Below, one piece after another: positions 1 through 64,000 of a DNA stretch of 64,000 nucleotides (position 1 is the stretch's first letter; each line of letters opens with the position of its first letter). The position numbers and the translations under genes were made by a program. The notes under the pieces were generated by a model that worked only from the letters and a program-made list of their open reading frames with translations, was not told the DNA's origin and did not search any database. Origin of the DNA: Gemmatimonadota bacterium (lineage in GTDB: Bacteria > Gemmatimonadota > Gemmatimonadetes > Longimicrobiales > Gaopeijiaceae); assembly GCA_016873995.1 (NCBI GenBank), contig VGVR01000008.1, forward strand, positions 48,768 to 112,767, in the 5' to 3' direction.

Positions 1-5
1 GAGGT

Positions 6-473
6 TCACCGCGACCCGACGGCCACAACCGCCTCCTCCAACACGAGCCGCCACTCCACCCCGTCGGACTCGACTTCCAGGTAGGACACGCGAGGCTCGT
101 CGGCGAAGGGCACGGTGTCCGTGCCCACTCCGACCGTGTCGACGATGGTCTGCAGGGGCCGCCCGCTGATGGCGCTATACAGCGACACGCGCAGGGGGCC
201 GGCTCCTGTCGTCGCCTCGCCCGTGGTGACCCACACGAGACGCAGCGCGCCGGTGGTGACGTCGAACGACTCGGTCTGCAGGTCGCCTCGGCCGGACCAG
301 GTGCCGAGTGGGCGCCACGCCGTCGTCGTTTCGGGGGGGCGCGGGCGAGGCTCGGGGGGCGCCTCACACCCTGCGTGCGCCAGCATGAGCACGACAGGGA
401 GGCACCTGCCGACACGCCTTGGTTCGAGGGCTCGACCGACGGGAAGACGACGGCCGTCGTCGCGAGACCTCAC
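6..473 (-). CDS. Putative secreted lipoprotein, unknown function
   Basis: A 155-aa ORF with a GTG start at 473. A long basic N-region is followed by a short hydrophobic stretch that ends in a lipobox-like LAHAGC at about residues 31-36, so an outer- or inner-membrane lipoprotein is inferred. The mature part is Pro-rich at first and then beta-strand-like (alternating hydrophobic residues); I recognise no family. It lies 16 bp downstream of the sulfite-oxidase-like gene on the same strand, so it is probably the last gene of that operon. The N-region before the lipobox is unusually long and no better start is visible, so the exact start is uncertain. Confidence 0.5.
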   Translation of the reverse strand: MRSRDDGRRLPVGRALEPRRVGRCLPVVLMLAHAGCEAPPEPRPRPPETTTAWRPLGTWSGRGDLQTESFDVTTGALRLVWVTTGEATTGAGPLRVSLYSAISGRPLQTIVDTVGVGTDTVPFADEPRVSYLEVESDGVEWRLVLEEAVVAVGSR

Positions 474-489
474 CGAGTGCGCCGCGCGA

Positions 490-1215
490 CTATGCCGTCG
501 TCGGCGGGGGCGGTAGCGCCGGCGTGCCGAATACGATCTCCGTGATGGCTTTGATGCTTCGCCGGCCGTACCGGAACGGAATGATGAGCCGGAGCGGCGC
601 GCCGTGGTCGGCGGGAATCGGCTGGTCGTTCATCATCCACGCCAGCATCACCTGCCGATGCCGGAGCGTCTCGACGTCTTCGTCCACGTAGGCGCCATCG
701 CGTGCAAGAAAGCGGGCATACTGCGCACCAGGCACCAAACCGATCATGTCGGCGAAGTCGCTGAAGCGAACCCCGGTCCATTTGACGATACCGCGAGGCG
801 TAGGCGCTCCGCACTGGAGGAGGTACGTACCCGAAACGCGAGGGAGGCGCTCGAGGTCGGAGAACCGCAGGGTACCGCGCATCCGCGCGAGGCCCCGGGG
901 GTCGACGCGGATCGCCATGTTGCGGTAGTCGGGGTCTCCCGGGGGCGTCGTACGGTCGGGGGTCTGCCACATCAGCCGCCCCTCGATCGGGCCCGCCGCG
1001 CTCTCGGGGTGCTCCGGCGCCGATCCGTCCGCGTTGAGCGGAAGGGGCACCGGAAAGCCCTCACGGAGCGGCGCCTCCTGTAACGTGTTCGGCCATTCTT
1101 GGGTCTGCTGCTGCGCGGTCTGGCCAGTCGCGCCTGCGGGTCGCAGGACGCCCATGGACGCCGCGGCCAGAGTCGAGCCCGACAGAATCAGTGCGTCACG
1201 ACGGGTGATGTCCAT
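490..1215 (-). CDS. Tat-exported molybdopterin oxidoreductase, sulfite-oxidase fold
   Basis: The predicted 241-aa protein begins MDITRRDALILSGS, a twin-arginine leader, so I chose the ATG at 1215 over the longer ORF; upstream in-frame residues look random. The body matches the oxidoreductase molybdopterin-binding fold (sulfite oxidase / MsrP / YedY family). It has a Cys in LLQCGAP that is placed like the Mo-ligating cysteine, followed by KWTGVRFSDF, the conserved W-[TR]-GV segment. The protein is short and has no haem or dimerisation domain, so electron transfer must use a partner. It follows the FAD subunit of the Mo-hydroxylase operon by 70 bp. The substrate is unknown: sulfite, methionine sulfoxide or another oxyanion are all possible. 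Confidence 0.8.
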   Translation of the reverse strand: MDITRRDALILSGSTLAAASMGVLRPAGATGQTAQQQTQEWPNTLQEAPLREGFPVPLPLNADGSAPEHPESAAGPIEGRLMWQTPDRTTPPGDPDYRNMAIRVDPRGLARMRGTLRFSDLERLPRVSGTYLLQCGAPTPRGIVKWTGVRFSDFADMIGLVPGAQYARFLARDGAYVDEDVETLRHRQVMLAWMMNDQPIPADHGAPLRLIIPFRYGRRSIKAITEIVFGTPALPPPPTTA

Positions 1216-1285
1216 GGGGTGAGCCTCGCTGAAAACGTGAAACATGTCCGCCGCGACCCTTCGTCGCGCAGAGGCAAGCTCAGCC

Positions 1286-2299
1286 CTATGCGTTGCTTGC
1301 GCCCATTCCACCGCGCACGGCGCGGCGCACCAGGTTCCGCATGAGCGGCACCTTGTAGCCGTTGTAGCGCAGCGGCCGATTCCCACGGATCGCGATCTCG
1401 CCCGCCCGCTCGGCCGTGGCTTCGTCGAGCGCCTGCCCGGTGACTGCCCGCTCGACGGCCCTGAGGCGCAGCGGGCGCGCCGCGACCGCGCCGACCACGA
1501 CGCGCGCGTCTACGATGCGGCCACCGCTCTCGCGCACCGCCGAGGCGACGTTCACGAGCGGGAAATCCCACACCATGCGGTCACGCACTTTCTCGAAATA
1601 GAAGCGCGCGCCGGCCCATGTCGCGGGGATCCGAATCGTCGTCAGGAGGTCTCGCGGCTCGAGCACGTTCAGGTGCCGGATGTCGGTGTCGGGTCCGACG
1701 AAGTAGTCATCGGCCTCGACGACACGCTCGCGGCCGCCGCGCCGGATGACCATTTCGGCGTCCAGTGCGATGAGGGCAGGCGCCGTATCCGAGGGATTCA
1801 CGGCCACGCACCGACTCGCCTCGAGGATCGCGTGCTCTCGGTTGATCGCCGTGGGCGTGTCGGCGTAGCACGTGTTGCCGCCCGCGCGATAACACGCCCA
1901 GCCACGTCGGTAGTACGTGCAGCGCGTGTCCTGCGAGATGTTGCCGCCGAGCGTTCCCTGGTTGCGGATCTGCGGGGACGCGACCAAAGCCGCCGCGTCG
2001 GAGAGGATTTTGAAACGGTCGATGACCGCCGGATGCTCGGCCACCTCGGTCAGCGTCGTCATCGCGCCGATCTCCAGGCCGCCGTCGACTTCCCGAATGC
2101 CGCGGAGCTCCGAGACCTGGCTGAGCTCGACGACCACCTGCGGCTGGCGCAGGCGGTCCTTGAGCCAGTCGAGCGAGTCCATGCCGCCGGCGATGACCAT
2201 CGCCGCCTCGCCGTGCTCGTCCAAAAGGTCGAGAGCGTCGTCGAGGTTGGTGGGCTGGAAGAGCTGGAACGGAGCGATCACATCGTGGATGGTTGCCAT
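1286..2299 (-). CDS. Molybdenum hydroxylase FAD-binding (medium) subunit
   Basis: 337 aa, xanthine dehydrogenase/CoxM-type FAD-binding subunit. The N-terminal half carries the FAD signature (VIAGGMDSL near residue 37 and GTLGGNISQ near residue 115). It is followed by a Cys-rich insertion, RCTYYRRGWACYRAGGNTC, which resembles the extra loop that binds a [4Fe-4S] cluster in YagS/PaoB-type and 4-hydroxybenzoyl-CoA reductase subunits. The C-terminal part is the CO-dehydrogenase flavoprotein C-terminal domain. The stop of the large subunit is 10 bp upstream, so co-transcription and probably translational coupling are expected. The protein has no signal peptide and would be co-exported with the Tat-bearing small subunit (inference from the PaoABC arrangement). 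Confidence 0.88.
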   Translation of the reverse strand: MATIHDVIAPFQLFQPTNLDDALDLLDEHGEAAMVIAGGMDSLDWLKDRLRQPQVVVELSQVSELRGIREVDGGLEIGAMTTLTEVAEHPAVIDRFKILSDAAALVASPQIRNQGTLGGNISQDTRCTYYRRGWACYRAGGNTCYADTPTAINREHAILEASRCVAVNPSDTAPALIALDAEMVIRRGGRERVVEADDYFVGPDTDIRHLNVLEPRDLLTTIRIPATWAGARFYFEKVRDRMVWDFPLVNVASAVRESGGRIVDARVVVGAVAARPLRLRAVERAVTGQALDEATAERAGEIAIRGNRPLRYNGYKVPLMRNLVRRAVRGGMGASNA

Positions 2300-2309
2300 G
2301 GCGTCCTCC

Positions 2310-4778
2310 TCAGATGTGGGCCGTCAGCGGTTCCTGCATGGGTCGGCCGTGCTCGAGCGCCATGAGGAGGTTGTCGAGCGTCGCGGGCGCGCGCCGGATG
2401 ACGTCATCGCCGAGCGCGGCCGCGAGTGCGTTGAGGATCGCCGACGCGCCGGCGCCGACGGGTGCCTCGCCGATGCCGCGCGCGCCGACGGGCGTCTCCG
2501 GGTCGGGCAGATTGACGGCCTCCCACTTCATGTTGCGCGGCACGTCGAGGATCGTCGGCGGGCGACTCTGGTAGAGCCGCGTCGCGACCGGCAGTCCGTA
2601 GTGCTGGTCGTACACGGTCTTCTGCGCGAGTGCGTGCCCCATACCGAGGACTCCACGGCCCAGCACCTGCCCGCCGTAGGCGCGGGGGTGGATGATCGTG
2701 CCCGAGTCACCCACCGCCATGTAGTCGAGCACTTGGTACTGGCCCGTCTCGACATCGACCTCCACTTCTGCGAACCCGGCCACGAACGAGAACGTGCCCC
2801 CGTCGCGTCCGTAGTCGTCACGCGCCACGCCCATGAGCCCTCGCCCGGCGAGCGCGCTGGCTGCCACGGTGGTGACTCGATTGATGTTCGTGGGGAGCTC
2901 GTGTCCGTCGTACTTGCCGCCCAGCGCGATCGCGCGGCGGGCCACCTCGGCCAGCGTCATGGTGCGCGTCCCGTCGGAGACGCGCTCGTTCGCCACGCGA
3001 TACGACGCGGCGTTGCCGCCCAGCGTGCGGGCCGCGATCTCCTTCGCCTTGGCGATCGCATCCGAGGCCGCCGCGTGCGCTGCTCGCGACATCGCGTGCG
3101 TGGTCTGACTGCCGCCGGAAACGCACGTCCACGGCAGGTGCTGCGACGTGTCGCCCCAGATGATGGCCACCTTCTCCCACGGCATCCCCATCATCTCGGC
3201 GGCGACGCGGTGCACGTCCGAGTAGGACTCGGTGCCTAGGTTCCCCACACCCGACTGCACGTACATGCGCCCATCGGGCCTGATCACGAAGAGCCCGTCG
3301 AACCCGACCGAGCCGCCGACGAACGAGCTCACCGCGACGCCGGCGCCACGGACCTTCGAGCCCTGGCGTTGGCCCGATCGCGCTTTGCGGGTCTCCCAGT
3401 CGAACATCTCGGAGCCGCGGGCGAGCGCCTCGCGCATGAACGAGCTCGTGCTGTACTGCAGCTCGCCGTTGCCTGCGGGCGGTCCGAACTTGGCCTTTCC
3501 TGCGGGCGCGTTGATGCGACGGATCTCCACCTGATCGATGCCGAGCTGGCGGGCGGCCTTCGACATCACCGGCTCCATCAGCATGACGCCCTGTAGCCCA
3601 CCGGGTTGGCTCTGAGCCCGCCGCGGCGGGGTGTTCGTGAGCACGGTCGCGCCGCGGAAGCGCATGGCCTGAGGCTGATAGAGGAGCGAGATGATGCGCC
3701 CCGAGCTGATTGCATCGCCCTGTGCCTCGTAGGCGTGATTCTCGCCGAGGGTGAAGACGTCGAGCGCGACGAGGCGGCCGTCGCTTGCGAAGCCGGCCTT
3801 GACGCGCCCGTGCACCCCGGGGCGAATGCCGCCGATGTACTGCTCCTCCTCGCGCGTGATGCGCATCATCACGGGTGCGTTCGTCTTCCGTGCGAGCAGC
3901 GCGGGGATGGTGTAGATGACGGCGCCGGTGGCGCGGCTTCCGAAGCCACCCCCGGTATACTCCGTCAGCAGCACGACCTCCGAGACGTCGAGGCGCATCC
4001 AACGCGCGATGGACGCCACGGTCTGCACTGCGCTCTGCGTGCCGGCGTGCATGTACAGCTTGCCGTCGCGCCAGTACGCCAGCGCGGAGCGGGGCTCGAG
4101 CACGTGGTGCTGCGTGTTGGGGGTCGAGAACGTCTCGTCGAGCACGAGCGTGGCCGCGGCGAACCCGGCCTCCACGTCTCCGTACGACCACTGGGCCTGC
4201 GGCGTGCCAGCGGGGAGTCGACCCTCTGCGTACTCGGACCAGTCTGCCTCTGACCACTCGAGACGCTGCACGACCAGCGGCCCCGTCGGGTTGCCGGCCG
4301 GGCGGCCCCAGCTGTTCCCCTGCTCGCGAGGGTTGGGCCCGCCGGGGCGCAGGCTCACCAGCGGATCGACCACGAACTCGAGAGGCTCGAAGTCGATGCG
4401 GATCGCCTCGATGGCCGCCGCGGCCGTCTCCTCGTCGACGGCGGCGACGGCGAGCACCGGCTCGCCCGCATACACCGGCTCGTCCGTGAGGGCGCGCTCG
4501 CTGAGCGGGTTGGCGCGGATCGTTTCGCCGAGGTCCGTCACCGTATCGGCAGGTTCAGGAAGCTCGGACGCCCTGAGGATCGCGCGCACACCCGGCATCG
4601 CTTCCGCCGCGCTGGTATCGACGCTCCGTACGCGCGCATGCGGGAACGGACTCAGGAGCAGCTTCGCGAAGAGCATGCCGTCCACGCGGAAGTCCTCGGC
4701 GTACTTCGACCGGCCGGTGACCTTGGCATGGAGGTCGGGGGTCGTGTAGTTCTGGCCGACGAGTCTGGTGTCACCCAC
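2310..4778 (-). CDS. Molybdenum hydroxylase catalytic (large) subunit
   Basis: 822 aa, aldehyde oxidase/xanthine dehydrogenase family molybdopterin-binding subunit. Visible family features are GRSKYAEDFRVDGM near the N-terminus, the glycine-rich GGGFGSRATG Mo-cofactor contact near residue 285, and GIGEAPVGAG near the C-terminus. The Glu of GIGEAP (about residue 771) aligns with the general-base glutamate of xanthine oxidase. The start overlaps the small-subunit gene by 8 bp. No own signal peptide is seen. The substrate cannot be read from sequence; aldehydes, N-heterocycles or aromatic compounds are typical for this family. The order small-large-medium resembles exported aldehyde oxidoreductases, although PaoABC itself runs small-medium-large. 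Confidence 0.9.
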   Translation of the reverse strand: MGDTRLVGQNYTTPDLHAKVTGRSKYAEDFRVDGMLFAKLLLSPFPHARVRSVDTSAAEAMPGVRAILRASELPEPADTVTDLGETIRANPLSERALTDEPVYAGEPVLAVAAVDEETAAAAIEAIRIDFEPLEFVVDPLVSLRPGGPNPREQGNSWGRPAGNPTGPLVVQRLEWSEADWSEYAEGRLPAGTPQAQWSYGDVEAGFAAATLVLDETFSTPNTQHHVLEPRSALAYWRDGKLYMHAGTQSAVQTVASIARWMRLDVSEVVLLTEYTGGGFGSRATGAVIYTIPALLARKTNAPVMMRITREEEQYIGGIRPGVHGRVKAGFASDGRLVALDVFTLGENHAYEAQGDAISSGRIISLLYQPQAMRFRGATVLTNTPPRRAQSQPGGLQGVMLMEPVMSKAARQLGIDQVEIRRINAPAGKAKFGPPAGNGELQYSTSSFMREALARGSEMFDWETRKARSGQRQGSKVRGAGVAVSSFVGGSVGFDGLFVIRPDGRMYVQSGVGNLGTESYSDVHRVAAEMMGMPWEKVAIIWGDTSQHLPWTCVSGGSQTTHAMSRAAHAAASDAIAKAKEIAARTLGGNAASYRVANERVSDGTRTMTLAEVARRAIALGGKYDGHELPTNINRVTTVAASALAGRGLMGVARDDYGRDGGTFSFVAGFAEVEVDVETGQYQVLDYMAVGDSGTIIHPRAYGGQVLGRGVLGMGHALAQKTVYDQHYGLPVATRLYQSRPPTILDVPRNMKWEAVNLPDPETPVGARGIGEAPVGAGASAILNALAAALGDDVIRRAPATLDNLLMALEHGRPMQEPLTAHI

Positions 4779-5418
4779 GGGCCACCTCCCGCGAGAGCTC
4801 GGCGCCCCGGTGGAGCGCGGTGAGGATCTTGTCGTAGTCCTGGCAGCGGCAGAGGTTGCCCGAGACGCCGTGGGCGAGCTCCTCGCGTGTAGGGTTCGGG
4901 TTCTGTCTCAGGAATCCTACGGCCGACATGATGAACCCGGACATGCAGTAGGCGCACTGGAAGCCCTGCTCCTCGATCACTCCCTGCTGTACGGGATGGA
5001 GCGTGCCGTCCGGCGCCGCGAGCCCCTCGATCGTGGTGATGTCGCTCGACCGCACGGTGTGCGTGAGTACGCTGCACGAGTACCGGGGCACTCCGTCTAC
5101 GAGGACAGTGCAGGCGCCGCACTCGGCCCGATCGCAGCCCAGCTTCGTGCCCGTGAGCCCGAGCTTGTACCGCAGCGTAGTAGCCATCGTCTCTTGCGGC
5201 GCCACGTCGACTCGCCTGTCCTGCCCGTTGACGTTGAGCGTGACCAGCCGCTCGACGCCACCGGCCCTGGCGGTCTGGCCGGAGAGCGTCGGGCTCTGCC
5301 GGAAGAGGTAGGCCGCGGAAGAGACCGCCACGCCGCCAGCGATTACGCCCTTGATGAAGGTGCGCCGGCCGAGTGAAGTAGGTCCGCTGCGGGTCGTGGG
5401 AGCGTCGTCGTTCGACAT
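4771..5418 (-). CDS. Molybdenum hydroxylase 2Fe-2S (small) subunit, Tat-exported
   Basis: 215 aa. The N-terminus contains LGRRTFIKGVIAGG (Arg18-Arg19), a clear Tat signal, so the complex is predicted to be periplasmic. Two [2Fe-2S] sites are visible. The plant-ferredoxin type has Cys95, Cys100, Cys103 and Cys115 (GCDRAECGACTV). The helical-bundle type has Cys155, Cys158, Cys190 and Cys192 (QCAYCMSG and NLCRCQ). It is the first gene of the operon; an upstream AG-rich segment close to 5425 can serve as ribosome-binding site. The likely role is electron transfer from the Mo centre to FAD or to a periplasmic acceptor. Length and domain order are normal for the family apart from the leader, which PaoA/YagT also carries. 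Confidence 0.92.
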   Translation of the reverse strand: MSNDDAPTTRSGPTSLGRRTFIKGVIAGGVAVSSAAYLFRQSPTLSGQTARAGGVERLVTLNVNGQDRRVDVAPQETMATTLRYKLGLTGTKLGCDRAECGACTVLVDGVPRYSCSVLTHTVRSSDITTIEGLAAPDGTLHPVQQGVIEEQGFQCAYCMSGFIMSAVGFLRQNPNPTREELAHGVSGNLCRCQDYDKILTALHRGAELSREVARG

Positions 5419-5951
5419 GCACCTCTCCTCTCATCGCGCTGACGGCGAAGTCGGGTCCGCGTGGATCCCTGCGGGGGTCAGAATAGTGCGCGGGCGGGCG
5501 GTACGACATAGCGGGCGGTGGGCGCGCCGGGCAGCGGGGAGTGGACGTGCGGCCAGGCTACGCGGCAGGCCCAAGCCCGGTCGTGGACAAGGCGCGCGGC
5601 CAGGCCGCGCGGCAGGCTCTCAGGGGGGTTGCAGATCTGACCCGCGGCCAGGCCGCGCGGCGGGTTGCCGCTGGTCGTGCATGACCCCCGGCCCGGGTGC
5701 TCGGCAGGCCGAGGCGGGCATGGCATGGTGTTGCGGCCAGGGCGCCCGGCGCGCCCGAAGGTGGCCTCTGCAAACTCTGCCGGTGACGGCACGTGGGTGC
5801 CGCCAACCGGGGGTATCGACCCGCGATCGTGCCGTGCCTACAGGGTTTCGGCCGGTCCCAGCCCCTGGCACGAGGGGTGCCTCTTCAGGGCCCCGTACGG
5901 CAAGACGAAACCGAACGGCCGGCCCGGGGGGGCGGCCAAAGGAAACGACTC
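5419..5951. other. Long divergent intergenic region with repeats and hairpins
   Basis: A 533-bp gap between the Mo-enzyme operon and the Pro-rich protein. I see no credible gene: the frames that stay open here give Arg/Ala/Gly-rich low-complexity translations only. The first half holds a degenerate tandem repeat (separate entry). The second half, upstream of 5952, contains small perfect stems: GGCAC/GTGCC with a 4-nt loop at 5788-5801, and GGGT/ACCC around ATCG at 5811-5822. A structured 5' leader is possible, but it matches no riboswitch class I can name. No convincing -35/-10 pair stands out. Confidence 0.5.
5549..5754. repeat. Degenerate ~47-bp tandem repeat with a GCGGCCAGGC core
   Basis: Copies of a GCGGCCAGGC(C/T)(G/A)CGCGGC core begin at about 5549, 5596, 5644 and 5733. 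The first three are spaced 47-48 bp apart, and the last gap is about two periods with a decayed unit between. The cores are partly self-complementary. The segments between cores are only loosely alike, so this is an old or fast-decaying array. It lies between two divergent genes, and a similar motif in the other orientation (CGGCCTGGC) recurs in the repeat-rich gap near 32.7 kb. Confidence 0.55.
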
Positions 5952-6371
5952 ATGAGACTTCGCAGCATCGTGCTCGCGGCCGCGGTCGCCGGGCCCCTGA
6001 TGTGGAGCTCGGCGCCGGTCATGGCGCAGCAGCGTGGTAACCACCGTGTGGTAGCGGCGGACACGAGGGAGTGGCAGCCGGCCGCGAGTGAGAAGGGCGT
6101 GGAGCATCGCCAGACAGAAGCGCCGAAGGTCGTAATGCGCCGCTGGCGGGATGGGCTGATGAACGTGCTCCCGAGAGGGATTCGCCGCAGGTTTGGTGAG
6201 CCCGTGGTGACGCCGCCCCCTGCGCCGGAGCCCGAGCCCCAACCCGAGCCGCAGCCGGAGCCGCAACCTGAGCCCGAGCCGCAGCCGTGCGTGACGACGC
6301 TGGTGTACGTGAACGGGATGCCGATGCTGCAGGACTGCAACGGGAACCTGACGCCGATGTTCGGCGGCTGA
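5952..6371 (+). CDS. Secreted Pro-Glu-Gln-rich protein, unknown function
   Basis: 139 aa. The ATG at 5952 follows an AAAGGA ribosome-binding site at a good distance and opens a clean Sec signal peptide (MRLRSIVLAAAVAG to VMAQQ, cleavage near residue 26). For this reason I rejected an in-frame start 159 bp upstream. A basic central region is followed by about seven PEPQ/PEPE repeats (residues about 95-112), a rigid spacer like those crossing the periplasm in TonB-like proteins. A short C-terminal tail has two cysteines (PCVTTLVYVNG and DCNGNL) that could form a disulfide. No family is recognised. A strong hairpin terminator follows 24 bp after the stop, so the gene appears monocistronic. Confidence 0.72.
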   Translation: MRLRSIVLAAAVAGPLMWSSAPVMAQQRGNHRVVAADTREWQPAASEKGVEHRQTEAPKVVMRRWRDGLMNVLPRGIRRRFGEPVVTPPPAPEPEPQPEPQPEPQPEPEPQPCVTTLVYVNGMPMLQDCNGNLTPMFGG

Positions 6372-6395
6372 TCCGAGGAGGGCGGTGGTCGGACG

Positions 6396-6426
6396 GAGGC
6401 CGGCGCGGAGATCCCGCGCCGGCCTC
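6396..6426 (+). terminator. Perfect 13-bp hairpin terminator
   Basis: The arms 6396-6408 and 6414-6426 are perfectly complementary (core GGCCGGCGCGG) around a 5-nt loop, 24 bp past the stop of the Pro-rich protein gene. The downstream tract (TCGGCTTTA) is only weakly T-rich, as is common in GC-rich genomes. Confidence 0.7.
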
Positions 6427-6502
6427 TCGGCTTTACGAGCGTCGCAGGGGTCGTCATCGTCTCGGCCGAAGTGGATGCTGGACCCACCGCCGGAGTGCTT
6501 CG

Positions 6503-7768
6503 ATGCGCGCGTTCGCCGACCCGACTGAGATCCTCCTCCGCACGAAGGTCGTCGAGCGTTTCCTTTCCTACGTGCGCCTCGACACGCAGTCCGACGAAGC
6601 GAGCGCTACGTGCCCGAGCACAGCAAAGCAGCTCGAGCTCGGACGACAGCTGGCGGCCGAGCTGACGAGCTTGGGGCTCAGTGGTGTGGGCGAGGCGAGC
6701 CCCTCCATGGATGCGAACGGATACGTGCTGGCTGAGCTGTCCGGAAACGCCCCGGGCCGCATCGGGCTGTGCGCACACATCGATACGGCGCCGCAGTTCA
6801 CCGGCACGGGTGTGAGCCCGCGCGTGCACGAGCGGTACGGCGGCGGACCGATCGAGGTCGGGGAAGGCATCGTGATCGATCCGACGGAAACGGCCGAGCT
6901 GGCCGAGTGCGTCGGCGATGCGATCATCACGACCGACGGGCGCACGCTGCTCGGTGCCGACGACAAGTCCGGCATCGCGGCCATCATGGGCGCGCTCGAG
7001 ATCCTGGTGGCCGAGCCGTCGCTGCGGCGCCCGACCGTGCGCGTCTGTTTCAACCCCGACGAAGAGATCGGGCGCGGCGCCAATCGCTTTCCGCTGGAGC
7101 GCTTCGACTGCCCGGTGGCCTTCACCGCCGACGGCGGCTTCACCGGGGAGATCAACCTCGAGACCTTCTCGGCCGACAAGGCGGTGATCACGCTCACGGG
7201 CGTATCCGTGCACCCCGGCACCGCCAAAGGGAAGATGGTCAATGCGCTCACCTACGCAGGTAAGCTCCTCGCGAGCCTGCCCATGGCCGAGTCTCCCGAG
7301 TGCACCGAGGGGCGAGACGGCTTCTTCCATCCCGTAAACATCTCCGGGGACGCGGCTGCGTGCCGGATCCAGCTCATCCTGCGTGACTTCGACACGGCCG
7401 TGCTGAAAGAGCGCGGGCGGCGCCTGGAGGCTCTGTGCGCGGCGCTACGGGCCGAGGAGCCGCGTCTCGGCGTGCGGCTCGAGGTCACGGAGCAATATCG
7501 GAACATGCACGACGTGCTGTCCGGTCACCCCGAGACCGCCGCCTTACTCGAGCGGGCGGTGCGCGCGGCCGGGATCGCGCCGAACCTGAAGCCTATTCGC
7601 GGCGGGACCGATGGGTCGCGCCTCACCGCCATGGGCATGCCCACGCCGAACCTGTTCGCCGGCGGCGTCAATTTCCACGGGCCGGCGGAGTGGATCTCGA
7701 CACGCGTGCTCGCGCAATCGACGTGCGCAATCCTGAACCTGGTGCAGCTCTACGGGGAGCGGGGGTAA
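6503..7768 (+). CDS. pepT: Peptidase T (tripeptide aminopeptidase), M20 family
   Basis: 421 aa, close to the usual ~410 aa of PepT. Cytoplasmic, no signal peptide; it removes the N-terminal residue from tripeptides with two Zn2+ ions. Dinuclear-zinc residues are visible: His92 and Asp94 in CAHIDTAPQ, Asp153 or Asp154 in GADDKSG, Glu187/Glu188 in FNPDEEIGRG, the aspartate of TADGG (about 213), and the C-terminal histidine in GGVNFHGPAEW. IRGGTDGSRLTAMG is the other family signature. I chose the ATG at 6503, which follows CGGAG by 8 bp and starts in line with PepT homologues; the longer ORF upstream overlaps the terminator. Probably monocistronic. Confidence 0.93.
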   Translation: MRAFADPTEILLRTKVVERFLSYVRLDTQSDEASATCPSTAKQLELGRQLAAELTSLGLSGVGEASPSMDANGYVLAELSGNAPGRIGLCAHIDTAPQFTGTGVSPRVHERYGGGPIEVGEGIVIDPTETAELAECVGDAIITTDGRTLLGADDKSGIAAIMGALEILVAEPSLRRPTVRVCFNPDEEIGRGANRFPLERFDCPVAFTADGGFTGEINLETFSADKAVITLTGVSVHPGTAKGKMVNALTYAGKLLASLPMAESPECTEGRDGFFHPVNISGDAAACRIQLILRDFDTAVLKERGRRLEALCAALRAEEPRLGVRLEVTEQYRNMHDVLSGHPETAALLERAVRAAGIAPNLKPIRGGTDGSRLTAMGMPTPNLFAGGVNFHGPAEWISTRVLAQSTCAILNLVQLYGERG

Positions 7769-7869
7769 GGGTCCGGTAAGCACCCGCGGCGCCAGCTTGT
7801 CCGAGCCAAGACGGGCGGCCTACTCTCGCCTCGATCCCCTCGGCCACGCCAAGACCGCGGAGCGCGAAC

Positions 7870-8340
7870 ATGCCTCGACGTGTTGTGATCCTCTTCCTCG
7901 CCCTCGTTGCTGCTTCATCGGCCGCCGAAGTCTCCGGCCAGGCCACGGGCGGTCCGCCGCGCACGCCGCCCGCCCACTGGGGTCCGATCTCGATCAACAT
8001 CGAGGAGGTTCCTGATCCGCACCCGGTTCATTGGCTACCGACGATTCGGGGTGTGGGTGACGAACTGGTGCTGGGCGATGCGAGCCGGCAGGTAGCACTG
8101 TATCCGATCACGGACAGCCCCCATGCATCGACGCTCTTGATGGCGTACCTCCCTCGTGAGCGCCTCCTGGTGGAGGCGGACGCGTTCAGCCCGGGGAGCG
8201 CGGTCGCGCCCTACGCCGCCAACCTGCTCGAGAACATCAGGCGGCGGAACCTGCGCGTAGACCGCATCGTACCGATCCACGGCACCGTCGTGCCGTTCAG
8301 CGAACTCACGCGGACGGTGGCGGCACTGGCGACGAACTGA
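7870..8340 (+). CDS. Secreted MBL-fold remnant or fusion, probably non-catalytic
   Basis: 156 aa with a Sec signal peptide (MPRRVVILFLALVAASSAA). Residues about 36-52 (GPISINIEEVPDPHPVHW) resemble, as I remember them, the N-termini of secreted alpha/beta hydrolases from related bacteria. From about residue 65 the sequence reads like the C-terminal third of a metallo-beta-lactamase-fold hydrolase: a strand with LLVEADAFSPG, then VDRIVPIHGTVVPFSEL, where the HG would be the last metal-site segment. The HxHxDH motif is absent. I infer a deletion that joined the start of one secreted hydrolase to the end of another, leaving an open frame. It may still be expressed but is unlikely to be an active MBL enzyme. 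Confidence 0.5.
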   Translation: MPRRVVILFLALVAASSAAEVSGQATGGPPRTPPAHWGPISINIEEVPDPHPVHWLPTIRGVGDELVLGDASRQVALYPITDSPHASTLLMAYLPRERLLVEADAFSPGSAVAPYAANLLENIRRRNLRVDRIVPIHGTVVPFSELTRTVAALATN

Positions 8341-8410
8341 CCGGCGTCCGAGTGCGTCGCTTGCGCCGGCCCGCGACTGTCTCCGCGATGACTCGGCGCG
8401 TCAGGGGTGC

Positions 8411-8776
8411 TCACTCCGTGCAGAGGTACGCTTCGCCCGACGCCTCTGGCCCAGGGTAGAGAAGGACGAAGTTACCGCCCGCCCTCACGGTCGCGACCTT
8501 CATCTCGTTGAGCGCGTTCACCTCGGCCGGCGTCATGGACTTGAGCTCCCCATCCCATCCCCCGGGAACTGAGAGCACGGAGACGAACTCGCAGTCCCGC
8601 AGGTCGTAGGGATCGTCCGACACGCGCACGGCCGCCGCCGCGCGCGCGACCCAGTCCGCCGCGGGGTCCGAACTCGCTGCGGTGGATGAACCGGTTGAAG
8701 CTGCGGGTGCGGGGTTCTGCGCGCACCCTCCGAGAGCGATCGCGAACAGCGCGAGGGGCGTGTAGGGGAGTCTCAT
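8411..8776 (-). CDS. Small lipoprotein, DUF4156-like
   Basis: 121 aa from the ATG at 8776. A short signal peptide ends in the lipobox IALGGC (residues about 13-18), followed by a Ser/Ala/Pro linker. The folded part has the pattern of DUF4156-type lipoproteins: an early cysteine (DCEFVSVLSV), then NALNEMKVATVRAGGNFVLL, and a C-terminal cysteine (AYLCTE) that could pair with the first. Such proteins are small envelope lipoproteins without known function. It starts 7 bp after the di-haem cytochrome gene and is the last gene of that operon. The longer ORF start at 8905 runs inside the cytochrome gene and is rejected. Confidence 0.65.
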   Translation of the reverse strand: MRLPYTPLALFAIALGGCAQNPAPAASTGSSTAASSDPAADWVARAAAAVRVSDDPYDLRDCEFVSVLSVPGGWDGELKSMTPAEVNALNEMKVATVRAGGNFVLLYPGPEASGEAYLCTE

Positions 8777-8783
8777 CGTGGGG

Positions 8784-9683
8784 CTAGATGGAGCAGTTGC
8801 TGCCCGTCCTCTCTCCGCGGACCCACGCAGCGAGCATCTGCCACTCGGGATCGCTGCGCGACCGCCACCTTCTGACGCCGTTGTGCGTGTACGATCCACC
8901 GCCATCCGGGTGCAGTGGCTTGAGCAGCCAGCGGCTCTGCTCGGGATTGCCCGGGACGATCAATCTGGAGATCGCCTGGAAGCCCCGGCGTGCCTCGGCG
9001 TCGGTCCACGAAGTGCCGTTGGACGGCTCGGGGGCAAAGCCAGCCTGGCCACCCCCGTGGCACTCTTTGCACGGCAGCTGGCCGGGGCGGGGGCTAGCAA
9101 ACACGCGCTGTACGCACGTGCGGTAGAACTCGTAATCGAGAGTCGGTGTCGGTGCCGGCGTGAACTGAGCGTCCGGGAGCATCTCGATCCACCCGAGCAC
9201 GGCCTGGTACTCGGCATCGTCTGTCGACTCCCAGAACGCACCGCCGGTGTGGGCCTCGCCGCCGGCCGTCGGGGCCAGGGGCTTCCGGAGCAGTTTGCTG
9301 CTGGCCGGGTCGGACGCGTTCACGAGCCTGGTCAGCATGTCATAGTTGAGAGCCGACTGCGCCTCAGTCCAGACCCAGCCATCCTGTGTCTCGGTCATGT
9401 CCTGGAGGTCGAAGCGCACGCTCGTCTGCCACACATGGCACATGACGCAAGCGGCCTGCTCGGTGCGGTCCGGGTATCCGCGGGGCCGGGTGAACACCGG
9501 CTCGACACTCTGCCGATAGTACGCGAATCCCGGACGCTCCTGCGTGACCGCATCGGCTGACGCGACGTCGGAAGTCGGGGTCAGGTCACCTGCGGCGATC
9601 ACGGCGACGCTGGCGCACAGGGTCAGGACAGCCAGCCAGCGGTTCCGAGTGACTCGCGGAGTCTTCGTGTCTGCGGTGCGCAT
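8784..9683 (-). CDS. Secreted di-haem c-type cytochrome-like protein
   Basis: 299 aa with an N-terminal signal/anchor (WLAVLTLCASVAVIAAG, residues about 16-32). Two haem c motifs are present: CVMCH at 79-83 and CKECH at 205-209, each followed by a similar segment (Trp-rich stretch, then SKLLRKPL or SRWLLKPL, then a Gly/His loop and a terminal Trp helix). The protein therefore looks like an internal duplication of one cytochrome module, about 125 residues each. It is translated 16 bp after the beta-propeller gene. Inferred role: periplasmic electron transfer, possibly for the quinoprotein encoded divergently at 11.2 kb. Confidence 0.72.
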   Translation of the reverse strand: MRTADTKTPRVTRNRWLAVLTLCASVAVIAAGDLTPTSDVASADAVTQERPGFAYYRQSVEPVFTRPRGYPDRTEQAACVMCHVWQTSVRFDLQDMTETQDGWVWTEAQSALNYDMLTRLVNASDPASSKLLRKPLAPTAGGEAHTGGAFWESTDDAEYQAVLGWIEMLPDAQFTPAPTPTLDYEFYRTCVQRVFASPRPGQLPCKECHGGGQAGFAPEPSNGTSWTDAEARRGFQAISRLIVPGNPEQSRWLLKPLHPDGGGSYTHNGVRRWRSRSDPEWQMLAAWVRGERTGSNCSI

Positions 9684-9699
9684 GTGGTATCTCCTCGTG

Positions 9700-10800
9700 T
9701 TACCGCGAGCTCACGTTCACGCGATCCAGCGGCAGGATCGCCGTGTCGATCCGGGCCGGCCGAGCGCCGGTCTGCATCCTGGCCACGATCTGACGAGTCT
9801 GGAGGTCCACGGCGATGGTGTAATCCGAGCCGGACACCGCAACGTACATGTAGCGGCTGTCGGGAGTCGGAGTCATCCAGTTGGCCGTCGGTCCCACCTC
9901 GACCGCACCGATGTACTCAAGGTTGGGGAGCGTCCACCCGTAGATGCGGCTGTCGAGGCGGCTGGAGGCCCAAACGGCCGAACGATTCGGCAGCACTTCG
10001 ACGCCGTGCATAGGCGCGCCCTGGTTGCCGTCTGCGTTGCGTCGCCAACTTGGGAGTGGCGGCGGGACGAGGATTCTCTCTGTTCGGCCGGACTCCCAGT
10101 CGATCACAAACACGTTGTTCACGTTCGTACCCTGCGCGAAGAGCTTGTCGACCGATCCATCCGCGCCCGCCAGGAACGCCATGGGACGTACGCGATGGGT
10201 TCCATTGCCATCGACCAGAGAGATCTCCCGGACCACCCGGTCCGTGCGTGGATCGATGACCTGGATCGACCCCTCGTCCCGGTTGTTCAGTCCGGCGACG
10301 ACCCAGTTGCCATCCGGGCTCACGTAGACGTTGTGAATGCCCGTCGGCACGGGGATGCTGGTGAGCTTCTCGTGTGTGTCGAGTGAGAACACGTCGACGA
10401 ACGGCGCAGCGGCGATGCCGACGTAGATCTTGTGGTGCTGCTTGTTGATGGCCGCCTTGTTCGGCCGGGCCGTCAGCGGAAGCCGTTCGACCAGCTGGAG
10501 CGTGCGCGTGTCGAAGACGTGGATCGAGTTGTCCAGCTCGCTCGTGCAGTAGTAGAAGCGGCCCTCGGGGTGGGCCATCAGGTTGTGGGGCAAGGGGCAC
10601 CCGTCGATGACCCCCACGACCTGATTGGTCGTAGGATCGATGATGTGCTGTTGGGTGCCCGCGTTGTTGCTCTGGAGGATGCGAACGGCCACCCCATCGT
10701 ACGAGTCGAGCCGGTCCACCTTCTGGGCGAAGAGCGGCGATCCGAGTATCGAGAGTCCCAGTAGCGTCGAAGAGAGCAGGGTCAGCCGGGTGCCGCTCAT
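9700..10800 (-). CDS. Secreted YncE-like beta-propeller protein
   Basis: 366 aa from the ATG at 10800, which follows GGAGGAATCC; the ORF can be read back to 10923, but only this start gives a signal peptide (LTLLSSTLLGLSILGSPLFAQ). The mature part consists of repeated blades such as HIIDPTTNQVVGVIDG, HVFDTRTLQLVERLPL, DVFSLDTHEKLTSIPV and QVIDPRTDRVVREISL, typical of YncE/YVTN-family seven-bladed propellers. No catalytic motif is seen. It is the first gene of a three-gene operon with the di-haem cytochrome and the DUF4156-like lipoprotein. A scaffold or quinoprotein-amine-dehydrogenase-like role is possible, but the enzyme-specific features are not evident. Confidence 0.75.
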   Translation of the reverse strand: MSGTRLTLLSSTLLGLSILGSPLFAQKVDRLDSYDGVAVRILQSNNAGTQQHIIDPTTNQVVGVIDGCPLPHNLMAHPEGRFYYCTSELDNSIHVFDTRTLQLVERLPLTARPNKAAINKQHHKIYVGIAAAPFVDVFSLDTHEKLTSIPVPTGIHNVYVSPDGNWVVAGLNNRDEGSIQVIDPRTDRVVREISLVDGNGTHRVRPMAFLAGADGSVDKLFAQGTNVNNVFVIDWESGRTERILVPPPLPSWRRNADGNQGAPMHGVEVLPNRSAVWASSRLDSRIYGWTLPNLEYIGAVEVGPTANWMTPTPDSRYMYVAVSGSDYTIAVDLQTRQIVARMQTGARPARIDTAILPLDRVNVSSR

Positions 10801-10826
10801 GGATTCCTCCAGTGGTTCGAAAGCGA

Positions 10827-10842
10827 TTTTGGGACCCCAAAA
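10827..10842. promoter_or_regulatory. Palindrome in divergent promoter region
   Basis: The 16-bp TTTTGGG-AC-CCCAAAA segment is a perfect 7+7 inverted repeat with a 2-nt centre. It lies 27-42 bp upstream of the beta-propeller ATG, inside the 404-bp region separating it from the divergent PQQ dehydrogenase. Its A/T-rich ends stand out in GC-rich DNA. An operator is possible; nothing shows which factor would bind. Confidence 0.35.
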
Positions 10843-11139
10843 GACAGCGCCGGGCTTGGTGGCGCAATAGGCTGAGTCCTTCCAAGCAAGTGCGGCGAGC
10901 GCGAGGGCTCCGGTGCCGGACACGGCCGCCTCCGGTCATCGGCGCCGTCGTGCTGCCCAATGATTCCGAGGGTCGCCGGAGGGCGACACACCTGGGCGTC
11001 CTGTCCGGGCGGGCTCGAGCGCCTCTCCGGCCGTCGCCCTGCCGAAGGCCACCAGTAACCCCGCCCGCACCAGACCAGCCACGTAGTCTGGATTGGAGCC
11101 CCACGCTCTTGCCGCCGCCGGCACCGCCCAATAGCCTCA

Positions 11140-11149
11140 CCGATATCGG
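11140..11149. promoter_or_regulatory. CCGATATCGG palindrome upstream of PQQ dehydrogenase
   Basis: A perfect 10-bp palindrome located 56 bp before the ATG at 11205. It could be an operator half of the divergent control region (10801-11204). The rest of that gap shows no gene and no clear -35/-10 pair. Confidence 0.25.
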
Positions 11150-11204
11150 ACCACCCTGAACCGGGTCGATCGATACCCGCAGTCCGCCGACAGGAGACGC
11201 TGCC

Positions 11205-13298
11205 ATGAGGAACCACCAGGGCTGGCGTCGCCAGCTGCCGATCGCGTGTCTTACGCTCGTGCTGGGCGCCATGGCGCTCCCCCCGGCCGCGCTCGCGCAG
11301 GGTCCTGGGGTCGAGAACGGCATCTGGACGTACCTCGGTGGTGACGCGTGGCATACACGCTATACGCCCGCGACCGAGATCACGGCCGATAATTTCGACG
11401 ATCTCACGATGCTTTGGCGCTTCAATGCCGCCAGCTTCGGGCCGAGCACTCCTCGCGCGACGCCGACGTACACGGGTGACAAGCTGATCACGGTGACCGG
11501 CGAGCGCCGGCACGTGATCGCGTTGGACCCCGCCACCGGTGAGGTACTGTGGAGCTTCGCGGAGCCGAACACGCACCGCTTCGAGTACTCGATGCGCAAA
11601 GGTTACGGGAAGGGCGTCGCCTACGCCGAGGTGCCGGGACGAGGCGGCGTGGTCTTCATCTCGACGCCTGGTTTCTTCCTGTGGGCGTTGGATGCCGACA
11701 CGGGCCGGCCGCTCGAGGACTGGGGTGAGCCGATCCCGATCCCCGGCTTCTCGCAGACGGGCGGCGTCGACCTCGTCGCAGACCTGATCGCCGACTGGGG
11801 TCCCTGGCAGCGTTGGCGGGGCGGCGCGTATGACGCGAACATGGGCATCCCGCGCGAGATTGGATTCATCACGTCGTCTTCACCGCCGATCGTGGTGAAC
11901 GGCACCGTCGTGGTGAGCAACTCCGCCGAGCAGGGCTACAACCAGACGCGCATCGAGAACGTGCCCGGGGACATCCTGGCGTACGACGCGGCCACGGGCG
12001 ACTTCAAGTGGAAGTTCCACGTGATCCCCCGACCTGGTGAGTTCGGGCACGAGACGTGGGAGAACGACGCGTGGGAGTGGACGGGCGACGTCTCGTCGTG
12101 GGCGCCCATGTCGGCGGATCCCGAGCTGGGGCTCGTCTACATCGTGACGAACGGCGCGACGATCGACTTCTACGGCGGCTTCCGCCCCGGCGACAACCTC
12201 TTCAGCACGAGCGTGATCGCGCTCGACGTCGAGACGGGCCAGCGCCGCTGGCACTATCAAATGGTCCACCACGACATCTGGAACTACGACACGCCGGTGC
12301 CGCCCGTCTTGATGGACGTAACGGTGAACGGGCGGTCGATCAAAGGGCTGTTCCAGGCGACCAAGACGGCGAACCTGTTCGCGCTCGACCGCGAGACGGG
12401 CGAGCCCATCTGGCCGATCGCGGAGCGGCCGGTTCCGCCGTCGCGCGTGCCCGGGGAGAAGATGGCGGCGACGCAGCCGTTCCCGACGCGTCCCGCGCCG
12501 TACGATCTGCAGGGGCGCGACGAGTCGATGCTCATCGACTACACGCCCGAGATTCGGGCGCGCGCGCTCCAGCTCGCGCGCGACAACAACCTCTTCGTGC
12601 CGATGTACAACCCGCCCACGACGGTGAATGACCCGGCGGGCCCCGCGATGGTCTGTCCGAGCGACGGGGGCGGCACGAACACGACCGGCAACGACGCGGC
12701 CGACCCCCGAGCCGGGGTGATCTTCATCACGACCCAGAGTCGCTGTTCGGAGCAGGTCGTGATGCCCGCGAGGGAATCGCCGCTCGACAACCCCGAGCAG
12801 ACCGGAACCACCTATGCCGATTGGTCGAGCGCGCGCGGTGGGGGCGGACGTGGTGCGGTGACTCTCGACGGCCTCGATCTCTGGAAGGCGAACGCCGGCA
12901 GCATCGTCGCGATCGACCTGAACACGGGTGAGCACCTGTGGAGGATCCCGAACGGAGATGCGCCCCAGGCGGAGCAGGATGCGATCCGCAATCATCCGCT
13001 GCTTCAGGGTGTGCCGAACGTGCAGGTGAATCGCGGGCGCTCGGGGCTCGTGGCGATGGTGGCGTCGCCGAACCTGCTCTTCGCGTCGGGGCAGACCGCG
13101 GACAATGCGCCCAAGCTGTTCGGGATCGACAAGCGCACCGGACGGCGCGTGGGGGAGATCCCCATTCCCGCCATCAGCGGATTCGGCATGTCGAGCTGGG
13201 TGCACAACGGCCATCAGGTCATTCTGGTGCAGCTCCCGGACGGCCTGGCCGCATTCGGGCTGCCGGCGGCGGTGCCTAGCGCAGGAGCTGCGCACTGA
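11205..13298 (+). CDS. Secreted PQQ-dependent dehydrogenase (paralogue 1)
   Basis: 697 aa with a Sec signal peptide (RRQLPIACLTLVLGAMALPPAALA). Preceded by CAGGAGA, 8 bp before the ATG. The mature protein is an eight-bladed PQQ propeller of the membrane-glucose-dehydrogenase branch, but without the membrane domain and without a C-terminal haem domain. Visible blades include VIALDPATGEVLWSF, LWALDADTGRPL and VIALDVETGQRRWHYQ. In the segment that contains the catalytic aspartate in family enzymes (HHDLWDMD in E. coli Gcd) this protein reads HHDIWNYD: Asn360 replaces the expected Asp, while Asp362 remains. It would oxidise a sugar or alcohol in the periplasm if active. Its partner may be the divergently encoded cytochrome. 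A close paralogue is at 32.9 kb. Confidence 0.85.
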   Translation: MRNHQGWRRQLPIACLTLVLGAMALPPAALAQGPGVENGIWTYLGGDAWHTRYTPATEITADNFDDLTMLWRFNAASFGPSTPRATPTYTGDKLITVTGERRHVIALDPATGEVLWSFAEPNTHRFEYSMRKGYGKGVAYAEVPGRGGVVFISTPGFFLWALDADTGRPLEDWGEPIPIPGFSQTGGVDLVADLIADWGPWQRWRGGAYDANMGIPREIGFITSSSPPIVVNGTVVVSNSAEQGYNQTRIENVPGDILAYDAATGDFKWKFHVIPRPGEFGHETWENDAWEWTGDVSSWAPMSADPELGLVYIVTNGATIDFYGGFRPGDNLFSTSVIALDVETGQRRWHYQMVHHDIWNYDTPVPPVLMDVTVNGRSIKGLFQATKTANLFALDRETGEPIWPIAERPVPPSRVPGEKMAATQPFPTRPAPYDLQGRDESMLIDYTPEIRARALQLARDNNLFVPMYNPPTTVNDPAGPAMVCPSDGGGTNTTGNDAADPRAGVIFITTQSRCSEQVVMPARESPLDNPEQTGTTYADWSSARGGGGRGAVTLDGLDLWKANAGSIVAIDLNTGEHLWRIPNGDAPQAEQDAIRNHPLLQGVPNVQVNRGRSGLVAMVASPNLLFASGQTADNAPKLFGIDKRTGRRVGEIPIPAISGFGMSSWVHNGHQVILVQLPDGLAAFGLPAAVPSAGAAH

Positions 13299-13350
13299 GG
13301 ACGAGGGCGATCGTTGCCAATTTGCCGACGACATCGTAGTCGGGCGTTGC

Positions 13351-13370
13351 CGTCGACGTCCGTCGACGTC
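13351..13370. repeat. Tandem CGTCGACGTC x2
   Basis: Two adjacent identical 10-mers in the 215-bp gap between the PQQ dehydrogenase and the NSS transporter. Each contains the palindromes GTCGAC and GACGTC. A binding site is possible, but chance is not excluded in DNA of this composition. The rest of this gap shows nothing I can name. Confidence 0.3.
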
Positions 13371-13513
13371 CCGCGCCTTCGTCCGGAGGGTGCCGCGTCC
13401 GGGAAACTGTTTCGGGTGAAGTGCCCCGTCGCTCTGGTTCGCCGGCGATCCGAACGCTAGTCTCCCGCGCTCGTAATCGCCGGGACCGGATGGATCCCTG
13501 ACCGGAGGCTCGA

Positions 13514-15115
13514 TTGTCGCAGCACGGCACGCAGGAGCAGTGGGCAACGCGATTGGGCGTGATCCTGGCGGTCGCCGGCTCCGCCGTCGGCCTGGGCAAC
13601 TTCCTGCGCTTCCCCGGCCAGGCCGCGGCCAACGGCGGCGGGGCCTTCATGATCCCGTACTTTGTGGCGCTGCTGCTGGTGGGGATCCCGATCGGGTGGG
13701 CCGAATGGACCATGGGCCGCTACGGGGGCCGCAAGGGATTCCACTCCTCGGTTTCGATTCTCGGCGTCTTCGGTCGAGGCCCGGCCGGCCGCTACCTCGG
13801 CGTGCTGGGTGTGCTGATTCCGCTCGCGGTGTCGTACTACTACACGTACATCGAGGCCTGGTGCTTGGCGTACTTCTGGAGCTTCGCCACCGGCGGAATC
13901 GGCATCGATGCCGCCGCGCCGATCGCCGACCAGACGGCGCGAGCCTCACAGGTGTACTCCGACATGACCGGCCGTGCCGCGAACGGGATCATGACCGGCG
14001 GCACACTCGAGACGTTCATCTTCTGGGTGCTCGCGTTCTCGGTGAACATCTGGCTGGTATTCCGCGGCATCTCGAAGGGAATCGAGAAGTTCGTCAGCTA
14101 CGCGATGCCGTTGATGGCGGTCTGCGCACTCATCGTGCTCGCACGGGTGCTGACGCTCGGCACGCCCGACCCGGCGCTCCCCGACCAGAACGTGGTGAAC
14201 GGCTTGGGCTATATGTGGAACCCGGACTTCTCCGCATTAGGCAACGCGCAGACGTGGCTGGCCGCAGCCGGCCAGATCTTCTTCAGTCTGTCCGTCGGCT
14301 TCGGCGTGATCATCAACTATGCATCGTACCTGCGGAAGAAGGACGACGTCGTGCTCTCGGGCCTCACCGCTTCGGCGACCAACGAGCTGTTCGAAGTCGG
14401 GTTCGGCGGCCTCATCACGGTGACCGCCGGCTTCGTCTTCCTGGGCGCGGCCAACATGGCGGGCGCGGTGCAGGGCGGCACGTTCGGCCTCGGGTTCACC
14501 ACGCTGCCGGTGGTCTTCGCGCAAATGGGCGCCTTCGGAAACTTCATCGGCGCCACTTTCTTCTTCATGCTCTTCCTCGCGGCCATCACCAGCTCGATTT
14601 CGATGTATCAACCGAGCCTGGCGTTCTTCCAGGAGTCGCTCGGCTGGACGCGCCGCGCGTCCACGCTGCTCATGACGTCGGTGTGTATCGTCGGCTCGTT
14701 CCTGGTGATGTACTTCTCCGAGGGCGGCATCTTCTGGTCCACGATCGATGAATGGGTCGGGACGCTCCTCATCTTCGTTCTGGCCATGGTGCAGATCATC
14801 CTGTTCAGCTGGGTGTTCGGAATCGATCGGGGCTTCGAAGAGGCGCACCGTGGAGCTCATATCCGCATCCCGGGCTTCTATCGCTTCATCATGAAGTACG
14901 TCACGCCGACGTACCTGCTGGTGATCTTCGCGTTCTTCTGTGTCGGCAACCTGCCGGCCTGGATCCGGTCGGTCGCTGAGGAGCCGCTGAGACAGGGCGC
15001 GGTCGGGCTCATTCTCGCGACGATCGCGTTGCTGGTGGTGTGCGCGCGCATCGGCGCCAAGCGATGGGCCGAACATGGACTCGACATCGACGGCCGCGAG
15101 CCGGCAAAGGACTGA
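13514..15115 (+). CDS. Sodium-dependent amino-acid transporter, NSS/SNF family
   Basis: 533 aa, about 12 transmembrane helices. The N-terminus carries the family signature: LGVILAVAGSAVGLGNFLRFP, followed by NGGGAFMIPYF and GIPIGWAEWTMGRYGG. These residues form Na+ site 1 and the unwound helix TM1 in LeuT-type proteins. A further hallmark (SLSVGFGVIINYASY) lies near residue 260. The start is TTG at 13514, 5 bp after GGAGG; homologues start at the same place. A MetS-like small subunit follows 2 bp after the stop, which suggests a methionine/alanine-type importer (MetP-MetS), although the substrate cannot be fixed from sequence. Confidence 0.9.
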   Translation: MSQHGTQEQWATRLGVILAVAGSAVGLGNFLRFPGQAAANGGGAFMIPYFVALLLVGIPIGWAEWTMGRYGGRKGFHSSVSILGVFGRGPAGRYLGVLGVLIPLAVSYYYTYIEAWCLAYFWSFATGGIGIDAAAPIADQTARASQVYSDMTGRAANGIMTGGTLETFIFWVLAFSVNIWLVFRGISKGIEKFVSYAMPLMAVCALIVLARVLTLGTPDPALPDQNVVNGLGYMWNPDFSALGNAQTWLAAAGQIFFSLSVGFGVIINYASYLRKKDDVVLSGLTASATNELFEVGFGGLITVTAGFVFLGAANMAGAVQGGTFGLGFTTLPVVFAQMGAFGNFIGATFFFMLFLAAITSSISMYQPSLAFFQESLGWTRRASTLLMTSVCIVGSFLVMYFSEGGIFWSTIDEWVGTLLIFVLAMVQIILFSWVFGIDRGFEEAHRGAHIRIPGFYRFIMKYVTPTYLLVIFAFFCVGNLPAWIRSVAEEPLRQGAVGLILATIALLVVCARIGAKRWAEHGLDIDGREPAKD

Positions 15116-15117
15116 CA

Positions 15118-15228
15118 ATGACGCCACTCGGTTGGGTCTTCTTGGTCCTGTCCACCGCCTTCGTGTGGGGTCTCACGGGCTGGTGCTTCTACAAGGTCCT
15201 GACGTACAAGGAAGAGAACGAAGGGTGA
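15118..15228 (+). CDS. MetS-like small subunit of NSS transporter
   Basis: A 36-aa protein: a short hydrophobic stretch (GWVFLVLSTAFVWGLTGWCFYKVL) forming one transmembrane helix, and an acidic/basic tail (KEENEG). It begins 2 bp after the NSS transporter stop and is clearly coupled to it. Size, single helix and position match MetS, the accessory subunit of the Corynebacterium methionine/alanine importer MetPS, and similar micro-proteins next to bacterial NSS genes. Function by analogy: needed for activity or stability of the transporter. It is short and easily missed in automatic annotation. Confidence 0.72.
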   Translation: MTPLGWVFLVLSTAFVWGLTGWCFYKVLTYKEENEG

Positions 15229-15302
15229 CGCGGGCCGGCGCGCCCTGACCGGCGCGCTCGGCTCGCCTGCACTCTGCCCGCTCACCCTCCCAGGACGCCA
15301 CT

Positions 15303-16574
15303 ATGGACTTGGCCTGGATCACACTGATCGCGCTCGGCATCGTCGTGCTCGCGAGCTGCACGACGAAGCTCAATCCCGGCGTGTTGGCGATCGTGCTCGC
15401 GTGGGTCGTGGGCGTGTACATGGCCGAGCCAGGCGGAGAGCCGCTCGGTCTCCGGACCGTGGTATCGGGCTTCCCGACGGACCTGTTCCTCACGCTCACC
15501 GGCGTCACCTTCCTCTTCGCCCTGGCGCAGGGGAACGGCACGCTGGAGCGGGTCGCGGCGGTGGCGGTCAAGCTGTGCAGAGGCAACGCGGGGCTGATTC
15601 CGCTCGCGTTCTTCGCGCTGACCTTCGTGTTCGCCTCGGTGGGGGCGGGGAACATTGCTGCTACCGCGCTCATCGCGCCGACCGCGATGGCCACAGCGCA
15701 CCGCGCGCGCATCTCGTCGTTCCTGATGATGATCATGGTCGGCCACGGCGCCGTGGCGGGCGCCATGTCGCCCGTCGCGCCCACCGGTGTGATCGCCGCC
15801 GGCATCATGCGCGACCGCATCGGCGTCGAAGGCTTCGAGTGGCAGTTCTACCTCGACAACCTCATGGCGAACGTCGTGATCGCCATGGTGGGGTACCTGC
15901 TGTTCGGCGGCTGGAAGCTCTTCCGGGCCCACTCGACCGAGTCGAGTCGGGCGGAGGTGTCGCCCCTCGGCGAGGGTGCGTTCGCGCTCAAGCACAAGGT
16001 CACGCTCGGAGTGCTCGCCGGGTTGCTCGTCTCCGTGATCGGCTTCGACGCCAACGTGGGCATGGCGGCGTTCGCGGGCGGCGGCATCCTCGTGCTCGGC
16101 GGCTTCTCCGACGAGTCGGACGCGATCAAGCGCATGCCGTGGGGCGTGATCTTGATGGTGAGCGGCGTCACCGTGCTCACCGCGCTCCTAGACGAGACCG
16201 GCGGGAGCGAGCTGTTCACCAACCTGGTGGCCGAGATCTCCGGCCCGCGCTCCGTGACCGGCGTCATCGCGTTCATCACGGGCATCATCTCGGTATACAG
16301 CAGCACGTCTGGCGTCGTGCTTCCCGCGTTCTTGCCGATCGCGGCCGGTCTCGCCGACCAGGTCGGCGCGAGCGTGATGGCGGTCGCGTCGTCCATCATC
16401 GTGGGCGGACACTTGGTCGACACGTCGCCCCTCTCGACCATCGGCGCACTCGCGATCGCGTCCGCGGACACGAGCGAGGACCGGCGTGCCCTGTTCAACA
16501 AGGGTCTCGCGTGGGGACTCTCGATGGCGGTGGTGGGGGCGATCTTCTGTCTGCTGTACTTCGGACTGCGTTGA
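15303..16574 (+). CDS. SLC13/MatC-like carboxylate (ion) transporter
   Basis: 423 aa, about 11-12 transmembrane helices with no soluble domain. The pattern (short first helix, FALAQGNGTLERVA near residue 73, the repeated hairpin-type segments ASVGAGNIAATALIAPTAMA and GAMSPVAPTGVIAAGIM, and late ISVYSSTSGVVLPAFLPIA) fits the ion-transporter superfamily (MatC N-terminal domain/SLC13/ArsB). Uptake of a dicarboxylate such as malonate is a typical role, but the substrate is not shown. It lies 74 bp after the MetS-like gene, so an operon with the NSS transporter is possible. CCAGGAC upstream of the ATG can serve as ribosome-binding site. Confidence 0.75.
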   Translation: MDLAWITLIALGIVVLASCTTKLNPGVLAIVLAWVVGVYMAEPGGEPLGLRTVVSGFPTDLFLTLTGVTFLFALAQGNGTLERVAAVAVKLCRGNAGLIPLAFFALTFVFASVGAGNIAATALIAPTAMATAHRARISSFLMMIMVGHGAVAGAMSPVAPTGVIAAGIMRDRIGVEGFEWQFYLDNLMANVVIAMVGYLLFGGWKLFRAHSTESSRAEVSPLGEGAFALKHKVTLGVLAGLLVSVIGFDANVGMAAFAGGGILVLGGFSDESDAIKRMPWGVILMVSGVTVLTALLDETGGSELFTNLVAEISGPRSVTGVIAFITGIISVYSSTSGVVLPAFLPIAAGLADQVGASVMAVASSIIVGGHLVDTSPLSTIGALAIASADTSEDRRALFNKGLAWGLSMAVVGAIFCLLYFGLR

Positions 16575-16590
16575 CGTTCGTCCGGCTCTG

Positions 16591-17088
16591 ATGGAGTCGA
16601 TCGAGCTGATTCGCGACAACCTCGTTCGGAGCGAGTCCCTCGTGCTCAGACGAGTCGAGGACATGCGGGCCTATGCGATGGTTACCCCCACGTCGAAAGG
16701 TGGCTGCCACACGCTCTGGGTGCTCGGTCACCTCGCGTACATCGAGACGCTCGTGATCCGCCATTTCATGCTGGGCGAGTCGAATCCGTTGTCGGACTGG
16801 GCGGAGCTGTTCGACGGCGCCGAGGTCAGCCAGGAGCCGAGCCTGTACCCTCCCTTCGACACGGTCCTGGCGAAGTGTCGAGGTGTCCGCGCCGACACGT
16901 TGGCGTTGTTGGACACGTTGTCGGAGGGAGACTTGGACGCCGCGAGCGCCGCCGCCCCCAGGGAGCACGACGACCCCTTTGGGAACCGGCGCCGCCGCCT
17001 ACAGTACGTCGCGGATCATTGGTACATGCACCGCGGGCAATTGGCAGACGCGCGCAGGACCGCGGGGCTGGAGCGGATGTGGCTATGA
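16591..17088 (+). CDS. DinB-like four-helix metalloprotein
   Basis: 165 aa from the ATG at 16591, 16 bp after the transporter stop. The longer ORF start lies inside that transporter. Three metal-ligand histidines in DinB spacing can be seen: one in VLGHLAYIE (about residue 50) and two in DHWYMHRGQL (about 146 and 150, the HxxxH of the last helix). The DinB/YfiT-like superfamily contains thiol-dependent transferases such as bacillithiol and mycothiol S-transferases and many members of unknown function. Cytoplasmic. Convergent with the CorC-like gene, whose stop is 27 bp away. Confidence 0.75.
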   Translation: MESIELIRDNLVRSESLVLRRVEDMRAYAMVTPTSKGGCHTLWVLGHLAYIETLVIRHFMLGESNPLSDWAELFDGAEVSQEPSLYPPFDTVLAKCRGVRADTLALLDTLSEGDLDAASAAAPREHDDPFGNRRRRLQYVADHWYMHRGQLADARRTAGLERMWL

Positions 17089-17115
17089 AGGAACGGTGCC
17101 GCTAGAGCGCCGCCC

Positions 17116-18492
17116 CTAGTCAGCCGATTCAGGCGGCTCGCTCGCCGGCGCCGGTGCCCAGAGCACGCGCACCGCGGCCACCCGGCGTCCGTCGACCGCG
17201 ATCACCTCGAGCGCACCGCCCGGGAAGTCGGCCCGGTCGCCGAGCTTGGGCAGGCGCCCCAGCCGAGAAAAGACGTAGCCGCCCAGCGTCGACCAGGGTC
17301 CTTCGGGGATGGGAACGCCGTGGTCGGAGCGCACGTCTACCAATGACAGCGTGCCCGCGAGCTCGAGCACGCCGCCCACTGCGACGGACTCGCGCGCGAT
17401 GATGTCGTACTCGTCCGCGATGTCGCCCACGATCTCCTCGACCAGATCCTCGAGGGTGACGATGCCGGCGGTGCCGCCGTATTCGTCGAGCACGACCGCG
17501 AGGTGGGCTCGCGTTCGTCGCAGGTCCTCGAGCACGCGCTCTGCGGGGCGGGTCGGTGGCACGTAGAGCGCTTCGCGCACGAAGGCCTTGAGAGAGAAGG
17601 GCGCTTTTCCGTCGTGCAGCCAGAGATCTTTGGCCAAGAAGACCCCCACGATCTCGTCGAGCGTCTCTCGGTACACGGGATAACGCGAGTAGCGCTCGCT
17701 GCGTAGCACACGCCACACCTCTTCTTCGCTTGCGTCCTCGTGCAACGCGACGACGCGCGTGCGAGGGAGCATGACGTCGAACGCGGTCTTCTGATGGAAG
17801 TCGAAGACCCCGGCGAGCATCGCGCTGTCGCTCTCGTCGAGCTGCCCGTGTGCGTGTGCCTGGATGACGAGGAGCCGTAGCTCCTCCGGTGAGTGCACGT
17901 GGCTCGCCTCGGAGATCGGCTGGATGCCAGCGAGCCGGAGCAGCCGGTTGGCCGTGCCGTTCAGCACCCAGATGAACGGCGACATGAGGTTCGAGAACCA
18001 CATGAGCGGACGCGCGACGAACCGACTTACCTGCTCGGGCTTCGCCAGGGCGAGCGACTTGGGTGCCAGCTCTCCGAGCACGATGTGCAGAAACGTGATG
18101 ATGATGAATGCGGTGACGATGGAGGCGTACAGATGCTCGGTGCCCTCGGGGAGCGGGAAGCCCATGGCGAAGAACCAGCGGTCGATGAGCGACGCGAGCG
18201 CAGGCTCACCGATCCAGCCCAGGGCCAGCGAGGAGATGGTGATTCCCAGCTGCGTACCCGAGATGTAGCGATCGAGCTGTGAGAGTGCGGTGAGCACGTC
18301 CTTCGACGGTCGGTCACCTTCCTCGACCATCTGTTCGATCTTCGAGCGACGCGTGGCCACGAGAGCGAACTCCGCGGCCACCATGAACCCGTTCATGAGT
18401 ACGAGCACCATCACGGCGCTCAGCCGGAGCGCGATGCTCGGCGCCGTCAGCGACTCGCCGGCGAGCGCGAGGAGCAGCGTGGCGTGGATCAT
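17116..18492 (-). CDS. CNNM/HlyC-CorC family membrane protein with CBS domains
   Basis: 458 aa from the ATG at 18492, which overlaps the stop of the APC permease (ATGA). I rejected the longer ORF because it runs through the permease gene in another frame. Domains in order: DUF21 membrane domain (four helices, residues about 15-200; AAEFALVATRRSKIEQM, GTQLGITISSLALGWIGEP and HIVLGELAPKSLAL are family hallmarks), a CBS pair (about 215-340; DVMLPRTRVVAL, RYPVYRETLDEIVGVFLAKDL, LAVVLDEYGGTAGIVTLED) and a C-terminal CorC_HlyC domain (about 360-440). The family includes Mg2+/Co2+ efflux proteins (CorC, CNNM). Probable role: divalent-cation export or homeostasis. Confidence 0.9.
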   Translation of the reverse strand: MIHATLLLALAGESLTAPSIALRLSAVMVLVLMNGFMVAAEFALVATRRSKIEQMVEEGDRPSKDVLTALSQLDRYISGTQLGITISSLALGWIGEPALASLIDRWFFAMGFPLPEGTEHLYASIVTAFIIITFLHIVLGELAPKSLALAKPEQVSRFVARPLMWFSNLMSPFIWVLNGTANRLLRLAGIQPISEASHVHSPEELRLLVIQAHAHGQLDESDSAMLAGVFDFHQKTAFDVMLPRTRVVALHEDASEEEVWRVLRSERYSRYPVYRETLDEIVGVFLAKDLWLHDGKAPFSLKAFVREALYVPPTRPAERVLEDLRRTRAHLAVVLDEYGGTAGIVTLEDLVEEIVGDIADEYDIIARESVAVGGVLELAGTLSLVDVRSDHGVPIPEGPWSTLGGYVFSRLGRLPKLGDRADFPGGALEVIAVDGRRVAAVRVLWAPAPASEPPESAD

Positions 18493-19823
18493 GCCGCGCC
18501 CCCGGGCACGGCGGGGCTGCGGCGCGTGAAGTAGATCGCCAAGCCGACGGCGAGTCCGATCGCGCCCGCGATCAGGTTCCCCATGTTGGCGCTCGCGAGG
18601 AACGCGAGGCAGAGCAGCAGCGCGAGAATCGGTATGACGGGCCCGCCTGGGAGCACGAACGCGTCCTCTCTCCGTCCGCCGTGCTTGCGGCGGAGCACCG
18701 GGACGGCCGCTGCGGTGCCGATGTAGGTCGCGAGTCGCGCGACGATCGACAGCATGGCGAGCTGTGTGAACGAGCCGGACAGAGCGAGTATCGCAGTCAA
18801 AACGCCCTGCGTGACGATCGCGAGCCATGGGGTCTGGTAGCGCGTATGCACACGCGCGAGCAGGCGCGGTCCGTAGCCATCCTTGGCCAGGGCGTAGAGG
18901 TAACGGGGTCCGTTCAAGAGACTGCTTCCCACGTTGCCGCCGATCGAGATGGCTGCGCCCGCCGTCATGATCAGTCCGGCCCAGGCGCCTACGAGCAAGG
19001 TGGCCGCATCCGCCAACGGCGCGCCCTCCTGCCGTGAGGCCAGGTCGGGCAGGGTGCCGAGCGCGACGAGCTGCACCAGCGTGTAGATCAGCGTCACCAC
19101 GACGATCATCGTCATGAGCGCGAAGGGCACGTCCTTGCGCGGGTTCTTGAACTCGCCGGCTGCCGCCGCGGTGTTCTCGAATCCGGCGTAGGCGAAGAGC
19201 AGCAGGGCTGCCGCCTCAGCGAGCCCCGCCGTGTCGGGCGTGGGCATGGGGAACACGAGCGACCAGTCCACCGCCCAGATGCCGATCGCGATGAAGAAGA
19301 GGAGCGGCAGGAGCTTCGCGATGGTGAGCCCGACGGAAAGCCGTGCGCCGTACTGAACGCCGGTGACGTTGACCCAGACGATCAGCGCGAGTGGCAGCGT
19401 GATCGCGAGGAGCCGGGGGAGTCCCGCTGCGGTGGCGGGCCAGAGGAACGTGAGTGCCTGCGCCATGCCGTTCGTGAGGGAAGCCACCGAAGCGATGCGC
19501 GCCAGCCACGTCATCCACCCGACCTCGAAGCCCACGAAGTCGCCGAACGCTTCACGTGTGTAGACGTAGGCGCTCCCGGGCTCATCGAAATGACTCCCGG
19601 CCTCGGCGAAGCAGAGCACGAGCATGAGCACGGCGAAGCCAGCCAACAGCACGGCCCAGAGGCTTGCCGGACCGAGCAATGCTGCGGCCGCCGCCGGGAG
19701 CAGGTAGACGCCGCTCCCGATCACGTCGTTGAGCGAGAGGCCGACGATCTCCCAGCGCGTGACGGCCCGCCTCAGGCTGGGCTGGGTGGCGTGCTTGGGG
19801 GTGGGTCCGGGCTCGGGACTCAT
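18489..19823 (-). CDS. APC-family amino-acid permease
   Basis: 444 aa, 12 predicted transmembrane helices. The first helix has the APC substrate-binding motif GLSLNDVIGSGVYLLPAAAA, and the region FDEPGSAYVYTREAFGDFVGF is the conserved loop after helix 2. FAYAGFENTAAAAGEFKNPRKDVPFAL is the helix 6 motif of the family. It probably imports or exchanges amino acids across the inner membrane; the specific substrate is unknown. It is translationally coupled to the CorC-like gene downstream. Its start is 162 bp from the divergent nhaA gene. Confidence 0.88.
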   Translation of the reverse strand: MSPEPGPTPKHATQPSLRRAVTRWEIVGLSLNDVIGSGVYLLPAAAAALLGPASLWAVLLAGFAVLMLVLCFAEAGSHFDEPGSAYVYTREAFGDFVGFEVGWMTWLARIASVASLTNGMAQALTFLWPATAAGLPRLLAITLPLALIVWVNVTGVQYGARLSVGLTIAKLLPLLFFIAIGIWAVDWSLVFPMPTPDTAGLAEAAALLLFAYAGFENTAAAAGEFKNPRKDVPFALMTMIVVVTLIYTLVQLVALGTLPDLASRQEGAPLADAATLLVGAWAGLIMTAGAAISIGGNVGSSLLNGPRYLYALAKDGYGPRLLARVHTRYQTPWLAIVTQGVLTAILALSGSFTQLAMLSIVARLATYIGTAAAVPVLRRKHGGRREDAFVLPGGPVIPILALLLCLAFLASANMGNLIAGAIGLAVGLAIYFTRRSPAVPGGAA

Positions 19824-19985
19824 CGGGGTCTCCGGGTGGCAGGGACCGGCGGGGGAGACGAAGGCTAGAACGTCAGCGGGTGCGACGCCACTTTACCCAC
19901 TCACCGGCCGCCTTCTCGCGGCGCCGGCGCCCTGTTACCGTGCAGTTTTGCCGCCTGCCGCAGCCCGCCAACCCGAAGGCGTCGC

Positions 19986-21170
19986 GTGACGAACGGACGA
20001 CCGCTCGCCCAGACGTTCAAGGACTTCTTCGACTCAAAGAAGTCCGGCGGCATCACACTTGTCGTCTGTACCGTGATCTCCCTCGTGATCGCCAACTCGG
20101 CCGCGGGCGGGGCCTACGTCGACATGTGGCACGTCGAGATCGGTGGACTCTCTCTGGAGCATTGGATCAACGACGGCCTGATGGCCGTCTTCTTCCTTCT
20201 GATCGGTCTCGAGCTGGAGAGAGAGTTCTACGTCGGTGAGCTGTCGGATTTCAGGAGCGCACTCCTGCCCATCGTCGCCGCAGGGGGCGGAGTCGCCGCT
20301 CCGGCGCTCATCCACCTGTCGCTCAACATGGGCTCCCCGACCCAGGCGGGGATCGGGATTACCATGGCGACGGACATCGCGTTTGCGCTCGGCGTTCTGG
20401 CGCTCCTCGGCAGCCGGGTTCCGGCTTCGCTGAAGATATTCCTGGCGGCGCTTGCGGTAATGGATGACTTGGTCGCGGTGATCGTGATCGCCGTCTTCTA
20501 TACGTCCGATCTCTCGGTCGGGTATCTCGCAGGCGCGCTCGGCGTCTTCGGGGTGTTGGTGGCTCTCAACCGCTTGCGCGTCAGGTCGCTCGCGCCGTAT
20601 CTGGGCGGCGGGGTGCTGATGTGGCTGCTGATGTACCAATCAGGCGTGCACGCCACGATCACGGGTGTTCTGCTCGCGTTCGCGGTTCCATTCGCCGGTC
20701 GGAGCGGAGACGATGACTCCCCCTCGCACCGGCTCGAGCACGCGCTGCACCGACCGGTCGCACTCGCGGTGCTGCCGCTCTTCGCTCTCGCCAATACGGG
20801 GATCGTGATCGGGGCGGGCGCATTGGACGGGCTCGTCACCAGCAACGGCCTCGGCATCATGGCGGGCCTCTTCGTCGGCAAGCCGACGGGGATCGCCCTG
20901 GCGTGCGTCGCCGCCGTCGCGGCCGGCCTGTGCCGACTCCCGGGCGACTTGCGCTGGGGGCACATCGTAGGCGCGGGCATGCTCGGAGGGATCGGCTTCA
21001 CCATGTCGATCTTCATCACGAACCTGGCTTTCGCGGGCCAGACGGATATGATCAACGCGTCGAAGTTGGCGATTCTGGTGGCTTCGCTCATGGCGGGGAC
21101 CGCCGGATGCCTGTGGCTCCTCGCGGTCAGCGGCGGCGGCTCGGAACCCAAAGGCGAGGCGCCCGCGTAG
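19986..21170 (+). CDS. nhaA: Na+/H+ antiporter NhaA
   Basis: 394 aa, matching the usual ~390 aa of NhaA, with 12 helices. The start is GTG at 19986; the N-terminus (LAQTFKDFFDSKKSGGITLVV) aligns with that of known NhaA proteins. The transport-site aspartates are visible: Asp130 in TMATDIAFALGVL (TM IV) and the pair Asp160-Asp161 in AVMDDLVAVIVIAV (TM V). GLVGKP-like (GLFVGKPTGI) and GIGFTMSIFI motifs are also present. It expels Na+ in exchange for H+ and points to life under salt or alkaline stress, for example in a marine or saline habitat. No nhaR-like regulator or known RNA motif is seen upstream. Confidence 0.95.
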   Translation: MTNGRPLAQTFKDFFDSKKSGGITLVVCTVISLVIANSAAGGAYVDMWHVEIGGLSLEHWINDGLMAVFFLLIGLELEREFYVGELSDFRSALLPIVAAGGGVAAPALIHLSLNMGSPTQAGIGITMATDIAFALGVLALLGSRVPASLKIFLAALAVMDDLVAVIVIAVFYTSDLSVGYLAGALGVFGVLVALNRLRVRSLAPYLGGGVLMWLLMYQSGVHATITGVLLAFAVPFAGRSGDDDSPSHRLEHALHRPVALAVLPLFALANTGIVIGAGALDGLVTSNGLGIMAGLFVGKPTGIALACVAAVAAGLCRLPGDLRWGHIVGAGMLGGIGFTMSIFITNLAFAGQTDMINASKLAILVASLMAGTAGCLWLLAVSGGGSEPKGEAPA

Positions 21171-21195
21171 GGAGCCACAACCAGGAGGTGGCCAG

Positions 21196-21435
21196 GTGGG
21201 CGTCGAAGTCCTGATCATGATTCCGGTGGCGGGCGTGACGGTGAGCTTGGTGGCGAGGACGCTCGCCAAGGTGCGCCGCGACACCATGGAGGTGGAGGGT
21301 GCCGGGCACCTCGCCGCGCGTGTCGCCGCGCTCCAAGAGGAGGTCGAGTCGCTGTCGGCTGAGGTGAAGGAGCTGCGCGCGGCGCAGGACTTCGATCGCA
21401 CGCTGCTCGGAGAGCGAGGCACCCGCGGCAGCTAG
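21196..21435 (+). CDS. Small membrane protein with coiled coil
   Basis: 79 aa from a GTG at 21196, placed 7 bp after a strong AGGAGG. Residues 3-20 form a hydrophobic segment (single transmembrane helix). Residues about 38-64 (HLAARVAALQEEVESLSAEVKELRAAQ) show heptad spacing of Leu/Val, that is, a coiled coil. The architecture resembles phage-shock-protein-B-like or other short membrane-tethered coiled-coil proteins, but no family-specific residue is visible. It follows nhaA by 25 bp and could be co-transcribed with it. Confidence 0.6.
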   Translation: MGVEVLIMIPVAGVTVSLVARTLAKVRRDTMEVEGAGHLAARVAALQEEVESLSAEVKELRAAQDFDRTLLGERGTRGS

Positions 21436-21490
21436 CCGCATCGGTCGGTCGGGGATAAGCTGGCGACGTCCACTCGCCCCGGGAGGGATC

Positions 21491-22537
21491 GTGCGCGCTC
21501 GTGTCTGGGTCGGTGTCTTGCCATTGCTGGCCGCGGCCTCCGGAGTCGGTGCCCAGACGCGCCAGCCGCTCGACGTCGCGCGCGTGTTGGCGGCTCGCTA
21601 CCCGGGCACGCCGAGCATGAGCTACATCCCTGCGCTCGCGTGGTCGGGCTCGTACCACCTCGCCTCGCTCACGGGCGAGGAGCTGTGGCTCGAGAAGCCG
21701 CGGCGGGAGATGCAGCCGTTCCTGTCGGGCCAACAGCCTACCATTGGCGAGCGGCCATCGCTGACCGCGCTGGCGGGCCACCTGGCGTTCGCGGATGCCG
21801 GGGCAGCGGATGGGAGCACAGGGGCCAGCGCGTTCGCGCGGCGCGCTGCCGACTTCATCCTGCCCCAGAACCCGGGGGACGTGGTGCGCTTCGGCACCGG
21901 GTGGACGGACGACATGTTCATGGCTACGTCCGTGTGGGCCCGCGTCGCGGCGCGCACGGGAGACGCCCGGTACGCCGATGCGGCGGGCCGACTCCTGCTT
22001 GCGTACATCGATCGCCTGCAACGCACCGACGGCCTCTTCATCCATGCGGAGACCGGCGCGCACGCCTGGGGACGCGGCAACGGGTTCGCCGCGCTCGGCA
22101 TGACGGAGGCGCTCACCCTGCTGCCGGAGTCGTGGAGTGCGCGCGCGCCCGTGCTCGAGGCATATCGGCGACAGATGCTCGCGCTCCTGCCGCTCCAGTC
22201 CGAGGACGGGAGCTGGCGGCAGGTGCTCGATGAGCCGACGGCGTACCAGGAGCTCTCGGTAACCGCCTTGGCGCTCACGGTCATGGCGCGCGGCGTGCGG
22301 CTCGGTTGGCTCGATCGGGCGCAGTTCACGCCCGTCGTCGAGCGCGCGTGGTCCGCGGTGCTCGCGCGCGTGAACGAGGATGGCACGCTCCGCGACGTGT
22401 GCACGAGCACGGGCGCCCAGGCCACGCTCGAGTACTACATGACGCGCCCGATCGTGAACGGCGCAGATGACCGTGGCGGCGCGATCGCGCTGCTGGCCGC
22501 TTTGGAGCTGGAGGAGATGAGGAAAGCGGGGCCCTGA
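21491..22537 (+). CDS. Secreted GH88/GH105-like unsaturated glycuronyl hydrolase
   Basis: 348 aa, GTG start at 21491 after GGGAGGG, and a signal peptide ending in GVGA-QT (near residue 21). The body is an (alpha/alpha)6 barrel of the glycosyl-hydrolase family 88/105 type. Recognisable segments are GTGWTDDMFMATSVWARVA (with the catalytic-type Asp pair), IHAETGAHAWGRGNGFAALGMTEAL and SWRQVLDEPTAYQELSVTALAL. Such enzymes remove the unsaturated uronic acid left by pectate or rhamnogalacturonan lyases or by other polysaccharide lyases. No lyase or sugar transporter gene is nearby, so the substrate is open. Periplasmic or extracellular location is inferred. Confidence 0.78.
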   Translation: MRARVWVGVLPLLAAASGVGAQTRQPLDVARVLAARYPGTPSMSYIPALAWSGSYHLASLTGEELWLEKPRREMQPFLSGQQPTIGERPSLTALAGHLAFADAGAADGSTGASAFARRAADFILPQNPGDVVRFGTGWTDDMFMATSVWARVAARTGDARYADAAGRLLLAYIDRLQRTDGLFIHAETGAHAWGRGNGFAALGMTEALTLLPESWSARAPVLEAYRRQMLALLPLQSEDGSWRQVLDEPTAYQELSVTALALTVMARGVRLGWLDRAQFTPVVERAWSAVLARVNEDGTLRDVCTSTGAQATLEYYMTRPIVNGADDRGGAIALLAALELEEMRKAGP

Positions 22538-22613
22538 GCTGACGCGCCGGCGGCCGCGGCGCTGAACGCGCTCTCCCAGGCCGTGTACGCGGGCGGGTCG
22601 GCTGTGGCAGGCT

Positions 22614-22646
22614 GGTTGGGAGGCGGGTTCGACTACCCGCCCAACC
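22614..22646. terminator. Imperfect hairpin in convergent gap
   Basis: GGTTG(GGA)GGCGGGT and ACCCGCC-CAACC pair around the 6-nt loop TCGACT, giving a two-part stem. It lies 77 bp after the glycosidase stop, within the 221-bp gap between convergent genes. It probably acts as a transcription stop for the plus-strand unit. Confidence 0.5.
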
Positions 22647-22691
22647 CCTGCGTGGTCGGGTAGGTCAGGTAGCGCGGGTAAGGTGCGACAC

Positions 22692-22718
22692 GGGAGCGCC
22701 GCACAGCGCGGCGCTCCC
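22692..22718. terminator. Perfect 11-bp hairpin, bidirectional terminator candidate
   Basis: GGGAGCGCCGC (22692-22702) and GCGGCGCTCCC (22708-22718) are perfect complements around the loop ACAGC. It lies 41 bp from the stop of the LVIVD gene, between convergent genes. Two direct copies of GGCGGTGCTCCGTT follow at about 22721-22748. Confidence 0.65.
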
Positions 22719-22758
22719 TCGGCGGTGCTCCGTTGGCGGTGCTCCGTTGGCGTGGGCC

Positions 22759-24771
22759 TCAGCCCGCCAGCGCCCTGACCGTTGCGGCGAGCGTCCGCAC
22801 CTTGTCCGCATCCTGCGAGCCGCGCGCCTCGCCGTCCAGCTCCGACGCCAGCCGCGTGAGGGCGTCACGGCGCGCGGCGCCGCTCGCCGCCTCTGTGCTG
22901 CGGAGCGCCTCACGCGTCGCCGAGATGCGGGCCGTAGGCAGGCCGCCGCCGCGCTCCAGCTGGTCGATGTACGCACGTGCGAGCGCGAACGTCGCCGGCC
23001 ACTCGTAGCGCGGCTGGCTCTGGGCGTTCAGGTGGTCGAGTCGCACCGTGTTGGCTGCGTCGAGCTCGTTCTGCGTGAGCAGTGGACTCGCCGTCAGCTC
23101 GAGGATGTCGAGCCCGCGCGCGATCTCCGAGCTCACGATCAGGCCGTTGTACCAGTACACGGACCACGGGCCTGCCATGCGGGGCTCGTTGCCCACGGGA
23201 CCGCGGTCGTGGTAAGCGATCTCGACCGGGTTCGTCGGGTCCGTCCAATCGAACACCGAGATGCCGCCGGAATACCACGCCTGCACCATCACGTCGCGCC
23301 CGGGGATCGGCAGCAGGGAGCCGTTGTGGGCGACGCAAACCTCCACTGCCGACTGGACTGCGGGCAGCTTGTAGTAGCCGCGGAAGACGAGGTCGCGGTT
23401 CTCGATGTCGAAGAGCGCGTTGGCGCCCCACTCACGCGGGTCGGTGGCGCGGCACTTCGGGCTGCCGCCGCCGCCCCATTCGTCGGTGAAGAGGACCTGC
23501 GTGGCGTCGTTGTTGAACGTCGCCGAGTGCCAGTAGGCGAAGTTCGGGTCGGCGACGGCCGTGAGGCGCCGCGGGTTCACCGGATCGCTGATGTCCAGCA
23601 GCATGCCGTACCCCTCGCAGGCGCCGCCCGCGAGCCCCACCGCGGAGTACACCGTGATGTCGTGACACTGCGTGGGGCCCGGGAGAGGTCCGCCGCGGGC
23701 GGCCGCCTGTGCGGCGACGCGCCGGGCCACCATGTCGTGCATCTCGGCGCGCAGCTTCGTCGTGTCGGCAGCTGTGGGCGCCCCGGTCCCTCCCCGAGCG
23801 GCGACTAGACTGTCGAGCCAGAACGTGGCCAGCTCGTCGGAGAGTTGACCGAGCCGCCCGTCGATCTCGACCACGAAGAGGCCTTCGGCCTGGAAGCGCG
23901 CCAACGCCGCATCCATCTCGGCGCGATCGTCTGGAGCGAGCCCGTGTGTGGGCGCCTCGACCAGGCCGCCGAAGATGCGCGGCGAGCTCACGACCGCGGC
24001 TCTCTCGGGATTCGCGAGGGGAACGCGGATGACTTCGATGCGGAAAAGCGCGTTGGCGGGGTCGTCCTGACCCTGAGTCTCGACGCAGCCTGCGAGCTCC
24101 TGGGTCGAGCGAACCGGGGCCGACCCCGACACATAGATGTAGACATTCGCGGGGTCGCGCGGATCCTCGACCAGAGTGTGGGTATGCGAGCCCCGGCACG
24201 TCTGCACGTTCGCGACGTAGCGCGGGTTCTGGATGGCGGTGATGTCGAAAATGCGGATGCCGCGCAGCCGCTCGGGACTCACGCGATCTCGCACGCCCTG
24301 CGTCCCGCAGTCGAGGCGCGCCCCGAAGTCCTCGCCGGAGACGAAGAGCAGGTGCCGGTAGACGGACACGTCGCTCTGCGATGCCGGACAGTGGAACGCC
24401 TTGGCCAGCGTGGGGCGCCGCGGGTCGGAGACGTCCCATACCTGGAAGCCGCTGAAGCTCCCCTGGAAGACGAGGTCGCCCGCGAACGCCAGGTCGGAGT
24501 TGATGCCGCCGACGAAGTCCGTCGACGCCGGCGTGCTCGACACCAGCCGCATGTTCCAGACCGCCTGCTCCGCATCGAATAGACCTGCCGACAGGTCGGT
24601 GCGCGGGTCAGGGCGTGGTGCCGCGGCCTCGGCCGCTGCGCGCAGACGGGCCGACTCACCGGCCTGGGGTCCGGTGGAGCCCGAGGGCGTGGTGCCCGAG
24701 GCGCAAGCGCCCGAGACGAGCGCACAGGCCAGGGCGGTGAGAGTGCGTGCAGTGCGAGTCGGGCACGTCAT
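22759..24771 (-). CDS. LVIVD-repeat lipoprotein
   Basis: 670 aa from the ATG at 24771, which overlaps the stop of the DUF305 gene (ATGA). A signal peptide ends in the lipobox VSGAC (Cys near residue 22). The body has LVIVD-type propeller repeats such as FQVWDVSDPRRPTLAKAF, IRIFDITAIQNPRYVANV and ISVFDWTDPTNPVEIAY, with inserted loops carrying cysteines (LDCGTQG, QTCRGSH) and histidines. The last 110 residues are helical (LDHLNAQSQPRYEWPATFALARAYIDQL). The pairing of an LVIVD protein with DUF305 is seen in related bacteria; function is unknown, an envelope scaffold or metal-related role being possible. Confidence 0.8.
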   Translation of the reverse strand: MTCPTRTARTLTALACALVSGACASGTTPSGSTGPQAGESARLRAAAEAAAPRPDPRTDLSAGLFDAEQAVWNMRLVSSTPASTDFVGGINSDLAFAGDLVFQGSFSGFQVWDVSDPRRPTLAKAFHCPASQSDVSVYRHLLFVSGEDFGARLDCGTQGVRDRVSPERLRGIRIFDITAIQNPRYVANVQTCRGSHTHTLVEDPRDPANVYIYVSGSAPVRSTQELAGCVETQGQDDPANALFRIEVIRVPLANPERAAVVSSPRIFGGLVEAPTHGLAPDDRAEMDAALARFQAEGLFVVEIDGRLGQLSDELATFWLDSLVAARGGTGAPTAADTTKLRAEMHDMVARRVAAQAAARGGPLPGPTQCHDITVYSAVGLAGGACEGYGMLLDISDPVNPRRLTAVADPNFAYWHSATFNNDATQVLFTDEWGGGGSPKCRATDPREWGANALFDIENRDLVFRGYYKLPAVQSAVEVCVAHNGSLLPIPGRDVMVQAWYSGGISVFDWTDPTNPVEIAYHDRGPVGNEPRMAGPWSVYWYNGLIVSSEIARGLDILELTASPLLTQNELDAANTVRLDHLNAQSQPRYEWPATFALARAYIDQLERGGGLPTARISATREALRSTEAASGAARRDALTRLASELDGEARGSQDADKVRTLAATVRALAG

Positions 24772-25451
24772 CGAGTGTCTCCGGAGCTGAGCGCGTCGAG
24801 CATGAGCTCCATGCGCGCGATTTCGGTGGTCTGATCCACGTTGATGTCTGAAGCGAGCTTGAAGGTTGCCGGGTCCTGCGCGGCGCCATCGGTGGCGAGA
24901 AGCGCGTTCACCATGGCGATGGCGCCGCGATGGTGCTCGATCATCAGGGTGAGGAAGAGCCGGTCGAACGCCTCGCCGGTCGTGCGCTGGAGCGCCGCGA
25001 GTTGCTCCGACGAGGCCATGCCGGGCATGTGCAGGTGCGCGTGCTCGCCGTCTGCGGACGGCACGGCCTGCCCGCGGTCGCGCAGCCAGAGCTCCATCCA
25101 CGCGACCTCGTCGTGCTGCGCATTGATGATGCGGGCGGCGAGCGTACGGATCGATGGGTCTGCGGCGCGCGCGGGTGCGAGCTCCGACATGACGACTGCC
25201 TGCGCGTGGTGCGCGATCATGTCGGTGACGAAGCGCGCGTCGGCTTCGGTGAAGCGCGTGCGGGCGCTGTCCTGGCGCGCGAGGTAGAGGGCCTCCAGTT
25301 CGGCGGCGTTCGGGGGTGGCGCACCAACGGACCCCGGGGTGGCCACGCCCGCGCATGCTGATGCCCCCCATGCGAGGAGCGCAACCGCTACGCACCAGGC
25401 CCGAGTGCCGGGGCCGGGACGTGGCTGGGGCGATTCACCGAGGGGGTCCAT
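24768..25451 (-). CDS. DUF305 lipoprotein or secreted protein
   Basis: 227 aa from the ATG at 25451. A signal sequence (WCVAVALLAWGASACAG) includes a lipobox-like ASAC. Two copies of the DUF305 helical hairpin are visible: FVTDMIAHHAQAVVMSEL with AQHDEVAWME, and FDRLFLTLMIEHHRGAIAMV with QTTEIARMELML. Their MIxHHxxAIxM motifs supply His and Met residues thought to bind metals, probably copper; DUF305 proteins have a ferritin-like fold. An upstream in-frame extension to 25589 looks non-coding. It is the first gene of the two-gene operon with the LVIVD lipoprotein and is divergent from the RCC1-repeat gene. Confidence 0.85.
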   Translation of the reverse strand: MDPLGESPQPRPGPGTRAWCVAVALLAWGASACAGVATPGSVGAPPPNAAELEALYLARQDSARTRFTEADARFVTDMIAHHAQAVVMSELAPARAADPSIRTLAARIINAQHDEVAWMELWLRDRGQAVPSADGEHAHLHMPGMASSEQLAALQRTTGEAFDRLFLTLMIEHHRGAIAMVNALLATDGAAQDPATFKLASDINVDQTTEIARMELMLDALSSGDTR

Positions 25452-25606
25452 GAGCGAGGCTAGAAGGAGCCCCTCGTCATGGCAAGCGCAGATGGCAAGG
25501 CGGGTGGCCGGGCCGGCTACGTCATTCGACGTATGTGGGGGGCCTCCATGATCGGGAATACTACACCCCGAACGCGGATCTCCACCCACCCCAGCGAGGC
25601 AACGTC

Positions 25607-27082
25607 ATGCGCCTGCTGCTCCGATTCATGCTCGCCGGCCCGCTGATCGCCTCCTGCACCTTCGATTGGGCCGACGGCTACGAGACTCCGGTCACGCCGT
25701 GCACCATGGTGCCGGATACGACCTTTCAGATCGGCTATGGCGCCGACTCGCTGACCCTCGCCGTGGGTGCGGTCACCGGGCTCGCGGTGGAGTGGGGCGT
25801 GGCGAGCTGCGAAGGCTACCAGTCGCTTGCGTTGACTGGCGTTGTGATGACGGGTCCCGATTCGGCCGTCGCCATGCTGATGGCCGGCCCGGAATGGCTG
25901 CGTCCGCTTCTGGGAGTAGCTCCCGGGCGCACCAGGGTGGGCGCGCAATTCGGGGCCTACCGGGACTCGCTGCTCGTAACGGTCCCAGACACGGTGCCAA
26001 TGGATCCCGTCGCGTTCGTCGCTGCCGGAGAGTCGGTTTCGTGCGCGGTGGATGTGGGTGGGGTCGCCCGTTGTTGGGGTGGAAGTGCGCACCTGTTCCT
26101 GGGTGCTGCCGGACCCTGCAGCCTCGGCCTCTGCACCCCGATGCCCGTGGCGCGCATTACAGGCGCTCGGTCCGTCTACGTGGGTCGCGACCACGCGTGC
26201 ACCCTGGATGCATTCGGAAGGGCGCAATGCTGGGGCTCTAACGAATGGGGCAAGTTGGGCTCATCCAGCGGAGGCGGGGTGCCTATTGCAGTCACGGGCG
26301 ATGTTCTGTTCTCAACGCTCTCGCTCGGTGCGTCTCACAGTTGCGGATTGGACACGGAGGGGGCTGCATACTACTGGGGGGTGAACGAGTTGGGCCGACT
26401 CGGTGCCGGCCCCATGACGCAGCCGGCTTCCGCTCCATGGCTGGTGACCGGTGGACACACCTTCGCCTCACTCGCGTCGGGCTCCGAGCGGACCTGTGCC
26501 GTCACGGACCTCCAGACGGTCCGTTGCTGGGGCACGCTTGGACCGGTGGGCTTGAGCATTGCGGGTGCGACGACGTGCACACTCGCCCTGGGCAAGGCTG
26601 GCACTTACACGGCGACATGCGCGACCGCCCCGGTCAGCATTCCGCTCGCCGATGCGCTCGGTGCCGACACCCTATTCGCATCGGTGGGCGGCTCCTGCGC
26701 GCTCACCACGTTCGGTTCGGTCTACTGCTACGACTCCGCACCCCCCGGGCGCCTGCGTCGGCAGGCACTCTTCGGTCCCTTTGTGTCGGTGGTCGGAGGC
26801 GAGCGGCACCACTGCGCGCTCGATGCGACCCGTGCTGCGTGGTGCCGGGGAGACAACTCGGACGGTCAGCTCGGCGACGGTTCCACCCTGCGCCGCACCA
26901 TCCCCTCGGCCGTGGCTGGGGGGCATGCGTTCACCCAGCTCGCCGCAGGACGAACGCACACGTGCGGGCTAACGACAGCGAGCGACGTGTGGTGCTGGGG
27001 TTCGAACTCCGAGGGGCAGCTCGGGGTGTCGATGGTGGACACGAGGTCCTCGGTTCCGCGGCGCGTGCGAAGCCAGCGATGA
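25607..27082 (+). CDS. RCC1-repeat lipoprotein
   Basis: 491 aa. I took the ATG at 25607, behind GCGAGG, because it opens a lipoprotein leader (MRLLLRFMLAGPLIASC, lipobox IASC). After a beta-rich domain (about 20-150) there are six or so RCC1-type blades, each with the pattern SxxCAVD-xx-GxVxCWGxNxxGQLG. Examples are HACTLDAFGRAQCWGSNEWGKLG and HTCGLTTASDVWCWGSNSEGQLG; the paired cysteines in each blade are typical of the secreted bacterial version. It should form a seven-bladed propeller at the cell surface or in the periplasm, likely for binding. The stop overlaps the start of lnt (ATGA), so both are co-translated. Confidence 0.8.
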   Translation: MRLLLRFMLAGPLIASCTFDWADGYETPVTPCTMVPDTTFQIGYGADSLTLAVGAVTGLAVEWGVASCEGYQSLALTGVVMTGPDSAVAMLMAGPEWLRPLLGVAPGRTRVGAQFGAYRDSLLVTVPDTVPMDPVAFVAAGESVSCAVDVGGVARCWGGSAHLFLGAAGPCSLGLCTPMPVARITGARSVYVGRDHACTLDAFGRAQCWGSNEWGKLGSSSGGGVPIAVTGDVLFSTLSLGASHSCGLDTEGAAYYWGVNELGRLGAGPMTQPASAPWLVTGGHTFASLASGSERTCAVTDLQTVRCWGTLGPVGLSIAGATTCTLALGKAGTYTATCATAPVSIPLADALGADTLFASVGGSCALTTFGSVYCYDSAPPGRLRRQALFGPFVSVVGGERHHCALDATRAAWCRGDNSDGQLGDGSTLRRTIPSAVAGGHAFTQLAAGRTHTCGLTTASDVWCWGSNSEGQLGVSMVDTRSSVPRRVRSQR

Positions 27083-28614
27083 GCTTTCGGCTTCCCGCCC
27101 GCGACTGGGCGCTCATCGCGGGCGCGGCGATCCTGCTGACGCTGGCTTATCAGCCGTTCCATCTCGTCGTGCCCGCTTTCGTGTGCCTGGTGCCAGTCGT
27201 CTTGCTCATCCTGCGGGGACTCTCTGACGAGCGAACTTGGCGCAGGCACCTGCACCAGGGGTTTTGGTATGGGGTGATTACGCACGGCACACTGCTCCAT
27301 TGGATGGCTTTCGCTCTGTGGCAGCACGGAGCCGCATCCGTTGCTCTCTACGTCACCGCGGTGGTCACCTTCGGCGCAGCGTACGCAGTGCTGTTCGCGG
27401 TGATTGGCCGGATTGCCCGGGACTCCAGGGGCCGGTTGGTGCTCGCGCTTCCTGCGGGCATCGTGCTGCTCGAATGGATGACCGCGGAAATGGGGCCTGT
27501 GAGCTTCCCGTGGCATCAGCTCGCGTTGACGGTGGCCACTACTCCGGTGCTGGTGCAGGGCGCAGATCTAGCTGGTGCCGGAGGTCTAGCCTTTGTGCTG
27601 GCGGCGATCAACGCCTCGTTTGCGTTGGTGTGGTGGAACCAACGGAGTCCGAGCATATCGCTGCGCCATGCCGAGACGGCTGGTATCCTGCTCGTGCTCG
27701 TAGTCGGCTACGGACTCCGTCGCTTCAACACCCTGCCATTGGTCGCGGGCGCGGACGTCGCGGTGGTCCAACCGAACGTCACCGCGGACGAGAAGTGGGT
27801 ACCTGATCGAGAGAACGCGATCGTGGAGCGCACGGTGCGGCTAACGGAGAGATCTATGCGCGACCGGCGCGCCGCCCTGGTCGTCTGGCCCGAGACGGCA
27901 ATGCCGGATGCCATCCAACTGCGTCCGGCGTGGGGGATGCAGGTGACCAGGCTCGTCCACGACGCGGGGACCGCAATCCTGGCGGGTGGCGTGGACCTCG
28001 ACGTCTCGCCGACCGGTGAGGGCCGGCGTTACAACGCGGCGTTCGCGCTCGCGCCCGGCGGTGGGCACGATCTCAGCTCCGTGTACCGGAAGCGGCAGCT
28101 CGTTCCCACCGTCGAGAGGCGTGTTGGAGTCGACCTCTCGAGGACTTCGTGGGGCGGCTTCATACCGGGTCGGGGTGTCGGCATCGTCGACAGTCCGATC
28201 GGGCGGTACGGTGTTCTGCTCTGCTACGAGCTGACCTTCGCGGAGCTCGCCCGAGAGGCCCGCCGTAACGGCGCGGCTGTGCTGGTCACGTTGAGCAACG
28301 ACGCTTGGTTCGGCCATACCAGCGCGCCGCACCAGCACTTCGCCCATGCCGTACTGCGTGCGGTCGAGAATCGAGCGCCTGTCGTGCGGGCCGCCAACAC
28401 CGGCGTGTCCGGCATCGTCGATCCGCTCGGCCGCGTGGTCACGCAAACCGAGCCTTTCGTCGAGACGTATGCGGTCGGTCAGATCTTCGGCTCCTCGGTC
28501 ATCCCGCCCGCTGTCTACCTGGCCGCCTATGTCGGACCGCTGGCGCTCGGGCTGCTGCTCACCCTCCTCCTGGCTCCGCGGGCGGTGCCCAACCGGATCG
28601 TTAGGGAAGGCTGA
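27079..28614 (+). CDS. lnt: Apolipoprotein N-acyltransferase
   Basis: 511 aa, typical for Lnt (about 510). Eight or so transmembrane helices lie before residue 215 and after residue 480, and the nitrilase domain lies between. The catalytic triad is present: Glu272 (VVWPETAMP), Lys338 (VYRKRQLVP) and Cys382 (LLCYELTF). NDAWFG and the adjacent ENRAPVVRAANTGVSG are further hallmarks. It adds the third acyl chain to lipoproteins at the periplasmic face of the inner membrane, which fits the many lipoproteins in this window. The start at 27079 overlaps the preceding RCC1 lipoprotein stop by 4 bp. The much longer open frame upstream is a shadow of that gene. Confidence 0.93.
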   Translation: MSFRLPARDWALIAGAAILLTLAYQPFHLVVPAFVCLVPVVLLILRGLSDERTWRRHLHQGFWYGVITHGTLLHWMAFALWQHGAASVALYVTAVVTFGAAYAVLFAVIGRIARDSRGRLVLALPAGIVLLEWMTAEMGPVSFPWHQLALTVATTPVLVQGADLAGAGGLAFVLAAINASFALVWWNQRSPSISLRHAETAGILLVLVVGYGLRRFNTLPLVAGADVAVVQPNVTADEKWVPDRENAIVERTVRLTERSMRDRRAALVVWPETAMPDAIQLRPAWGMQVTRLVHDAGTAILAGGVDLDVSPTGEGRRYNAAFALAPGGGHDLSSVYRKRQLVPTVERRVGVDLSRTSWGGFIPGRGVGIVDSPIGRYGVLLCYELTFAELAREARRNGAAVLVTLSNDAWFGHTSAPHQHFAHAVLRAVENRAPVVRAANTGVSGIVDPLGRVVTQTEPFVETYAVGQIFGSSVIPPAVYLAAYVGPLALGLLLTLLLAPRAVPNRIVREG

Positions 28615-28697
28615 CGCGGGCACCGGGCGGACCTTGCGCTAGGCGTTCAGCTGGCAGGAACTTCTCGGCGTCCCAGTCGTCGACCCGAGTGAGATCC

Positions 28698-29489
28698 ATG
28701 CGTGTTACTTTCGCTGCGATGCACCTTCCGCGCCTCTGCGCGGCGGTGCTGACGTTGGCCGCGTCACTACCAGCGGCTGCCCAGAACCTCGCCGACCACA
28801 CCTACACGACCACCGACATCGAGGCCGGCGCCCGCGTGTACATCGCGGACTGCGCGCTCTGCCACGGCGCCAACGGTGACGGCGTCGATGGAGTCGATCT
28901 GCGCCGAGGGCGCTTCCGCACGGTGCGCTCGGACGACGACGTGCGCCGCGTGGTGACGCAAGGCGTGGCGGGCTCGCGCATGCCGAGCTTCGACCTGAGC
29001 GCCGCGGAGCTGAACGGGATCGTCGCCTACATCCGCGCGGGCTTCGACCCGAGTGGCGTGGCGGTGCGCGTGGGGGATCCCGCGCGCGGACAGGCGATCT
29101 TCGAGGGCCAAGGCCGCTGCGTGGGGTGCCATCGCGTGAACGGTGTCGGCGGGCGGCGCCTCGCGCCGGATCTGGGGGAGATCGGCATCGCGCGCACGGC
29201 GGCTGCGCTCCAGCGCACGATCCTCGACCCGAATGCCGCGCTGCTGCCGATCAACCGCCCCATTCGCGCGGTGACGCGCGGTGGCGAGACGGTCCGGGGA
29301 CGCAGACTCAACGAGGACACGTACACGGTGCAGCTCATCGACTCGGAGGGCCAGCTCCGCTCGCTCGCGAAGGCCGACCTGCGCGAGTACGAGGTGACCA
29401 CGACGGCGACCATGCGCCCCACGTCGCTCTCGGCCGATCAAGTCGCGGACGTGATCGGATACCTGCTCACCCTGCGGGGGATCTCATGA
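28698..29489 (+). CDS. Secreted di-haem cytochrome c
   Basis: 263 aa with a signal peptide ending in PAAAQ (near residue 28). Start codons at 28689 (GTG), 28698 (ATG) and 28719 (ATG) are all possible; I chose the middle one. Haem motifs: CALCH at 52-56 in a cytochrome c domain with a MPSF methionine ligand (about Met95), and CVGCH at 141-145 in a second domain that ends in the SADQVADVIGYLLTL helix. The second domain resembles the haem-binding domain of planctomycete/Gemmatimonadota PQQ systems. Its stop overlaps the start of the PQQ alcohol dehydrogenase, so it is very probably that enzyme's electron acceptor. Confidence 0.85.
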   Translation: MRVTFAAMHLPRLCAAVLTLAASLPAAAQNLADHTYTTTDIEAGARVYIADCALCHGANGDGVDGVDLRRGRFRTVRSDDDVRRVVTQGVAGSRMPSFDLSAAELNGIVAYIRAGFDPSGVAVRVGDPARGQAIFEGQGRCVGCHRVNGVGGRRLAPDLGEIGIARTAAALQRTILDPNAALLPINRPIRAVTRGGETVRGRRLNEDTYTVQLIDSEGQLRSLAKADLREYEVTTTATMRPTSLSADQVADVIGYLLTLRGIS

Positions 29490-31150
29490 CGACCATTCGC
29501 GCACGCTTCGTCCTGGTCGCGGCCCTGGCGGCCACCGCGACGGCGCCCCCGACCCCCCTGAAGGCGCAGGTGCCCCCCGAGCGCATCCTGAACGCCGCCG
29601 CCGAGCCGGGGAACTGGCTCACCTACAACGGCACGTACTCGAGCCAGCGTTACAGCGCGCTCGACGAGATTACGCCGGGGAACGTCGACGACCTGGAGCT
29701 CAAGTGGATGCTCCCGAACCAGGTGTTCGGCGCCTGGCAGACCAACCCGATCGTCGTCGACGGGATCATGTACATCACGCAGCGGCCGAACGACGTGCTG
29801 GCACTGGACCCTGCCACGGGCCGGGTGTTCTGGGTCTATCGCCACACCAACGCCGAGAACGCGCGCGTGTGTTGCGGCGCGAACAACCGCGGCGTAGCGA
29901 TCCACGGGGACCGCGTGTTCATGGGCACGCTCGACGCGCATCTGATCGCGCTCGACCGCATCACGGGCCGCGCGCTCTGGAAGACGACGGTCGGCGACGT
30001 GAACCTCGCCTACTCGATCACCATGGCGCCGCTCGTCATCGACGACAAAGTGATCGTGGGCGTGGGCGGCGGCGAGTTCGGCATCCGCGGATTCGTTGCG
30101 GCATACGACGTCGAGACCGGCGCCGAGGTGTGGAAGTTCTACACCATCCCGGGCCCCGGCGAGCCGGGTCACGACACGTGGGAAGGGGACGATTGGGAGC
30201 ACGGGGGCGCGCCCGCGTGGATCACGGGCTCGTACGACCCTCAGCTCAACCTGACCTACTGGGGCATTGGCAACCCGGGCCCCGACTGGAACGCAGCGCA
30301 GCGTCCGGGTGACAACCTCTACTCGGACGCGGTGGTGGCGCTGAACGCCGACACGGGGGAGCTCGTCTGGCACTTCCAGTTCACGCCGAACGACGCGTAC
30401 GACTACGACTCCGTGCAGGTGCCGGTGCTCGTCGACATGCCGTGGAACGGCCAGCCCCGCCGCCTCATGCTCTGGGCGAACCGGAACGGCTACTTCTACG
30501 TGCTCGACCGCACGAACGGGCAGTTCCTCTCGGGCACGCCGTTCGTGCGCGTGAACTGGTCGAGCGGGCTCGACGCGAACGGCAGGCCGATCCCCACGCC
30601 GCAGCCCGAGGGCCAGCCGACGTACCCGGGCAATCAGGGCGGCACGAACTGGTATCCGCCGTCGTACAGCCCGCGCACGGGTCTCTTCTACTTCTCGGCG
30701 TGGGAGGACTACGCGACGATCTACCGGCCCGAGGAGTCGGAGTATCGGCCGGGTCAGGCGTTCCTCGGCGGCGGCTTCGACGTGCTCACGCCCGTGCCCG
30801 GCGCCCCGACCGTAGGCATCGGGCGCACGTCGCCGATCAACAACTGGACGGATGCGGTGGGGCACGGGGCCGTCATCGCCATGGATCCGCGCACCGGGCA
30901 GCCGCGCTGGAAGTTCGAGCAGTACGACGTGAGCGACAGCGGCATGCTCACGACCGCGTCCGACCTGCTCTTCACCGGAGGGCGCGAGGGGTACTTCCAT
31001 GCGCTCGACGCGCGTACCGGTGAGGAGCTCTGGAAGGCCGCTCTGGGCGGGCAGATCGTGATGGCGCCGGTCACCTACGAGGTGAACGGGCGGCAGTACA
31101 TCACGGTCGTCTCGGGCAACTCGATGGTGACGTTCGGGCTGAGGGACTAG
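29486..31150 (+). CDS. PQQ-dependent alcohol dehydrogenase, XoxF/PedH-type metal site
   Basis: 554 aa from the ATG at 29486 (ATGA overlap with the cytochrome gene), with a signal peptide. Methanol/ethanol-dehydrogenase-type propeller: W-blades such as DVLALDPATGRVFWVY, the vicinal disulfide Cys129-Cys130 (ARVCCGANN), GIGNPGPDWN with the metal-ligand Asn263, and RPGDNLYSDAVVALNADTG. In the active-site strand TPNDAYDYDS the catalytic base is Asp306 and there is a second Asp308 two residues on. In characterised enzymes this DxD distinguishes lanthanide-dependent XoxF/PedH from calcium-dependent MxaF (DxA). So a lanthanide enzyme for methanol or another short alcohol is inferred. No C-terminal haem domain; the coupled cytochrome would take the electrons. 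Confidence 0.88.
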   Translation: MTTIRARFVLVAALAATATAPPTPLKAQVPPERILNAAAEPGNWLTYNGTYSSQRYSALDEITPGNVDDLELKWMLPNQVFGAWQTNPIVVDGIMYITQRPNDVLALDPATGRVFWVYRHTNAENARVCCGANNRGVAIHGDRVFMGTLDAHLIALDRITGRALWKTTVGDVNLAYSITMAPLVIDDKVIVGVGGGEFGIRGFVAAYDVETGAEVWKFYTIPGPGEPGHDTWEGDDWEHGGAPAWITGSYDPQLNLTYWGIGNPGPDWNAAQRPGDNLYSDAVVALNADTGELVWHFQFTPNDAYDYDSVQVPVLVDMPWNGQPRRLMLWANRNGYFYVLDRTNGQFLSGTPFVRVNWSSGLDANGRPIPTPQPEGQPTYPGNQGGTNWYPPSYSPRTGLFYFSAWEDYATIYRPEESEYRPGQAFLGGGFDVLTPVPGAPTVGIGRTSPINNWTDAVGHGAVIAMDPRTGQPRWKFEQYDVSDSGMLTTASDLLFTGGREGYFHALDARTGEELWKAALGGQIVMAPVTYEVNGRQYITVVSGNSMVTFGLRD

Positions 31151-31232
31151 AGGGGGGCGGGACAGGCCCGACGCTGCGAGAGATCGGAGATCGGGCCCCA
31201 GGCATGGACGGGGGCAGCCGAGCTCCGTCCCC

Positions 31233-31721
31233 TCACAGCGACCGCGTCACCCACGTGCGGCTGCGCTCGTCGAGTGCCACCAGGTCCGTGACCTGGTAGC
31301 GATTGCCTGCGCTGTCGCGCAGCACGAGACGCTGCTCGGTGATCCACGACACGTTCTTTCCGGGCTCGCGGAGCGTGAACCAGCGGGGACCCCGGTCCGT
31401 GTCGACTCGCCAGTAACGCGTGCCGAAACGCACGTCCACCTCGTGGACGCGAGTGATGGTGAGCAGGTGATAGCGCTCGCGCAGTGCCGGCTCGACGAGC
31501 GAACGTTGCTCTGGCGTCAGCGCCTCGACGCTCCTCAGCGTCGCGACCTCGCGGTTCTTCTCGTCCAGGAAGACGATCTCCGTCGGCGAGGTGAGGGGCC
31601 GGAGATAGCGCACCGTCACCGCCACCTCCTCGTCCGTGCCTGGGCGCCTCACGAACAAGCGCCCACCACGCTCGGTCACGCCCTCCAAGTGCTCGGCGAA
31701 CGCGCCGTCTACTCGTGCCAA
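31233..31721 (-). CDS. DUF1854 protein, partner of ABC exporter
   Basis: 162 aa, TTG start at 31721 inside the last codons of the ABC gene (13-bp overlap); no ATG or GTG is available near it. The sequence has the DUF1854 plan: an N-terminal strand region (VTVRYLRPLTSPTEIVFLDEKNREVATL), the helix VEPALRERYHLLTITRVHEV, then YWRVDTDRGPRWFTLREPGKNV and a C-terminal YQVTDLVALDERSRTWVTRSL. DUF1854 proteins are regularly encoded directly behind an ABC exporter, including those linked to cyanophycin metabolism, and are presumed accessory. Here the ABC partner has lost its membrane domain, so this gene may be an orphan on its way to decay. Confidence 0.75.
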   Translation of the reverse strand: MARVDGAFAEHLEGVTERGGRLFVRRPGTDEEVAVTVRYLRPLTSPTEIVFLDEKNREVATLRSVEALTPEQRSLVEPALRERYHLLTITRVHEVDVRFGTRYWRVDTDRGPRWFTLREPGKNVSWITEQRLVLRDSAGNRYQVTDLVALDERSRTWVTRSL

Positions 31722-32395
31722 GCGACTTGCTCCGAGCGAAGGCGATTGATGTCGGTCTGGAGCCTAACGAGCTTGGCGAATACGCCCTCCTCGACGGCCA
31801 TCAGCTCCTCGTGCGTACCCTGCTCGACGATTTTGCCGTCCTCGAGCACGATGAGACGGTCGGCGTTGCGGAGCGTCGCCAAGCGATGCGCGATGGCGAT
31901 GGTCGTGCGCCCCTTCACGAGCGCCGCGATGGCCTCCTGAATTTGTTTCTCGGTCTCGGAGTCGACGGCGCTGGTGGCCTCGTCGAGAATGAGCACGGGT
32001 GGGTCGTGCAGGATGGCCCGTGCGATGGCGACGCGTTGGCGCTCTCCCCCGGACAGAGACGAGCCACCGTCCCCGACCAGCGTGTCGTAGCCGTCTTCCT
32101 TGGCGCAGATGAAGTCGTGCGCTCGCGCGGCGCGCGCGGCAGCCACGACCTTGTCGAAGGGCGCGTCGGGATAGCCATAACGGATGTTCTCCAGGATGCT
32201 CGCGTCGAACAGGTACGGGCTCTGCATGACGATGCCTACCTGCTTCCGCCACGCGGCGAGATCGAAGTGCTTCAGATCGGTGCCGTCGACGGTGACCCGC
32301 CCGGAGTCCGGGTCGTAGAAGCGGCTGATCAAGTTGATGATGGTGCTCTTGCCCGCGCCCGACTTGCCGAGCTCGGGGAGCGGGGGCGAAGCCAC
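31709..32395 (-). pseudogene. ABC exporter ATPase, N-terminally truncated
   Basis: The readable part is a complete nucleotide-binding domain from the Walker A onward: GKSGAGKST, Q-loop (GIVMQSPYLFDASI), signature [14 protein letters not shown], Walker [12 protein letters not shown] and H-loop IAHRL. It is of the lipid/peptide-exporter type. Everything upstream is missing, both the transmembrane domain (about 330 residues) and the first strands of the ATPase domain. The nine residues before the Walker A (MASPPLPEL, GTG start at 32395) are antisense to a piece of a membrane-fusion-protein gene. I infer a deletion or inversion with its breakpoint between about 32369 and 32392. Without the first strands the domain is unlikely to fold. 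Confidence 0.82.
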
Positions 32396-32494
32396 GCCGA
32401 AGTGCGCGCGGGACTCGCTGCGGGTGACCTGGTTGTCCTCTATCCTTCGGAAGCGATCACCGACGGGGCGCGGGTCGAGATGCCGCAGGGCTGA
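32369..32494 (+). pseudogene. C-terminal remnant of a membrane-fusion (HlyD/MacA/RND adaptor) gene
   Basis: The plus-strand frame ending with TGA at 32492-32494 reads HAEVRAGLAAGDLVVLYP followed by SEAITDGARVE. This is the typical tail of periplasmic efflux adaptors (GLxxGDxVVxxPSDxIxDGxxV). Only about 40 codons survive, and upstream the frame runs antisense into the ABC ATPase gene. The gene has therefore lost its first 300 or so codons at the same junction that beheaded the ABC exporter. Confidence 0.68.
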
Positions 32495-32521
32495 CGCGCG
32501 ATGGCAGAGGCGCCGCCGGGG

Positions 32522-32578
32522 CCGGGTGGCGCCGCCTTGGCTGGGTGGCGCCGCCTGGGCTGGGTGGCGCCGCCTGTC
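32522..32578. repeat. Three tandem 19-bp units
   Basis: Units CTGGGTGGCGCCGCCTNGG start at 32522, 32541 and 32560 with one or two differences each. They form the left end of a 250-bp repeat-rich stretch between the MFP remnant and the third PQQ dehydrogenase. Confidence 0.75.
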
Positions 32579-32593
32579 GCGGGCGTGGCCAAG

Positions 32594-32679
32594 GCGAGCT
32601 CACAGCTTGGCGCGCCTCGAGGCCTGGCGTCCGCCCACGGCCCGGCGAGCTCACAGCCTGGCGCGCCTCGAGGCCCGGC
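32594..32679. repeat. 35-bp direct repeat, two copies 51 bp apart
   Basis: Copies at 32594-32628 and 32645-32679 differ at two positions and share GCGAGCTCACAGC followed by GGCGCGCCTCGAGGCC. No coding sense in either strand. Confidence 0.8.
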
Positions 32680-32700
32680 TTGGCCCGCGGTCTGGCGTGC

Positions 32701-32751
32701 CCACGGCCTGGCGTGGCTCACGGCCTGGCGTGGCCGACGGCCAGGCGTGCC
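32701..32751. repeat. Three tandem 17-bp units (CACGGCCTGGCGTGGCT)
   Basis: Units begin at 32701, 32718 and 32735; the third is GACGGCCAGGCGTGCCT. The core CGGCCTGGC resembles, in reverse orientation, the core of the repeat near 5.6 kb. After this block about 110 bp of unremarkable leader precede the PQQ dehydrogenase gene. Confidence 0.75.
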
Positions 32752-32865
32752 TGTCGCGTGAGCGCCTGAGCGTGACTCGCCTGCCGCCGTGTACTTTCCG
32801 CCTCACTTTGCGGCCCGTAGCTTCCGCGGAATTAGCCGGTGTCCACCTCGTCTCGAGGAGGCAGA

Positions 32866-34977
32866 ATGTCGGTCCGAAGGTTTGCTCTCGGCTCGCTTGC
32901 CATCGCGGCTCAGCTCGGGTTCGCAGCGCCCGGTTCGGCGCAGCTCACCGGGCTGGAGAACGGCGAGTGGCGCTACAACGTCGGGGACATCGGTGGCACG
33001 CGGTCGAACCCTCATCTCACCCAGATCACCGCGGCCAACTTCGCCGACCTCGAGGTTGCCTGGACCTGGCGGGGGGAGAACTACGGACCGCTCCCGGAGC
33101 CGACCTCGCGGTCAGTTCCGATCTACGTGGATGGTCTCCTCTACTCCGTCGTGGGCATTCGCCGCACCGTAGTCGCCATAGACCCGACCACGGGCGAGAC
33201 GATCTGGACGTTCAGAGAGCCCGAGACGACGCGTTTCCTGCGCTCGCCGCGCGCGAACTACGGCAAGGGCGTGGCGTACGGGGAGATCGACGGCCGGGGC
33301 GTCATCTATTACACCTCGCCGGCGTTCTTCCTGTGGGCGCTCGATGCCAAGACCGGACGCCCCCTCGAGAACTGGGGCACGCCTGTCCCGCTCGCCAACT
33401 TCCCGCGTTCGGGGGTGAAGGATCTGATCCCGGACCTGGTCAACGACTGGGAGCCCTGGGACGGGTACGTCGCCTCTGGGGGCGGGTACGACCCCGACTA
33501 CGGCATTCCGCGCCAGCTCGGGATGATCACCAGCTCGGCGCCCCCGATTGTGGTGAACGACGTGGTCGTGGCGCTCACCGCGCACGAGCCCGCGTACGGA
33601 CAGACGCGACTCGAGAACGTGCCCGGCGACCTTTCCGGATATGATGCGCGCACGGGCCGGCATCTCTGGAAATTCCACGTGATGCCCCGCCCGGGAGAGT
33701 TCGGCCACGAGACGTGGGAGAACGACGCCTGGCGTTGGTCCGGGAACATGGGGCAGTGGGCGCCGGCTTCCGCGGATCCGGAGCTCGGGCTGGCCTACGT
33801 CGTGACGAACGCGTCGACCATCGAGGCGTTCACCGGCCACCGGCCGGGCAACAACCTCTTCGGCGGGAGCGTGATCGCGCTGGACGTGCGCACGGGCCAG
33901 CGCAGGTGGCACTACCAGATCCACCACAGCGATCGCTGGAACTACGACATCCCGGGTGCGCCGATCCTGATGGATCTCACGGTGAACGGCCGCGAGATCC
34001 CGGCCCTGATCCAGAACACCAAACAGGGCTTCGTCTTCGCCTTCAACCGTGCGACGGGAGAGCCGATCTGGCCGATCGAAGAACGACCGGTGCCGCAGAC
34101 GCAGGTTCCGGGCGACTGGACGTCGCCGACCCAACCGTATCCCACGCTTCCGGCGCCGCTCGACTCGATCATCTACGAGGGCCTCACCGAGAAGTACATC
34201 ATGGACTACACGCCCGAGCTGAAGGCGCGGGCGATGGAGCTCCTGAGCCGTTACGAGAACGGCGGGACGTACGCGCCGCCGCTTCCCCAGGGTCACAACA
34301 ACAGCTACGAGGGGCTCATCAATTGTGGGATGTCGGGCCTGAACATCTATCATCCCGCGGTCGCTGACCCGACCACCGGCATCTTGTATGCGTCCCACAA
34401 GCGCGGATGCAGCTTGTCGGGCACGCTCGTCCCCACCGGCGGAGTCGACGAAGAAGTGACCGGGTTCTCGCCCGGGGTGCGCGACACTCCGACCACGGGG
34501 ACCACGGTCGTCCCGTACCTGCCCGGTGGCGGCGAACGCATGCCCGACATCGACGGCATTCCGATCTACAAGCCGGTCGACCAGATGCTGGTGGCCATCG
34601 ACATGAACACGGGCCGAAAGCTCTGGGACGTGCCCACCGGGGAGGGACCCGAGTTCCGCGACCATCCGCTCCTGCGCGGCGTCGACGTGCCCAACACCGG
34701 CGGTTCCGGCAACTCCATTCAGATGGTCATGGGTGACCTGCTCGTGCAGACGCAGGAAGACCTGCGCGGCCGTGCGGAGCTCGGTCCCAACAACCTCCCT
34801 CTCCTGAACGCGCGGGACAAACACACCGGGCAGGTAGTGGCGAGCGTCGAGCTGCCGGCTCCCGGCCAGTACGGCATGATGACGTTCATGCACGAGGGCA
34901 AGCAGTACATCATCGTGAACGCGGGTGGCCTGCGGTACGGGATGTCCGGCGGATATATTGCGCTGAGACTGCCGTAA
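32866..34977 (+). CDS. Secreted PQQ-dependent dehydrogenase (paralogue 2)
   Basis: 703 aa; the ATG at 32866 follows GAGGAGG by 6 bp and begins a signal peptide (RRFALGSLAIAAQLGFAAPGSAQ). Same architecture as the protein at 11.2 kb and clearly its paralogue: shared segments include GKGVAY, FFLWALD, TGRPLE, ENVPGD, MPRPGEFGHETWENDAW and RPGNNLF. Glucose-dehydrogenase-type propeller without membrane or haem domain. At the catalytic-aspartate position it too has Asn (Asn359 in RWNYDIPGAPIL) with Asp361 kept. Cysteines near 497 and 524 (INCGMSG, RGCSLSG) may form a disulfide. No cytochrome gene is adjacent. The substrate is unknown; a periplasmic oxidase or binding role is inferred. Confidence 0.85.
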   Translation: MSVRRFALGSLAIAAQLGFAAPGSAQLTGLENGEWRYNVGDIGGTRSNPHLTQITAANFADLEVAWTWRGENYGPLPEPTSRSVPIYVDGLLYSVVGIRRTVVAIDPTTGETIWTFREPETTRFLRSPRANYGKGVAYGEIDGRGVIYYTSPAFFLWALDAKTGRPLENWGTPVPLANFPRSGVKDLIPDLVNDWEPWDGYVASGGGYDPDYGIPRQLGMITSSAPPIVVNDVVVALTAHEPAYGQTRLENVPGDLSGYDARTGRHLWKFHVMPRPGEFGHETWENDAWRWSGNMGQWAPASADPELGLAYVVTNASTIEAFTGHRPGNNLFGGSVIALDVRTGQRRWHYQIHHSDRWNYDIPGAPILMDLTVNGREIPALIQNTKQGFVFAFNRATGEPIWPIEERPVPQTQVPGDWTSPTQPYPTLPAPLDSIIYEGLTEKYIMDYTPELKARAMELLSRYENGGTYAPPLPQGHNNSYEGLINCGMSGLNIYHPAVADPTTGILYASHKRGCSLSGTLVPTGGVDEEVTGFSPGVRDTPTTGTTVVPYLPGGGERMPDIDGIPIYKPVDQMLVAIDMNTGRKLWDVPTGEGPEFRDHPLLRGVDVPNTGGSGNSIQMVMGDLLVQTQEDLRGRAELGPNNLPLLNARDKHTGQVVASVELPAPGQYGMMTFMHEGKQYIIVNAGGLRYGMSGGYIALRLP

Positions 34978-35019
34978 CGGCGGCTCCAGCGACTGGGTGA
35001 TGCTGCGGCGGCCGCGCCG

Positions 35020-35943
35020 TCACCGCTCCGCGATCACGACGCGGAAGCCGATGAACGGCCTGCGGGCGCCCGGGTCCGCGCCGCCGCGCACCGCCGTGCG
35101 TGCGTTGCGCGGGGGATCGGTGAAGGAGCCGCCCCGCATGACCCCAAGCGCGTCGTCGCGCAGGTCGGGGGACGGGATGTCCAGGCGGTAGGGTCCTGCC
35201 TGAAAGGGGGTGAGCGTCCACTCCCAGACGTTGCCGATCATGTCGAGGAGGCCGTGCGGACACTCGTCGCACGGATAACTCCCCACCGCGCGAGGGGAGC
35301 TGCTCTGGATGTTCGCCCGCTCGGGCCGTAGCCCGTTCCCCCACGGGTAGACGTCGGACCGAAGGCCGCGGGCGGCCTTCTCCCACTCGGCCTCGGTGGG
35401 GAGTGACACCCGGGCGCCGCCTTCGAGAAGTGCCGCCAGCTGCGGTGGTGTAGTGGAGCTCTCGCGCAGCTGGGTATCGAGCCAGCGCGCGTACTCGACT
35501 GCGTCCGGCCAGGTGACGTTCGCGACCGGGTAGTCCGCGGGCGCATCGAGGGCAGCGGGGTCGGTCGGGTAGCTCGTCGCTTCGACAAACGCGCGGAACT
35601 GCGCCACGGTGACCTCGTAGCGGCCCACGTGGAACGCCGAGACTTCGACCATCTGCGGCCCGGTCGTGCCCGCCCAGAGCTCGTTGTCGAAGGCCGTCGA
35701 GTCGAGCTGCGGATCGCTCCCCATCGGGAACGGTCCAGCCGGCACTTCGACGAAGCCGAGCAGCACCTCGTCGGGCAGGGCCCACGCGTCGGCTCGAAAC
35801 GTCACCGCACCGGCAGGCGCCCTGACGACAGGAAGCTCCGTCGCGCCGCGGCCCTCCTGCGATGCGGGGGCGCTCCCCACCGCCCACGCCACGACGGCGA
35901 GGGCACCACCGATGAGCGCTAGCGCGACGCCAGGAGCTCGCAC
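35020..35943 (-). CDS. SUMF1/FGE-fold protein, membrane-anchored, lacking FGE cysteines
   Basis: 307 aa. I start it at the GTG at 35943, preceded by GGAGG at 5 bp; it then opens with a hydrophobic segment (VALALIGGALAVVAWAVGSA) and overlaps the upstream gene by 25 bp. The formylglycine-generating-enzyme fold is obvious: FVEVPAGPFPMGSDP, YEVTVAQFRAFVEAT, NVTWPDAVEYARWL, SLPTEAEWEKAARG, VYPWGNG, GNVWEWT, VMRGGSF and PFIGFRVV. The two copper-binding cysteines that follow RGGSF in true FGE are absent (the text reads TDPPRNARTAVRGG), so sulfatase activation is unlikely. Related proteins are carbohydrate-binding or assist other enzymes. It may serve the membrane protein encoded just upstream. Confidence 0.8.
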   Translation of the reverse strand: MRAPGVALALIGGALAVVAWAVGSAPASQEGRGATELPVVRAPAGAVTFRADAWALPDEVLLGFVEVPAGPFPMGSDPQLDSTAFDNELWAGTTGPQMVEVSAFHVGRYEVTVAQFRAFVEATSYPTDPAALDAPADYPVANVTWPDAVEYARWLDTQLRESSTTPPQLAALLEGGARVSLPTEAEWEKAARGLRSDVYPWGNGLRPERANIQSSSPRAVGSYPCDECPHGLLDMIGNVWEWTLTPFQAGPYRLDIPSPDLRDDALGVMRGGSFTDPPRNARTAVRGGADPGARRPFIGFRVVIAER

Positions 35944-37535
35944 GCGAACCTCCACTGGTGATCGCAGGCGCGGGTGTAGAGCTCGCGCTCGGGTGTGTCG
36001 ACGAGCGTGGCTCTCCCCTCGCGCACCAGAAGGCGCAGATCGAGTGCGCGTGGGTCCGCTCGGACCAGTGCGGGTGGCTCGAGGAGGTTGAGGCATCCCG
36101 GCTGGAAGCGAGCCTCGCACGCGCGCGCGAAGTACTGGCGCCCGAGCTCGCGGTCGGGATCGGTGACGCGGCCCTCCGTCAGGTGACGCCCGAGCTCGTT
36201 GCAGGCCCACCCCGAGTTGTCGGCGCAGTACGAGTATTCGATCTCGAGCAGGCGCGTGCAGGCCGTCGGCCGCTGTTCTTCGCACGCTTGCATCCAGAAC
36301 GGCACGCTGTCGCCCGTGTGCCGTCCATCGGTCCGGCCTGTGGCCGACATCGCACCGAAGAAGGCGATCCAGCCTGCCATGTGGACCAGGTTGAGCCGCG
36401 TGGGCGACCAAGCGGGCCAGGCGCGACTCCACCGCGCCGTCCCCTGGATACGGTGCGCGAGCGCGTCGATCCGCTGCACGCTCAGGTTGAGCAGCGGTAC
36501 GGCGAGTAGCTTGTCGTAGAAGCGCGGCGCCCCGATGGCATCCAGTCCGCTGAAGAGCGCCACCACGCTCGCGCCGTAGAGCAAGCCGAAGAGTGCCTTG
36601 CCGAGCGGGGTCCTGGGCGACGTGGACGGATCGGTGACCAGCAGGTGGAGGCCGAGGAAGACCGCGCTCGGGATCTCCGAGTTGATGAAGTAGGGCACAC
36701 CGGCTGCGGCGAAGAACGCCGCGCTCCATCCGAAGAGGACCGCCGAGGCGAGGCCGGAGACGAGCGTGATGGAGAAGTTGTACATCGCTACCAACCCGAT
36801 CGCGAAGAGCACGAGATAGATCCGCGGCGCCATGCTGAGCGTGGATGCGATCTCCTGGCCCCAAGTCAGGTGGGTCGCATCGGCGACGATCAGAATCAGC
36901 GAGAACGCTCCGAGCGACAATGCCGACGGATTGAAGACGTGCGTCCGTTTGCCCTCGCGGCTCCACGTCACGAACTCCCTTCCCAGCAGCCCGACCGCGA
37001 TCAGCAGGAACTGCAGGTAGAACCAGTCGTCCCGGAACCAGATGAAGAGGTTCGTGCTGAGTACGATGGGGAGCGCGCCGAACCCGAGCGCGTAGGGCCG
37101 TCCGCGAGACCACGCGAGCAGAATCCCGAATGCGTACGCGAAGAGGAGCTGCCCCACGAGCAGCCAGGCGTGCTGGTACACGGGCCGCCAGTACCAGCCC
37201 CAATAGGCGTAGACCGAGAGTTGGAGGCACGCCTGCACGTAGTGCTGGGCCCGTAGCACCACCTCGAAGGCGGGCGAGGGCAGTCGGTCGCGCCCCCGCA
37301 GTACGAGCCAGCCCTGCCAGACGAGGAGGGCCAGCGCCGATCCCAAGAACGAGCCCAGCAGGACAGGATGAGAGCGCACCCTATCCACCGTCGACGCCAT
37401 GGCGAGCGCCACCGTGAACGCCAACGGCACCCAGGAACGCCGAACGGCAGGGACCACCGGTGCCGCAGTGGTCCCGTCCGCAGGTGGGTGCCCGCGCCCG
37501 CGGGCTGCTGGGGAACGCTTGCTCTGCGTTGCCAT
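35919..37535 (-). CDS. RnfD/NqrB-like membrane protein with C-terminal Cys-rich repeat region
   Basis: 538 aa from the ATG at 37535. About ten transmembrane helices span residues 30-370. The central part contains GREFVTWSREGKRTHVFNPSALSLGAFSL, which resembles the FNPS region of NqrB/RnfD-type subunits, the site of covalent FMN in some members; here the acceptor Thr/Ser is not clearly identifiable. After the last helix a soluble tail of about 130 residues has repeated Cys pairs (QACEEQRPTACTRLLEI, YCADNSGWACNELG, RACEARFQPGCLNLL, RACDHQWRFACELL), spaced like Sel1/TPR helical repeats with disulfides. It therefore looks like a redox or quinone-linked membrane protein with a periplasmic repeat domain. 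No other Rnf/Nqr subunit is nearby. Confidence 0.6.
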   Translation of the reverse strand: MATQSKRSPAARGRGHPPADGTTAAPVVPAVRRSWVPLAFTVALAMASTVDRVRSHPVLLGSFLGSALALLVWQGWLVLRGRDRLPSPAFEVVLRAQHYVQACLQLSVYAYWGWYWRPVYQHAWLLVGQLLFAYAFGILLAWSRGRPYALGFGALPIVLSTNLFIWFRDDWFYLQFLLIAVGLLGREFVTWSREGKRTHVFNPSALSLGAFSLILIVADATHLTWGQEIASTLSMAPRIYLVLFAIGLVAMYNFSITLVSGLASAVLFGWSAAFFAAAGVPYFINSEIPSAVFLGLHLLVTDPSTSPRTPLGKALFGLLYGASVVALFSGLDAIGAPRFYDKLLAVPLLNLSVQRIDALAHRIQGTARWSRAWPAWSPTRLNLVHMAGWIAFFGAMSATGRTDGRHTGDSVPFWMQACEEQRPTACTRLLEIEYSYCADNSGWACNELGRHLTEGRVTDPDRELGRQYFARACEARFQPGCLNLLEPPALVRADPRALDLRLLVREGRATLVDTPERELYTRACDHQWRFACELLASR

Positions 37536-37693
37536 GGATGCTCGGCAGTGGGGTCGGCCCGTAGCCGGCCGACGAGTTGGACTGCGCTGTGCCGTCCGAT
37601 CGGGGGGCGGAAGGCTAGTCGTCCGGGCGACAGGGGGCAAACGGAATCAGGCGCCATCGAGGTGAGCAGTTGGCGGCCCCAGGCCAGGTCCCC

Positions 37694-37720
37694 GGTAGTG
37701 GGTCAGTTCGACCCACCACC
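37694..37720. promoter_or_regulatory. 11-bp inverted repeat in divergent promoter region
   Basis: GGTAGTGGGTC (37694-37704) and GACCCACCACC (37710-37720) pair with one mismatch around AGTTC. It lies in the 311-bp gap between divergent genes (RnfD-like, LeuC-like), 127 bp from the LeuC-like start. It could be an operator or a leader hairpin. Confidence 0.35.
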
Positions 37721-37730
37721 GCCCGACCCC

Positions 37731-37743
37731 CTGTCATTGACAG
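37731..37743. promoter_or_regulatory. CTGTCA-T-TGACAG perfect palindrome
   Basis: A 13-bp perfect inverted repeat, 104 bp before the LeuC-like ATG and 11 bp from the previous hairpin. TGTCA-N-TGACA symmetry is typical of dimeric repressor sites. The factor is unknown. The rest of the gap shows no gene. Confidence 0.4.
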
Positions 37744-37846
37744 GTCGAATCCCGGCCCGTAACTCTGCAGCGAAGCCGGGAAGCCGCCCGCGTCGGGCGC
37801 CGACGCTGGATGTGGCCTCGGCCAGACCTCCTGCCCGGAGCGTACC

Positions 37847-39328
37847 ATGAAGAGGCGAGATTTCGTAAGGACTTCAGTCGGCGCGGGATTCGTTCTCGCG
37901 ATCCCCCATCGGGACCTCTTCTCGAGGCGCCAGGCTCGAGCGTCGCGCGGCACCATGTTCGACAAGATCTGGGATCAGCACGCGATCGCGGATCTGGGCG
38001 GTGACGACTACCTGCTCCAGGTCGATCGCTGCATCGGCGGTGGACCGGCGCAGCTCCGCAGGATGCTCGCGCAGGGCGTGGAGATCGCCCACCCGGAGCT
38101 GTTCTTCAACGTGCCCGACCACTCTGTCTCTACGGACCCGAGCCGCTACACCGATCCGGAGCTGCGCGTAATCGACGAGGACTACCAGGGCGCGGACGAT
38201 CTGCGGGCGATGGGCTTCAATCTGTGGAGTCAGTTCGATCCGCGGTACGGGATCCAGCACATCGTCGGACCGGAGACGGGCCTCAGCCAGCCGGGCATGC
38301 TGTTGTGCGCGGGCGATAGCCACACCTGCACACACGGTGCGCTCGGCCTGATCTCGTGGGGTGGCGAAGACACCGACCTCGTGCTCCGCACCGGCACGGT
38401 CATCCGCCACCGTCCCCTGACCATGCGCGTGAACGTGGTGGGCACGCTCGGGCGGGGGCTGCGGGCCAAGGACATCATCTTGAAGATCATCGCGGATCTG
38501 GGCACGGACAGCGGCAACGGCTACGCGGTCGAGTACGCCGGACCTGTCGTGCGGGCGCTGCCGCAGGAAGGGCGCTTCAGCATCTGCAATCTCGCCGTCG
38601 AGATGGCGTCACTCACCGGCATGGTCGCCTCCGACGACACGACGTACGAGTGGCTCAGGGGCCGTGAGTACGCGCCGTCGGAGGAGTACTGGGATCAGGC
38701 GGTGGCGCAGTGGCGGGAGCTGCACAGCGACGACGACGCGGTGTTCGACCGTGAGGAGACGATCGACATGACGGGCGTCGAGCCGATGGTGACGTGGGGG
38801 ATCAACCCGGAGCACGCGATCCCGATCACGGGGCGGGTACCGGATCCGGATACGGCTCCGGCGGTGAAGCGCGAGACGTACCGTCAGGCGATTGCGTACA
38901 GCGGGCTGAGGCCGGGCGCGCCGATTCTGGGGACGCCGGTGGACGAGGTGTTCATCGGATCGTGCGTCGAGAGCCGCATCAGCGACCTGCGTGCTGCGGC
39001 GGAGATCGTGCGCGGCCGTCGCGTGGCGTCGAACGTGCAGGCGGCCTGGGTGGTTCCGGGCTCGAACGCGACGAAGCGCCAGGCGGAGGCCGAGGGCCTC
39101 CACCGGATCTTCCTCGAGGCGGGCTTCGAGTGGCGTGAGGCGGGGTGCTCGAAGTGCTATGGCCCGAACGGCGACTTCGTGGCACCGGGGCGCCGCTCCG
39201 TCTCCAACTCGAACCGCAACTACATCGGCCGCCAGGGCAGGGACACGAAGACGAACCTGGCCAGCACGACCACCTGCGCGGCCTCGGCGATCGAGGGTCG
39301 TATCGCCGACGTGCGCCGTTACCTCTAG
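37847..39328 (+). CDS. LeuC-like [4Fe-4S] hydro-lyase with Tat-type leader
   Basis: 493 aa, aconitase/isopropylmalate isomerase large subunit. From residue 37 (MFDKIWDQH) it aligns with the start of LeuC. [4Fe-4S] ligands are Cys373 (FIGSCVESRISDLRAA), Cys434 and Cys437 (GCSKCYGPNGD), in normal spacing; AGDSHTCTHGALG and TSRNFEGRQG-like (NSNRNYIGRQG) motifs are present. The first 36 residues are extra: MKRRDFVRTSVGAGFVLAIP is a twin-arginine leader. This start has a ribosome-binding site (CGGAG, 8 bp), whereas the internal ATG at 37955 has none, so export seems real. It is followed by LeuD-like genes at 39.3 and 40.1 kb. No other leucine-pathway gene is present; a periplasmic hydratase or isomerase of another hydroxy-acid is inferred. 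Confidence 0.82.
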   Translation: MKRRDFVRTSVGAGFVLAIPHRDLFSRRQARASRGTMFDKIWDQHAIADLGGDDYLLQVDRCIGGGPAQLRRMLAQGVEIAHPELFFNVPDHSVSTDPSRYTDPELRVIDEDYQGADDLRAMGFNLWSQFDPRYGIQHIVGPETGLSQPGMLLCAGDSHTCTHGALGLISWGGEDTDLVLRTGTVIRHRPLTMRVNVVGTLGRGLRAKDIILKIIADLGTDSGNGYAVEYAGPVVRALPQEGRFSICNLAVEMASLTGMVASDDTTYEWLRGREYAPSEEYWDQAVAQWRELHSDDDAVFDREETIDMTGVEPMVTWGINPEHAIPITGRVPDPDTAPAVKRETYRQAIAYSGLRPGAPILGTPVDEVFIGSCVESRISDLRAAAEIVRGRRVASNVQAAWVVPGSNATKRQAEAEGLHRIFLEAGFEWREAGCSKCYGPNGDFVAPGRRSVSNSNRNYIGRQGRDTKTNLASTTTCAASAIEGRIADVRRYL

Positions 39329-39346
39329 GACGACGAGCGAGCACCC

Positions 39347-40021
39347 ATGCAAGCGAGACAGGCGCAGTTCGAGGTGCCGGACCGGGGCGGCAACCGCTTC
39401 GTCCGGCACTCGGGGCTCGCGGCCCCGTACATGTACGACAACGTGAGCACGGACGTACCTGCTCCGCCTGCGGAGGCGGCCGGCGTCGCTCACCTGGGCT
39501 TCACTGGAGGCGACCTAGCGTTCGCCAACCTGCGGTGGAACTCGGACGGAACGGAGAAGCCCGACTTCGTCTTCAATCAGGAGGCGTATCGCCGGGCCTC
39601 GATCATGATCGTTGGCCTGAACTACGGCACGGGCAGCTCCCGCTCGACCGCCGTCACGCTGCCGTTGGCGGCGTGGGGGGTGAAGGCGTACATCGGGCAG
39701 AGCTTCGGCCCGATCTTCGTGACGAATGCGCTAGCGTACGGGGTCGTGACGGTGCAGCTCCCGAGGCCCACGGTCGATCGCGTGGCGGCGTGGGTGCGCG
39801 CCAACCCCGGCGTCGAAATGACCGTGGACCTCCAACGGTTGGTCATCGAACTCCCGGGCCAGCAGCCCATCCCCTTCACGTACAACGAGCGGTTCCGCAA
39901 CAAGCTCCTGAATGGTCTCGACGACATGGAGGAGATGGAGCCGCACCTCGCCGCGGCCGAAACGAAGCGGGAAGAGGACTTGAGGCAGCGCCCTTGGGTG
40001 TACAACTACCACGGCCCCTGA
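39347..40021 (+). CDS. LeuD-like small subunit 1
   Basis: 224 aa, aconitase swivel domain. The N-terminus RFVRHSGLAAPYMYDNVSTDVPAP follows the LeuD pattern FxxHTGLVAPLxxxNVDTDxIIP. PDFVFNQEAYRRASIMIVGLNYGTGSSR is the substrate loop: Gly96-Ser97-Ser98-Arg99 keep the catalytic Ser and substrate-binding Arg of GSSRE, but the next residues are ST instead of EH. SFGPIFVTNALAYGVVTVQL is the conserved C-terminal strand-helix. It starts 18 bp after the LeuC-like gene and is presumably its main partner. It has no signal peptide, so it would have to travel with the Tat-borne large subunit. The longer-than-normal tail ends RPWVYNYHGP, echoed in both paralogues (RPWLYDT, RPWLYGT). Confidence 0.82.
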   Translation: MQARQAQFEVPDRGGNRFVRHSGLAAPYMYDNVSTDVPAPPAEAAGVAHLGFTGGDLAFANLRWNSDGTEKPDFVFNQEAYRRASIMIVGLNYGTGSSRSTAVTLPLAAWGVKAYIGQSFGPIFVTNALAYGVVTVQLPRPTVDRVAAWVRANPGVEMTVDLQRLVIELPGQQPIPFTYNERFRNKLLNGLDDMEEMEPHLAAAETKREEDLRQRPWVYNYHGP

Positions 40022-40045
40022 GGCGCTCGAAGCAAGCGAGCAGAC

Positions 40046-40079
40046 GTGAGGGGCCCTCGGGATTCAGGGGGCCCCTCAC
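40046..40079 (+). terminator. Perfect 11-bp hairpin between LeuD-like genes
   Basis: GTGAGGGGCCC (40046-40056) and GGGCCCCTCAC (40069-40079) are exact complements with a 12-nt loop, 24 bp after the stop of LeuD-like 1. No strong T-run follows. It may stop or attenuate transcription before the second LeuD-like gene. Confidence 0.55.
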
Positions 40080-40100
40080 TCGTCTTCATCGGGGGTGACG

Positions 40101-40811
40101 ATGCCTCAGGCCCACCCGGGTTTCGTTCAGTTCACGCGCCACACCGGTATCGCGGCGCCTTTCCTGCACGATGATTTCGAGGGCGAGCTCATCGCCCCGC
40201 TGGGTCCCGAGCTCCTCGATCTCCACGAAGTTCACATGGACCGGCACACCGCCGTGTTGGAGACGCATGCGCACGACGGGTCCTGGCCTGGGCAGCACGC
40301 GTTTCAGGGGTTCCGCTACGCGCTCGACGGCTCGGAGATTCCAGAGTTCGTGCTCAATCAGGAGCCGCACCGCGACGCGTCGATCCTCGTCACGGGCCGG
40401 AATTTCGGTCAGGGCAGCCTCCAGGCGTTCGCTGCGATACGACTCCGGCAGTGCGGCATGCGGGTCATCATCGCGCCGAGCTTCGGGCCGGTCTTCTACG
40501 ACGACTGCTTCGACTACGGTCTGTTGCCGGTCACGCTGACCCAAGCCGAAGTCGATAGGATCGCGGAGCAGGTGGGTGCGAATCCCCGATTGCCGATCAC
40601 CGTCGACCTCGTCGGGCAAGTGGTCACGCGAGCGGACTTCGGGCCCATACGCTTCCAGATGGACGCGCGGCGGCGCATGAACCTCCTCCAGGGCTCCGAT
40701 CAATCCCTGGAGGAGCGTCTCCAGCACCAGGACAGCGCGGCCGCCGCCCGGGAGCAAGATCGGAGGGTACGGCCGTGGCTCTACGACACGCGGCGCGAGC
40801 CCGGTCGCTAG
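40101..40811 (+). CDS. LeuD-like small subunit 2, altered active-site loop
   Basis: 236 aa; ATG at 40101 with GGGGG just upstream (an in-frame GTG at 40095 is the alternative). QFTRHTGIAAPFLHDDFEGELIAP marks the LeuD N-terminus, followed by PEFVLNQEPHRDASILVTGRNFGQG. In the loop that normally reads GSSREHA this protein has Gly105-Ser106-Leu107-Gln108 (GSLQAFA): the first Ser is kept, the Arg is gone. IIAPSFGPVFYDDCFDYGLLPVTL is the normal C-terminal motif. It ends RPWLYDTRREPGR, like its paralogues. Changed substrate specificity, or an inactive regulatory subunit, is inferred. It lies 79 bp after LeuD-like 1, behind a hairpin. Confidence 0.75.
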   Translation: MPQAHPGFVQFTRHTGIAAPFLHDDFEGELIAPLGPELLDLHEVHMDRHTAVLETHAHDGSWPGQHAFQGFRYALDGSEIPEFVLNQEPHRDASILVTGRNFGQGSLQAFAAIRLRQCGMRVIIAPSFGPVFYDDCFDYGLLPVTLTQAEVDRIAEQVGANPRLPITVDLVGQVVTRADFGPIRFQMDARRRMNLLQGSDQSLEERLQHQDSAAAAREQDRRVRPWLYDTRREPGR

Positions 40812-40858
40812 GAGTTGAGCCACGGCGCCACGGACTGCGGGCGCAACTTGGGATCCCG

Positions 40859-40879
40859 CCTTCCGCGCTGAACGGAAGG
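40859..40879. terminator. Hairpin between convergent genes
   Basis: CCTTCCG (40859-40865) and CGGAAGG (40873-40879) pair perfectly around a 7-nt loop, in the 80-bp gap between LeuD-like 2 and the DUF5916 gene. Probably the common stop of both units. Confidence 0.5.
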
Positions 40880-40891
40880 TCAGCTCCTCCC

Positions 40892-43282
40892 TCACATCCG
40901 CAGCAGTCGGTTCACCTTGATGACGAGGCCACGGCTCACCAGCTCGGACCAGCGGTCGAGCGAGTCGGTGTCACGGGCCTCGGTGTAGACCACGAAGAGC
41001 TCGCTTCCGGGCGCCCACTCCCACCGCAGGCGGAAGTCCGAGCTGAAGCTGTCGCTCCCGGAGTTGTACTGGACGAGGCTGCTCACGAACATGCGCGGGG
41101 TGAGCGTATACGTGAACCTCGTCACGGCCACGTGCTGGTCGAAGTGACCTTGCGGGAGGTCGATCCAATTGAACGTCACGCTCGGCTCCATCGAGAGCCG
41201 CGGCGTGATCTCCGCCCGGCCCTGGCGAAGCGCGACCGACGTCAGCGTGCCGTCGTAGTAGTCCCCTCGCTGCACCGAGACGGTGGCCGAGAACGGACGC
41301 TGCGGGCCAAAGGTGAAGAAGGCCTGAGCATCCCGAAACGAGTAGCGGCCCGAAGGAATCAGCGCGCCTGAGATGGTCTCGTTGCGCACCAGGTTCTCAT
41401 AGGTGTCGCCGAGGCTGACGCCGAACTGGTCGCTGTTCTCGAACTCGACGCGGAGTTGGCTCCTCAGCTCGCGGCTCTCGACGTAGCGCAGGCTGTCGTT
41501 CTCGACGTAGTCCGCGTCGGCCTGCAGTGTCACCTGGCGCAGCCACGCCATGGAGCGGGGGCGGGGAGCCACCCTTGCGGATACGCTGGTCTGCCGATAG
41601 CCGGTTCGCCTCGCGAACCCGATCTCGGGGTTGAAGTTGCCTCCCACTACGAGATGAGCGACGCGCGCGCCCCACTCGCTCGCGTCCCAGGTGAACTGAC
41701 CGCGATAACTCGCGTCGCGCTCGGTGAGTCCGTCGGTTCGGGTCTCGGCGTAATAGGCCAACAGGCCGACCTCGCTCGACGGGGCGAGCCAGGCGTCGAG
41801 GCCCCAGGTCTGGTTGGACCCAGCGGCGGCCTTCACCGAGCGGGAGCGGTTGCCGACCAAGAAGCCTACGCTGCTGCGGTCGAAGACGTCGCGCCTGAGG
41901 CGGAGCACCGAAAAGTTCGTGGGCTTCTCCAACACGGAGGGCTCGTCGTCGGTCTGGACGTCGACCACGCCCACGTCGAACGAGCCGACTTTCCCGGTGA
42001 CGCGGGCCCCGGCGATGATCGGCACTGGCTGGCCGCGGCGGAGGCCGATCCCCCGGCTGTAGAAGAGCGAGGGCGCGTTACCTCCGCCCCCTCCGCCCCC
42101 TCCGCCCTCGCCACCGCCCGTCCTGCCGCCGATGCCGAAGTTGAAGATGCCCTGACTCTCCAGAAAGAACTCGCGCTTCTCGGGAAAGAAGAGGCTGAAG
42201 CGGGTGAGGTTGACCTGCTGCTCGTCGGCCTCGACCTGTGCGAAGTCGGGGTTGAGCGTGAAGTCGACGGTCAGGTTCTGTGTGAGTCCGTACTTGATGT
42301 CGAGCCCGGCGTCCGCATCGAGGTCGTTGGTGCGCGTGGGGACGGCGGCCAGGTCCGTGCGCAGCCCCGAGATCGCGTAGGGCTTCAGCTCCAGATTGGC
42401 GCGCGAAGGCGGGGCCTCGATGCCCACGAGCGTGCCGTAGTTGGAGACGCGGAACGTGCCCTGCGACCCGTTGGGGCCTGCCGCAGCGATCGGCACAGGC
42501 GTGAGGTAGTCCCACTCGTTTCGGCGGGCCACAGACCGTCGCATCTGTATGCCCCACAGCTGCTCCCTCCCCGGACGGTAACGCAGCGTGCGGAAGGGGA
42601 TCGCCATCTCCACGGTCCATCCGCCTTCGAAGCGCCCCGTGCGGATCTCGGTCACGGGGTTCCAGTCCCGGTTCGGGTTCCCCTCGTTCGTGATCTGCTG
42701 GTCGGTGAAGCCGCCGAGGGCGTTCACGTAGAAGCCGACCGAGTTACGCCGGTCGTAGTAAGTGTCGAGGTAGACACCGAAGTTGTCGTTCACCCGCAGC
42801 TGTTGCGCGTCGCGGCGCATCTCGTTCGCGATCCACGCGCTCTCGCCGCCGGAGTCCCACACGCGAGCCGCCACGTAGACGTTCTCGTCGTCGAACACGA
42901 TCCACGCCTCGGTGCGCTCCGAAGGAGCGTCTCCCTCGACGGGCAGCGTCTGGATGAAGCCCGTGATCGGCGGAGTGGCGGCGTACACGCTTTCGTCGAG
43001 CACGCCGTCGACGCGGTGCGCCTCGCGTACACGCACGGCGCGAACGGTTGCGCCGCCTGTTGCGTCGCGGCTCTCCACCGCGGGGGGCACCGGCGGTGGT
43101 GGGCCCAGCAGCTCGATTCCCTCGGGAAGGGTCCACGTCGCTGTCGACGAGTCCGTTGGCGTAACACGCACTTGAGCCACCGCGGCGTGCGTCGACACGA
43201 GCTGACCGAGCGCCGAGATGACGACCCACGCCGCGCACACCCGGGTGAGGGGCACGCGGGCCCTCGAATTCGGAAGACTCAC
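40892..43282 (-). CDS. DUF5916 / CBM9-like outer-membrane beta-barrel protein
   Basis: 796 aa, GTG start at 43282 overlapping the stop of LeuD-like 3 by 4 bp. A signal peptide (about 15-37) is followed by a CBM9-like sugar-binding-type domain (VDGVLDESVYAATPPI, EAWIVFDDENVYVAARVWD, NDNFGVYLDTYYDRRNSVGFYVN, WTVEMAIPFRTLRY). A beta-barrel follows, typical of DUF5916, with LTQNLTVDFTLNPDFAQVEADEQQVNLTRFSLFFPEKREFFLE as its hallmark region. A polyglycine loop near residue 400 is probably surface-exposed. The C-terminus ends in an aromatic-poor strand (LVIKVNRLLRM). An outer-membrane channel or receptor for an organic ligand is inferred. It closes the long minus-strand operon. Confidence 0.85.
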   Translation of the reverse strand: MSLPNSRARVPLTRVCAAWVVISALGQLVSTHAAVAQVRVTPTDSSTATWTLPEGIELLGPPPPVPPAVESRDATGGATVRAVRVREAHRVDGVLDESVYAATPPITGFIQTLPVEGDAPSERTEAWIVFDDENVYVAARVWDSGGESAWIANEMRRDAQQLRVNDNFGVYLDTYYDRRNSVGFYVNALGGFTDQQITNEGNPNRDWNPVTEIRTGRFEGGWTVEMAIPFRTLRYRPGREQLWGIQMRRSVARRNEWDYLTPVPIAAAGPNGSQGTFRVSNYGTLVGIEAPPSRANLELKPYAISGLRTDLAAVPTRTNDLDADAGLDIKYGLTQNLTVDFTLNPDFAQVEADEQQVNLTRFSLFFPEKREFFLESQGIFNFGIGGRTGGGEGGGGGGGGGNAPSLFYSRGIGLRRGQPVPIIAGARVTGKVGSFDVGVVDVQTDDEPSVLEKPTNFSVLRLRRDVFDRSSVGFLVGNRSRSVKAAAGSNQTWGLDAWLAPSSEVGLLAYYAETRTDGLTERDASYRGQFTWDASEWGARVAHLVVGGNFNPEIGFARRTGYRQTSVSARVAPRPRSMAWLRQVTLQADADYVENDSLRYVESRELRSQLRVEFENSDQFGVSLGDTYENLVRNETISGALIPSGRYSFRDAQAFFTFGPQRPFSATVSVQRGDYYDGTLTSVALRQGRAEITPRLSMEPSVTFNWIDLPQGHFDQHVAVTRFTYTLTPRMFVSSLVQYNSGSDSFSSDFRLRWEWAPGSELFVVYTEARDTDSLDRWSELVSRGLVIKVNRLLRM

Positions 43283-43851
43283 TTCGTGCCGTAGAGCCAG
43301 GGTCGCCTCGCGCGGTCGGCTGCGCGGGCCTCGGCGACCCGATCGACGTGCTCGAGGATCTGATCCTGATCCGTGATGCCGTTGAGGAGCTTGTAACGCG
43401 CGCGTGGATCGGCGATGAAAGGAATCGCCTCCTTACCCGGCACATCGATGATCTCCTTGTCGAGGTCGATGGTCATCGTCGCGCCCGCAGGATCCGTCAT
43501 GCACGCTGCCAAACAGTCGATGACGGCTGGATCGAGCGGAACGGGCAGTACGCCGATTCCCACGCACCGGTCGAACACCCGTGCCTCGAACCCGGGCGCG
43601 AGCACAGCCCGGACGCCGAGCGCCTCCAAGCGGGCGAGCGTCGTCTCCAGAGCGAGCGTCTGGAAGATCTCCCAGGCGATCAGAATCGACGCGCCCTGCA
43701 CGTTGGCGAACACCGCGTCGGGCGCGAGGATCTCGCCGTCTCGGCCCCGCAGTTGCACTCCGGCCACGAGGCCCGTATGGCGCACGAAGCGCGGAGCACT
43801 CCCTCCCTGAACGGTCGGCAGCGTTCTCAAGCGATCATCACCAGGGTCCAC
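43279..43851 (-). CDS. LeuD-like subunit 3, degenerate active site
   Basis: 190 aa if started at the GTG at 43851; a TTG at 43830 would avoid overlap with the TPR gene. The N-terminus APRFVRHTGLVAGVQLRGRDGEILAP is LeuD-like, and VRAVLAPGFEARVFDRCVGIGVLPVPLD matches the C-terminal strand-helix. The part that normally carries GSSREHA reads VQGASILIAWEIFQTLALETT, so Ser and Arg are gone and the sequence between is shortened. It still ends RPWLYGTK like the other two. It is coupled to the TPR gene before it and to the DUF5916 gene after it (GTGA overlap). Catalysis by itself seems excluded; a structural or regulatory partner of the LeuC-like protein is inferred. Confidence 0.7.
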   Translation of the reverse strand: MDPGDDRLRTLPTVQGGSAPRFVRHTGLVAGVQLRGRDGEILAPDAVFANVQGASILIAWEIFQTLALETTLARLEALGVRAVLAPGFEARVFDRCVGIGVLPVPLDPAVIDCLAACMTDPAGATMTIDLDKEIIDVPGKEAIPFIADPRARYKLLNGITDQDQILEHVDRVAEARAADRARRPWLYGTK

Positions 43852-44602
43852 CCGGATACGGCTCCAACCACGGCCGAGCGTCCGGCCTGCGGGACCACAT
43901 GATAGCACGGATGAGGCCCTCCACGTCGGTCCGCACGTTGGCGAGGAGCGCGCGGGCCTCGGCCTCGTTGAGTGAGCCCGGGTCGTCGCCGGCTTCGGCC
44001 TCGCGCTCGATGGCGCGCCGCCCCCGTACCTGCGCCATTTCGGGAATCACGACGCCTTCCCCTTCCTGCTGGCGCGTGCCCTCGTCGGAGCTCGGCGTGG
44101 CGCTCGCGGCCACGCTCTGCATCAGCGAATCCAGCATCGCTTGGGCCAGCGCGAGGTTCCAGCGCGCCGACTCGTCCGCGGGGTCCAGCCGGATGGCCGC
44201 ACGGTTGCTGCCGATGGAAGCGCCCAGGAGAAAGAGCGCCGAATCCGGAGTCGACACCTCGATGGCCCGGTTCAGGAAGAGGAGTCCGAGGTTCCGGTTG
44301 CCCCTTTGGGCTACGGATGAGTCCGCGGCCGCGGCGGCGGCGCGCAAGGCGCTCTCCGCGCCCGGTCCTCCCAGCCCGAGCAGGCCCGTTCCGAGATTGT
44401 ACGTGGCAACCCCCGGGGCCCCCTCGGAGCTGGCGATCTGTTCGTAGACCCGCACGGCTGCGTCCTCCTGGCCGCTGCGGTGGAGGCGGTTCCCTCGTTC
44501 GAGGCTCGCGCGCTCTGCGTACGATGCCGTGATCAGGAGGCCGAGGGCGATCAGGCACGCGATGCCGGCTGGCATCCGCGTCGTGAGCCACGGGAGTCTC
44601 AC
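43838..44602 (-). CDS. TPR protein, BatC-like
   Basis: 254 aa from the GTG at 44602, which overlaps the stop of the preceding VWA gene (GTGA) and follows GGAGG. One N-terminal transmembrane segment (GIACLIALGLLITASYA) precedes about three TPR repeats (SLERGNRLHRSGQEDAAVRVYEQI, GVATYNLGTGLLGLGG, ARWNLALAQAMLDSLM). A low-complexity Glu/Ala tail and EAEARALLANVRTDVEGLI follow. Position after two VWA-domain genes and architecture correspond to BatC of the Bat (Bacteroides aerotolerance) operon. Inner-membrane anchored, facing the periplasm; likely complexed with the VWA proteins. Confidence 0.75.
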   Translation of the reverse strand: MRLPWLTTRMPAGIACLIALGLLITASYAERASLERGNRLHRSGQEDAAVRVYEQIASSEGAPGVATYNLGTGLLGLGGPGAESALRAAAAAADSSVAQRGNRNLGLLFLNRAIEVSTPDSALFLLGASIGSNRAAIRLDPADESARWNLALAQAMLDSLMQSVAASATPSSDEGTRQQEGEGVVIPEMAQVRGRRAIEREAEAGDDPGSLNEAEARALLANVRTDVEGLIRAIMWSRRPDARPWLEPYPGGPW

Positions 44603-45627
44603 GCAGGCCTCCGCACGCGAAGCGAGACGCTGCGGGCAGGCAGCCTCACGTCGAACAGACCTTCGAGGAGGAGGCCGACGAGCGCCGCCACGATGAGTAG
44701 GCCGGCTGGGTCGTAACCCGTCCACCAAGGCCCGGTCGTTTCCGACGGACCCAGCGCGGCCGCGAGGCCGTCGACTGCCCCCGCATCACCTGCTTCGACG
44801 AAGCGTCCGCCACCGAGCCGGGCGATGCGCCCGAGCAGCTCTGGGCGGGCGTGGGACACGCCAACTGCCCCGCTCGCGTCGAGCACCGGCGCGCCGAGCT
44901 GATAGGGCGCGTCCGGCATCACCATGCCGGAGCCCTCGGCCGTGCCGACCGAAATCGTGTGCACGCGGATCCCGCGCGCCGCCACGGCTCGGGCCTCTAC
45001 CTGGATGGCGTCGTCGGGCTCGCCGGTGTCACCGTCGCTGATGAGCACGATCGATCGAGCTTCTCCGGGGGCCGCCTCCGTCCAGAGCGCGCCGGCCTCA
45101 CGTATCGCATCGGAAAGGAGTGTCCCCGGGTCGTGCGCGCTCGCGATCGTCGGGGTGACGCCGCCGAGGAAGTGCCGCACCACCTCGAGCTCCGGCGTCG
45201 GCGGGGCGAGGGGGTACGCGGTTCCCGAAAAGAGCAGGAGGCCTACCTCGTCCCCTTGGAGCGCGTCGACGAGCGTACGGGCCGTTTCGACCGCCTGAGA
45301 CAGCCGCGTGGGCTCGACGTCCACGGCCTGCATCGAGGCCGACACATCGATCGCGATCACCACGCTCGGCGTGACCGGTGACGGCGCCGATGGCCATGCG
45401 GGACCGGCGGCTGCGCCGGCCGCAGCCAAGGTCGCGATCGTGAGGAGAAAGAGGCGCTCGAGCGGAACGCGATAGAGGTCGCTCGGGGACAGCCGTTGGA
45501 CCGCGGTCCGTCCACCGAGGAAAGCTCCTAAGTTGCGGCGACGGCGATGGTGGCGCCACGACGCAAGCGCGCCCAGGGCCGCCAGCAGTGCTCCAGCCTG
45601 GAGGTACCACGCGCTCTCGAACGTCAC
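44599..45627 (-). CDS. VWA-domain membrane protein, BatB-like
   Basis: 342 aa from the GTG at 45627, overlapping the stop of the first VWA gene (a GTG at 45642 is the alternative). Two N-terminal helices (WYLQAGALLAALGALASW and LFLLTIATLAAAGAAAG), a VWA domain with the MIDAS motif DVSASM (about residue 95), the Thr in SGTAYPL and the Asp in ISDGDTGEPDD, then a C-terminal helix (AGLLIVAALVGLLLEGLF). This is the BatA/BatB layout: membrane ends with a periplasmic metal-dependent adhesion domain. Part of a tightly coupled operon. MoxR and DUF58 partners usual for Bat operons are not in this window. Confidence 0.83.
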   Translation of the reverse strand: MTFESAWYLQAGALLAALGALASWRHHRRRRNLGAFLGGRTAVQRLSPSDLYRVPLERLFLLTIATLAAAGAAAGPAWPSAPSPVTPSVVIAIDVSASMQAVDVEPTRLSQAVETARTLVDALQGDEVGLLLFSGTAYPLAPPTPELEVVRHFLGGVTPTIASAHDPGTLLSDAIREAGALWTEAAPGEARSIVLISDGDTGEPDDAIQVEARAVAARGIRVHTISVGTAEGSGMVMPDAPYQLGAPVLDASGAVGVSHARPELLGRIARLGGGRFVEAGDAGAVDGLAAALGPSETTGPWWTGYDPAGLLIVAALVGLLLEGLFDVRLPARSVSLRVRRPA

Positions 45628-46625
45628 GGCACGAGGCTCCACCGAGACCCGCGCAGGAGGGCTTCGAGGCCGATGGCGATCAGCGCGAAGAGAAGCAGCC
45701 AGACTTGCAGCGATGTGCGTACCGGCACCTGCGTCGTCACTTCGACGGGTGCCTCGAGCTCGCTGATGGTGCGGTAGATCGAGTCCAGAGCTGCCTCACC
45801 GGAGGCGCGGAAATACTGCCCGCCCGTGACCTCCGAGATCGCCGACAACACGCCCTCCATCTGGGCCTCCACCTCGCTCAGGCGGCGCAGGTTCGCGGCG
45901 CGCAGGGCAGGGGACATGCCCTCGAAGTCGGGCTCGCCGACCAGCGCGATGGAGTGGACCCGTACGCCGAGCGCGGCAGCGCCCCGTGCCGCGCGCAGCG
46001 GGGTTACGCCCTGTCCGTTGTGCGCGCCATCGGTGAGCAGCACGATCACGCGCTCCTCGCGCTCGGACTCGAGGAGGCTCGCGAGGGACGTGACCACGGC
46101 GGCGGCGATGTCCGTCCCGTCGAGCACCAGCTGCGGCTGCAGCGAGGTGACTCCGGAGACGATGAGTCCCGGGTCGGTGGTGTTCGGCACGCGTTGTACC
46201 GCCTGCCCGGCGAACGCCACGAGGCTCAACTCGTCAAGTCGTCGCCCCTCGGCGAAACGCGTGGCCGCGCGGCGGGCAACGGACATGCGTGAGTCGTCGT
46301 TGTCCATGTCGTCGGCGAGCATCGACGTCGAGATGTCCACGGCGATGGCGAGGCCCTTCCCCCTGAGGCTGCTCTCCTCCTCGAAAAGGACCCTCTGCGG
46401 ATGTGCGAGGGCGACCACCAGTGACGCCAGGGCCGTCACTCGGAGCACTCTGGGAAGCCAGAGCACCAAGCCGACCTGAAGGCCCCCCGACTCCGGTGGT
46501 CCGTGGGCCTCCCCCCGCGGGTGGAAGACGCCCCCACCCGACAGAGGCCACACCAGGAGCAGCCAGGCGGGCACCAGGAGTAGGAGCTGGAGGAGCTCGG
46601 GCCGGACGAACTCCACCGACGTCAT
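45624..46625 (-). CDS. VWA-domain membrane protein, BatA-like
   Basis: 333 aa from the ATG at 46625. N-terminal helices (LLQLLLLVPAWLLLVWPL, LRVTALASLVVALAH), VWA domain with MIDAS DISTSMLADDM (about residue 95), DGTDIAAAV and LLTDGAHNGQG, and a C-terminal helix (LQVWLLLFALIAIGLEALL). The sequence GGQYFRASGEAALDSIYRTISELE is typical of BatA. It forms a pair with the next gene, with which it shares a GTGA overlap. The preceding hypothetical gene ends 42 bp upstream. Bat proteins are linked to envelope stress or protein assembly; the exact role is unknown. Confidence 0.85.
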   Translation of the reverse strand: MTSVEFVRPELLQLLLLVPAWLLLVWPLSGGGVFHPRGEAHGPPESGGLQVGLVLWLPRVLRVTALASLVVALAHPQRVLFEEESSLRGKGLAIAVDISTSMLADDMDNDDSRMSVARRAATRFAEGRRLDELSLVAFAGQAVQRVPNTTDPGLIVSGVTSLQPQLVLDGTDIAAAVVTSLASLLESEREERVIVLLTDGAHNGQGVTPLRAARGAAALGVRVHSIALVGEPDFEGMSPALRAANLRRLSEVEAQMEGVLSAISEVTGGQYFRASGEAALDSIYRTISELEAPVEVTTQVPVRTSLQVWLLLFALIAIGLEALLRGSRWSLVP

Positions 46626-46667
46626 GGGACGGTCGCTTTCGGCATCAGGTCGCGGGTGTGGTGCGTC

Positions 46668-47612
46668 TCAGCCCCAGCGCTCGGCGTCCTCGTCGACGAC
46701 GCGACGCGGAACGGCCACCACTTCCACAGCGGCGTCTCCGCTCACGTCGAGCCGCGAGGAGATCGGCTCGATGTCGACCCGCCAAGCGCTGAGCTCGTGC
46801 GATCCTCTGGGGACCCCTACCCGCGCGACTCCGTTGAGGTCTGTATGAGCGCGATAGTCACCGAGGCGCACCTCGATGTCGGCCATCGAGGCTTCAGTGC
46901 CCTCGGGCACGATTCTCACCGTGACGGTATGCTCGGGAGGAGGGAGGCTACGGAACGTGAACGTCCCTGAGGACCCGTGGTGAGGAAGCGCCAGATCGCC
47001 TGGGACGCAGATCACGCGCCGGGACCCCATTCCGGGCCGTTCGGGGGCGCGGAGCGCCACAAGGGTCTCGTACAGCGCGTCCGTTCCGGCAAGCGGAGCC
47101 GCTCCGAGTCGGCCCTCGCCGACCACCACGCCCGCCTCGTCCAGAACCTGCACGACCTGTCCGGCGAGCACGCAGCAGGTGGCGCACTTCACTCCCACCC
47201 GCACGGCGAACTCGGTTCCCTGGAGGGGCGACGGGACGTCCCAGATCGCCATGCTGGTGGCGTGGGGCACCACCGTCGACTCCAGAACGAGCGCGTGCTC
47301 CTCGTGGGGCACTCCTGAAACGGACTGCGTCGGAAAACGGACGGTCCACTCGGCCTCGCCGGTGCTTGCCGGTGCCGTGACCACGAAGCGGGCGTTCGCT
47401 CCTTGGGCCCCTTCTCGTGGATCTTCGACCCAGCCGACCTCACACGTCCCGTGCTCGCCCTGCGGAGTGGTGAGCTCGATCACCGCTCCGCGGAGGTCGC
47501 AGCCATCCGCACATGTGAGACGCACCTCGACGCTCGCCGTCGCCCCGGCCTCCATCTCCGCGGGAAGTCCCGCGTGCGTCCGGAGCGACGGCGTGTGCCT
47601 GGTCACGACCAC
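46668..47612 (-). CDS. Cysteine-bearing beta-sandwich protein of unknown function
   Basis: 314 aa, GTG start at 47612 (a second GTG at 47606). No signal peptide or helix is visible. The sequence is all-beta in character, with two similar halves of about 95 residues: one with CADGCDLRGAVIELTTPQGEHGTCEV and one with CATCCVLAGQVVQVLDEAG. Each looks like an Ig-like or carboxypeptidase-regulatory domain with cysteines at the same place (a CxxxC and a CxxCC, which could bind metal). The third part (VTVRIVPEGTEASMADIEVRLGDYRAHTDLNGVARVGVP) is a third sandwich. It lies 14 bp after the Tat flavoprotein and 42 bp before BatA, in the position where Bat operons often have a DUF58 or DUF4381 gene, but it resembles neither. 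Confidence 0.6.
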   Translation of the reverse strand: MVVTRHTPSLRTHAGLPAEMEAGATASVEVRLTCADGCDLRGAVIELTTPQGEHGTCEVGWVEDPREGAQGANARFVVTAPASTGEAEWTVRFPTQSVSGVPHEEHALVLESTVVPHATSMAIWDVPSPLQGTEFAVRVGVKCATCCVLAGQVVQVLDEAGVVVGEGRLGAAPLAGTDALYETLVALRAPERPGMGSRRVICVPGDLALPHHGSSGTFTFRSLPPPEHTVTVRIVPEGTEASMADIEVRLGDYRAHTDLNGVARVGVPRGSHELSAWRVDIEPISSRLDVSGDAAVEVVAVPRRVVDEDAERWG

Positions 47613-47626
47613 GAGGGGTCAGCGCC

Positions 47627-49258
47627 CTAGGCGCTGGCCGCCGCGCTTCTCGCCGCGACCCGTCCGAACAGCGAGCACCGGCCGAGCCCGTGCTGCGGGA
47701 AGCCGCCCATGGCCTCGCCGCAGCAGTAGAGGCCCGCAATGGCCTGGCCTTGCAGGTCGATCACTCGACAGCGCGTGTCGACGCGTAGCCCGCACAGGGT
47801 GTCGTGGAGAATCGGTGTCGACCACGCAGCATAGAACGGGGGTCGTTGGATCTTGTACTGAGGCGTCGGCTTGCCGAAGTCTCCGTCCGTGCCCGAATCG
47901 ACGAAAGAGTTGTAGCGCGAAACGGTTTGCTGGAGGGTCGAGCCCTGCATCCGCAGCGTCTGGTAAGGGTTGCGGATGCGGCCGGCGAGCTCGCTCAGTG
48001 TATCGGCGCTGAAAAACCATCCGTCCGGGTCCACGTTCGGCGGCCGGGGATCCCACTCCTGTCGCGCGACGGCATCGGCGTCGAAGATGGCCCAGATCGG
48101 TCCGCCGCCGTTCAGCTTGTTCGGATCTCCGCTCCACGCGAAGCAAGCAGCGAAGAAGTCATGCCCCCCGTCCATCTCGTTGTGGAATCGCACGCCCGTC
48201 TGCTTCACGAGGATGCAGTTCTGCCAGTTCACGTTCGTGAGCCCCGAGGCGCGGATCTTGTCGAAGATGGGGCTGTCAGGCTGCCAATGAAGGCTCGAGT
48301 ACCCCCACTGACATCCAATGTGGGCCGTCTTCGAGATCCAGTTACCGGCCTCCATGGACTGGCTCGCGGTGCCCCACACCGCCGCCCCGAGCTTCATCGC
48401 CGCGATCTCGCCGTCCGCCGTCTGCTTGGAGTACGGCTCGCCCGCGACCTGGTACTCTTCGGTGAGTCGTGGGTCGAACATCCTTCTGAACTGCACATTG
48501 CTGGTATGTCCTCCGGTGGCCAGAATGACGCCCCCCGTGGCGCGGATCCGGACCCGTCTTCCCTGGGTCGTTGCTACGAGCCCGAGTACCCGCTTCGACC
48601 CGGGATCCTGCACGAGCTCCGCCATGCTGTGTTGCAGCAGGATCTGCGCACCCTTGGCCCGCGCGCTCTTCTCCAGCGCCCGCACGAGTCCCGAGCCCCG
48701 CCGTGTCGGCTCCGAGGTGATCAACTCCTCGTAGACCGGCCACTGGAGGGTGCGGCCGTTTCGCGAGTCTTCTCCTGCCACTTCATCTTCGAAACGCACG
48801 CCGTTCGCCACCATCCACTCGAAGGTCTCGGCGCTGAGGTCCGCGAACACCCGGGTCAGGTCGCGGTCGGTGAAGCGCGACTCCAGGTCGTCGGGTCGGA
48901 TCCAGTACTCGAACACCGCATCGGCCGAGTCTTCGACTCCCTGCCGGCGCTGCCGACTCGTTCCGCCGCCGAGGTTCACGCGGCCGCCACTCACGATCCC
49001 GTGCCCACCGCAGTCGGAGTTCTGCTCGACGATGATGACCGATGCGCCGCGGTCGCGCGCTTCCACCGCCGCCGAGAGTCCGGATACGCCCGCCCCAGCG
49101 ATGACGACGTCGGCGGTCATGTCCCAAGCCTGCTGCTGCGACTCGGCGGCCACGGGATCCTTTGCCACCGCGAGGGCAGTGGCTCCGAGTCCCGCGGTGG
49201 CGCCGGTGCGGACGAAGTCGCGCCTGCTGATCGATGACGGTGGCGTATCCTTGCTCAT
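47627..49258 (-). CDS. Tat-exported FAD-dependent oxidoreductase, fumarate reductase/ketosteroid-dehydrogenase type
   Basis: 543 aa; the start follows AGGAGG. A Tat leader SISRRDFVRTGATAGLGATALAV is followed by the FAD Rossmann motif VVIAGAGVSGLSAAVEARDRGASVIIVEQ (residues about 49-77). NSDCGGHGIVSGGRVNLGGGT follows. The capping-domain region includes RGSGLVRALEKSARAKGAQILL and GGVILATGGHTSN; the C-terminal FAD segment is AGLYCCGEAMGGFPQHGLGRCSLFGRVAARSA. This is the fumarate reductase / 3-ketosteroid-1-dehydrogenase / urocanate reductase superfamily. The fumarate-reductase Arg/His set is not clear, so a dehydrogenase of another organic substrate is more likely. It heads the long minus operon that ends in the DUF5916 protein. 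Confidence 0.83.
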   Translation of the reverse strand: MSKDTPPSSISRRDFVRTGATAGLGATALAVAKDPVAAESQQQAWDMTADVVIAGAGVSGLSAAVEARDRGASVIIVEQNSDCGGHGIVSGGRVNLGGGTSRQRRQGVEDSADAVFEYWIRPDDLESRFTDRDLTRVFADLSAETFEWMVANGVRFEDEVAGEDSRNGRTLQWPVYEELITSEPTRRGSGLVRALEKSARAKGAQILLQHSMAELVQDPGSKRVLGLVATTQGRRVRIRATGGVILATGGHTSNVQFRRMFDPRLTEEYQVAGEPYSKQTADGEIAAMKLGAAVWGTASQSMEAGNWISKTAHIGCQWGYSSLHWQPDSPIFDKIRASGLTNVNWQNCILVKQTGVRFHNEMDGGHDFFAACFAWSGDPNKLNGGGPIWAIFDADAVARQEWDPRPPNVDPDGWFFSADTLSELAGRIRNPYQTLRMQGSTLQQTVSRYNSFVDSGTDGDFGKPTPQYKIQRPPFYAAWSTPILHDTLCGLRVDTRCRVIDLQGQAIAGLYCCGEAMGGFPQHGLGRCSLFGRVAARSAAASA

Positions 49259-49394
49259 GGCGGCCTCCTGACCTGATGGCTGGAAGGGCGTAGCTCCGGC
49301 ATAGGACGAGCCCGCGCCGTTCCTCGCAAGGGGGGCCGGAAGGGATGGGGGCGAATGGCTCCCGCAGCCGAATGGCGGCTACCCGGAAACGCAA

Positions 49395-49424
49395 GAGCCC
49401 GGCGCGGTTTTCCGCGCCGGGCTC
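49395..49424 (-). terminator. Perfect 13-bp hairpin terminator
   Basis: GAGCCCGGCGCGG (49395-49407) and CCGCGCCGGGCTC (49412-49424) are exact complements around TTTT, 37 bp after the stop of the cytochrome/Cu protein on the minus strand. It separates that unit from the Tat flavoprotein operon. The remainder of the 203-bp gap (49259-49461) shows nothing else. Confidence 0.75.
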
Positions 49425-49461
49425 CGGTTCGCGAGGCTAGGCTCTTACGAGCCCGCCCAGT

Positions 49462-50850
49462 TCATCGAGAGGCGATAGGCACCGGGCGAGCTTGAGCGCG
49501 CTCCCGCGCCTCGAGCATCTCCTGGAAGTCCTCGTCCGGGATGTAGGTCATCCCGAAACGGATGTGCGCCATCTCGCTCACGCTCCGCCGACCGTACACC
49601 ACCCACTGGTCGACGTCGGGATTCGACGGGTTGTCCGACGTGTTGTCCATGAGCGACGAGGAGACGATCACCGTGCCCTTGGGCAGGAGCGGCTGTGCCG
49701 AGTCCTCGTACACGTGCGTCGTGTGCCAGAGGTGGTTCCAGTTGATCTTGTTGATGACTTCGCGACGCCCGTCCGGATAGATCGCTTCCATCATCTGGTA
49801 GCCGCCGCGGAGGTGCATGTGCCCGCGGATGCTGTGGATGCGCGCGTTCTCTCTCAGGACGAAATAGGCACGGAGCTCCTGGTAGCCGTTCGGCGGGATC
49901 AACATGTCCGTGTAACGGGGCAGGCCGATGCTCGCGCTCTCGCCCGAGTTGAACGAGGTCTCGTCCCGCGTCGCGTACTTGGGCGTCTCGCCCTCCGGCC
50001 ACAGCCAGATTCCGAGCTGCACCTTCGCCTCGACCTCTTCACCGATCGGGTAGAGGTGGAGCGAGAAGGTCATCATGTCGTCCGCTCGGATGAGCTTGCC
50101 CGAGTCATTTGGGTACAGATCGAAGCGCTTTCCGACCGCCGCGTCCGTGAGTCCGCCGTCGCCGCCCGAGGTATTCTCGGTTGCGGCCGGCCTCAGGCCG
50201 ACGTTCACGTGGTGGAAGACGTACGCGCTCTGCTGGTCGCCGGGCCGCGTCTCGATGGCGCGAATCCAGCGCTCCCCGATGAGGGGCCGGTCGAGGATGC
50301 TCGAGAGGGCAACATCCGGCTCGAACCACTGGTCGCCGCTCGCCGCGGGAACCAAGTACGTCGGTGCGGTGACGATCAGGTCGGGTGGGCCGTAGTTCAG
50401 CTCTTCCTCGAGCTGCCAGTATTCGTGCGCCGGCCTCCACGCCTGCGGCGGCTGGATCTTGGACGGATCACCCATCGGCGTGCCCTGGTCCACCCAGGCA
50501 GTGATGGTCGCGATCTGCTCGTCCGTGAGCGTCGGGTCGTTCTTGAACTCTTGGATGCCGACCGTACGATCGAGGTACCAGCCCGGGGGCATGGCGCGCG
50601 TCTCGACCGCCTGACGGATGCGGGTGGCATACCGGCGCACCTGCTCGTACGTCTCGAGCGCCATCGGGGCTGCCGTGCCCGGATGGTGGCAGGTGACACA
50701 GTTCTCCCGGAAGATGGGCGCCACGTCGTCCGCGTATGTCATCTCGCGAACTTCGTTGCTCGCGAAAGACACCTGTGCGCTCGTGAACTGCGGCCAGGCG
50801 AGCGCTGCGAGCAGGATACTCAGCGCGGCGAGACCTTTCTGTCTGGTCAT
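49462..50850 (-). CDS. Cytochrome c fused to a copper type II monooxygenase-like domain
   Basis: 462 aa with a signal peptide (LAALSILLAALAWPQFTSAQ). N-terminal cytochrome domain: one haem motif CVTCH at 51-55, and MPPGW as likely methionine ligand. From about residue 170 the sequence resembles the jelly-roll pair of copper type II ascorbate-dependent monooxygenases (PHM/DBH type). Candidate copper ligands are the histidines of FHHVNV and SLHLYPIGE in the first half, and RGHMHLRGG and the Met of MAHIRFGMTY in the second. It lies 10 bp after the gene at 50861 and is followed by a strong terminator. A periplasmic enzyme in which the haem domain supplies electrons to a copper site is inferred; the substrate is unknown. 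Confidence 0.68.
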   Translation of the reverse strand: MTRQKGLAALSILLAALAWPQFTSAQVSFASNEVREMTYADDVAPIFRENCVTCHHPGTAAPMALETYEQVRRYATRIRQAVETRAMPPGWYLDRTVGIQEFKNDPTLTDEQIATITAWVDQGTPMGDPSKIQPPQAWRPAHEYWQLEEELNYGPPDLIVTAPTYLVPAASGDQWFEPDVALSSILDRPLIGERWIRAIETRPGDQQSAYVFHHVNVGLRPAATENTSGGDGGLTDAAVGKRFDLYPNDSGKLIRADDMMTFSLHLYPIGEEVEAKVQLGIWLWPEGETPKYATRDETSFNSGESASIGLPRYTDMLIPPNGYQELRAYFVLRENARIHSIRGHMHLRGGYQMMEAIYPDGRREVINKINWNHLWHTTHVYEDSAQPLLPKGTVIVSSSLMDNTSDNPSNPDVDQWVVYGRRSVSEMAHIRFGMTYIPDEDFQEMLEARERAQARPVPIASR

Positions 50851-50860
50851 CTCTCTCTCC

Positions 50861-51805
50861 TTAATTGGTGACGTTGACGGTCACCCACCCGTTGGTCCAA
50901 CAACAATGGTACTCGAAACTGTTTCTGAGCGTCTCGATCGAATTCACCAGGAGGACGTACTGGCCGGGCTCGCTGAACGTGACTTGCGTGCGGCCCACTC
51001 CCTCCAGGTTCGTCAGGGGTATCTCGACCTCGTCTTCGCTGAATTCAACTCGTGCCGGCCCTGAATAGAGCATCCACCAGAGCCAGCTCGCCTCACGCGC
51101 CCTCTCGTTGATGGTCTCGCCGGCGTTCACGTAGACGGGGATCTCGAGCGGTCGGCCCACGCGCGCGCTCATCGTAGAGCGAGCGCCAGTGAGGCCATGC
51201 GACCAGGGCGCGTTGGGGTCGAGCCGCATCTTCGGAGCGTAGGCTCCGGCGTTGGCCGACACCGCACGCGCCGGGGCGACCGGCGTCTCGACGATGTACC
51301 CCGGTACGGTGATGTGCCCCGGCACCGTGTAGGTCTCTCCGTGGTTACGGAGCGTCCACGTCACGCGCTGATCGCCGAAATCCTTCGGCACCCGAACCAT
51401 GAAGACGTTCCAGGGCCGGCGAATGACGCGGTGGATCGGCCGGAAGTACGTCGGCTGCTGGCCGTTTAACTGGGCCGGCTCGAGGAAGTTGTCGGGACCG
51501 ACCGGAATGAGGAGGTCTTCCTCGAGATTGAAGCTGATGTAGCCGAACGAAAGCGTGTAGCTGCTGTCCGGGTTCTGGAACCACCCCTCGAATACCGGGA
51601 CGACCGGCCGGCCGGAGGCGCGGATCATCTGTGGCTGATAGGCCGGTGAGTTGTTGGGTACCAGGCGGTACCGGTCGAACCCGACGCAATTGGCCGCGGT
51701 ATCTCGGCAGACGGTCGGATCCTGGGCCACCAGCTGCGCGGGCAGCCCGGCGCAGATCACTGCGCCGAGAATCGTCCAACGAGAGAGGATGTGCACACCC
51801 CGCAT
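50861..51805 (-). CDS. Secreted protein of unknown function
   Basis: 314 aa from the ATG at 51805, which follows CTGGAGA; the in-frame start at 51856 is less good. Signal peptide (WTILGAVICAGLPAQLVAQ). The mature part has early cysteines (TVCRDTAANCVGFDRYRLVPNN), a beta-rich domain with many Trp/Tyr/Pro residues, an Ig-like segment (VTFSEPGQYVLLVNSIETL) and a C-terminal YHCCWTNGWVTVNVTN. No catalytic motif is seen. Encoded directly before the cytochrome/copper protein (10 bp), so it is probably its partner or chaperone. I cannot name a family. Confidence 0.6.
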   Translation of the reverse strand: MRGVHILSRWTILGAVICAGLPAQLVAQDPTVCRDTAANCVGFDRYRLVPNNSPAYQPQMIRASGRPVVPVFEGWFQNPDSSYTLSFGYISFNLEEDLLIPVGPDNFLEPAQLNGQQPTYFRPIHRVIRRPWNVFMVRVPKDFGDQRVTWTLRNHGETYTVPGHITVPGYIVETPVAPARAVSANAGAYAPKMRLDPNAPWSHGLTGARSTMSARVGRPLEIPVYVNAGETINERAREASWLWWMLYSGPARVEFSEDEVEIPLTNLEGVGRTQVTFSEPGQYVLLVNSIETLRNSFEYHCCWTNGWVTVNVTN

Positions 51806-51912
51806 AGCGTATTCTCCAGTCCAGCAAGTATGTGGGCTGGACGCCTCGTGCCGCAAGCCAGACCCGGGGGGGCACCCACGAAGTATGGGACCCCTGGCCA
51901 GGCCTTTTTGTT

Positions 51913-51937
51913 GACGGACGCCCGCGTGGGCGCCGTC
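51913..51937 (-). terminator. Hairpin after the NHL lipoprotein gene
   Basis: GACGG(A)CGCCC (51913-51923) and GGGCGCCGTC (51928-51937) pair with one bulged base. It lies directly after the stop of the NHL gene on the minus strand; the following bases are A-rich instead of T-rich on that strand, so it is at best a weak intrinsic terminator. Confidence 0.45.
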
Positions 51938-51938
51938 C

Positions 51939-53144
51939 CTAGTTCGGGGAGGTGCCGCTCAGCACCCATTTCTGGGTGCGCTTCCGGGTCCCTCCGATGT
52001 TGTTGACCTCTACGGTGTACAGGTTGCCCTGCGAATCGGCGGTCATGTCGTGGAGGATGTACATCTCGCCGAGCTCGTCGCCGTGCTGCCCGAAGCGGGT
52101 CAGCTCCTGGAGCGTCCGGCGGTCGAGGACGACCAGCTGGTGGTTGCTCCGCTCGTTCACGAAGAGCCAGCGCTGCTCGGGGTCCGACGAGAAGGCGGTC
52201 TTGCTGACGGACTGATGCGCTCGGGCCGTCGCCTCGATCAGCTCGGTCGTGGGCTCGCCGAACGAGGTGTCGTTGGCGCGTGCTGCCATCACGGCCGGAT
52301 CGGGGTCTGGATAGCGGCCCATCGGCTTCTCGTAGAGGAACTCGCCGTCCGTCGTGAAGACCTGGAGCCTCATTCCTCCGCGGTCAGAGACGTAGACGAG
52401 GCCGTCGCGCGAGATACGCACTCCGTGCACGAGGTTGAAATGCCTGGGGTCGAACTCCGCTTCGTCGGGCGTCGGGTCGGTGGGCGCATTCCCGTAGGCG
52501 CCCCACATGCGCCTGTACGCCCCCGAAGCGGCGTCGAAGACGATGATGCGCCGGTTCCCGTAGCCGTCGGCGACGAAAGCCTCGTTCGTCTCGGGGTGGA
52601 CGTACACGTCGGCGGCCTGGTTCAGGTTGGCAGTGTCGGTGTTGCCCTGGCTGGCCCCGCGCTTGCCGATCTGGAGCAGGAAGCGGCCATCGCGGGTGAA
52701 CTTGAGGATCTGATGGTCGCCGTTTCCGCTTCCAGTGATCCACACGTTGCCTTGGTGGTCCACGTGGATGCCGTGCTCGGTATCCGGCCACTCGAACTCC
52801 TGTGACGCGACGTAGTCCGGGCCGCCCCATCCCTGGACGTAGGTGCCCGCAGCGTCGAACTCCATGACAGCCGGCGCAGCCCGGTCCTTGTCGGCTTCGA
52901 CGACCGTGCGCGGACGATGCACGAGCCAGATGTGGTCCTGGTCGTCGGTCGCGAGCCCGGAGGCGAGCCCGAGGACCCAATTGTTGGGGAGCTGCGGCCA
53001 AGCAACGGCCGCGTATGCTGGGATGCCTGTCATGCCGCTCCCCGCGGCGTCGCGCGCATCGCCGTCATCCGACGCCTCCCCGCACGCAAGGCCCGTGGCG
53101 GCGAACCCAACTACGGCGAGTCGTGCCAGCGTCGATCCGTTCAT
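51939..53144 (-). CDS. NHL-repeat lipoprotein
   Basis: 401 aa from the ATG at 53144; the ORF can be read to 53882, but that part is antisense to the amidase. Signal peptide with lipobox TGLAC (Cys near residue 21). NHL/SMP-30-type propeller blades: HGIHVDHQGNVWITGSGNGDHQILKFTRDGRFLLQIG, AADVYVHPETNEAFVADGYGNRRIIVFDAASG, VHGVRISRDGLVYVSDRGGMRLQVFTTDGEFLYE and MTADSQGNLYTVEVNN. Similar to peptidylglycine-alpha-amidating-lyase-type propellers. Together with the copper-monooxygenase-like protein two genes on, this recalls the PHM plus PAL pair of animals, but the lyase's metal ligands were not traced, so this is only suggestive. Confidence 0.75.
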   Translation of the reverse strand: MNGSTLARLAVVGFAATGLACGEASDDGDARDAAGSGMTGIPAYAAVAWPQLPNNWVLGLASGLATDDQDHIWLVHRPRTVVEADKDRAAPAVMEFDAAGTYVQGWGGPDYVASQEFEWPDTEHGIHVDHQGNVWITGSGNGDHQILKFTRDGRFLLQIGKRGASQGNTDTANLNQAADVYVHPETNEAFVADGYGNRRIIVFDAASGAYRRMWGAYGNAPTDPTPDEAEFDPRHFNLVHGVRISRDGLVYVSDRGGMRLQVFTTDGEFLYEKPMGRYPDPDPAVMAARANDTSFGEPTTELIEATARAHQSVSKTAFSSDPEQRWLFVNERSNHQLVVLDRRTLQELTRFGQHGDELGEMYILHDMTADSQGNLYTVEVNNIGGTRKRTQKWVLSGTSPN

Positions 53145-53272
53145 TTTCTGTCCGAGCTCCTGCGCGACGAGCGCTGTTTCCAGGAGGCGCCAACATCCGA
53201 TGCGTTTCCCGGGGCCGCAAGCGCGCGGCCGCGGGCGCCGTGCCTCAGCGGGGCACACGTCCCGACCAGAGC

Positions 53273-54682
53273 CTATCTGGCTGTCGGTGGCACTCCCAGC
53301 CGCACGGCGGCCGTACCCAACACGCGCTCGCACGCGAGTGCCGCACCGAGGAGTGCCTCGTCGTGGCCGCCTCGCCCGACGAGCTGGAGCCCGACCGGCA
53401 GGTTGGCGTCGTCGAGCCCTGCGGGAATACTGATGCCGGTGAGGCCGAGGACGCTCACCGGGTAATGCGGCCGCAGGACTGCACGATTGACCTGCGCGTA
53501 CAGGCCGAGGTCGCCCAACTCCGAAACCGGGGGTGGCGTAATGATGTTGGCGGGGAGAGCGAGCACGTCGGCCCGGCTGAAGAGCGCCGCCGCCTCGGCG
53601 ACGAGCCGCCGGTGGCGCGCGAGCGCGTCGAGATAGAGCGGGTCGTCGGGCCGGGGCGCGTGGCTGAGCCGCTCGCGGATGATCGGGGCGAGCTGCTCGA
53701 GCCAGCCGGGAAGTTCCCGGTCGAGGAACGCTCGCAGCTCGGTCGCGGCCAGCGGGCGCTGGGCGAGCGCGACCTCGAAGCCGTCGTCCAGCAAGTTGCC
53801 GTCGATCTCGACGAGCACGGCGCCGTGCGCCTCCAGGTCCGCGAGCGCCACCTCGAGCACGTCCTTGATGTCGGCCTGGCATTCCTCCCAGATGTCACAT
53901 CGCGGCACGGCGATGCGCATGCCGCGGAGCGGGGTGCGCTCGAGCTGGGCGAGGAGCGCGCGTGGATCACCCCACTTCGGATCCACGGAGCCGAAGAACC
54001 AGGCCGTGTCCTCGACGGTGCGCGCGAGCGCGCCGACCGTGTCGAGCGTGCTGCTAAGCGGCACCACGCCGGCGGTCGGCCAGCGCCCGAGGCTGGTGCG
54101 CATGCCGACGTTGCCGGTAAGCGCCGCCGGGACGCGAATGGAGCCGCCCGTGTCGGATCCCAGCGCGAGCAGGGCGGACCCTTCGCACAAGCTCACGCCC
54201 GCGCCCGCCGACGAGCCACCGGGGATGCGGTGCGTATCCGCGTCCCAGGGATTCCAGGGCGTTTCCCAGTGCGGGTTGATGCCGACCCCGCCGAACGCGA
54301 GCTCGACGGTGTGGGTCTTGCCGACGATGCATGCGCCGGCCGCCCGGATGCGCGCGACCAACCAGGCATCGTGCGACCACTTCTCGGGCAGCTGCTTGGA
54401 GGTGCCGGCGAACGTGGGCAGGCCGTCCACGCCATAGAGGTCCTTTGCGGACACCGGCACGCCCGCGAGGGGACCGACCGGTCGGCCTGCCGCGAGCGCC
54501 CGGTCGACCTCGCCGGCTGCGGCCAGCGCGCGGTCTCCGTCCCAGAGCTTGTAGGCCCGCAGGCGGTCGCCGAAGCGCGCGTGCCTCGCGAGCGCAGCCG
54601 ACACGACCTCTACGGCGGATATACTCCGCTCCCGCAGTCCGGCCGCGAGCCCGGGCAGCGAAAGAGCGAGCGGATCGCTCAT
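53273..54682 (-). CDS. Amidase signature family enzyme
   Basis: 469 aa, cytoplasmic. The Ser-cisSer-Lys triad is visible: Lys80 (GVPVSAKDLYGVDG), the cis-Ser within GGSSAGAGVSL (157/158) and nucleophile Ser181 (LGSDTGGSIRVPAAL). GNVGMRTSLGRWPTAGVVPLSSTLDTVGALART is the usual following block, and PVSVLGLTGISIPAGLDDANLPVGLQLVG the C-terminal one. It hydrolyses an amide, for example a small amide, N-acyl compound or carbamate; a GatA role is unlikely because no gatB or gatC is nearby. Its start overlaps the yajQ stop by 4 bp. Confidence 0.88.
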   Translation of the reverse strand: MSDPLALSLPGLAAGLRERSISAVEVVSAALARHARFGDRLRAYKLWDGDRALAAAGEVDRALAAGRPVGPLAGVPVSAKDLYGVDGLPTFAGTSKQLPEKWSHDAWLVARIRAAGACIVGKTHTVELAFGGVGINPHWETPWNPWDADTHRIPGGSSAGAGVSLCEGSALLALGSDTGGSIRVPAALTGNVGMRTSLGRWPTAGVVPLSSTLDTVGALARTVEDTAWFFGSVDPKWGDPRALLAQLERTPLRGMRIAVPRCDIWEECQADIKDVLEVALADLEAHGAVLVEIDGNLLDDGFEVALAQRPLAATELRAFLDRELPGWLEQLAPIIRERLSHAPRPDDPLYLDALARHRRLVAEAAALFSRADVLALPANIITPPPVSELGDLGLYAQVNRAVLRPHYPVSVLGLTGISIPAGLDDANLPVGLQLVGRGGHDEALLGAALACERVLGTAAVRLGVPPTAR

Positions 54683-55179
54683 CTGTAGTTGCCGAACTGG
54701 AGCTCGACGCCGTAGTCGCGCGCCTTCAGGAAGCGAATGACGTCCTGCAGCTCGTCGCGCGAAGGTGACGTAACCCGGAGCTCTTCGCCCTGGATGGCGA
54801 CCTGCACCTTCTTGAAGCCGCCCTCCTTCACCTCTTTGACGATCTTCTTCGCCGTCTCCTGGTCGATGCCGTTCTTGAGCTTCACGAGCTGGCGCGCCCG
54901 GCCCAGCCCGCCGATCTCGACCTTACCCTCGTCCACGTTCTTCAGAGGCACCTGACGCCGGGTGAGCTTCTCGCGCAGGATGCCGAGGAGCTGCTTGAGT
55001 CGGAACTCGTCGTCGGCGTCGAGCTTGATGGCCAGTGCGGCGCGGTCCAGCTCTAGCGTGCACTTGGTGCCCTTGAAGTCGTAGCGGGTCTGCGACTCCT
55101 TGATCGCCTGGTTGACCGCGTTGTCGACCTCCTGGATGTCGACGCCGGTCGAGATATCGAAGGATTGCTTGCTCGCCAT
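54679..55179 (-). CDS. yajQ: YajQ family nucleotide-binding protein
   Basis: 166 aa, the normal YajQ/DUF520 size. The ferredoxin-like double fold is seen in MASKQSFDISTGVDIQEVDNAVNQA, YDFKGTKCTLEL, LGILREKLTRRQVPLKNVD and KVQVAIQGEELRVTSPSRDELQDVI. It ends in DYGVELQFGNYR, the classic YajQ C-terminus. Homologues bind nucleic acid or cyclic di-GMP. It is the first gene of a pair with the amidase. Confidence 0.95.
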   Translation of the reverse strand: MASKQSFDISTGVDIQEVDNAVNQAIKESQTRYDFKGTKCTLELDRAALAIKLDADDEFRLKQLLGILREKLTRRQVPLKNVDEGKVEIGGLGRARQLVKLKNGIDQETAKKIVKEVKEGGFKKVQVAIQGEELRVTSPSRDELQDVIRFLKARDYGVELQFGNYR

Positions 55180-55257
55180 GGGTCGGTCTGGGCGGAAGGG
55201 TGCGGGGAGGGGAGGGGGATCGTATCGTGAGGTCGTCCGCTTCGGGAGGGCAGGGGG

Positions 55258-55434
55258 ATGCGCAGATCGATGGAGGCGCTAGTGCTGGGGGGCGCCACGT
55301 GCGTGGTGGCCGCGTGCGGGGGCGAGGGCGGTGTGCCGGTTGGCGGGGCGCTCGACGAGATGACCGTCGAGGCGTACGCCAGCGAGACGCAAGGCGCCCT
55401 GTCGGCGTGCTTCGGGTTCTGCCTGGCCGAGTGA
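55258..55434 (+). CDS. Very small lipoprotein (58 aa)
   Basis: ATG at 55258, directly behind GGGAGGGCAGGGGG, opens a 58-codon frame. The sequence MRRSMEALVLGGATCVVAAC is a short signal sequence with lipobox VVAAC (Cys20), then GGEGG linker and an acidic segment (LDEMTVEAYASETQG) ending in ACFGFCLAE with two cysteines. It is divergent from yajQ (78-bp gap) and ends 48 bp before the ADOP gene. No known family. Its good start region and lipobox argue for a real gene. Confidence 0.55.
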   Translation: MRRSMEALVLGGATCVVAACGGEGGVPVGGALDEMTVEAYASETQGALSACFGFCLAE

Positions 55435-55482
55435 CCGCCGTCACGCGGTAGAGACCAAGCACCCGACGAGGGGGAGGGGAGG

Positions 55483-57933
55483 ATGGAGACGATGATTGGG
55501 GACATCCGCTACGCCGTGCGCAGCTTGCTGCGCGCGCCGCTCTTCGCAGTTGCGGCGGTGCTCACACTCGCCCTCGGGATCGGTGCGAACACGGCTGTGT
55601 TCAGCGTCGTGCGCGGCGTGCTGCTCCGTCCGCTTCCGCACGCCGACGGCGAACGGCTGGTTTACCTGAGGCAGTCGGCGGAGCTCGCCGGGATCGACAA
55701 CGCGCTCTTCTCGGTTCCGTAGATCATCGACCTGCGTGAGGCGGACGCCTTCACGGGGATCGGGGAGTTCTCGGTCAGCAGCTACAACCTGACCGCGCGC
55801 GGTGAGCCGGCGCAGGTTCTCGCCGGGATCGTCTCGGGGAACTACTTCGACGTCATGGGGCTCCGCCCCGAGACCGGCCGCGTTTTCGGCGCGGGTGACG
55901 ACGGCGCGGCCGCGGCGCCCGTGATCGTGCTGACGTACGACTACTGGATGCGTGCGTTCGGCGGCGATCCAGGCGTCGTGGACGAAGTGGTCGATCTCGG
56001 GGGGACCGCCGCCACCATCGTCGGCGTGGTGCAGCAGGTCCCGCAGTATCCAGAGGATACGGACCTCCTCGTCAACATGGTGACCAGCCCCCACCACCTG
56101 AGCGCGACCATGGTGCACGGCCGCACGCACCGCATGACGGCAGTGTTCGCCCGGCTCGGCCCGGGCAGCAGCGTGGAGCAGGCCCAGGCCGAGATCGACG
56201 GCATCGCCTCGCGGATGATGTCGGCGAACCCGAAGGCTTACGAAACGGCCGCCGGTTACCGCGTGCGCGTGAGGCCCCTCGCGGAGATCCTCACCGAGCG
56301 GGCCACCGGCACCATCTACTTGCTCTGGACCACCGCCGCGTTCGTGCTGCTGATCGCGCTCGCGAGCGTGGCCAACCTCGTGCTCACCCGCTCGATCCGT
56401 CGCGAGCGCGAGTTGGTGGTGCGCGTGGCCTTGGGCGCTGGCACGTCGCGGCTACGGCGGCTGCTGCTCGTCGAGAGCGTGTCGCTCGCCATCGCAGGAT
56501 CGGCGCTCGGCTTCGTGGTCGCGCTGGCCGGCACGAACGTGCTCACCACGTTCGCCGCGCGCTTCACGCCGCGCGCGACCGAGATCGCGCTCGACGGCTC
56601 GGTGCTCGCCTTCACCATAGGGGTGGCCGCCGTCGTCGCCCTCGCGCTGGCCTGGGCACCGTCGCTTCCTGGCGCGACGTCCGGCTCGGGAGCGTCGCTG
56701 GCCGCCGCGGGCACGCGGACGACGGCCAGCAGGAAGTACCGCCGCATGCAGCGCGGCCTGGTGGTCGCGCAGGTGGCGCTCTCGGTCACCCTGCTCACCG
56801 GCGCTGGTCTCCTCGTGCGCACGCTGGTGAACCTGTACGGCGTCGACGTGGGCGCCGACCTCGACGGAGTGCTCACGGTAGAGGTGCCGCTCGCCGGTAC
56901 AGGACGATCGAGCCCGGAGGTCCGACTCGCGTACGAGAGCATGCGCACGCAGATCGCCGCGCTCCCGGGCGTCGTCGAGACGGGCGTCGGCTCTGCCGTG
57001 CCCCTGCGCGACAACGACTTCGAGCTCGAGGTCAAAGCGGAGGGTGTCGCCTTCAACCCCGACGAGCCGACGCCGCGGGCCGAGTATCGCACCGCGACGC
57101 CCGAGTATTTCCGCGCCACCGGCATCCCGCTGCTCGCCGGGCGCGAGTTCGAGTCTACCGACGAGAGCGGGGGAGCGCTCGTGGTGATCCTGAACCAAGC
57201 GGCGGTCGACGCGCTCTTCCCGGACCGCGACCCGATCTGTCAGCGCGTAGCCTGGACGGGCGACGTGCTCAACTTCATCCCCGTGTCCGGTGACTGGCGC
57301 ACCGTGGTGGGCGTGGTCGGAAACACCCGCTCCGCCTAGCTCGAGGCCGACGTGCGTCCGGCGATGTACCAGCCCTTTGCGCAGGAGGAAGTGTTCGCGG
57401 GCTCGCTCGTGGTTCGCTCGAGCACCGATCCGTCGACCCTGCTCGTTCCTGCGACCCAGGTCGTGCGACAGGTGGACCCGCGTGTGCCCATCGGCAAGGT
57501 GGGCACCCTCGCCGAGCTGCGCGACGAAAGCGTGTCCTCGCAGCGCATCAACGCGCTGCTGGTCTCAGGCTTCGGCGCCGTGGCGCTCTTGATCGCCGCA
57601 GTGGGGCTCGCCGGCGTGCTGGGGTTCTCCGCCAGTCAGCGAATCAACGAGATCGGCGTGCGCATGAGCCTCGGCGCCCACCCGAGCCAAGTGCGCCGGA
57701 TGATCGTGCTCGAAGGTGCGACCCTGCTCGCGATCGGGCTCGTGATGGGCGGCCTCGCCTCGGTGTTCGCGACCGGCGTGGTCGAGGGGATGCTCTTCGG
57801 TGTCACGCGCAACGACCCGACGACGCTCGCTGGGGTGGCGGCGCTGATGGCTCTCGTTGGCGTGACGGCGGCGTGGATCCCCGCGATGCGGGCGTCGAGT
57901 ATCCAGCCGGTCGAGGCGCTGCGGAGCGAGTAG
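55483..57933 (+). pseudogene. ADOP/MacB-type ABC permease, interrupted by two in-frame TAG codons
   Basis: One continuous reading frame of 817 codons, the size of ADOP permeases, broken by TAG at 55720 and again at 57337, with no frameshift. Translation on both sides is family-like: METMIGDIRYAVRSLLRAPLF and NTAVFSVVRGVLLRPLPH at the start, GNYFDVMGLRPETGRVF and ELVVRVALGAGTSRLRRLL in the middle, QRINEIGVRMSLGAHPSQVRRMI near the end, with FtsX helices in both halves. Expected residues at the two stops are Glu (FSVP-E-IIDLRE and TRSA-E-LEADVRPAMYQP), so both fit GAG to TAG changes. The gene's natural end and several neighbours also use TAG as stop, so recoding is unlikely. No ATPase gene is nearby. 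Confidence 0.85.
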
Positions 57934-58008
57934 GGCCGCGGAACCCCCCGCCGCGAGCGTGCCATCAGTTGCGTGCAGGGGCGCGGTGGAGGAACTGGAC
58001 CGGTGCGC

Positions 58009-58335
58009 CTACTCGCAGCCCGTTGCGATGGCAAGTGCGGCACACACTGCCGCCATCGTCTGCGGGGACGCGGACCCGACGAATCGTTCGAGGCGATCTT
58101 TGTCTACCGTTTGGACGTGATCGAGGTTGATCGCCGACCTCTGCTTGAGCCCCTCGTCGACGCCCACGATGACCTCGCTGGGCGCGCCGCGAATCGCGGT
58201 CGTGATCGGCGCGACCATGACCGTTCGTAGAAGTCCGATGACGTCGTTTCGACTGAGCACGAGAACGGGACGGCGCTTGTCGGGGGGCGTGAACTCCAGC
58301 AGCCAGATCTCGCCGCGCCTTATTCCTCGGGCCAT
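58009..58335 (-). CDS. MazF/PemK-family toxin
   Basis: 108 aa from the ATG at 58335. The MazF plan is clear: IRRGEIWLLEFTP (first strand with the RGEIW motif), RRPVLVLSRNDVIGL, VMVAPITTAIRGAPSEV and EGLKQRSAINLDHVQTVDKDRLERFVG. MazF-type proteins are sequence-specific mRNA interferases held inactive by an antitoxin. It overlaps the antitoxin gene by 16 bp, so translation is coupled. The longer open frame upstream is in the wrong context (antisense to other genes) and was rejected. Confidence 0.88.
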   Translation of the reverse strand: MARGIRRGEIWLLEFTPPDKRRPVLVLSRNDVIGLLRTVMVAPITTAIRGAPSEVIVGVDEGLKQRSAINLDHVQTVDKDRLERFVGSASPQTMAAVCAALAIATGCE

Positions 58336-58553
58336 GTCCCTTGGTCTTCCCAAGCCGCGAAACTTTCTCCGAGTCCGGCGCCATCGCCGTAAGCGCGCTC
58401 GTACCGCTCGCGGACAAGCAGCTTTCGACGCCGCTCGAGGTACTCGGCCAACGCGCGTCGCAGCACCGCGGATCGCCCGTCTCGCGCGGCTTCCTCTGTG
58501 CGGTCCAGCTCGGCCAAGAGGCCTGGGTCCATCATGATCTGTATGGCTTTCAT
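58320..58553 (-). CDS. Ribbon-helix-helix antitoxin (MazE-like)
   Basis: 77 aa. N-terminal MKAIQIMMDPGLLAELDRTEEAARDGRSAVLRRALAEYLERRRK is a ribbon-helix-helix DNA-binding domain (strand, helix, RS turn, helix). The acidic C-terminal tail (GLGESFAAWEDQGTWPEE) would wrap the toxin. It lies upstream of the MazF-like gene with overlap, in standard order. It has no ribosome-binding site, and its promoter ends six bases before the ATG, which suggests a leaderless mRNA. Confidence 0.85.
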   Translation of the reverse strand: MKAIQIMMDPGLLAELDRTEEAARDGRSAVLRRALAEYLERRRKLLVRERYERAYGDGAGLGESFAAWEDQGTWPEE

Positions 58554-58559
58554 ATGGAT

Positions 58560-58588
58560 ATTTTATGTCGATATAGGTGCGGAGACAA
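58560..58588 (-). promoter_or_regulatory. Promoter and operator candidate of the toxin-antitoxin operon
   Basis: On the minus strand TTGTCT (58588-58583) and TAAAAT (58565-58560) are 17 bp apart, a sigma-70-like promoter. The ATG at 58553 begins 7 bases after the -10, so the transcript should start at or next to it. Between the boxes lies the near-palindrome TATGTCGATATA (58564-58575), a plausible autorepression site. This AT-rich patch is exceptional in the window. Confidence 0.6.
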
Positions 58589-58637
58589 CTCGGTTGGTAC
58601 AGGCTCTGGACGCGCGGCGTGGCAGTTCCTCGCCCCC

Positions 58638-59267
58638 TCAGAACTCCCGCCGGTACGCCCCCGGCTCCGGCGTCTCCGTGATCTCGCGCTCGAGCGGAGG
58701 CACGCTGTCCTGGAACTCCGTCGAGCCGCTGAAGAAGCCGGCCGCGTGCAGCGTTACCGTGACGGTGTCGGTGCCCTCGTTCAGCCAGTACCAACCGTGG
58801 ATGCCGGGGAAGGGCGCGACGTAGCTCCCGTGCCGGAAGAGCGTTCGCTCTGCCACCTCGAAGAACTCGGCGGTGCCGGCCGGCGCGCCGTCCGCCTCGC
58901 TGTGCATCTCGCTGCGCACCCAATTCGTCGCGGTCCACGTGTACACCATCCCGCGCCCGGCCTCGAGCCGGTACTTGTACTCGACGAATCTGCCCGGCCC
59001 GAGCACGAACGAGCGCGCGTCGGTTCGGTAGCTGCTCGCGTGCGCAATCAGGCCGTCCGCCCGCACGGGGATTTCCGCAGGGGCGCCCGACAGCACGACC
59101 AGGCCGAGCGCTGCGCCGGTGCCGAGCGGGTCGATGTCGAACTCGGCGGGGAGCACGATGGTGACGAGCACGACGGCCGCGACGACCAGCGCGGCGAGCG
59201 TCGAGACGAGCAGCTTCGTCTTCGTGGGAGCCGGTGGGAGCGGACGCTCCGGAGTCGAGCTCGTCAT
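58638..59267 (-). CDS. Membrane-anchored protein encoded with HupE
   Basis: 209 aa. One N-terminal transmembrane segment (LLVSTLAALVVAAVVLVTIVLPAEF, about residues 19-43) follows a Pro-rich cytoplasmic start, then FDIDPLGTGAALGL. This arrangement is common in transmembrane-anchor proteins found next to HupE genes. The periplasmic part is a beta-rich domain of about 150 residues (FVEYKYRLEAGRGMVYTWTATN, GWYWLNEGTDTVTVTLHAAGFF). It starts 7 bp after hupE and so is the third gene of the terC operon. Function unknown. Confidence 0.65.
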   Translation of the reverse strand: MTSSTPERPLPPAPTKTKLLVSTLAALVVAAVVLVTIVLPAEFDIDPLGTGAALGLVVLSGAPAEIPVRADGLIAHASSYRTDARSFVLGPGRFVEYKYRLEAGRGMVYTWTATNWVRSEMHSEADGAPAGTAEFFEVAERTLFRHGSYVAPFPGIHGWYWLNEGTDTVTVTLHAAGFFSGSTEFQDSVPPLEREITETPEPGAYRREF

Positions 59268-59274
59268 GCGCCGA

Positions 59275-59967
59275 TCAAGGCGAGCCCACGAAGTACCCGA
59301 CGATCTGGTACCCGACCAGGGTCAGGCCGCCGGCCATGAGGAGTGTATTCGCGACGTGTGCGTGGCGGAGGAAGCCCGCTCGGGTTCGCCAATAGGCGAG
59401 CCCGATGAGCACGCCCGTGAGCGCGCAGATCTGCCCGAGCTCCACGCCCACGTTGAAGCTGAGCATGTTCGTCACGAGTCCGTCGCGCGACAGCGCGTTC
59501 TCCTGCAGCGTGGTCGCGAGGCCCAGCCCGTGGAAGAGCCCGAAGCCGAGGACGGCGAGCCGGGTGTCGGGCTGGAAGCCGAGCAGGCGGCGGAACCCGT
59601 CCAGGTTGTCGAAGGCCTTGTAGACGACCGACAGCCCGATGATCGCATCGATGAGAAACGGATTCGCGCGCACGCCCCAGAGCACGCCCGCCAGCAGGGT
59701 CAGACTGTGCCCGAGCGTGAACAGGCTGACGTAGAGCACCACGTCGCGCAGGCGATACAGAAAGAAGAGCACGCCTACCAGGAAGAGCAGGTGGTCGTAC
59801 CCGGTGAACATGTGCTTCGCCCCGAGATACATGAACGGCCCGACCGCGGGCCCTCGGTTGGTGAGGAAGAACGCTGCGTCGTCCTGCGCGACACCGTGCG
59901 CGGCGACGGGCTCCGCGACCAGCAGCGTGCACCCAAGCGCGAGGAGCCCCAGGATGCGCGCGACCAC
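59275..59967 (-). CDS. HupE/UreJ-family membrane protein
   Basis: 230 aa. I chose the GTG at 59967, just after the terC stop, which has GAGGA upstream and opens a signal sequence (ILGLLALGCTLLVAEPVAAHG). Six to seven transmembrane helices follow. Family motifs: GAKHMFTGYDHLLFLVGVLFFL with the HxxxGxDH core, LFTLGHSLTLL and FHGLGLATTL with conserved histidines. HupE/UreJ proteins are nickel or other metal permeases in some bacteria. Being placed behind terC and a manganese riboswitch, metal export or transport is inferred. Confidence 0.82.
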   Translation of the reverse strand: MVARILGLLALGCTLLVAEPVAAHGVAQDDAAFFLTNRGPAVGPFMYLGAKHMFTGYDHLLFLVGVLFFLYRLRDVVLYVSLFTLGHSLTLLAGVLWGVRANPFLIDAIIGLSVVYKAFDNLDGFRRLLGFQPDTRLAVLGFGLFHGLGLATTLQENALSRDGLVTNMLSFNVGVELGQICALTGVLIGLAYWRTRAGFLRHAHVANTLLMAGGLTLVGYQIVGYFVGSP

Positions 59968-59971
59968 CGAG

Positions 59972-60934
59972 TCAGTCCTCGGACGATCCGTCCGCGGGTA
60001 GGCTCTCGGGCTGCGTCGGCGGAAACAGGAGAGACGCGACGACGGACGTGGCCAAAACCGTCGCAACTATTCCCAGCGACGCGGCAATCGGCACTTCGAT
60101 GTGGAAGAACGTGATGAGCATCTTCACGCCCACGAACGAGAGCACGACCCCCAACCCGAGCTTGAGGTAGTGGAACTTGTCCATCACGCCAGCGAGCAAG
60201 AAGTACATGGAGCGGAGCCCGAGGATCGCGAACACGTTCGAGGTGAAGACCAGGAACGGATCACGCGTGACGGCGAAGATGGCCGGGATCGAGTCGATGG
60301 CGAACACCAGGTCGGTGGACTCCACCACTACCAGCACCACGAACAGGGGCGTCGCGAGCCTGCGGTGGCGGGTGCCCCAGAACGCCGTCGTGAAGAAGCG
60401 CTGGCCGTCGTAGTTCGGTGCCAGCGGCACGATGCGGCGGATCAGCTTGAGCACCGGGTTGTGCTCGGGATGCACCTCGACCTCGTCCGAGCGCGCCATC
60501 TTGATCCCCGTCACGATGAGGAACGCGCCGAACACGTAGATGATCCAGTGGGAGCGCTCGAGCAGCAGCCACCCCGCGGCGATCATGAGGCCGCGCATGA
60601 TCAGGGCGCCGAAGATGCCCCAGAAGAGGACCCGGTGCTGGAAAGCCGCCGGGACGTTGAAGTATTTGAAGATGAGAATGAAGACGAAGATGTTGTCGAC
60701 GGAGAGCGCGAGCTCGATGAGGTAGCCGGCGGTGAACTCGAGCCCTGCCTGCTGGCCGCGCGCGAAGTAGATCCACACGTTGAACGCGATCGCGGCGGAT
60801 ATCACGACGATCGACCAGCGGGCCGCCTCTTTGACGGAAACGACGTGGGAGTGGCGGTTGAGAACGCCTAGATCCACGGCCAGCATCCCGAGGATGAGGC
60901 ACGAGAATCCCACCCAGAGCCACACTCCGGTCAT
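59972..60934 (-). CDS. TerC/Alx-family membrane protein, probable Mn2+ exporter
   Basis: 320 aa, nine or so transmembrane helices. Hallmarks: YLIELALSVDNIFVFILIFKYF (about 70-91) and VVESTDLVFAIDSIPAIFAVTRDPFLVFTSNVFAILGLRSMYFLL (about 210-255), which carry the acidic metal-site residues of the family. The length matches Alx. The 5' leader is a yybP-ykoY riboswitch that ends in an intrinsic terminator 31 bp before the ATG. Manganese-riboswitch control of TerC/Alx proteins is known from several bacteria, so Mn2+ efflux or loading of secreted metalloproteins is the likely job. hupE and a membrane protein follow closely and should be co-regulated. Confidence 0.93.
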   Translation of the reverse strand: MTGVWLWVGFSCLILGMLAVDLGVLNRHSHVVSVKEAARWSIVVISAAIAFNVWIYFARGQQAGLEFTAGYLIELALSVDNIFVFILIFKYFNVPAAFQHRVLFWGIFGALIMRGLMIAAGWLLLERSHWIIYVFGAFLIVTGIKMARSDEVEVHPEHNPVLKLIRRIVPLAPNYDGQRFFTTAFWGTRHRRLATPLFVVLVVVESTDLVFAIDSIPAIFAVTRDPFLVFTSNVFAILGLRSMYFLLAGVMDKFHYLKLGLGVVLSFVGVKMLITFFHIEVPIAASLGIVATVLATSVVASLLFPPTQPESLPADGSSED

Positions 60935-60964
60935 CCGCTCTTCTTCTCTCCCAGGTCGGTAACG

Positions 60965-61013
60965 AAAAAGGCGAGACCCCCGTCCGGAGCATGCCCCAGA
61001 CGAAGGTCTCGCC
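60965..61013 (-). terminator. Riboswitch-controlled intrinsic terminator
   Basis: GGCGAGACC (61013-61005) pairs with GGTCTCGCC (60978-60970), with an inner stem CGTCTGG/CCGGACG and an 8-nt loop, and is directly followed by TTTTT (60969-60965) on the minus strand. One of the few U-tract terminators in the window; it lies inside the leader, 31 bp before the terC ATG. Confidence 0.88.
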
Positions 61014-61136
61014 CTGACGAGGGGGGCTCGAGCGCCCCTCTGATCCCGCCGGACCGTGCGTCCCGCGACCCTGGTCGCGGACCCGCAGTGTTGACGATCC
61101 GGACGCCGAACTGCGTTCGGTAGGCTACTCCCCTTC
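60965..61136 (-). ncRNA. yybP-ykoY manganese riboswitch
   Basis: On the minus strand the terC leader contains the conserved elements of this class in order: AAGGGGAGTAGCC (rightmost, 61136-61125 region), CGTCAACAC (near 61097-61088), and GGGCGAGACCTTCG (61015-61000). Between them are stems, for example CCGCGACC...GGTCGCGG at 61065-61080. The 3' part GGCGAGACC also forms the first arm of a terminator, giving the expected mutually exclusive expression platform. In characterised members Mn2+ binding stabilises the aptamer and permits transcription. Confidence 0.9.
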
Positions 61137-61202
61137 TATTCCGAACCTGGCGCGAGGCCGTTGCCGCGTCAATGATCGGGGCCGATCGGGGGCGATACGG
61201 AC

Positions 61203-61219
61203 CCGCCCGGTCCGGGCGG
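61203..61219. promoter_or_regulatory. CCGCCCGG-T-CCGGGCGG palindrome upstream of symporter gene
   Basis: A perfect 8-bp inverted repeat with a single central base, 53 bp before the symporter ATG and upstream of the divergent riboswitch leader. An operator or a hairpin in the leader is possible. Confidence 0.35.
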
Positions 61220-61271
61220 TGACTCACCTGAGTGGTCCACAACGAGGGGCCCGAGTGCCCCGGAGCTCTCC

Positions 61272-62597
61272 ATGAGCGACGAGCGGAAGCGCATGCCGCT
61301 GCATACCCGCATCTTCGTGGGCCTGCTCGTGGGAGCGGGTGCCGGCTTACTGGTGAACGCCAGCTTGGGCGTGGGCGCCTCGGGTGTCTCCTGGGTGGTG
61401 AGGAACGTCACCGAGCCGGTCGGACAGCTCTTCCTGCGCCTCCTCCTCATGGTGGTGGTGCCGCTCGTGTTCTCGTCCTTGGTGGTGGGCGTTGCCGGAA
61501 TCGGCAACATCCGGCAGCTCGGCAGGGTTGGTGTGAAGTGTCTCGCCTACACGGTTGCGCTCTCCGCCGTCTCGGTGGCGGTCGGCCTCACGGTCGTGAA
61601 CCTGATCCGGCCGGGTGAGCGCCTCTCTCCCGACACCGCGGCCGCCATCGAGGCGCGCTACGGCTCGGATGCGGCGGCGCGCGTGCAGGCCGCGGCCCCG
61701 CTCGCGGACGTGAGCGTGGGCACGCGCGTGGTGGAGACGCTCATCCCCTCGAACCCGATCGCTGCGGTGGCGAGCCCGACGCCGAACCTGCTGCACCTGA
61801 TGTTCTTCGGGTTGATCCTCGGCGCGGCTGCGACGCTCGTTCCCGCGAGCACGGCGGGACCGTTCCTCGGCTTCCTCGAGGGCCTCTATGCCATCTCGGC
61901 GAAGATCATCGATGGCATCATGCAGCTCGCGCCGTATGCGGTCGCGTGCCTGCTGTTCACGAGCACCGCGAGCTTCGGCCTGGACCTGCTCGGCGCGCTG
62001 GTGTGGTACGTCGCGACCGTCCTGCTCGGGCTCGGGCTGCACATGTTCGGCGTCTACTCGCTCGCCGTGGCGCTCCTGGCCAAGATCTCGCCGCGCGAAT
62101 TCTTCCGTCGAGTGCGGACCGCGATGCTCACCGCATTCTCGACGTCGTCGTCCGCAGCCACGCTGCCGACCGCGCTCAAGGTCTCGGAGGAGAGCCTCAA
62201 GATCCCCCGCGAGATCAACTCGTTCGTGCTGACGGTGGGGGCGACAGCCAACCAGAACGGTACCGCGCTCTACGAGGGCGTGACGGTGATCTTTCTGGCG
62301 CAGGTGGCCGGTGTGGACCTATCCCTCGCCGGCCAGCTCGGTGTCGCCTATTTGGCCATTCTCGGCGGCATCGGGACGGCAGGCGTGCCGTCGGGATCCA
62401 TCCCCTTCGTCATCTTGATTCTGATCTCGATCGGCGTCGACCCGGCGCTCATCGCTATCATCATCGGTGTCGACCGCATCCTCGACATGTGCCGCACCAC
62501 GCTCAACGTCACGGGCGATATTGCGGCAGCTGCGTACGTGGCGCGGTCCGAGGGATACCCGCTCCTCGACGAGGTGCCCGCCGCGGTCAGAACGTGA
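61272..62597 (+). CDS. Dicarboxylate/amino-acid:cation symporter (DAACS, GltP/DctA family)
   Basis: 441 aa, eight helices plus two re-entrant hairpins. The family motifs are the serine-rich hairpin [14 protein letters not shown] (about 284-297), [18 protein letters not shown] (TM7) and [14 protein letters not shown] (HP2), followed by [16 protein letters not shown] (TM8 with the substrate-carboxylate-binding Asp, Arg and Asn). The Asp/Arg pair in [12 protein letters not shown] agrees with uptake of acidic amino acids or C4-dicarboxylates with Na+ or H+. Between TM3 and TM4 there is an extended polar segment (residues about 115-150). Its 3' end overlaps the convergent TonB-receptor fragment by 11 bp. 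Confidence 0.92.
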
Positions 62598-63792
62598 CCC
62601 GGAGGGTCACGCTGACGTTCGTGAGCGGGGGCGTCTCGTAGTAGTTGGCGTCCCCGTCGATCGAGGGCGCACCGAACTCCGGGTCGGTGATGACCGCACC
62701 GTAGATGTCGGACTGCGCTCTCCAGATGGTCCACAGGTTGCGCGCGGACACCGCGAGCGAGCCCTGCTCGGCGCCGATTCCACGCAGGAACGACGGGGGG
62801 AGCGCGTAGCGGACGCCGAACTCGCGGAGCTTCCAGAAGTCCGCGTCGAAGAGGCTCCGCCTGGTGTCGTCACCCACCACGTACCCGTAGACCCACTCGG
62901 GGTCGTCGTGCAGACGTGACACGCGCGTGTTGCCGTTGACGTGGCTGAACTCCTTGTCGTGGGCGTCGCGCAGCCGTCCGTACTGCCCCTCGGCCAGCGC
63001 GTACACCTGCAGGCGCTGGCCGAAGAGCCCAATGCGAGGTGCCACACTCAGCGTGTGGGTCGCGTAGGCGGGGCCCATCACCACGTTGCGGTTGGGGGTC
63101 GTCTGGCAGGGGACGGGGGCGCCGCCGGCCACACGACCGTACTTCCCAGCGTCGACCGCGTTAGGGTCGGGGGCGAGGTCGATGCCTTGATCGCACAGTG
63201 CGCTGATCCTCTGCCCGAAGGCGTTCGCCACCGGCCCGACGGAATCGAAGGTCGCGCTGAGCACCAGGCCGTCGTTGAGCTCGTTGGGGTAGGGGAGCCC
63301 CATGCGGATGGACGCGGTGCCTGCGAAAGCTCCCAGGTCCACGATCTCATTGCCGATGTGATCGGCCCCCAGGTCGAGGCCGACGGTGATGCGTTCGCTC
63401 TCGTAGAGCCGCGCGCCGAGTCGGGCCTCCCACCCCCAACTGTCGATCCGGCCCAGGTTGCGCGCCTGTGGTGCCAAGAGTCCCAGCGCCGACTGCGTGG
63501 GGACTTCGAGGATGGCCCCCTCGCTCCTGCGCCAATGGTGCGTGAACGAGCCGGCGAGCGCGTCGTCGAACGCCAAGACATCGAAGCCGATCTCGTGCTC
63601 GGTGCTCACCTCCGGCTCGATGGCTGGGTTGCCCACCGAAGTCGGCCGCACCGCGAGCGACTCCGCGAAGCCGCCGATGACTACGAAGGTGCTCACTCCC
63701 GCCAGCGCGGCGGGCACGCGTCCGGCCTTGCCCCAGGCGGCGCGCAGGCGGAGCGACTCGATCGCATCCACGTTCCAGAAGTCCGAGCCCAA
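62587..63792 (-). pseudogene. TonB-dependent receptor (SusC/RagA-like), C-terminal fragment
   Basis: About 400 codons in frame, starting at a TTG (63792) of no clear merit. The sequence is the C-terminal half of a TonB-dependent barrel: LRLRAAWGKAGR, NPAIEPEVSTEHEIGFDVLAFDDAL, repeated aromatic-rich strands, FWKLREFGVRYALP, SLAVSARNLWTIWR, and the terminal strand [14 protein letters not shown] with a C-terminal Phe. The signal peptide, plug domain and first part of the barrel (some 500 residues) are missing. Upstream, after about 30 bp, comes an attC-like hairpin, and then another gene, so the receptor has been cut there. Confidence 0.82.
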
Positions 63793-63823
63793 GCATAGTG
63801 AGAGTCCTCATCCCTGTTTGTCT

Positions 63824-63907
63824 GTCTAACGATCACAATGAGCCGCGCGCCGCAGCGGCATGATCACACCGACGGTCGGGCGCGTCGGCTCCATTGTGTT
63901 GTTATGC
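63824..63907 (-). mobile_element. Integron attC-like recombination site
   Basis: Read on the minus strand, the 84-bp element begins GCATAAC (R'') and ends GTTAGAC (R', fitting GTTRRRY). Inside, CACAATG and CATTGTG (L''/L') pair perfectly, then AGCCG/CGGCT and CGCGCC/GGCGCG, with single extrahelical bases (G and A) on one arm and a variable terminal part of about 27 nt. Size, order of boxes, asymmetry and terminal loop all match attC sites of gene cassettes. The stop codon of the gene to the right lies within R'', as is common for cassette genes. No integrase gene is within the window. Confidence 0.68.
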
Positions 63908-64000
63908 AGCCTCCGGCACGTGTCGGGTTCGCGGAACCACCGCAAGGAGGTGGCCTGCCATGATGAGGAACCAGGCGAAATAGATTCCGAAGGAGATGCG
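63902..64000 (-). CDS. Membrane protein, 3' end only (cassette-borne candidate)
   Basis: The last 32 codons of a gene that enters from the right edge; its TAA (63904-63902) lies in the GCATAAC box of the attC-like site. The visible part ISFGIYFAWFLIMAGHLLAVVP is a hydrophobic segment, followed by a short basic tail (RTRHVPEAA). A small integral membrane protein is likely; no family can be named from this piece. Confidence 0.5.
   Translation of the reverse strand, partial: RISFGIYFAWFLIMAGHLLAVVPRTRHVPEAA

What the first reader, a model, noticed from the sequence alone, without database searches (positions are those of the whole stretch)
37847..40811. Tat-exported LeuC homologue with its own LeuD-like subunits
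An isopropylmalate-isomerase-type large subunit with intact [4Fe-4S] cysteines carries a 36-residue twin-arginine leader, supported by the only good ribosome-binding site. LeuC/aconitase enzymes are normally cytoplasmic. The Tat system can export folded Fe-S proteins, so a periplasmic hydro-lyase is plausible. No leuA or leuB is present; neighbours are secreted redox enzymes.
Basis: partly seen in the sequence, partly recalled or inferred. Interest (0 to 1): 0.75.

Follow-up and report, generated by a model that had tools for sequence, protein, structure and literature searches.

The report
Tat-tagged LeuC enzyme with leaderless partners
Besides its normal leucine-pathway enzyme, this bacterium encodes a relative whose conserved twin-arginine leader is predicted to ship it out of the cytoplasm, probably dragging along small subunits that have no export tag of their own; that would put an aconitase-type, likely iron-sulfur, enzyme in a place where we found none reported.

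Summary
Window 37847-39328 encodes a LeuC/aconitase-family large subunit with all three cluster cysteines and a 36-residue twin-arginine leader. The leader is no start-codon artefact: 83 of 84 homologues with an N-terminal extension carry RRxF, 0 of 107 other LeuC loci do, and in a tree of the core alone the leader proteins are one side of one branch (100/100). The genome has an ordinary leuABCD set elsewhere, so this is a separate enzyme.

D1 (39347-40021) keeps the active-site motifs. D2 (40095-40811) and D3 (43279-43908, minus strand) belong to families that lost them (SSR in 0 of 40 and 0 of 16 rows). None of 120 LeuD relatives shows an export leader, so D1 would have to hitchhike, as in PaoABC. 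PQQ dehydrogenases lie within 3 kb of leuC in three of four genomes; in the fourth, one lies directly before D2.

Export, cluster content and substrate are untested. Verdict: new variant of a known enzyme kind.

The parts
37837..37840 (+). GGAG ribosome-binding site, 6 nt before the leader ATG
   Evidence: sequence; GGAG-like sites before the leader ATG in 4 of 4 genomes
37847..37954 (+). twin-arginine leader, 36 codons: KRRDFVR plus hydrophobic stretch
   Evidence: 83 of 84 extended homologues have RRxF; codons 1-16 have no non-synonymous difference from G003 at pS 0.67, though the leader as a whole changes faster than the core (pN/pS 0.42 v 0.25); low-confidence appendage in the AlphaFold model
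37955..39328 (+). LeuC/aconitase-type core; cluster cysteines at 38963-38965, 39146-39148, 39155-39157
   Evidence: PF00330 402 bits; NCBIfam PRK12466 549 bits, cut-off 531; C373/C434/C437 invariant in the 45 rows of A1
39347..40021 (+). LeuD1: small subunit with NVSTDV and GTGSSR motifs, no leader
   Evidence: PF00694; LeuD structures 2hcu, 3h5h; 80 D1-type rows, 78 with SSR; next to leuC in 4 of 4 genomes
40095..40811 (+). LeuD2: LeuD-like paralogue with GQGSLQ in place of GxGSSR, no leader
   Evidence: 0 of 40 D2-type rows have SSR; copies of 58% identity or more only in G000, G003, G036 of 121 family genomes
43279..43908 (-). LeuD3: shortened LeuD-like paralogue without the TD and SSR motifs (start uncertain); its end overlaps the listed start of the DUF5916 gene by 4 bp
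   Evidence: PRK01641 59.8 bits, below its cut-off of 167; AlphaFold pLDDT 84.9, best PDB matches LeuD at E 1e-9; relatives P0122-P0136
32839..34977 (+). PQQ dehydrogenase B; a G036 relative lies directly before LeuD2
   Evidence: PF01011; 87% to G003; G036 C115, 58% over a fragment cut by the contig end
11205..13298 (+). PQQ dehydrogenase A; its G003 counterpart is divergent from leuC and starts 0.4 kb from it
   Evidence: PF01011; 85% to G003 135929-138097
35919..37640 (-). membrane protein weakly like RnfD/NqrB, divergent from leuC
   Evidence: PF03116 at 24 bits, below its cut-off of 27.7; 77% in G003
40892..43282 (-). DUF5916/CBM9-type protein, conserved neighbour
   Evidence: 76% in G003

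Best explanation
A second LeuC-type large subunit with intact cluster cysteines carries a clade-wide twin-arginine leader and is therefore predicted to be folded and loaded with a [4Fe-4S] cluster in the cytoplasm, to bind its leaderless LeuD1 small subunit there, and to be exported with it by Tat as a likely hitchhiker pair. Shown: the leader and its conservation, the cysteines, the D1 active-site motifs, leuC-D1 adjacency in four genomes, and the lack of a leader on the LeuD-like proteins. Inferred: export, cluster content, and that LeuC-D1 is the active pair. In the periplasm the pair would add or remove water on a 2-hydroxy di- or tricarboxylic acid, supplying or consuming a compound that the co-located PQQ dehydrogenases and c-type cytochromes oxidise. 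LeuD2 and LeuD3, which look like LeuD but have lost the catalytic motifs, would be structural or docking subunits, with D2 the candidate link to PQQ dehydrogenase B. The substrate is unknown; it is probably not isopropylmalate, because the genome has a separate leuABCD set and the LeuD1 loop after the TD motif differs from the canonical one.
For: Leader: 83 of 84 extended homologues have RRxF; 0 of 107 other LeuC loci pass the leader rule; leader rows are one side of one branch, 100/100, in a core-only tree; codons 1-16 have no amino-acid change at pS 0.67 against G003; ribosome-binding site before the leader ATG in 4 of 4 genomes; three homologues (P0083, P0087, P0103) have a lipobox-like AAC or IAC after the h-region, picked by eye from 8 rows that a pattern flagged; TatC is encoded. 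Hitchhiking: no LeuD relative of 120 exceeds hydropathy 1.5 over 12 residues in its first 35, against 54 of 83 RRxF LeuCs; leuC and D1 overlap by 4 bp in G171 and lie 3-18 bp apart in the other three. Separate role: leuA, leuB, leuC on C7 score over their NCBIfam cut-offs, with a PF00694 gene behind them. Periplasmic context: PQQ dehydrogenase within 3 kb of leuC in G000, G003, G171 and directly before D2 in G036; multihaem cytochromes in G003 and G036.
Against: No localisation or activity data. The window leader has no unmistakable signal-peptidase site. P0020 is extended but lacks RRxF; P0007 starts at the internal Met. The leader as a whole changes faster than the core, as signal peptides do but also as a dispensable tail would. 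At a looser cut of 1.2, 13 of 120 LeuDs pass the hydropathy rule against 78 of 83 RRxF LeuCs; in the five highest-scoring LeuDs, by eye, the stretch is the conserved H-x-GLAA segment of the LeuD fold itself. Exposed [4Fe-4S] clusters are oxygen-sensitive (recalled). The system is rare: 4 of 395 sampled phylum genomes. PQQ dehydrogenase genes are numerous in three of the four genomes (52, 31, 51 matched pieces; 8 in G171), so linkage in G000 alone is weak; G171 has about 7 such genes, two within 10 kb of leuC. G036 has no PQQ match on the leuC contig, and G171 has no D2. Which LeuD pairs with LeuC is inferred.
Confidence: 0.62

Rival explanations
1. LeuC is exported by Tat but works alone or as a tethered protein; the LeuD-like proteins stay in the cytoplasm and do something else, for example regulate the canonical enzyme or hold LeuC in check before export.
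For: No LeuD relative shows an export leader; D2 and D3 lack the active-site motifs; D3 sits behind a vWA/TPR gene run, not beside leuC; lipobox-like leaders in three homologues.
Against: D1 keeps SSR in 78 of 80 rows and is next to leuC in 4 of 4 genomes; a LeuC without LeuD lacks the SSR side of the aconitase active site (recalled); D2 in G036 lies between a PQQ dehydrogenase and a lipoprotein with a CxxCH motif (by eye; no Pfam match for the latter).
Confidence: 0.2
2. The leader acts as an uncleaved membrane anchor or is a relic; the enzyme works at the inner face of the membrane as a cytoplasmic hydro-lyase.
For: No clear signal-peptidase site in the window leader; the leader as a whole changes faster than the core; the nearest leaderless relatives (48-54% identity) look like plain cytoplasmic LeuCs; [4Fe-4S] chemistry is easier in the cytoplasm (recalled).
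Against: R3, R4 and F6 are invariant in the 45 chosen rows and RRxF is in 83 of 84 extended homologues, which a mere anchor would not need; codons 1-16 show no amino-acid change against G003.
Confidence: 0.13
3. Start-codon artefact: the true start is Met37 and the leader is an upstream accident.
For: P0007 begins at the internal Met.
Against: Leader conserved across a clade down to about 50% identity, with ribosome-binding sites before it in 4 of 4 genomes and no GGAG-like site just before Met37 in the window.
Confidence: 0.02

Closest known systems
LeuCD, 3-isopropylmalate dehydratase (bacterial two-subunit type)
   Same: Aconitase-family large subunit, three cluster cysteines, separate small subunit with TD and GSSR motifs, adjacent genes
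   Different: Twin-arginine leader; below the TIGR00170 leuC cut-off (452 v 560 bits); not with leuA/leuB; second gene beside a canonical set; extra LeuD-like proteins without the active-site motifs
PaoABC, E. coli aldehyde oxidoreductase (PMC4273604; search listing and start of abstract seen)
   Same: Leaderless partners ride with a Tat-tagged subunit as a ternary hitchhiker
   Different: Unrelated enzyme chemistry; hitchhiking here is predicted only
LeuC-type relatives without leader from Reyranella, Betaproteobacteria and Bradyrhizobium-named proteins (L008-L015, P0093-P0120)
   Same: Nearest leaderless rows, 48-54% identity
   Different: No leader; L015 sits with a methylisocitrate-lyase-like gene, a CoA-transferase-like gene and a Bug-type receptor by eye, a cytoplasmic catabolic setting
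DmdAB, 2,3-dimethylmalate dehydratase (recalled; no paper found)
   Same: LeuCD-like hydro-lyase used in catabolism rather than leucine synthesis
   Different: Cytoplasmic (recalled); assignment not tested here

Membership tests
Aconitase superfamily (PF00330 large subunit) | Profile match over the whole domain | tested here: met
   402 bits, positions 1-463 of 463
Aconitase superfamily (PF00330 large subunit) | Three cysteines that hold the [4Fe-4S] cluster | tested here: met
   C373, C434, C437 invariant in the 45 chosen rows; which cysteines bind is recalled
Aconitase superfamily (PF00330 large subunit) | Binds a [4Fe-4S] cluster and catalyses hydration/dehydration | not testable with these tools
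   needs purified protein
LeuC, isopropylmalate dehydratase (equivalog) | Score over the TIGR00170 leuC cut-off | tested here: not met
   451.9 bits against 560.25; the canonical copy of this genome scores 757.7; the broader subfamily PRK12466 is met, 549 v 531
LeuC, isopropylmalate dehydratase (equivalog) | Gene company of leuA and leuB | tested here: not met
   leuA and leuB are beside the other leuC at C7; I saw none in the ORF tables of the window, not all of which were profile-searched
LeuD small subunit (D1) | TD and GSSR active-site motifs | tested here: met
   NVSTDV and GTGSSR; of 80 D1-type rows, the window's own included, 78 have TD and 78 have SSR
LeuD small subunit (D2 and D3) | TD and GSSR active-site motifs | tested here: not met
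   SSR in 0 of 40 D2 rows and 0 of 16 D3 rows, two of which have gaps there; window's own included; LeuD fold predicted for D3
Tat substrate | RR-x-F-[hydrophobic]-K/R motif followed by a moderately hydrophobic stretch near the N-terminus | tested here: met
   KRRDFVR; hydropathy 1.6; 83 of 84 extended homologues have RRxF
Tat substrate | Signal-peptidase site at the end of the leader | tested here: inconclusive
   no unmistakable AxA in the window leader; three homologues have a lipobox-like site by eye; no SignalP/TatP run was available
Tat substrate | Tat-dependent export | not testable with these tools
   TatC is encoded; no experiment
Tat hitchhiker pair | Partner subunits without own leader, encoded together | tested here: met
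   0 of 120 LeuD relatives above hydropathy 1.5, 13 above 1.2; leuC-D1 adjacent in 4 of 4 genomes
Tat hitchhiker pair | Joint export of the complex | not testable with these tools
   needs fractionation

The most novel reading that the evidence does not exclude
An aconitase-superfamily enzyme has moved out of the cytoplasm once, in a single clade, as a folded Fe-S heteromer: Tat-tagged LeuC carries a catalytic LeuD and one or two LeuD-like subunits that gave up catalysis to dock the hydro-lyase onto a PQQ-dehydrogenase/cytochrome chain, forming a periplasmic hydroxy-acid pathway whose substrate the cell never has to import.
Probability: 0.3. Interest if true: 0.82.

Novelty: new variant of a known kind. 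Interest (0 to 1): 0.63.

Why it matters
Aconitase-type hydro-lyases are, as far as we recall, cytoplasmic or organellar enzymes whose exposed [4Fe-4S] cluster is built and repaired inside. A clade that has kept a Tat leader on one would show that such a cluster can be used outside the inner membrane, and would add a hydro-lyase to the mainly redox cargo of Tat. The conserved LeuD paralogues without catalytic motifs make a concrete, testable case of small subunits re-used as structural parts. Where a source names these proteins in the list it calls them isopropylmalate dehydratase, so leucine-pathway reconstructions in these bacteria can be misled.

Tried and rejected
Start-site artefact: rejected. 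Leucine biosynthesis: disfavoured, a leuABCD set exists at C7. D2 as a second catalytic small subunit: disfavoured, no SSR in 40 of 40 rows. D3 as a non-homologous ORF: rejected, LeuD fold. A published Tat-exported aconitase or LeuC: none recognised in the listings (2 of 2 papers listed; 17 of 17; 20 of 29; 12 of 561; 10 of 20; 10 of 105). The one paper read, in passages only (PMC6110883), predicts an extracellular 'aconitase family' protein in a plant pathogen. One search (dimethylmalate dehydratase) found no paper; (PQQ) was not useful. The genome-contig scan (80 loci kept, near relatives of the window possibly left out) brought only leaderless LeuCs. Scans centred on other phyla were not obtained. 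My first leader count used a faulty filter that called 50 rows fragments; one search replaces it. Shared contig lengths suggest C-D1-D2 linkage in metagenomes (33740 and 3487), but one pair (974) is too short to hold both genes, so I use them only as hints. No tool names the organism; one homologue is labelled Longimicrobiales.
Full report
What is there. The window holds a LeuC/aconitase-family gene at 37847-39328 followed by two LeuD-like genes at 39347-40021 and 40095-40811. A third LeuD-like gene lies at 43279-43908 on the minus strand. It matches no Pfam model and PRK01641 at 59.8 bits, below that model's cut-off of 167, but its AlphaFold model (pLDDT 84.9) finds solved LeuD structures at E about 1e-9. 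The large subunit scores 402 bits to PF00330 over the full domain, 549 bits to the broad subfamily PRK12466 (cut-off 531), and 452 to the leuC model TIGR00170 (cut-off 560), so it is a LeuC relative rather than a certified LeuC. Both D1 and D2 score about 137 bits to PRK01641, below its cut-off of 167.

The genome also has a standard set. Searches of the own genome gave three PF00330 genes and four PF00694 hits: one long aconitase-type frame on C31, an ordinary LeuC with LeuD on C7, and the window's own. On C7 leuA, leuB and leuC stand in a row and exceed their NCBIfam cut-offs (711 v 532, 451 v 353, 758 v 560 bits).

The leader is real. One search listed the best 120 of 7738 homologues; 108 cover the start of the core. 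84 of these have 25 or more residues before it, and 83 of the 84 have RRxF, most often KRRDF[ILV][KR]; the exception is P0020. The 24 without a leader are P0007, which starts at the internal Met, and 23 proteins at 51-54% identity. A maximum-likelihood tree of 65 rows without the leader columns (31 of the 83 RRxF rows plus the window; 8 of 24 leaderless homologues, 24 loci and the canonical copy of this genome) puts all leader rows on one side of one branch, support 100/100 and all of 200 bootstrap trees. Codons 1-16 differ from the congener G003 at no non-synonymous site at pS 0.67; against G036 and G171 pN is 0.15 and 0.08. The leader as a whole changes faster than the core (pN/pS 0.42 v 0.25 against G003), as expected of a signal peptide with a conserved n-region. 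All four genomes have a GGAG-like site before the leader ATG. Three homologues end the leader in a lipobox-like cysteine by eye (P0083, P0087, P0103); the looser pattern flagged five more. In the AlphaFold model residues 11-30 are the least confident part (blocks of 43 and 39), and 37 of 46 ten-residue blocks of the core reach 80; the loop with C434 and C437 is poorly modelled (blocks of 56 and 62). TatC is encoded.

Distribution. With the 45-row profile, leader-type LeuC scores 887-913 bits in 4 of 395 sampled genomes of the phylum; the next hits there are ordinary LeuC at 594 bits or less. In the family it is 4 of 121. Leaderless relatives in two proteobacterial genomes score 693 and 666. 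The trait is thus sporadic in the genomes held here, while the protein set is rich in it.

Three kinds of LeuD. The 120 best of 1196 relatives of D1+D2 fall into 80 nearer D1 and 40 nearer D2, the window's own included. D1 rows keep TD in 78 of 80 and SSR in 78 of 80 (two have SAR). D2 rows have SSR in 0 of 40 (SLQ in 33, SQQ in 7) and mostly an EGE-like motif instead of TD. The 16 D3 rows have SSR in none (two have gaps there). Being conserved in this altered form, D2 and D3 are not simply decaying copies. D2 copies of 58% identity or more occur in 3 of 121 family genomes, all three among the four with the leader LeuC; the fourth, G171, has none. No LeuD relative of the 120 exceeds a mean hydropathy of 1.5 over 12 residues in its first 35, against 54 of 83 RRxF LeuCs and 0 of 24 leaderless LeuCs. 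At a cut of 1.2 the counts are 13 of 120, 78 of 83 and 2 of 24; in the five highest LeuDs the stretch is, by eye, the conserved H-x-GLAA segment of the LeuD fold itself. That the SSR serine and arginine are catalytic and substrate-binding is recalled from aconitase work.

Neighbourhood. The window and G003 share ten genes of this region at 57-87% identity in a shuffled order: LeuC 81%, D1 83%, D2 69%, two PQQ dehydrogenases 85% and 87%, the RnfD-like membrane protein 77%, the protein beside it 57%, DUF5916 76%, a cytochrome-like protein 69% and a 331-residue protein 65%; two further pairs are weak (37% and 32%). In G003 one PQQ dehydrogenase starts 0.4 kb from leuC, divergently. In G171 two of about seven PQQ genes lie within 10 kb of leuC. 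In G036 leuC-D1 and D2 are on different contigs, and D2 lies between a relative of PQQ dehydrogenase B (58%, cut by the contig end) and a lipoprotein with a CxxCH motif (by eye, no Pfam match). Multihaem cytochromes (72% alike) accompany G003 and G036. D3 follows vWA and TPR-like genes in the window; in G036 a LeuD-like gene follows relatives of those genes, with an N-terminus like that of the D3 family, though its BLAST hits are best to D1-type genes. PQQ genes are abundant in three of the four genomes, so the linkage is suggestive, strongest in G171 and G036.

How it most likely works. Tat moves folded proteins, and leaderless partners can ride with a tagged one; PaoABC is the documented ternary case (PMC4273604, listing and start of abstract). 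The same window has a [2Fe-2S] subunit with a twin-arginine leader by eye and leaderless molybdenum and FAD partners (1286-5418; PaoA model 140 bits, below its cut-off of 322), so this genome probably uses the trick elsewhere. I infer that LeuC gets its cluster and D1 in the cytoplasm and that the pair is exported. There it would act on a hydroxy acid in concert with PQQ dehydrogenases. D2 would dock or shape the complex. The substrate is open: the loop after the TD motif (PAPPAEA in D1, IIPKQFL in the canonical copy) argues against isopropylmalate, although the G171 D1 loop (IIAPINP) is nearer the canonical form.

Limits. Nothing here measures location, cluster or activity. The cleavage site is unclear. 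Claims that this is unreported rest, in an open-access library only and with capped lists in four of the six.

Noticed in passing
window 1286-5418 (-): Aldehyde/xanthine-dehydrogenase-type cluster: [2Fe-2S] subunit with a twin-arginine leader by eye (4771-5418), MoCo (2310-4778) and FAD (1286-2299) subunits without one; a likely second hitchhiker complex in the same window.
   Followed up: partly
window 43279-46625 (-): LeuD3 follows a TPR-like and two vWA genes (BatABC-like, name recalled); a LeuD-like gene follows relatives of these genes in G036 too. Why a LeuD-fold protein sits there is unexplained.
   Followed up: partly
G000, G003, G036 whole genomes: Very many PQQ-dehydrogenase-type matches (52, 31 and 51 pieces) against 8 pieces in G171.
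   Followed up: no
window 35919-37640 (-): Membrane protein weakly like RnfD/NqrB with a cysteine-rich tail; near PQQ dehydrogenase B in the window and in G003.
   Followed up: no
window 47627-49258 (-): FAD-binding oxidoreductase with its own twin-arginine leader by eye (SRRDFVRTGATAG).
   Followed up: no
G036 C195 and C311 (L174, L173): Two further LeuD-like genes beyond D1, D2 and the one beside the other LeuC on C39.
   Followed up: partly
P0083, P0087, P0103: Leader LeuCs with a lipobox-like site by eye, so a subclade may be anchored lipoproteins.
   Followed up: no
window 15303-16574 (+): MatC/CitMHS-type di- or tricarboxylate transporter, a possible clue to the substrate class.
   Followed up: no
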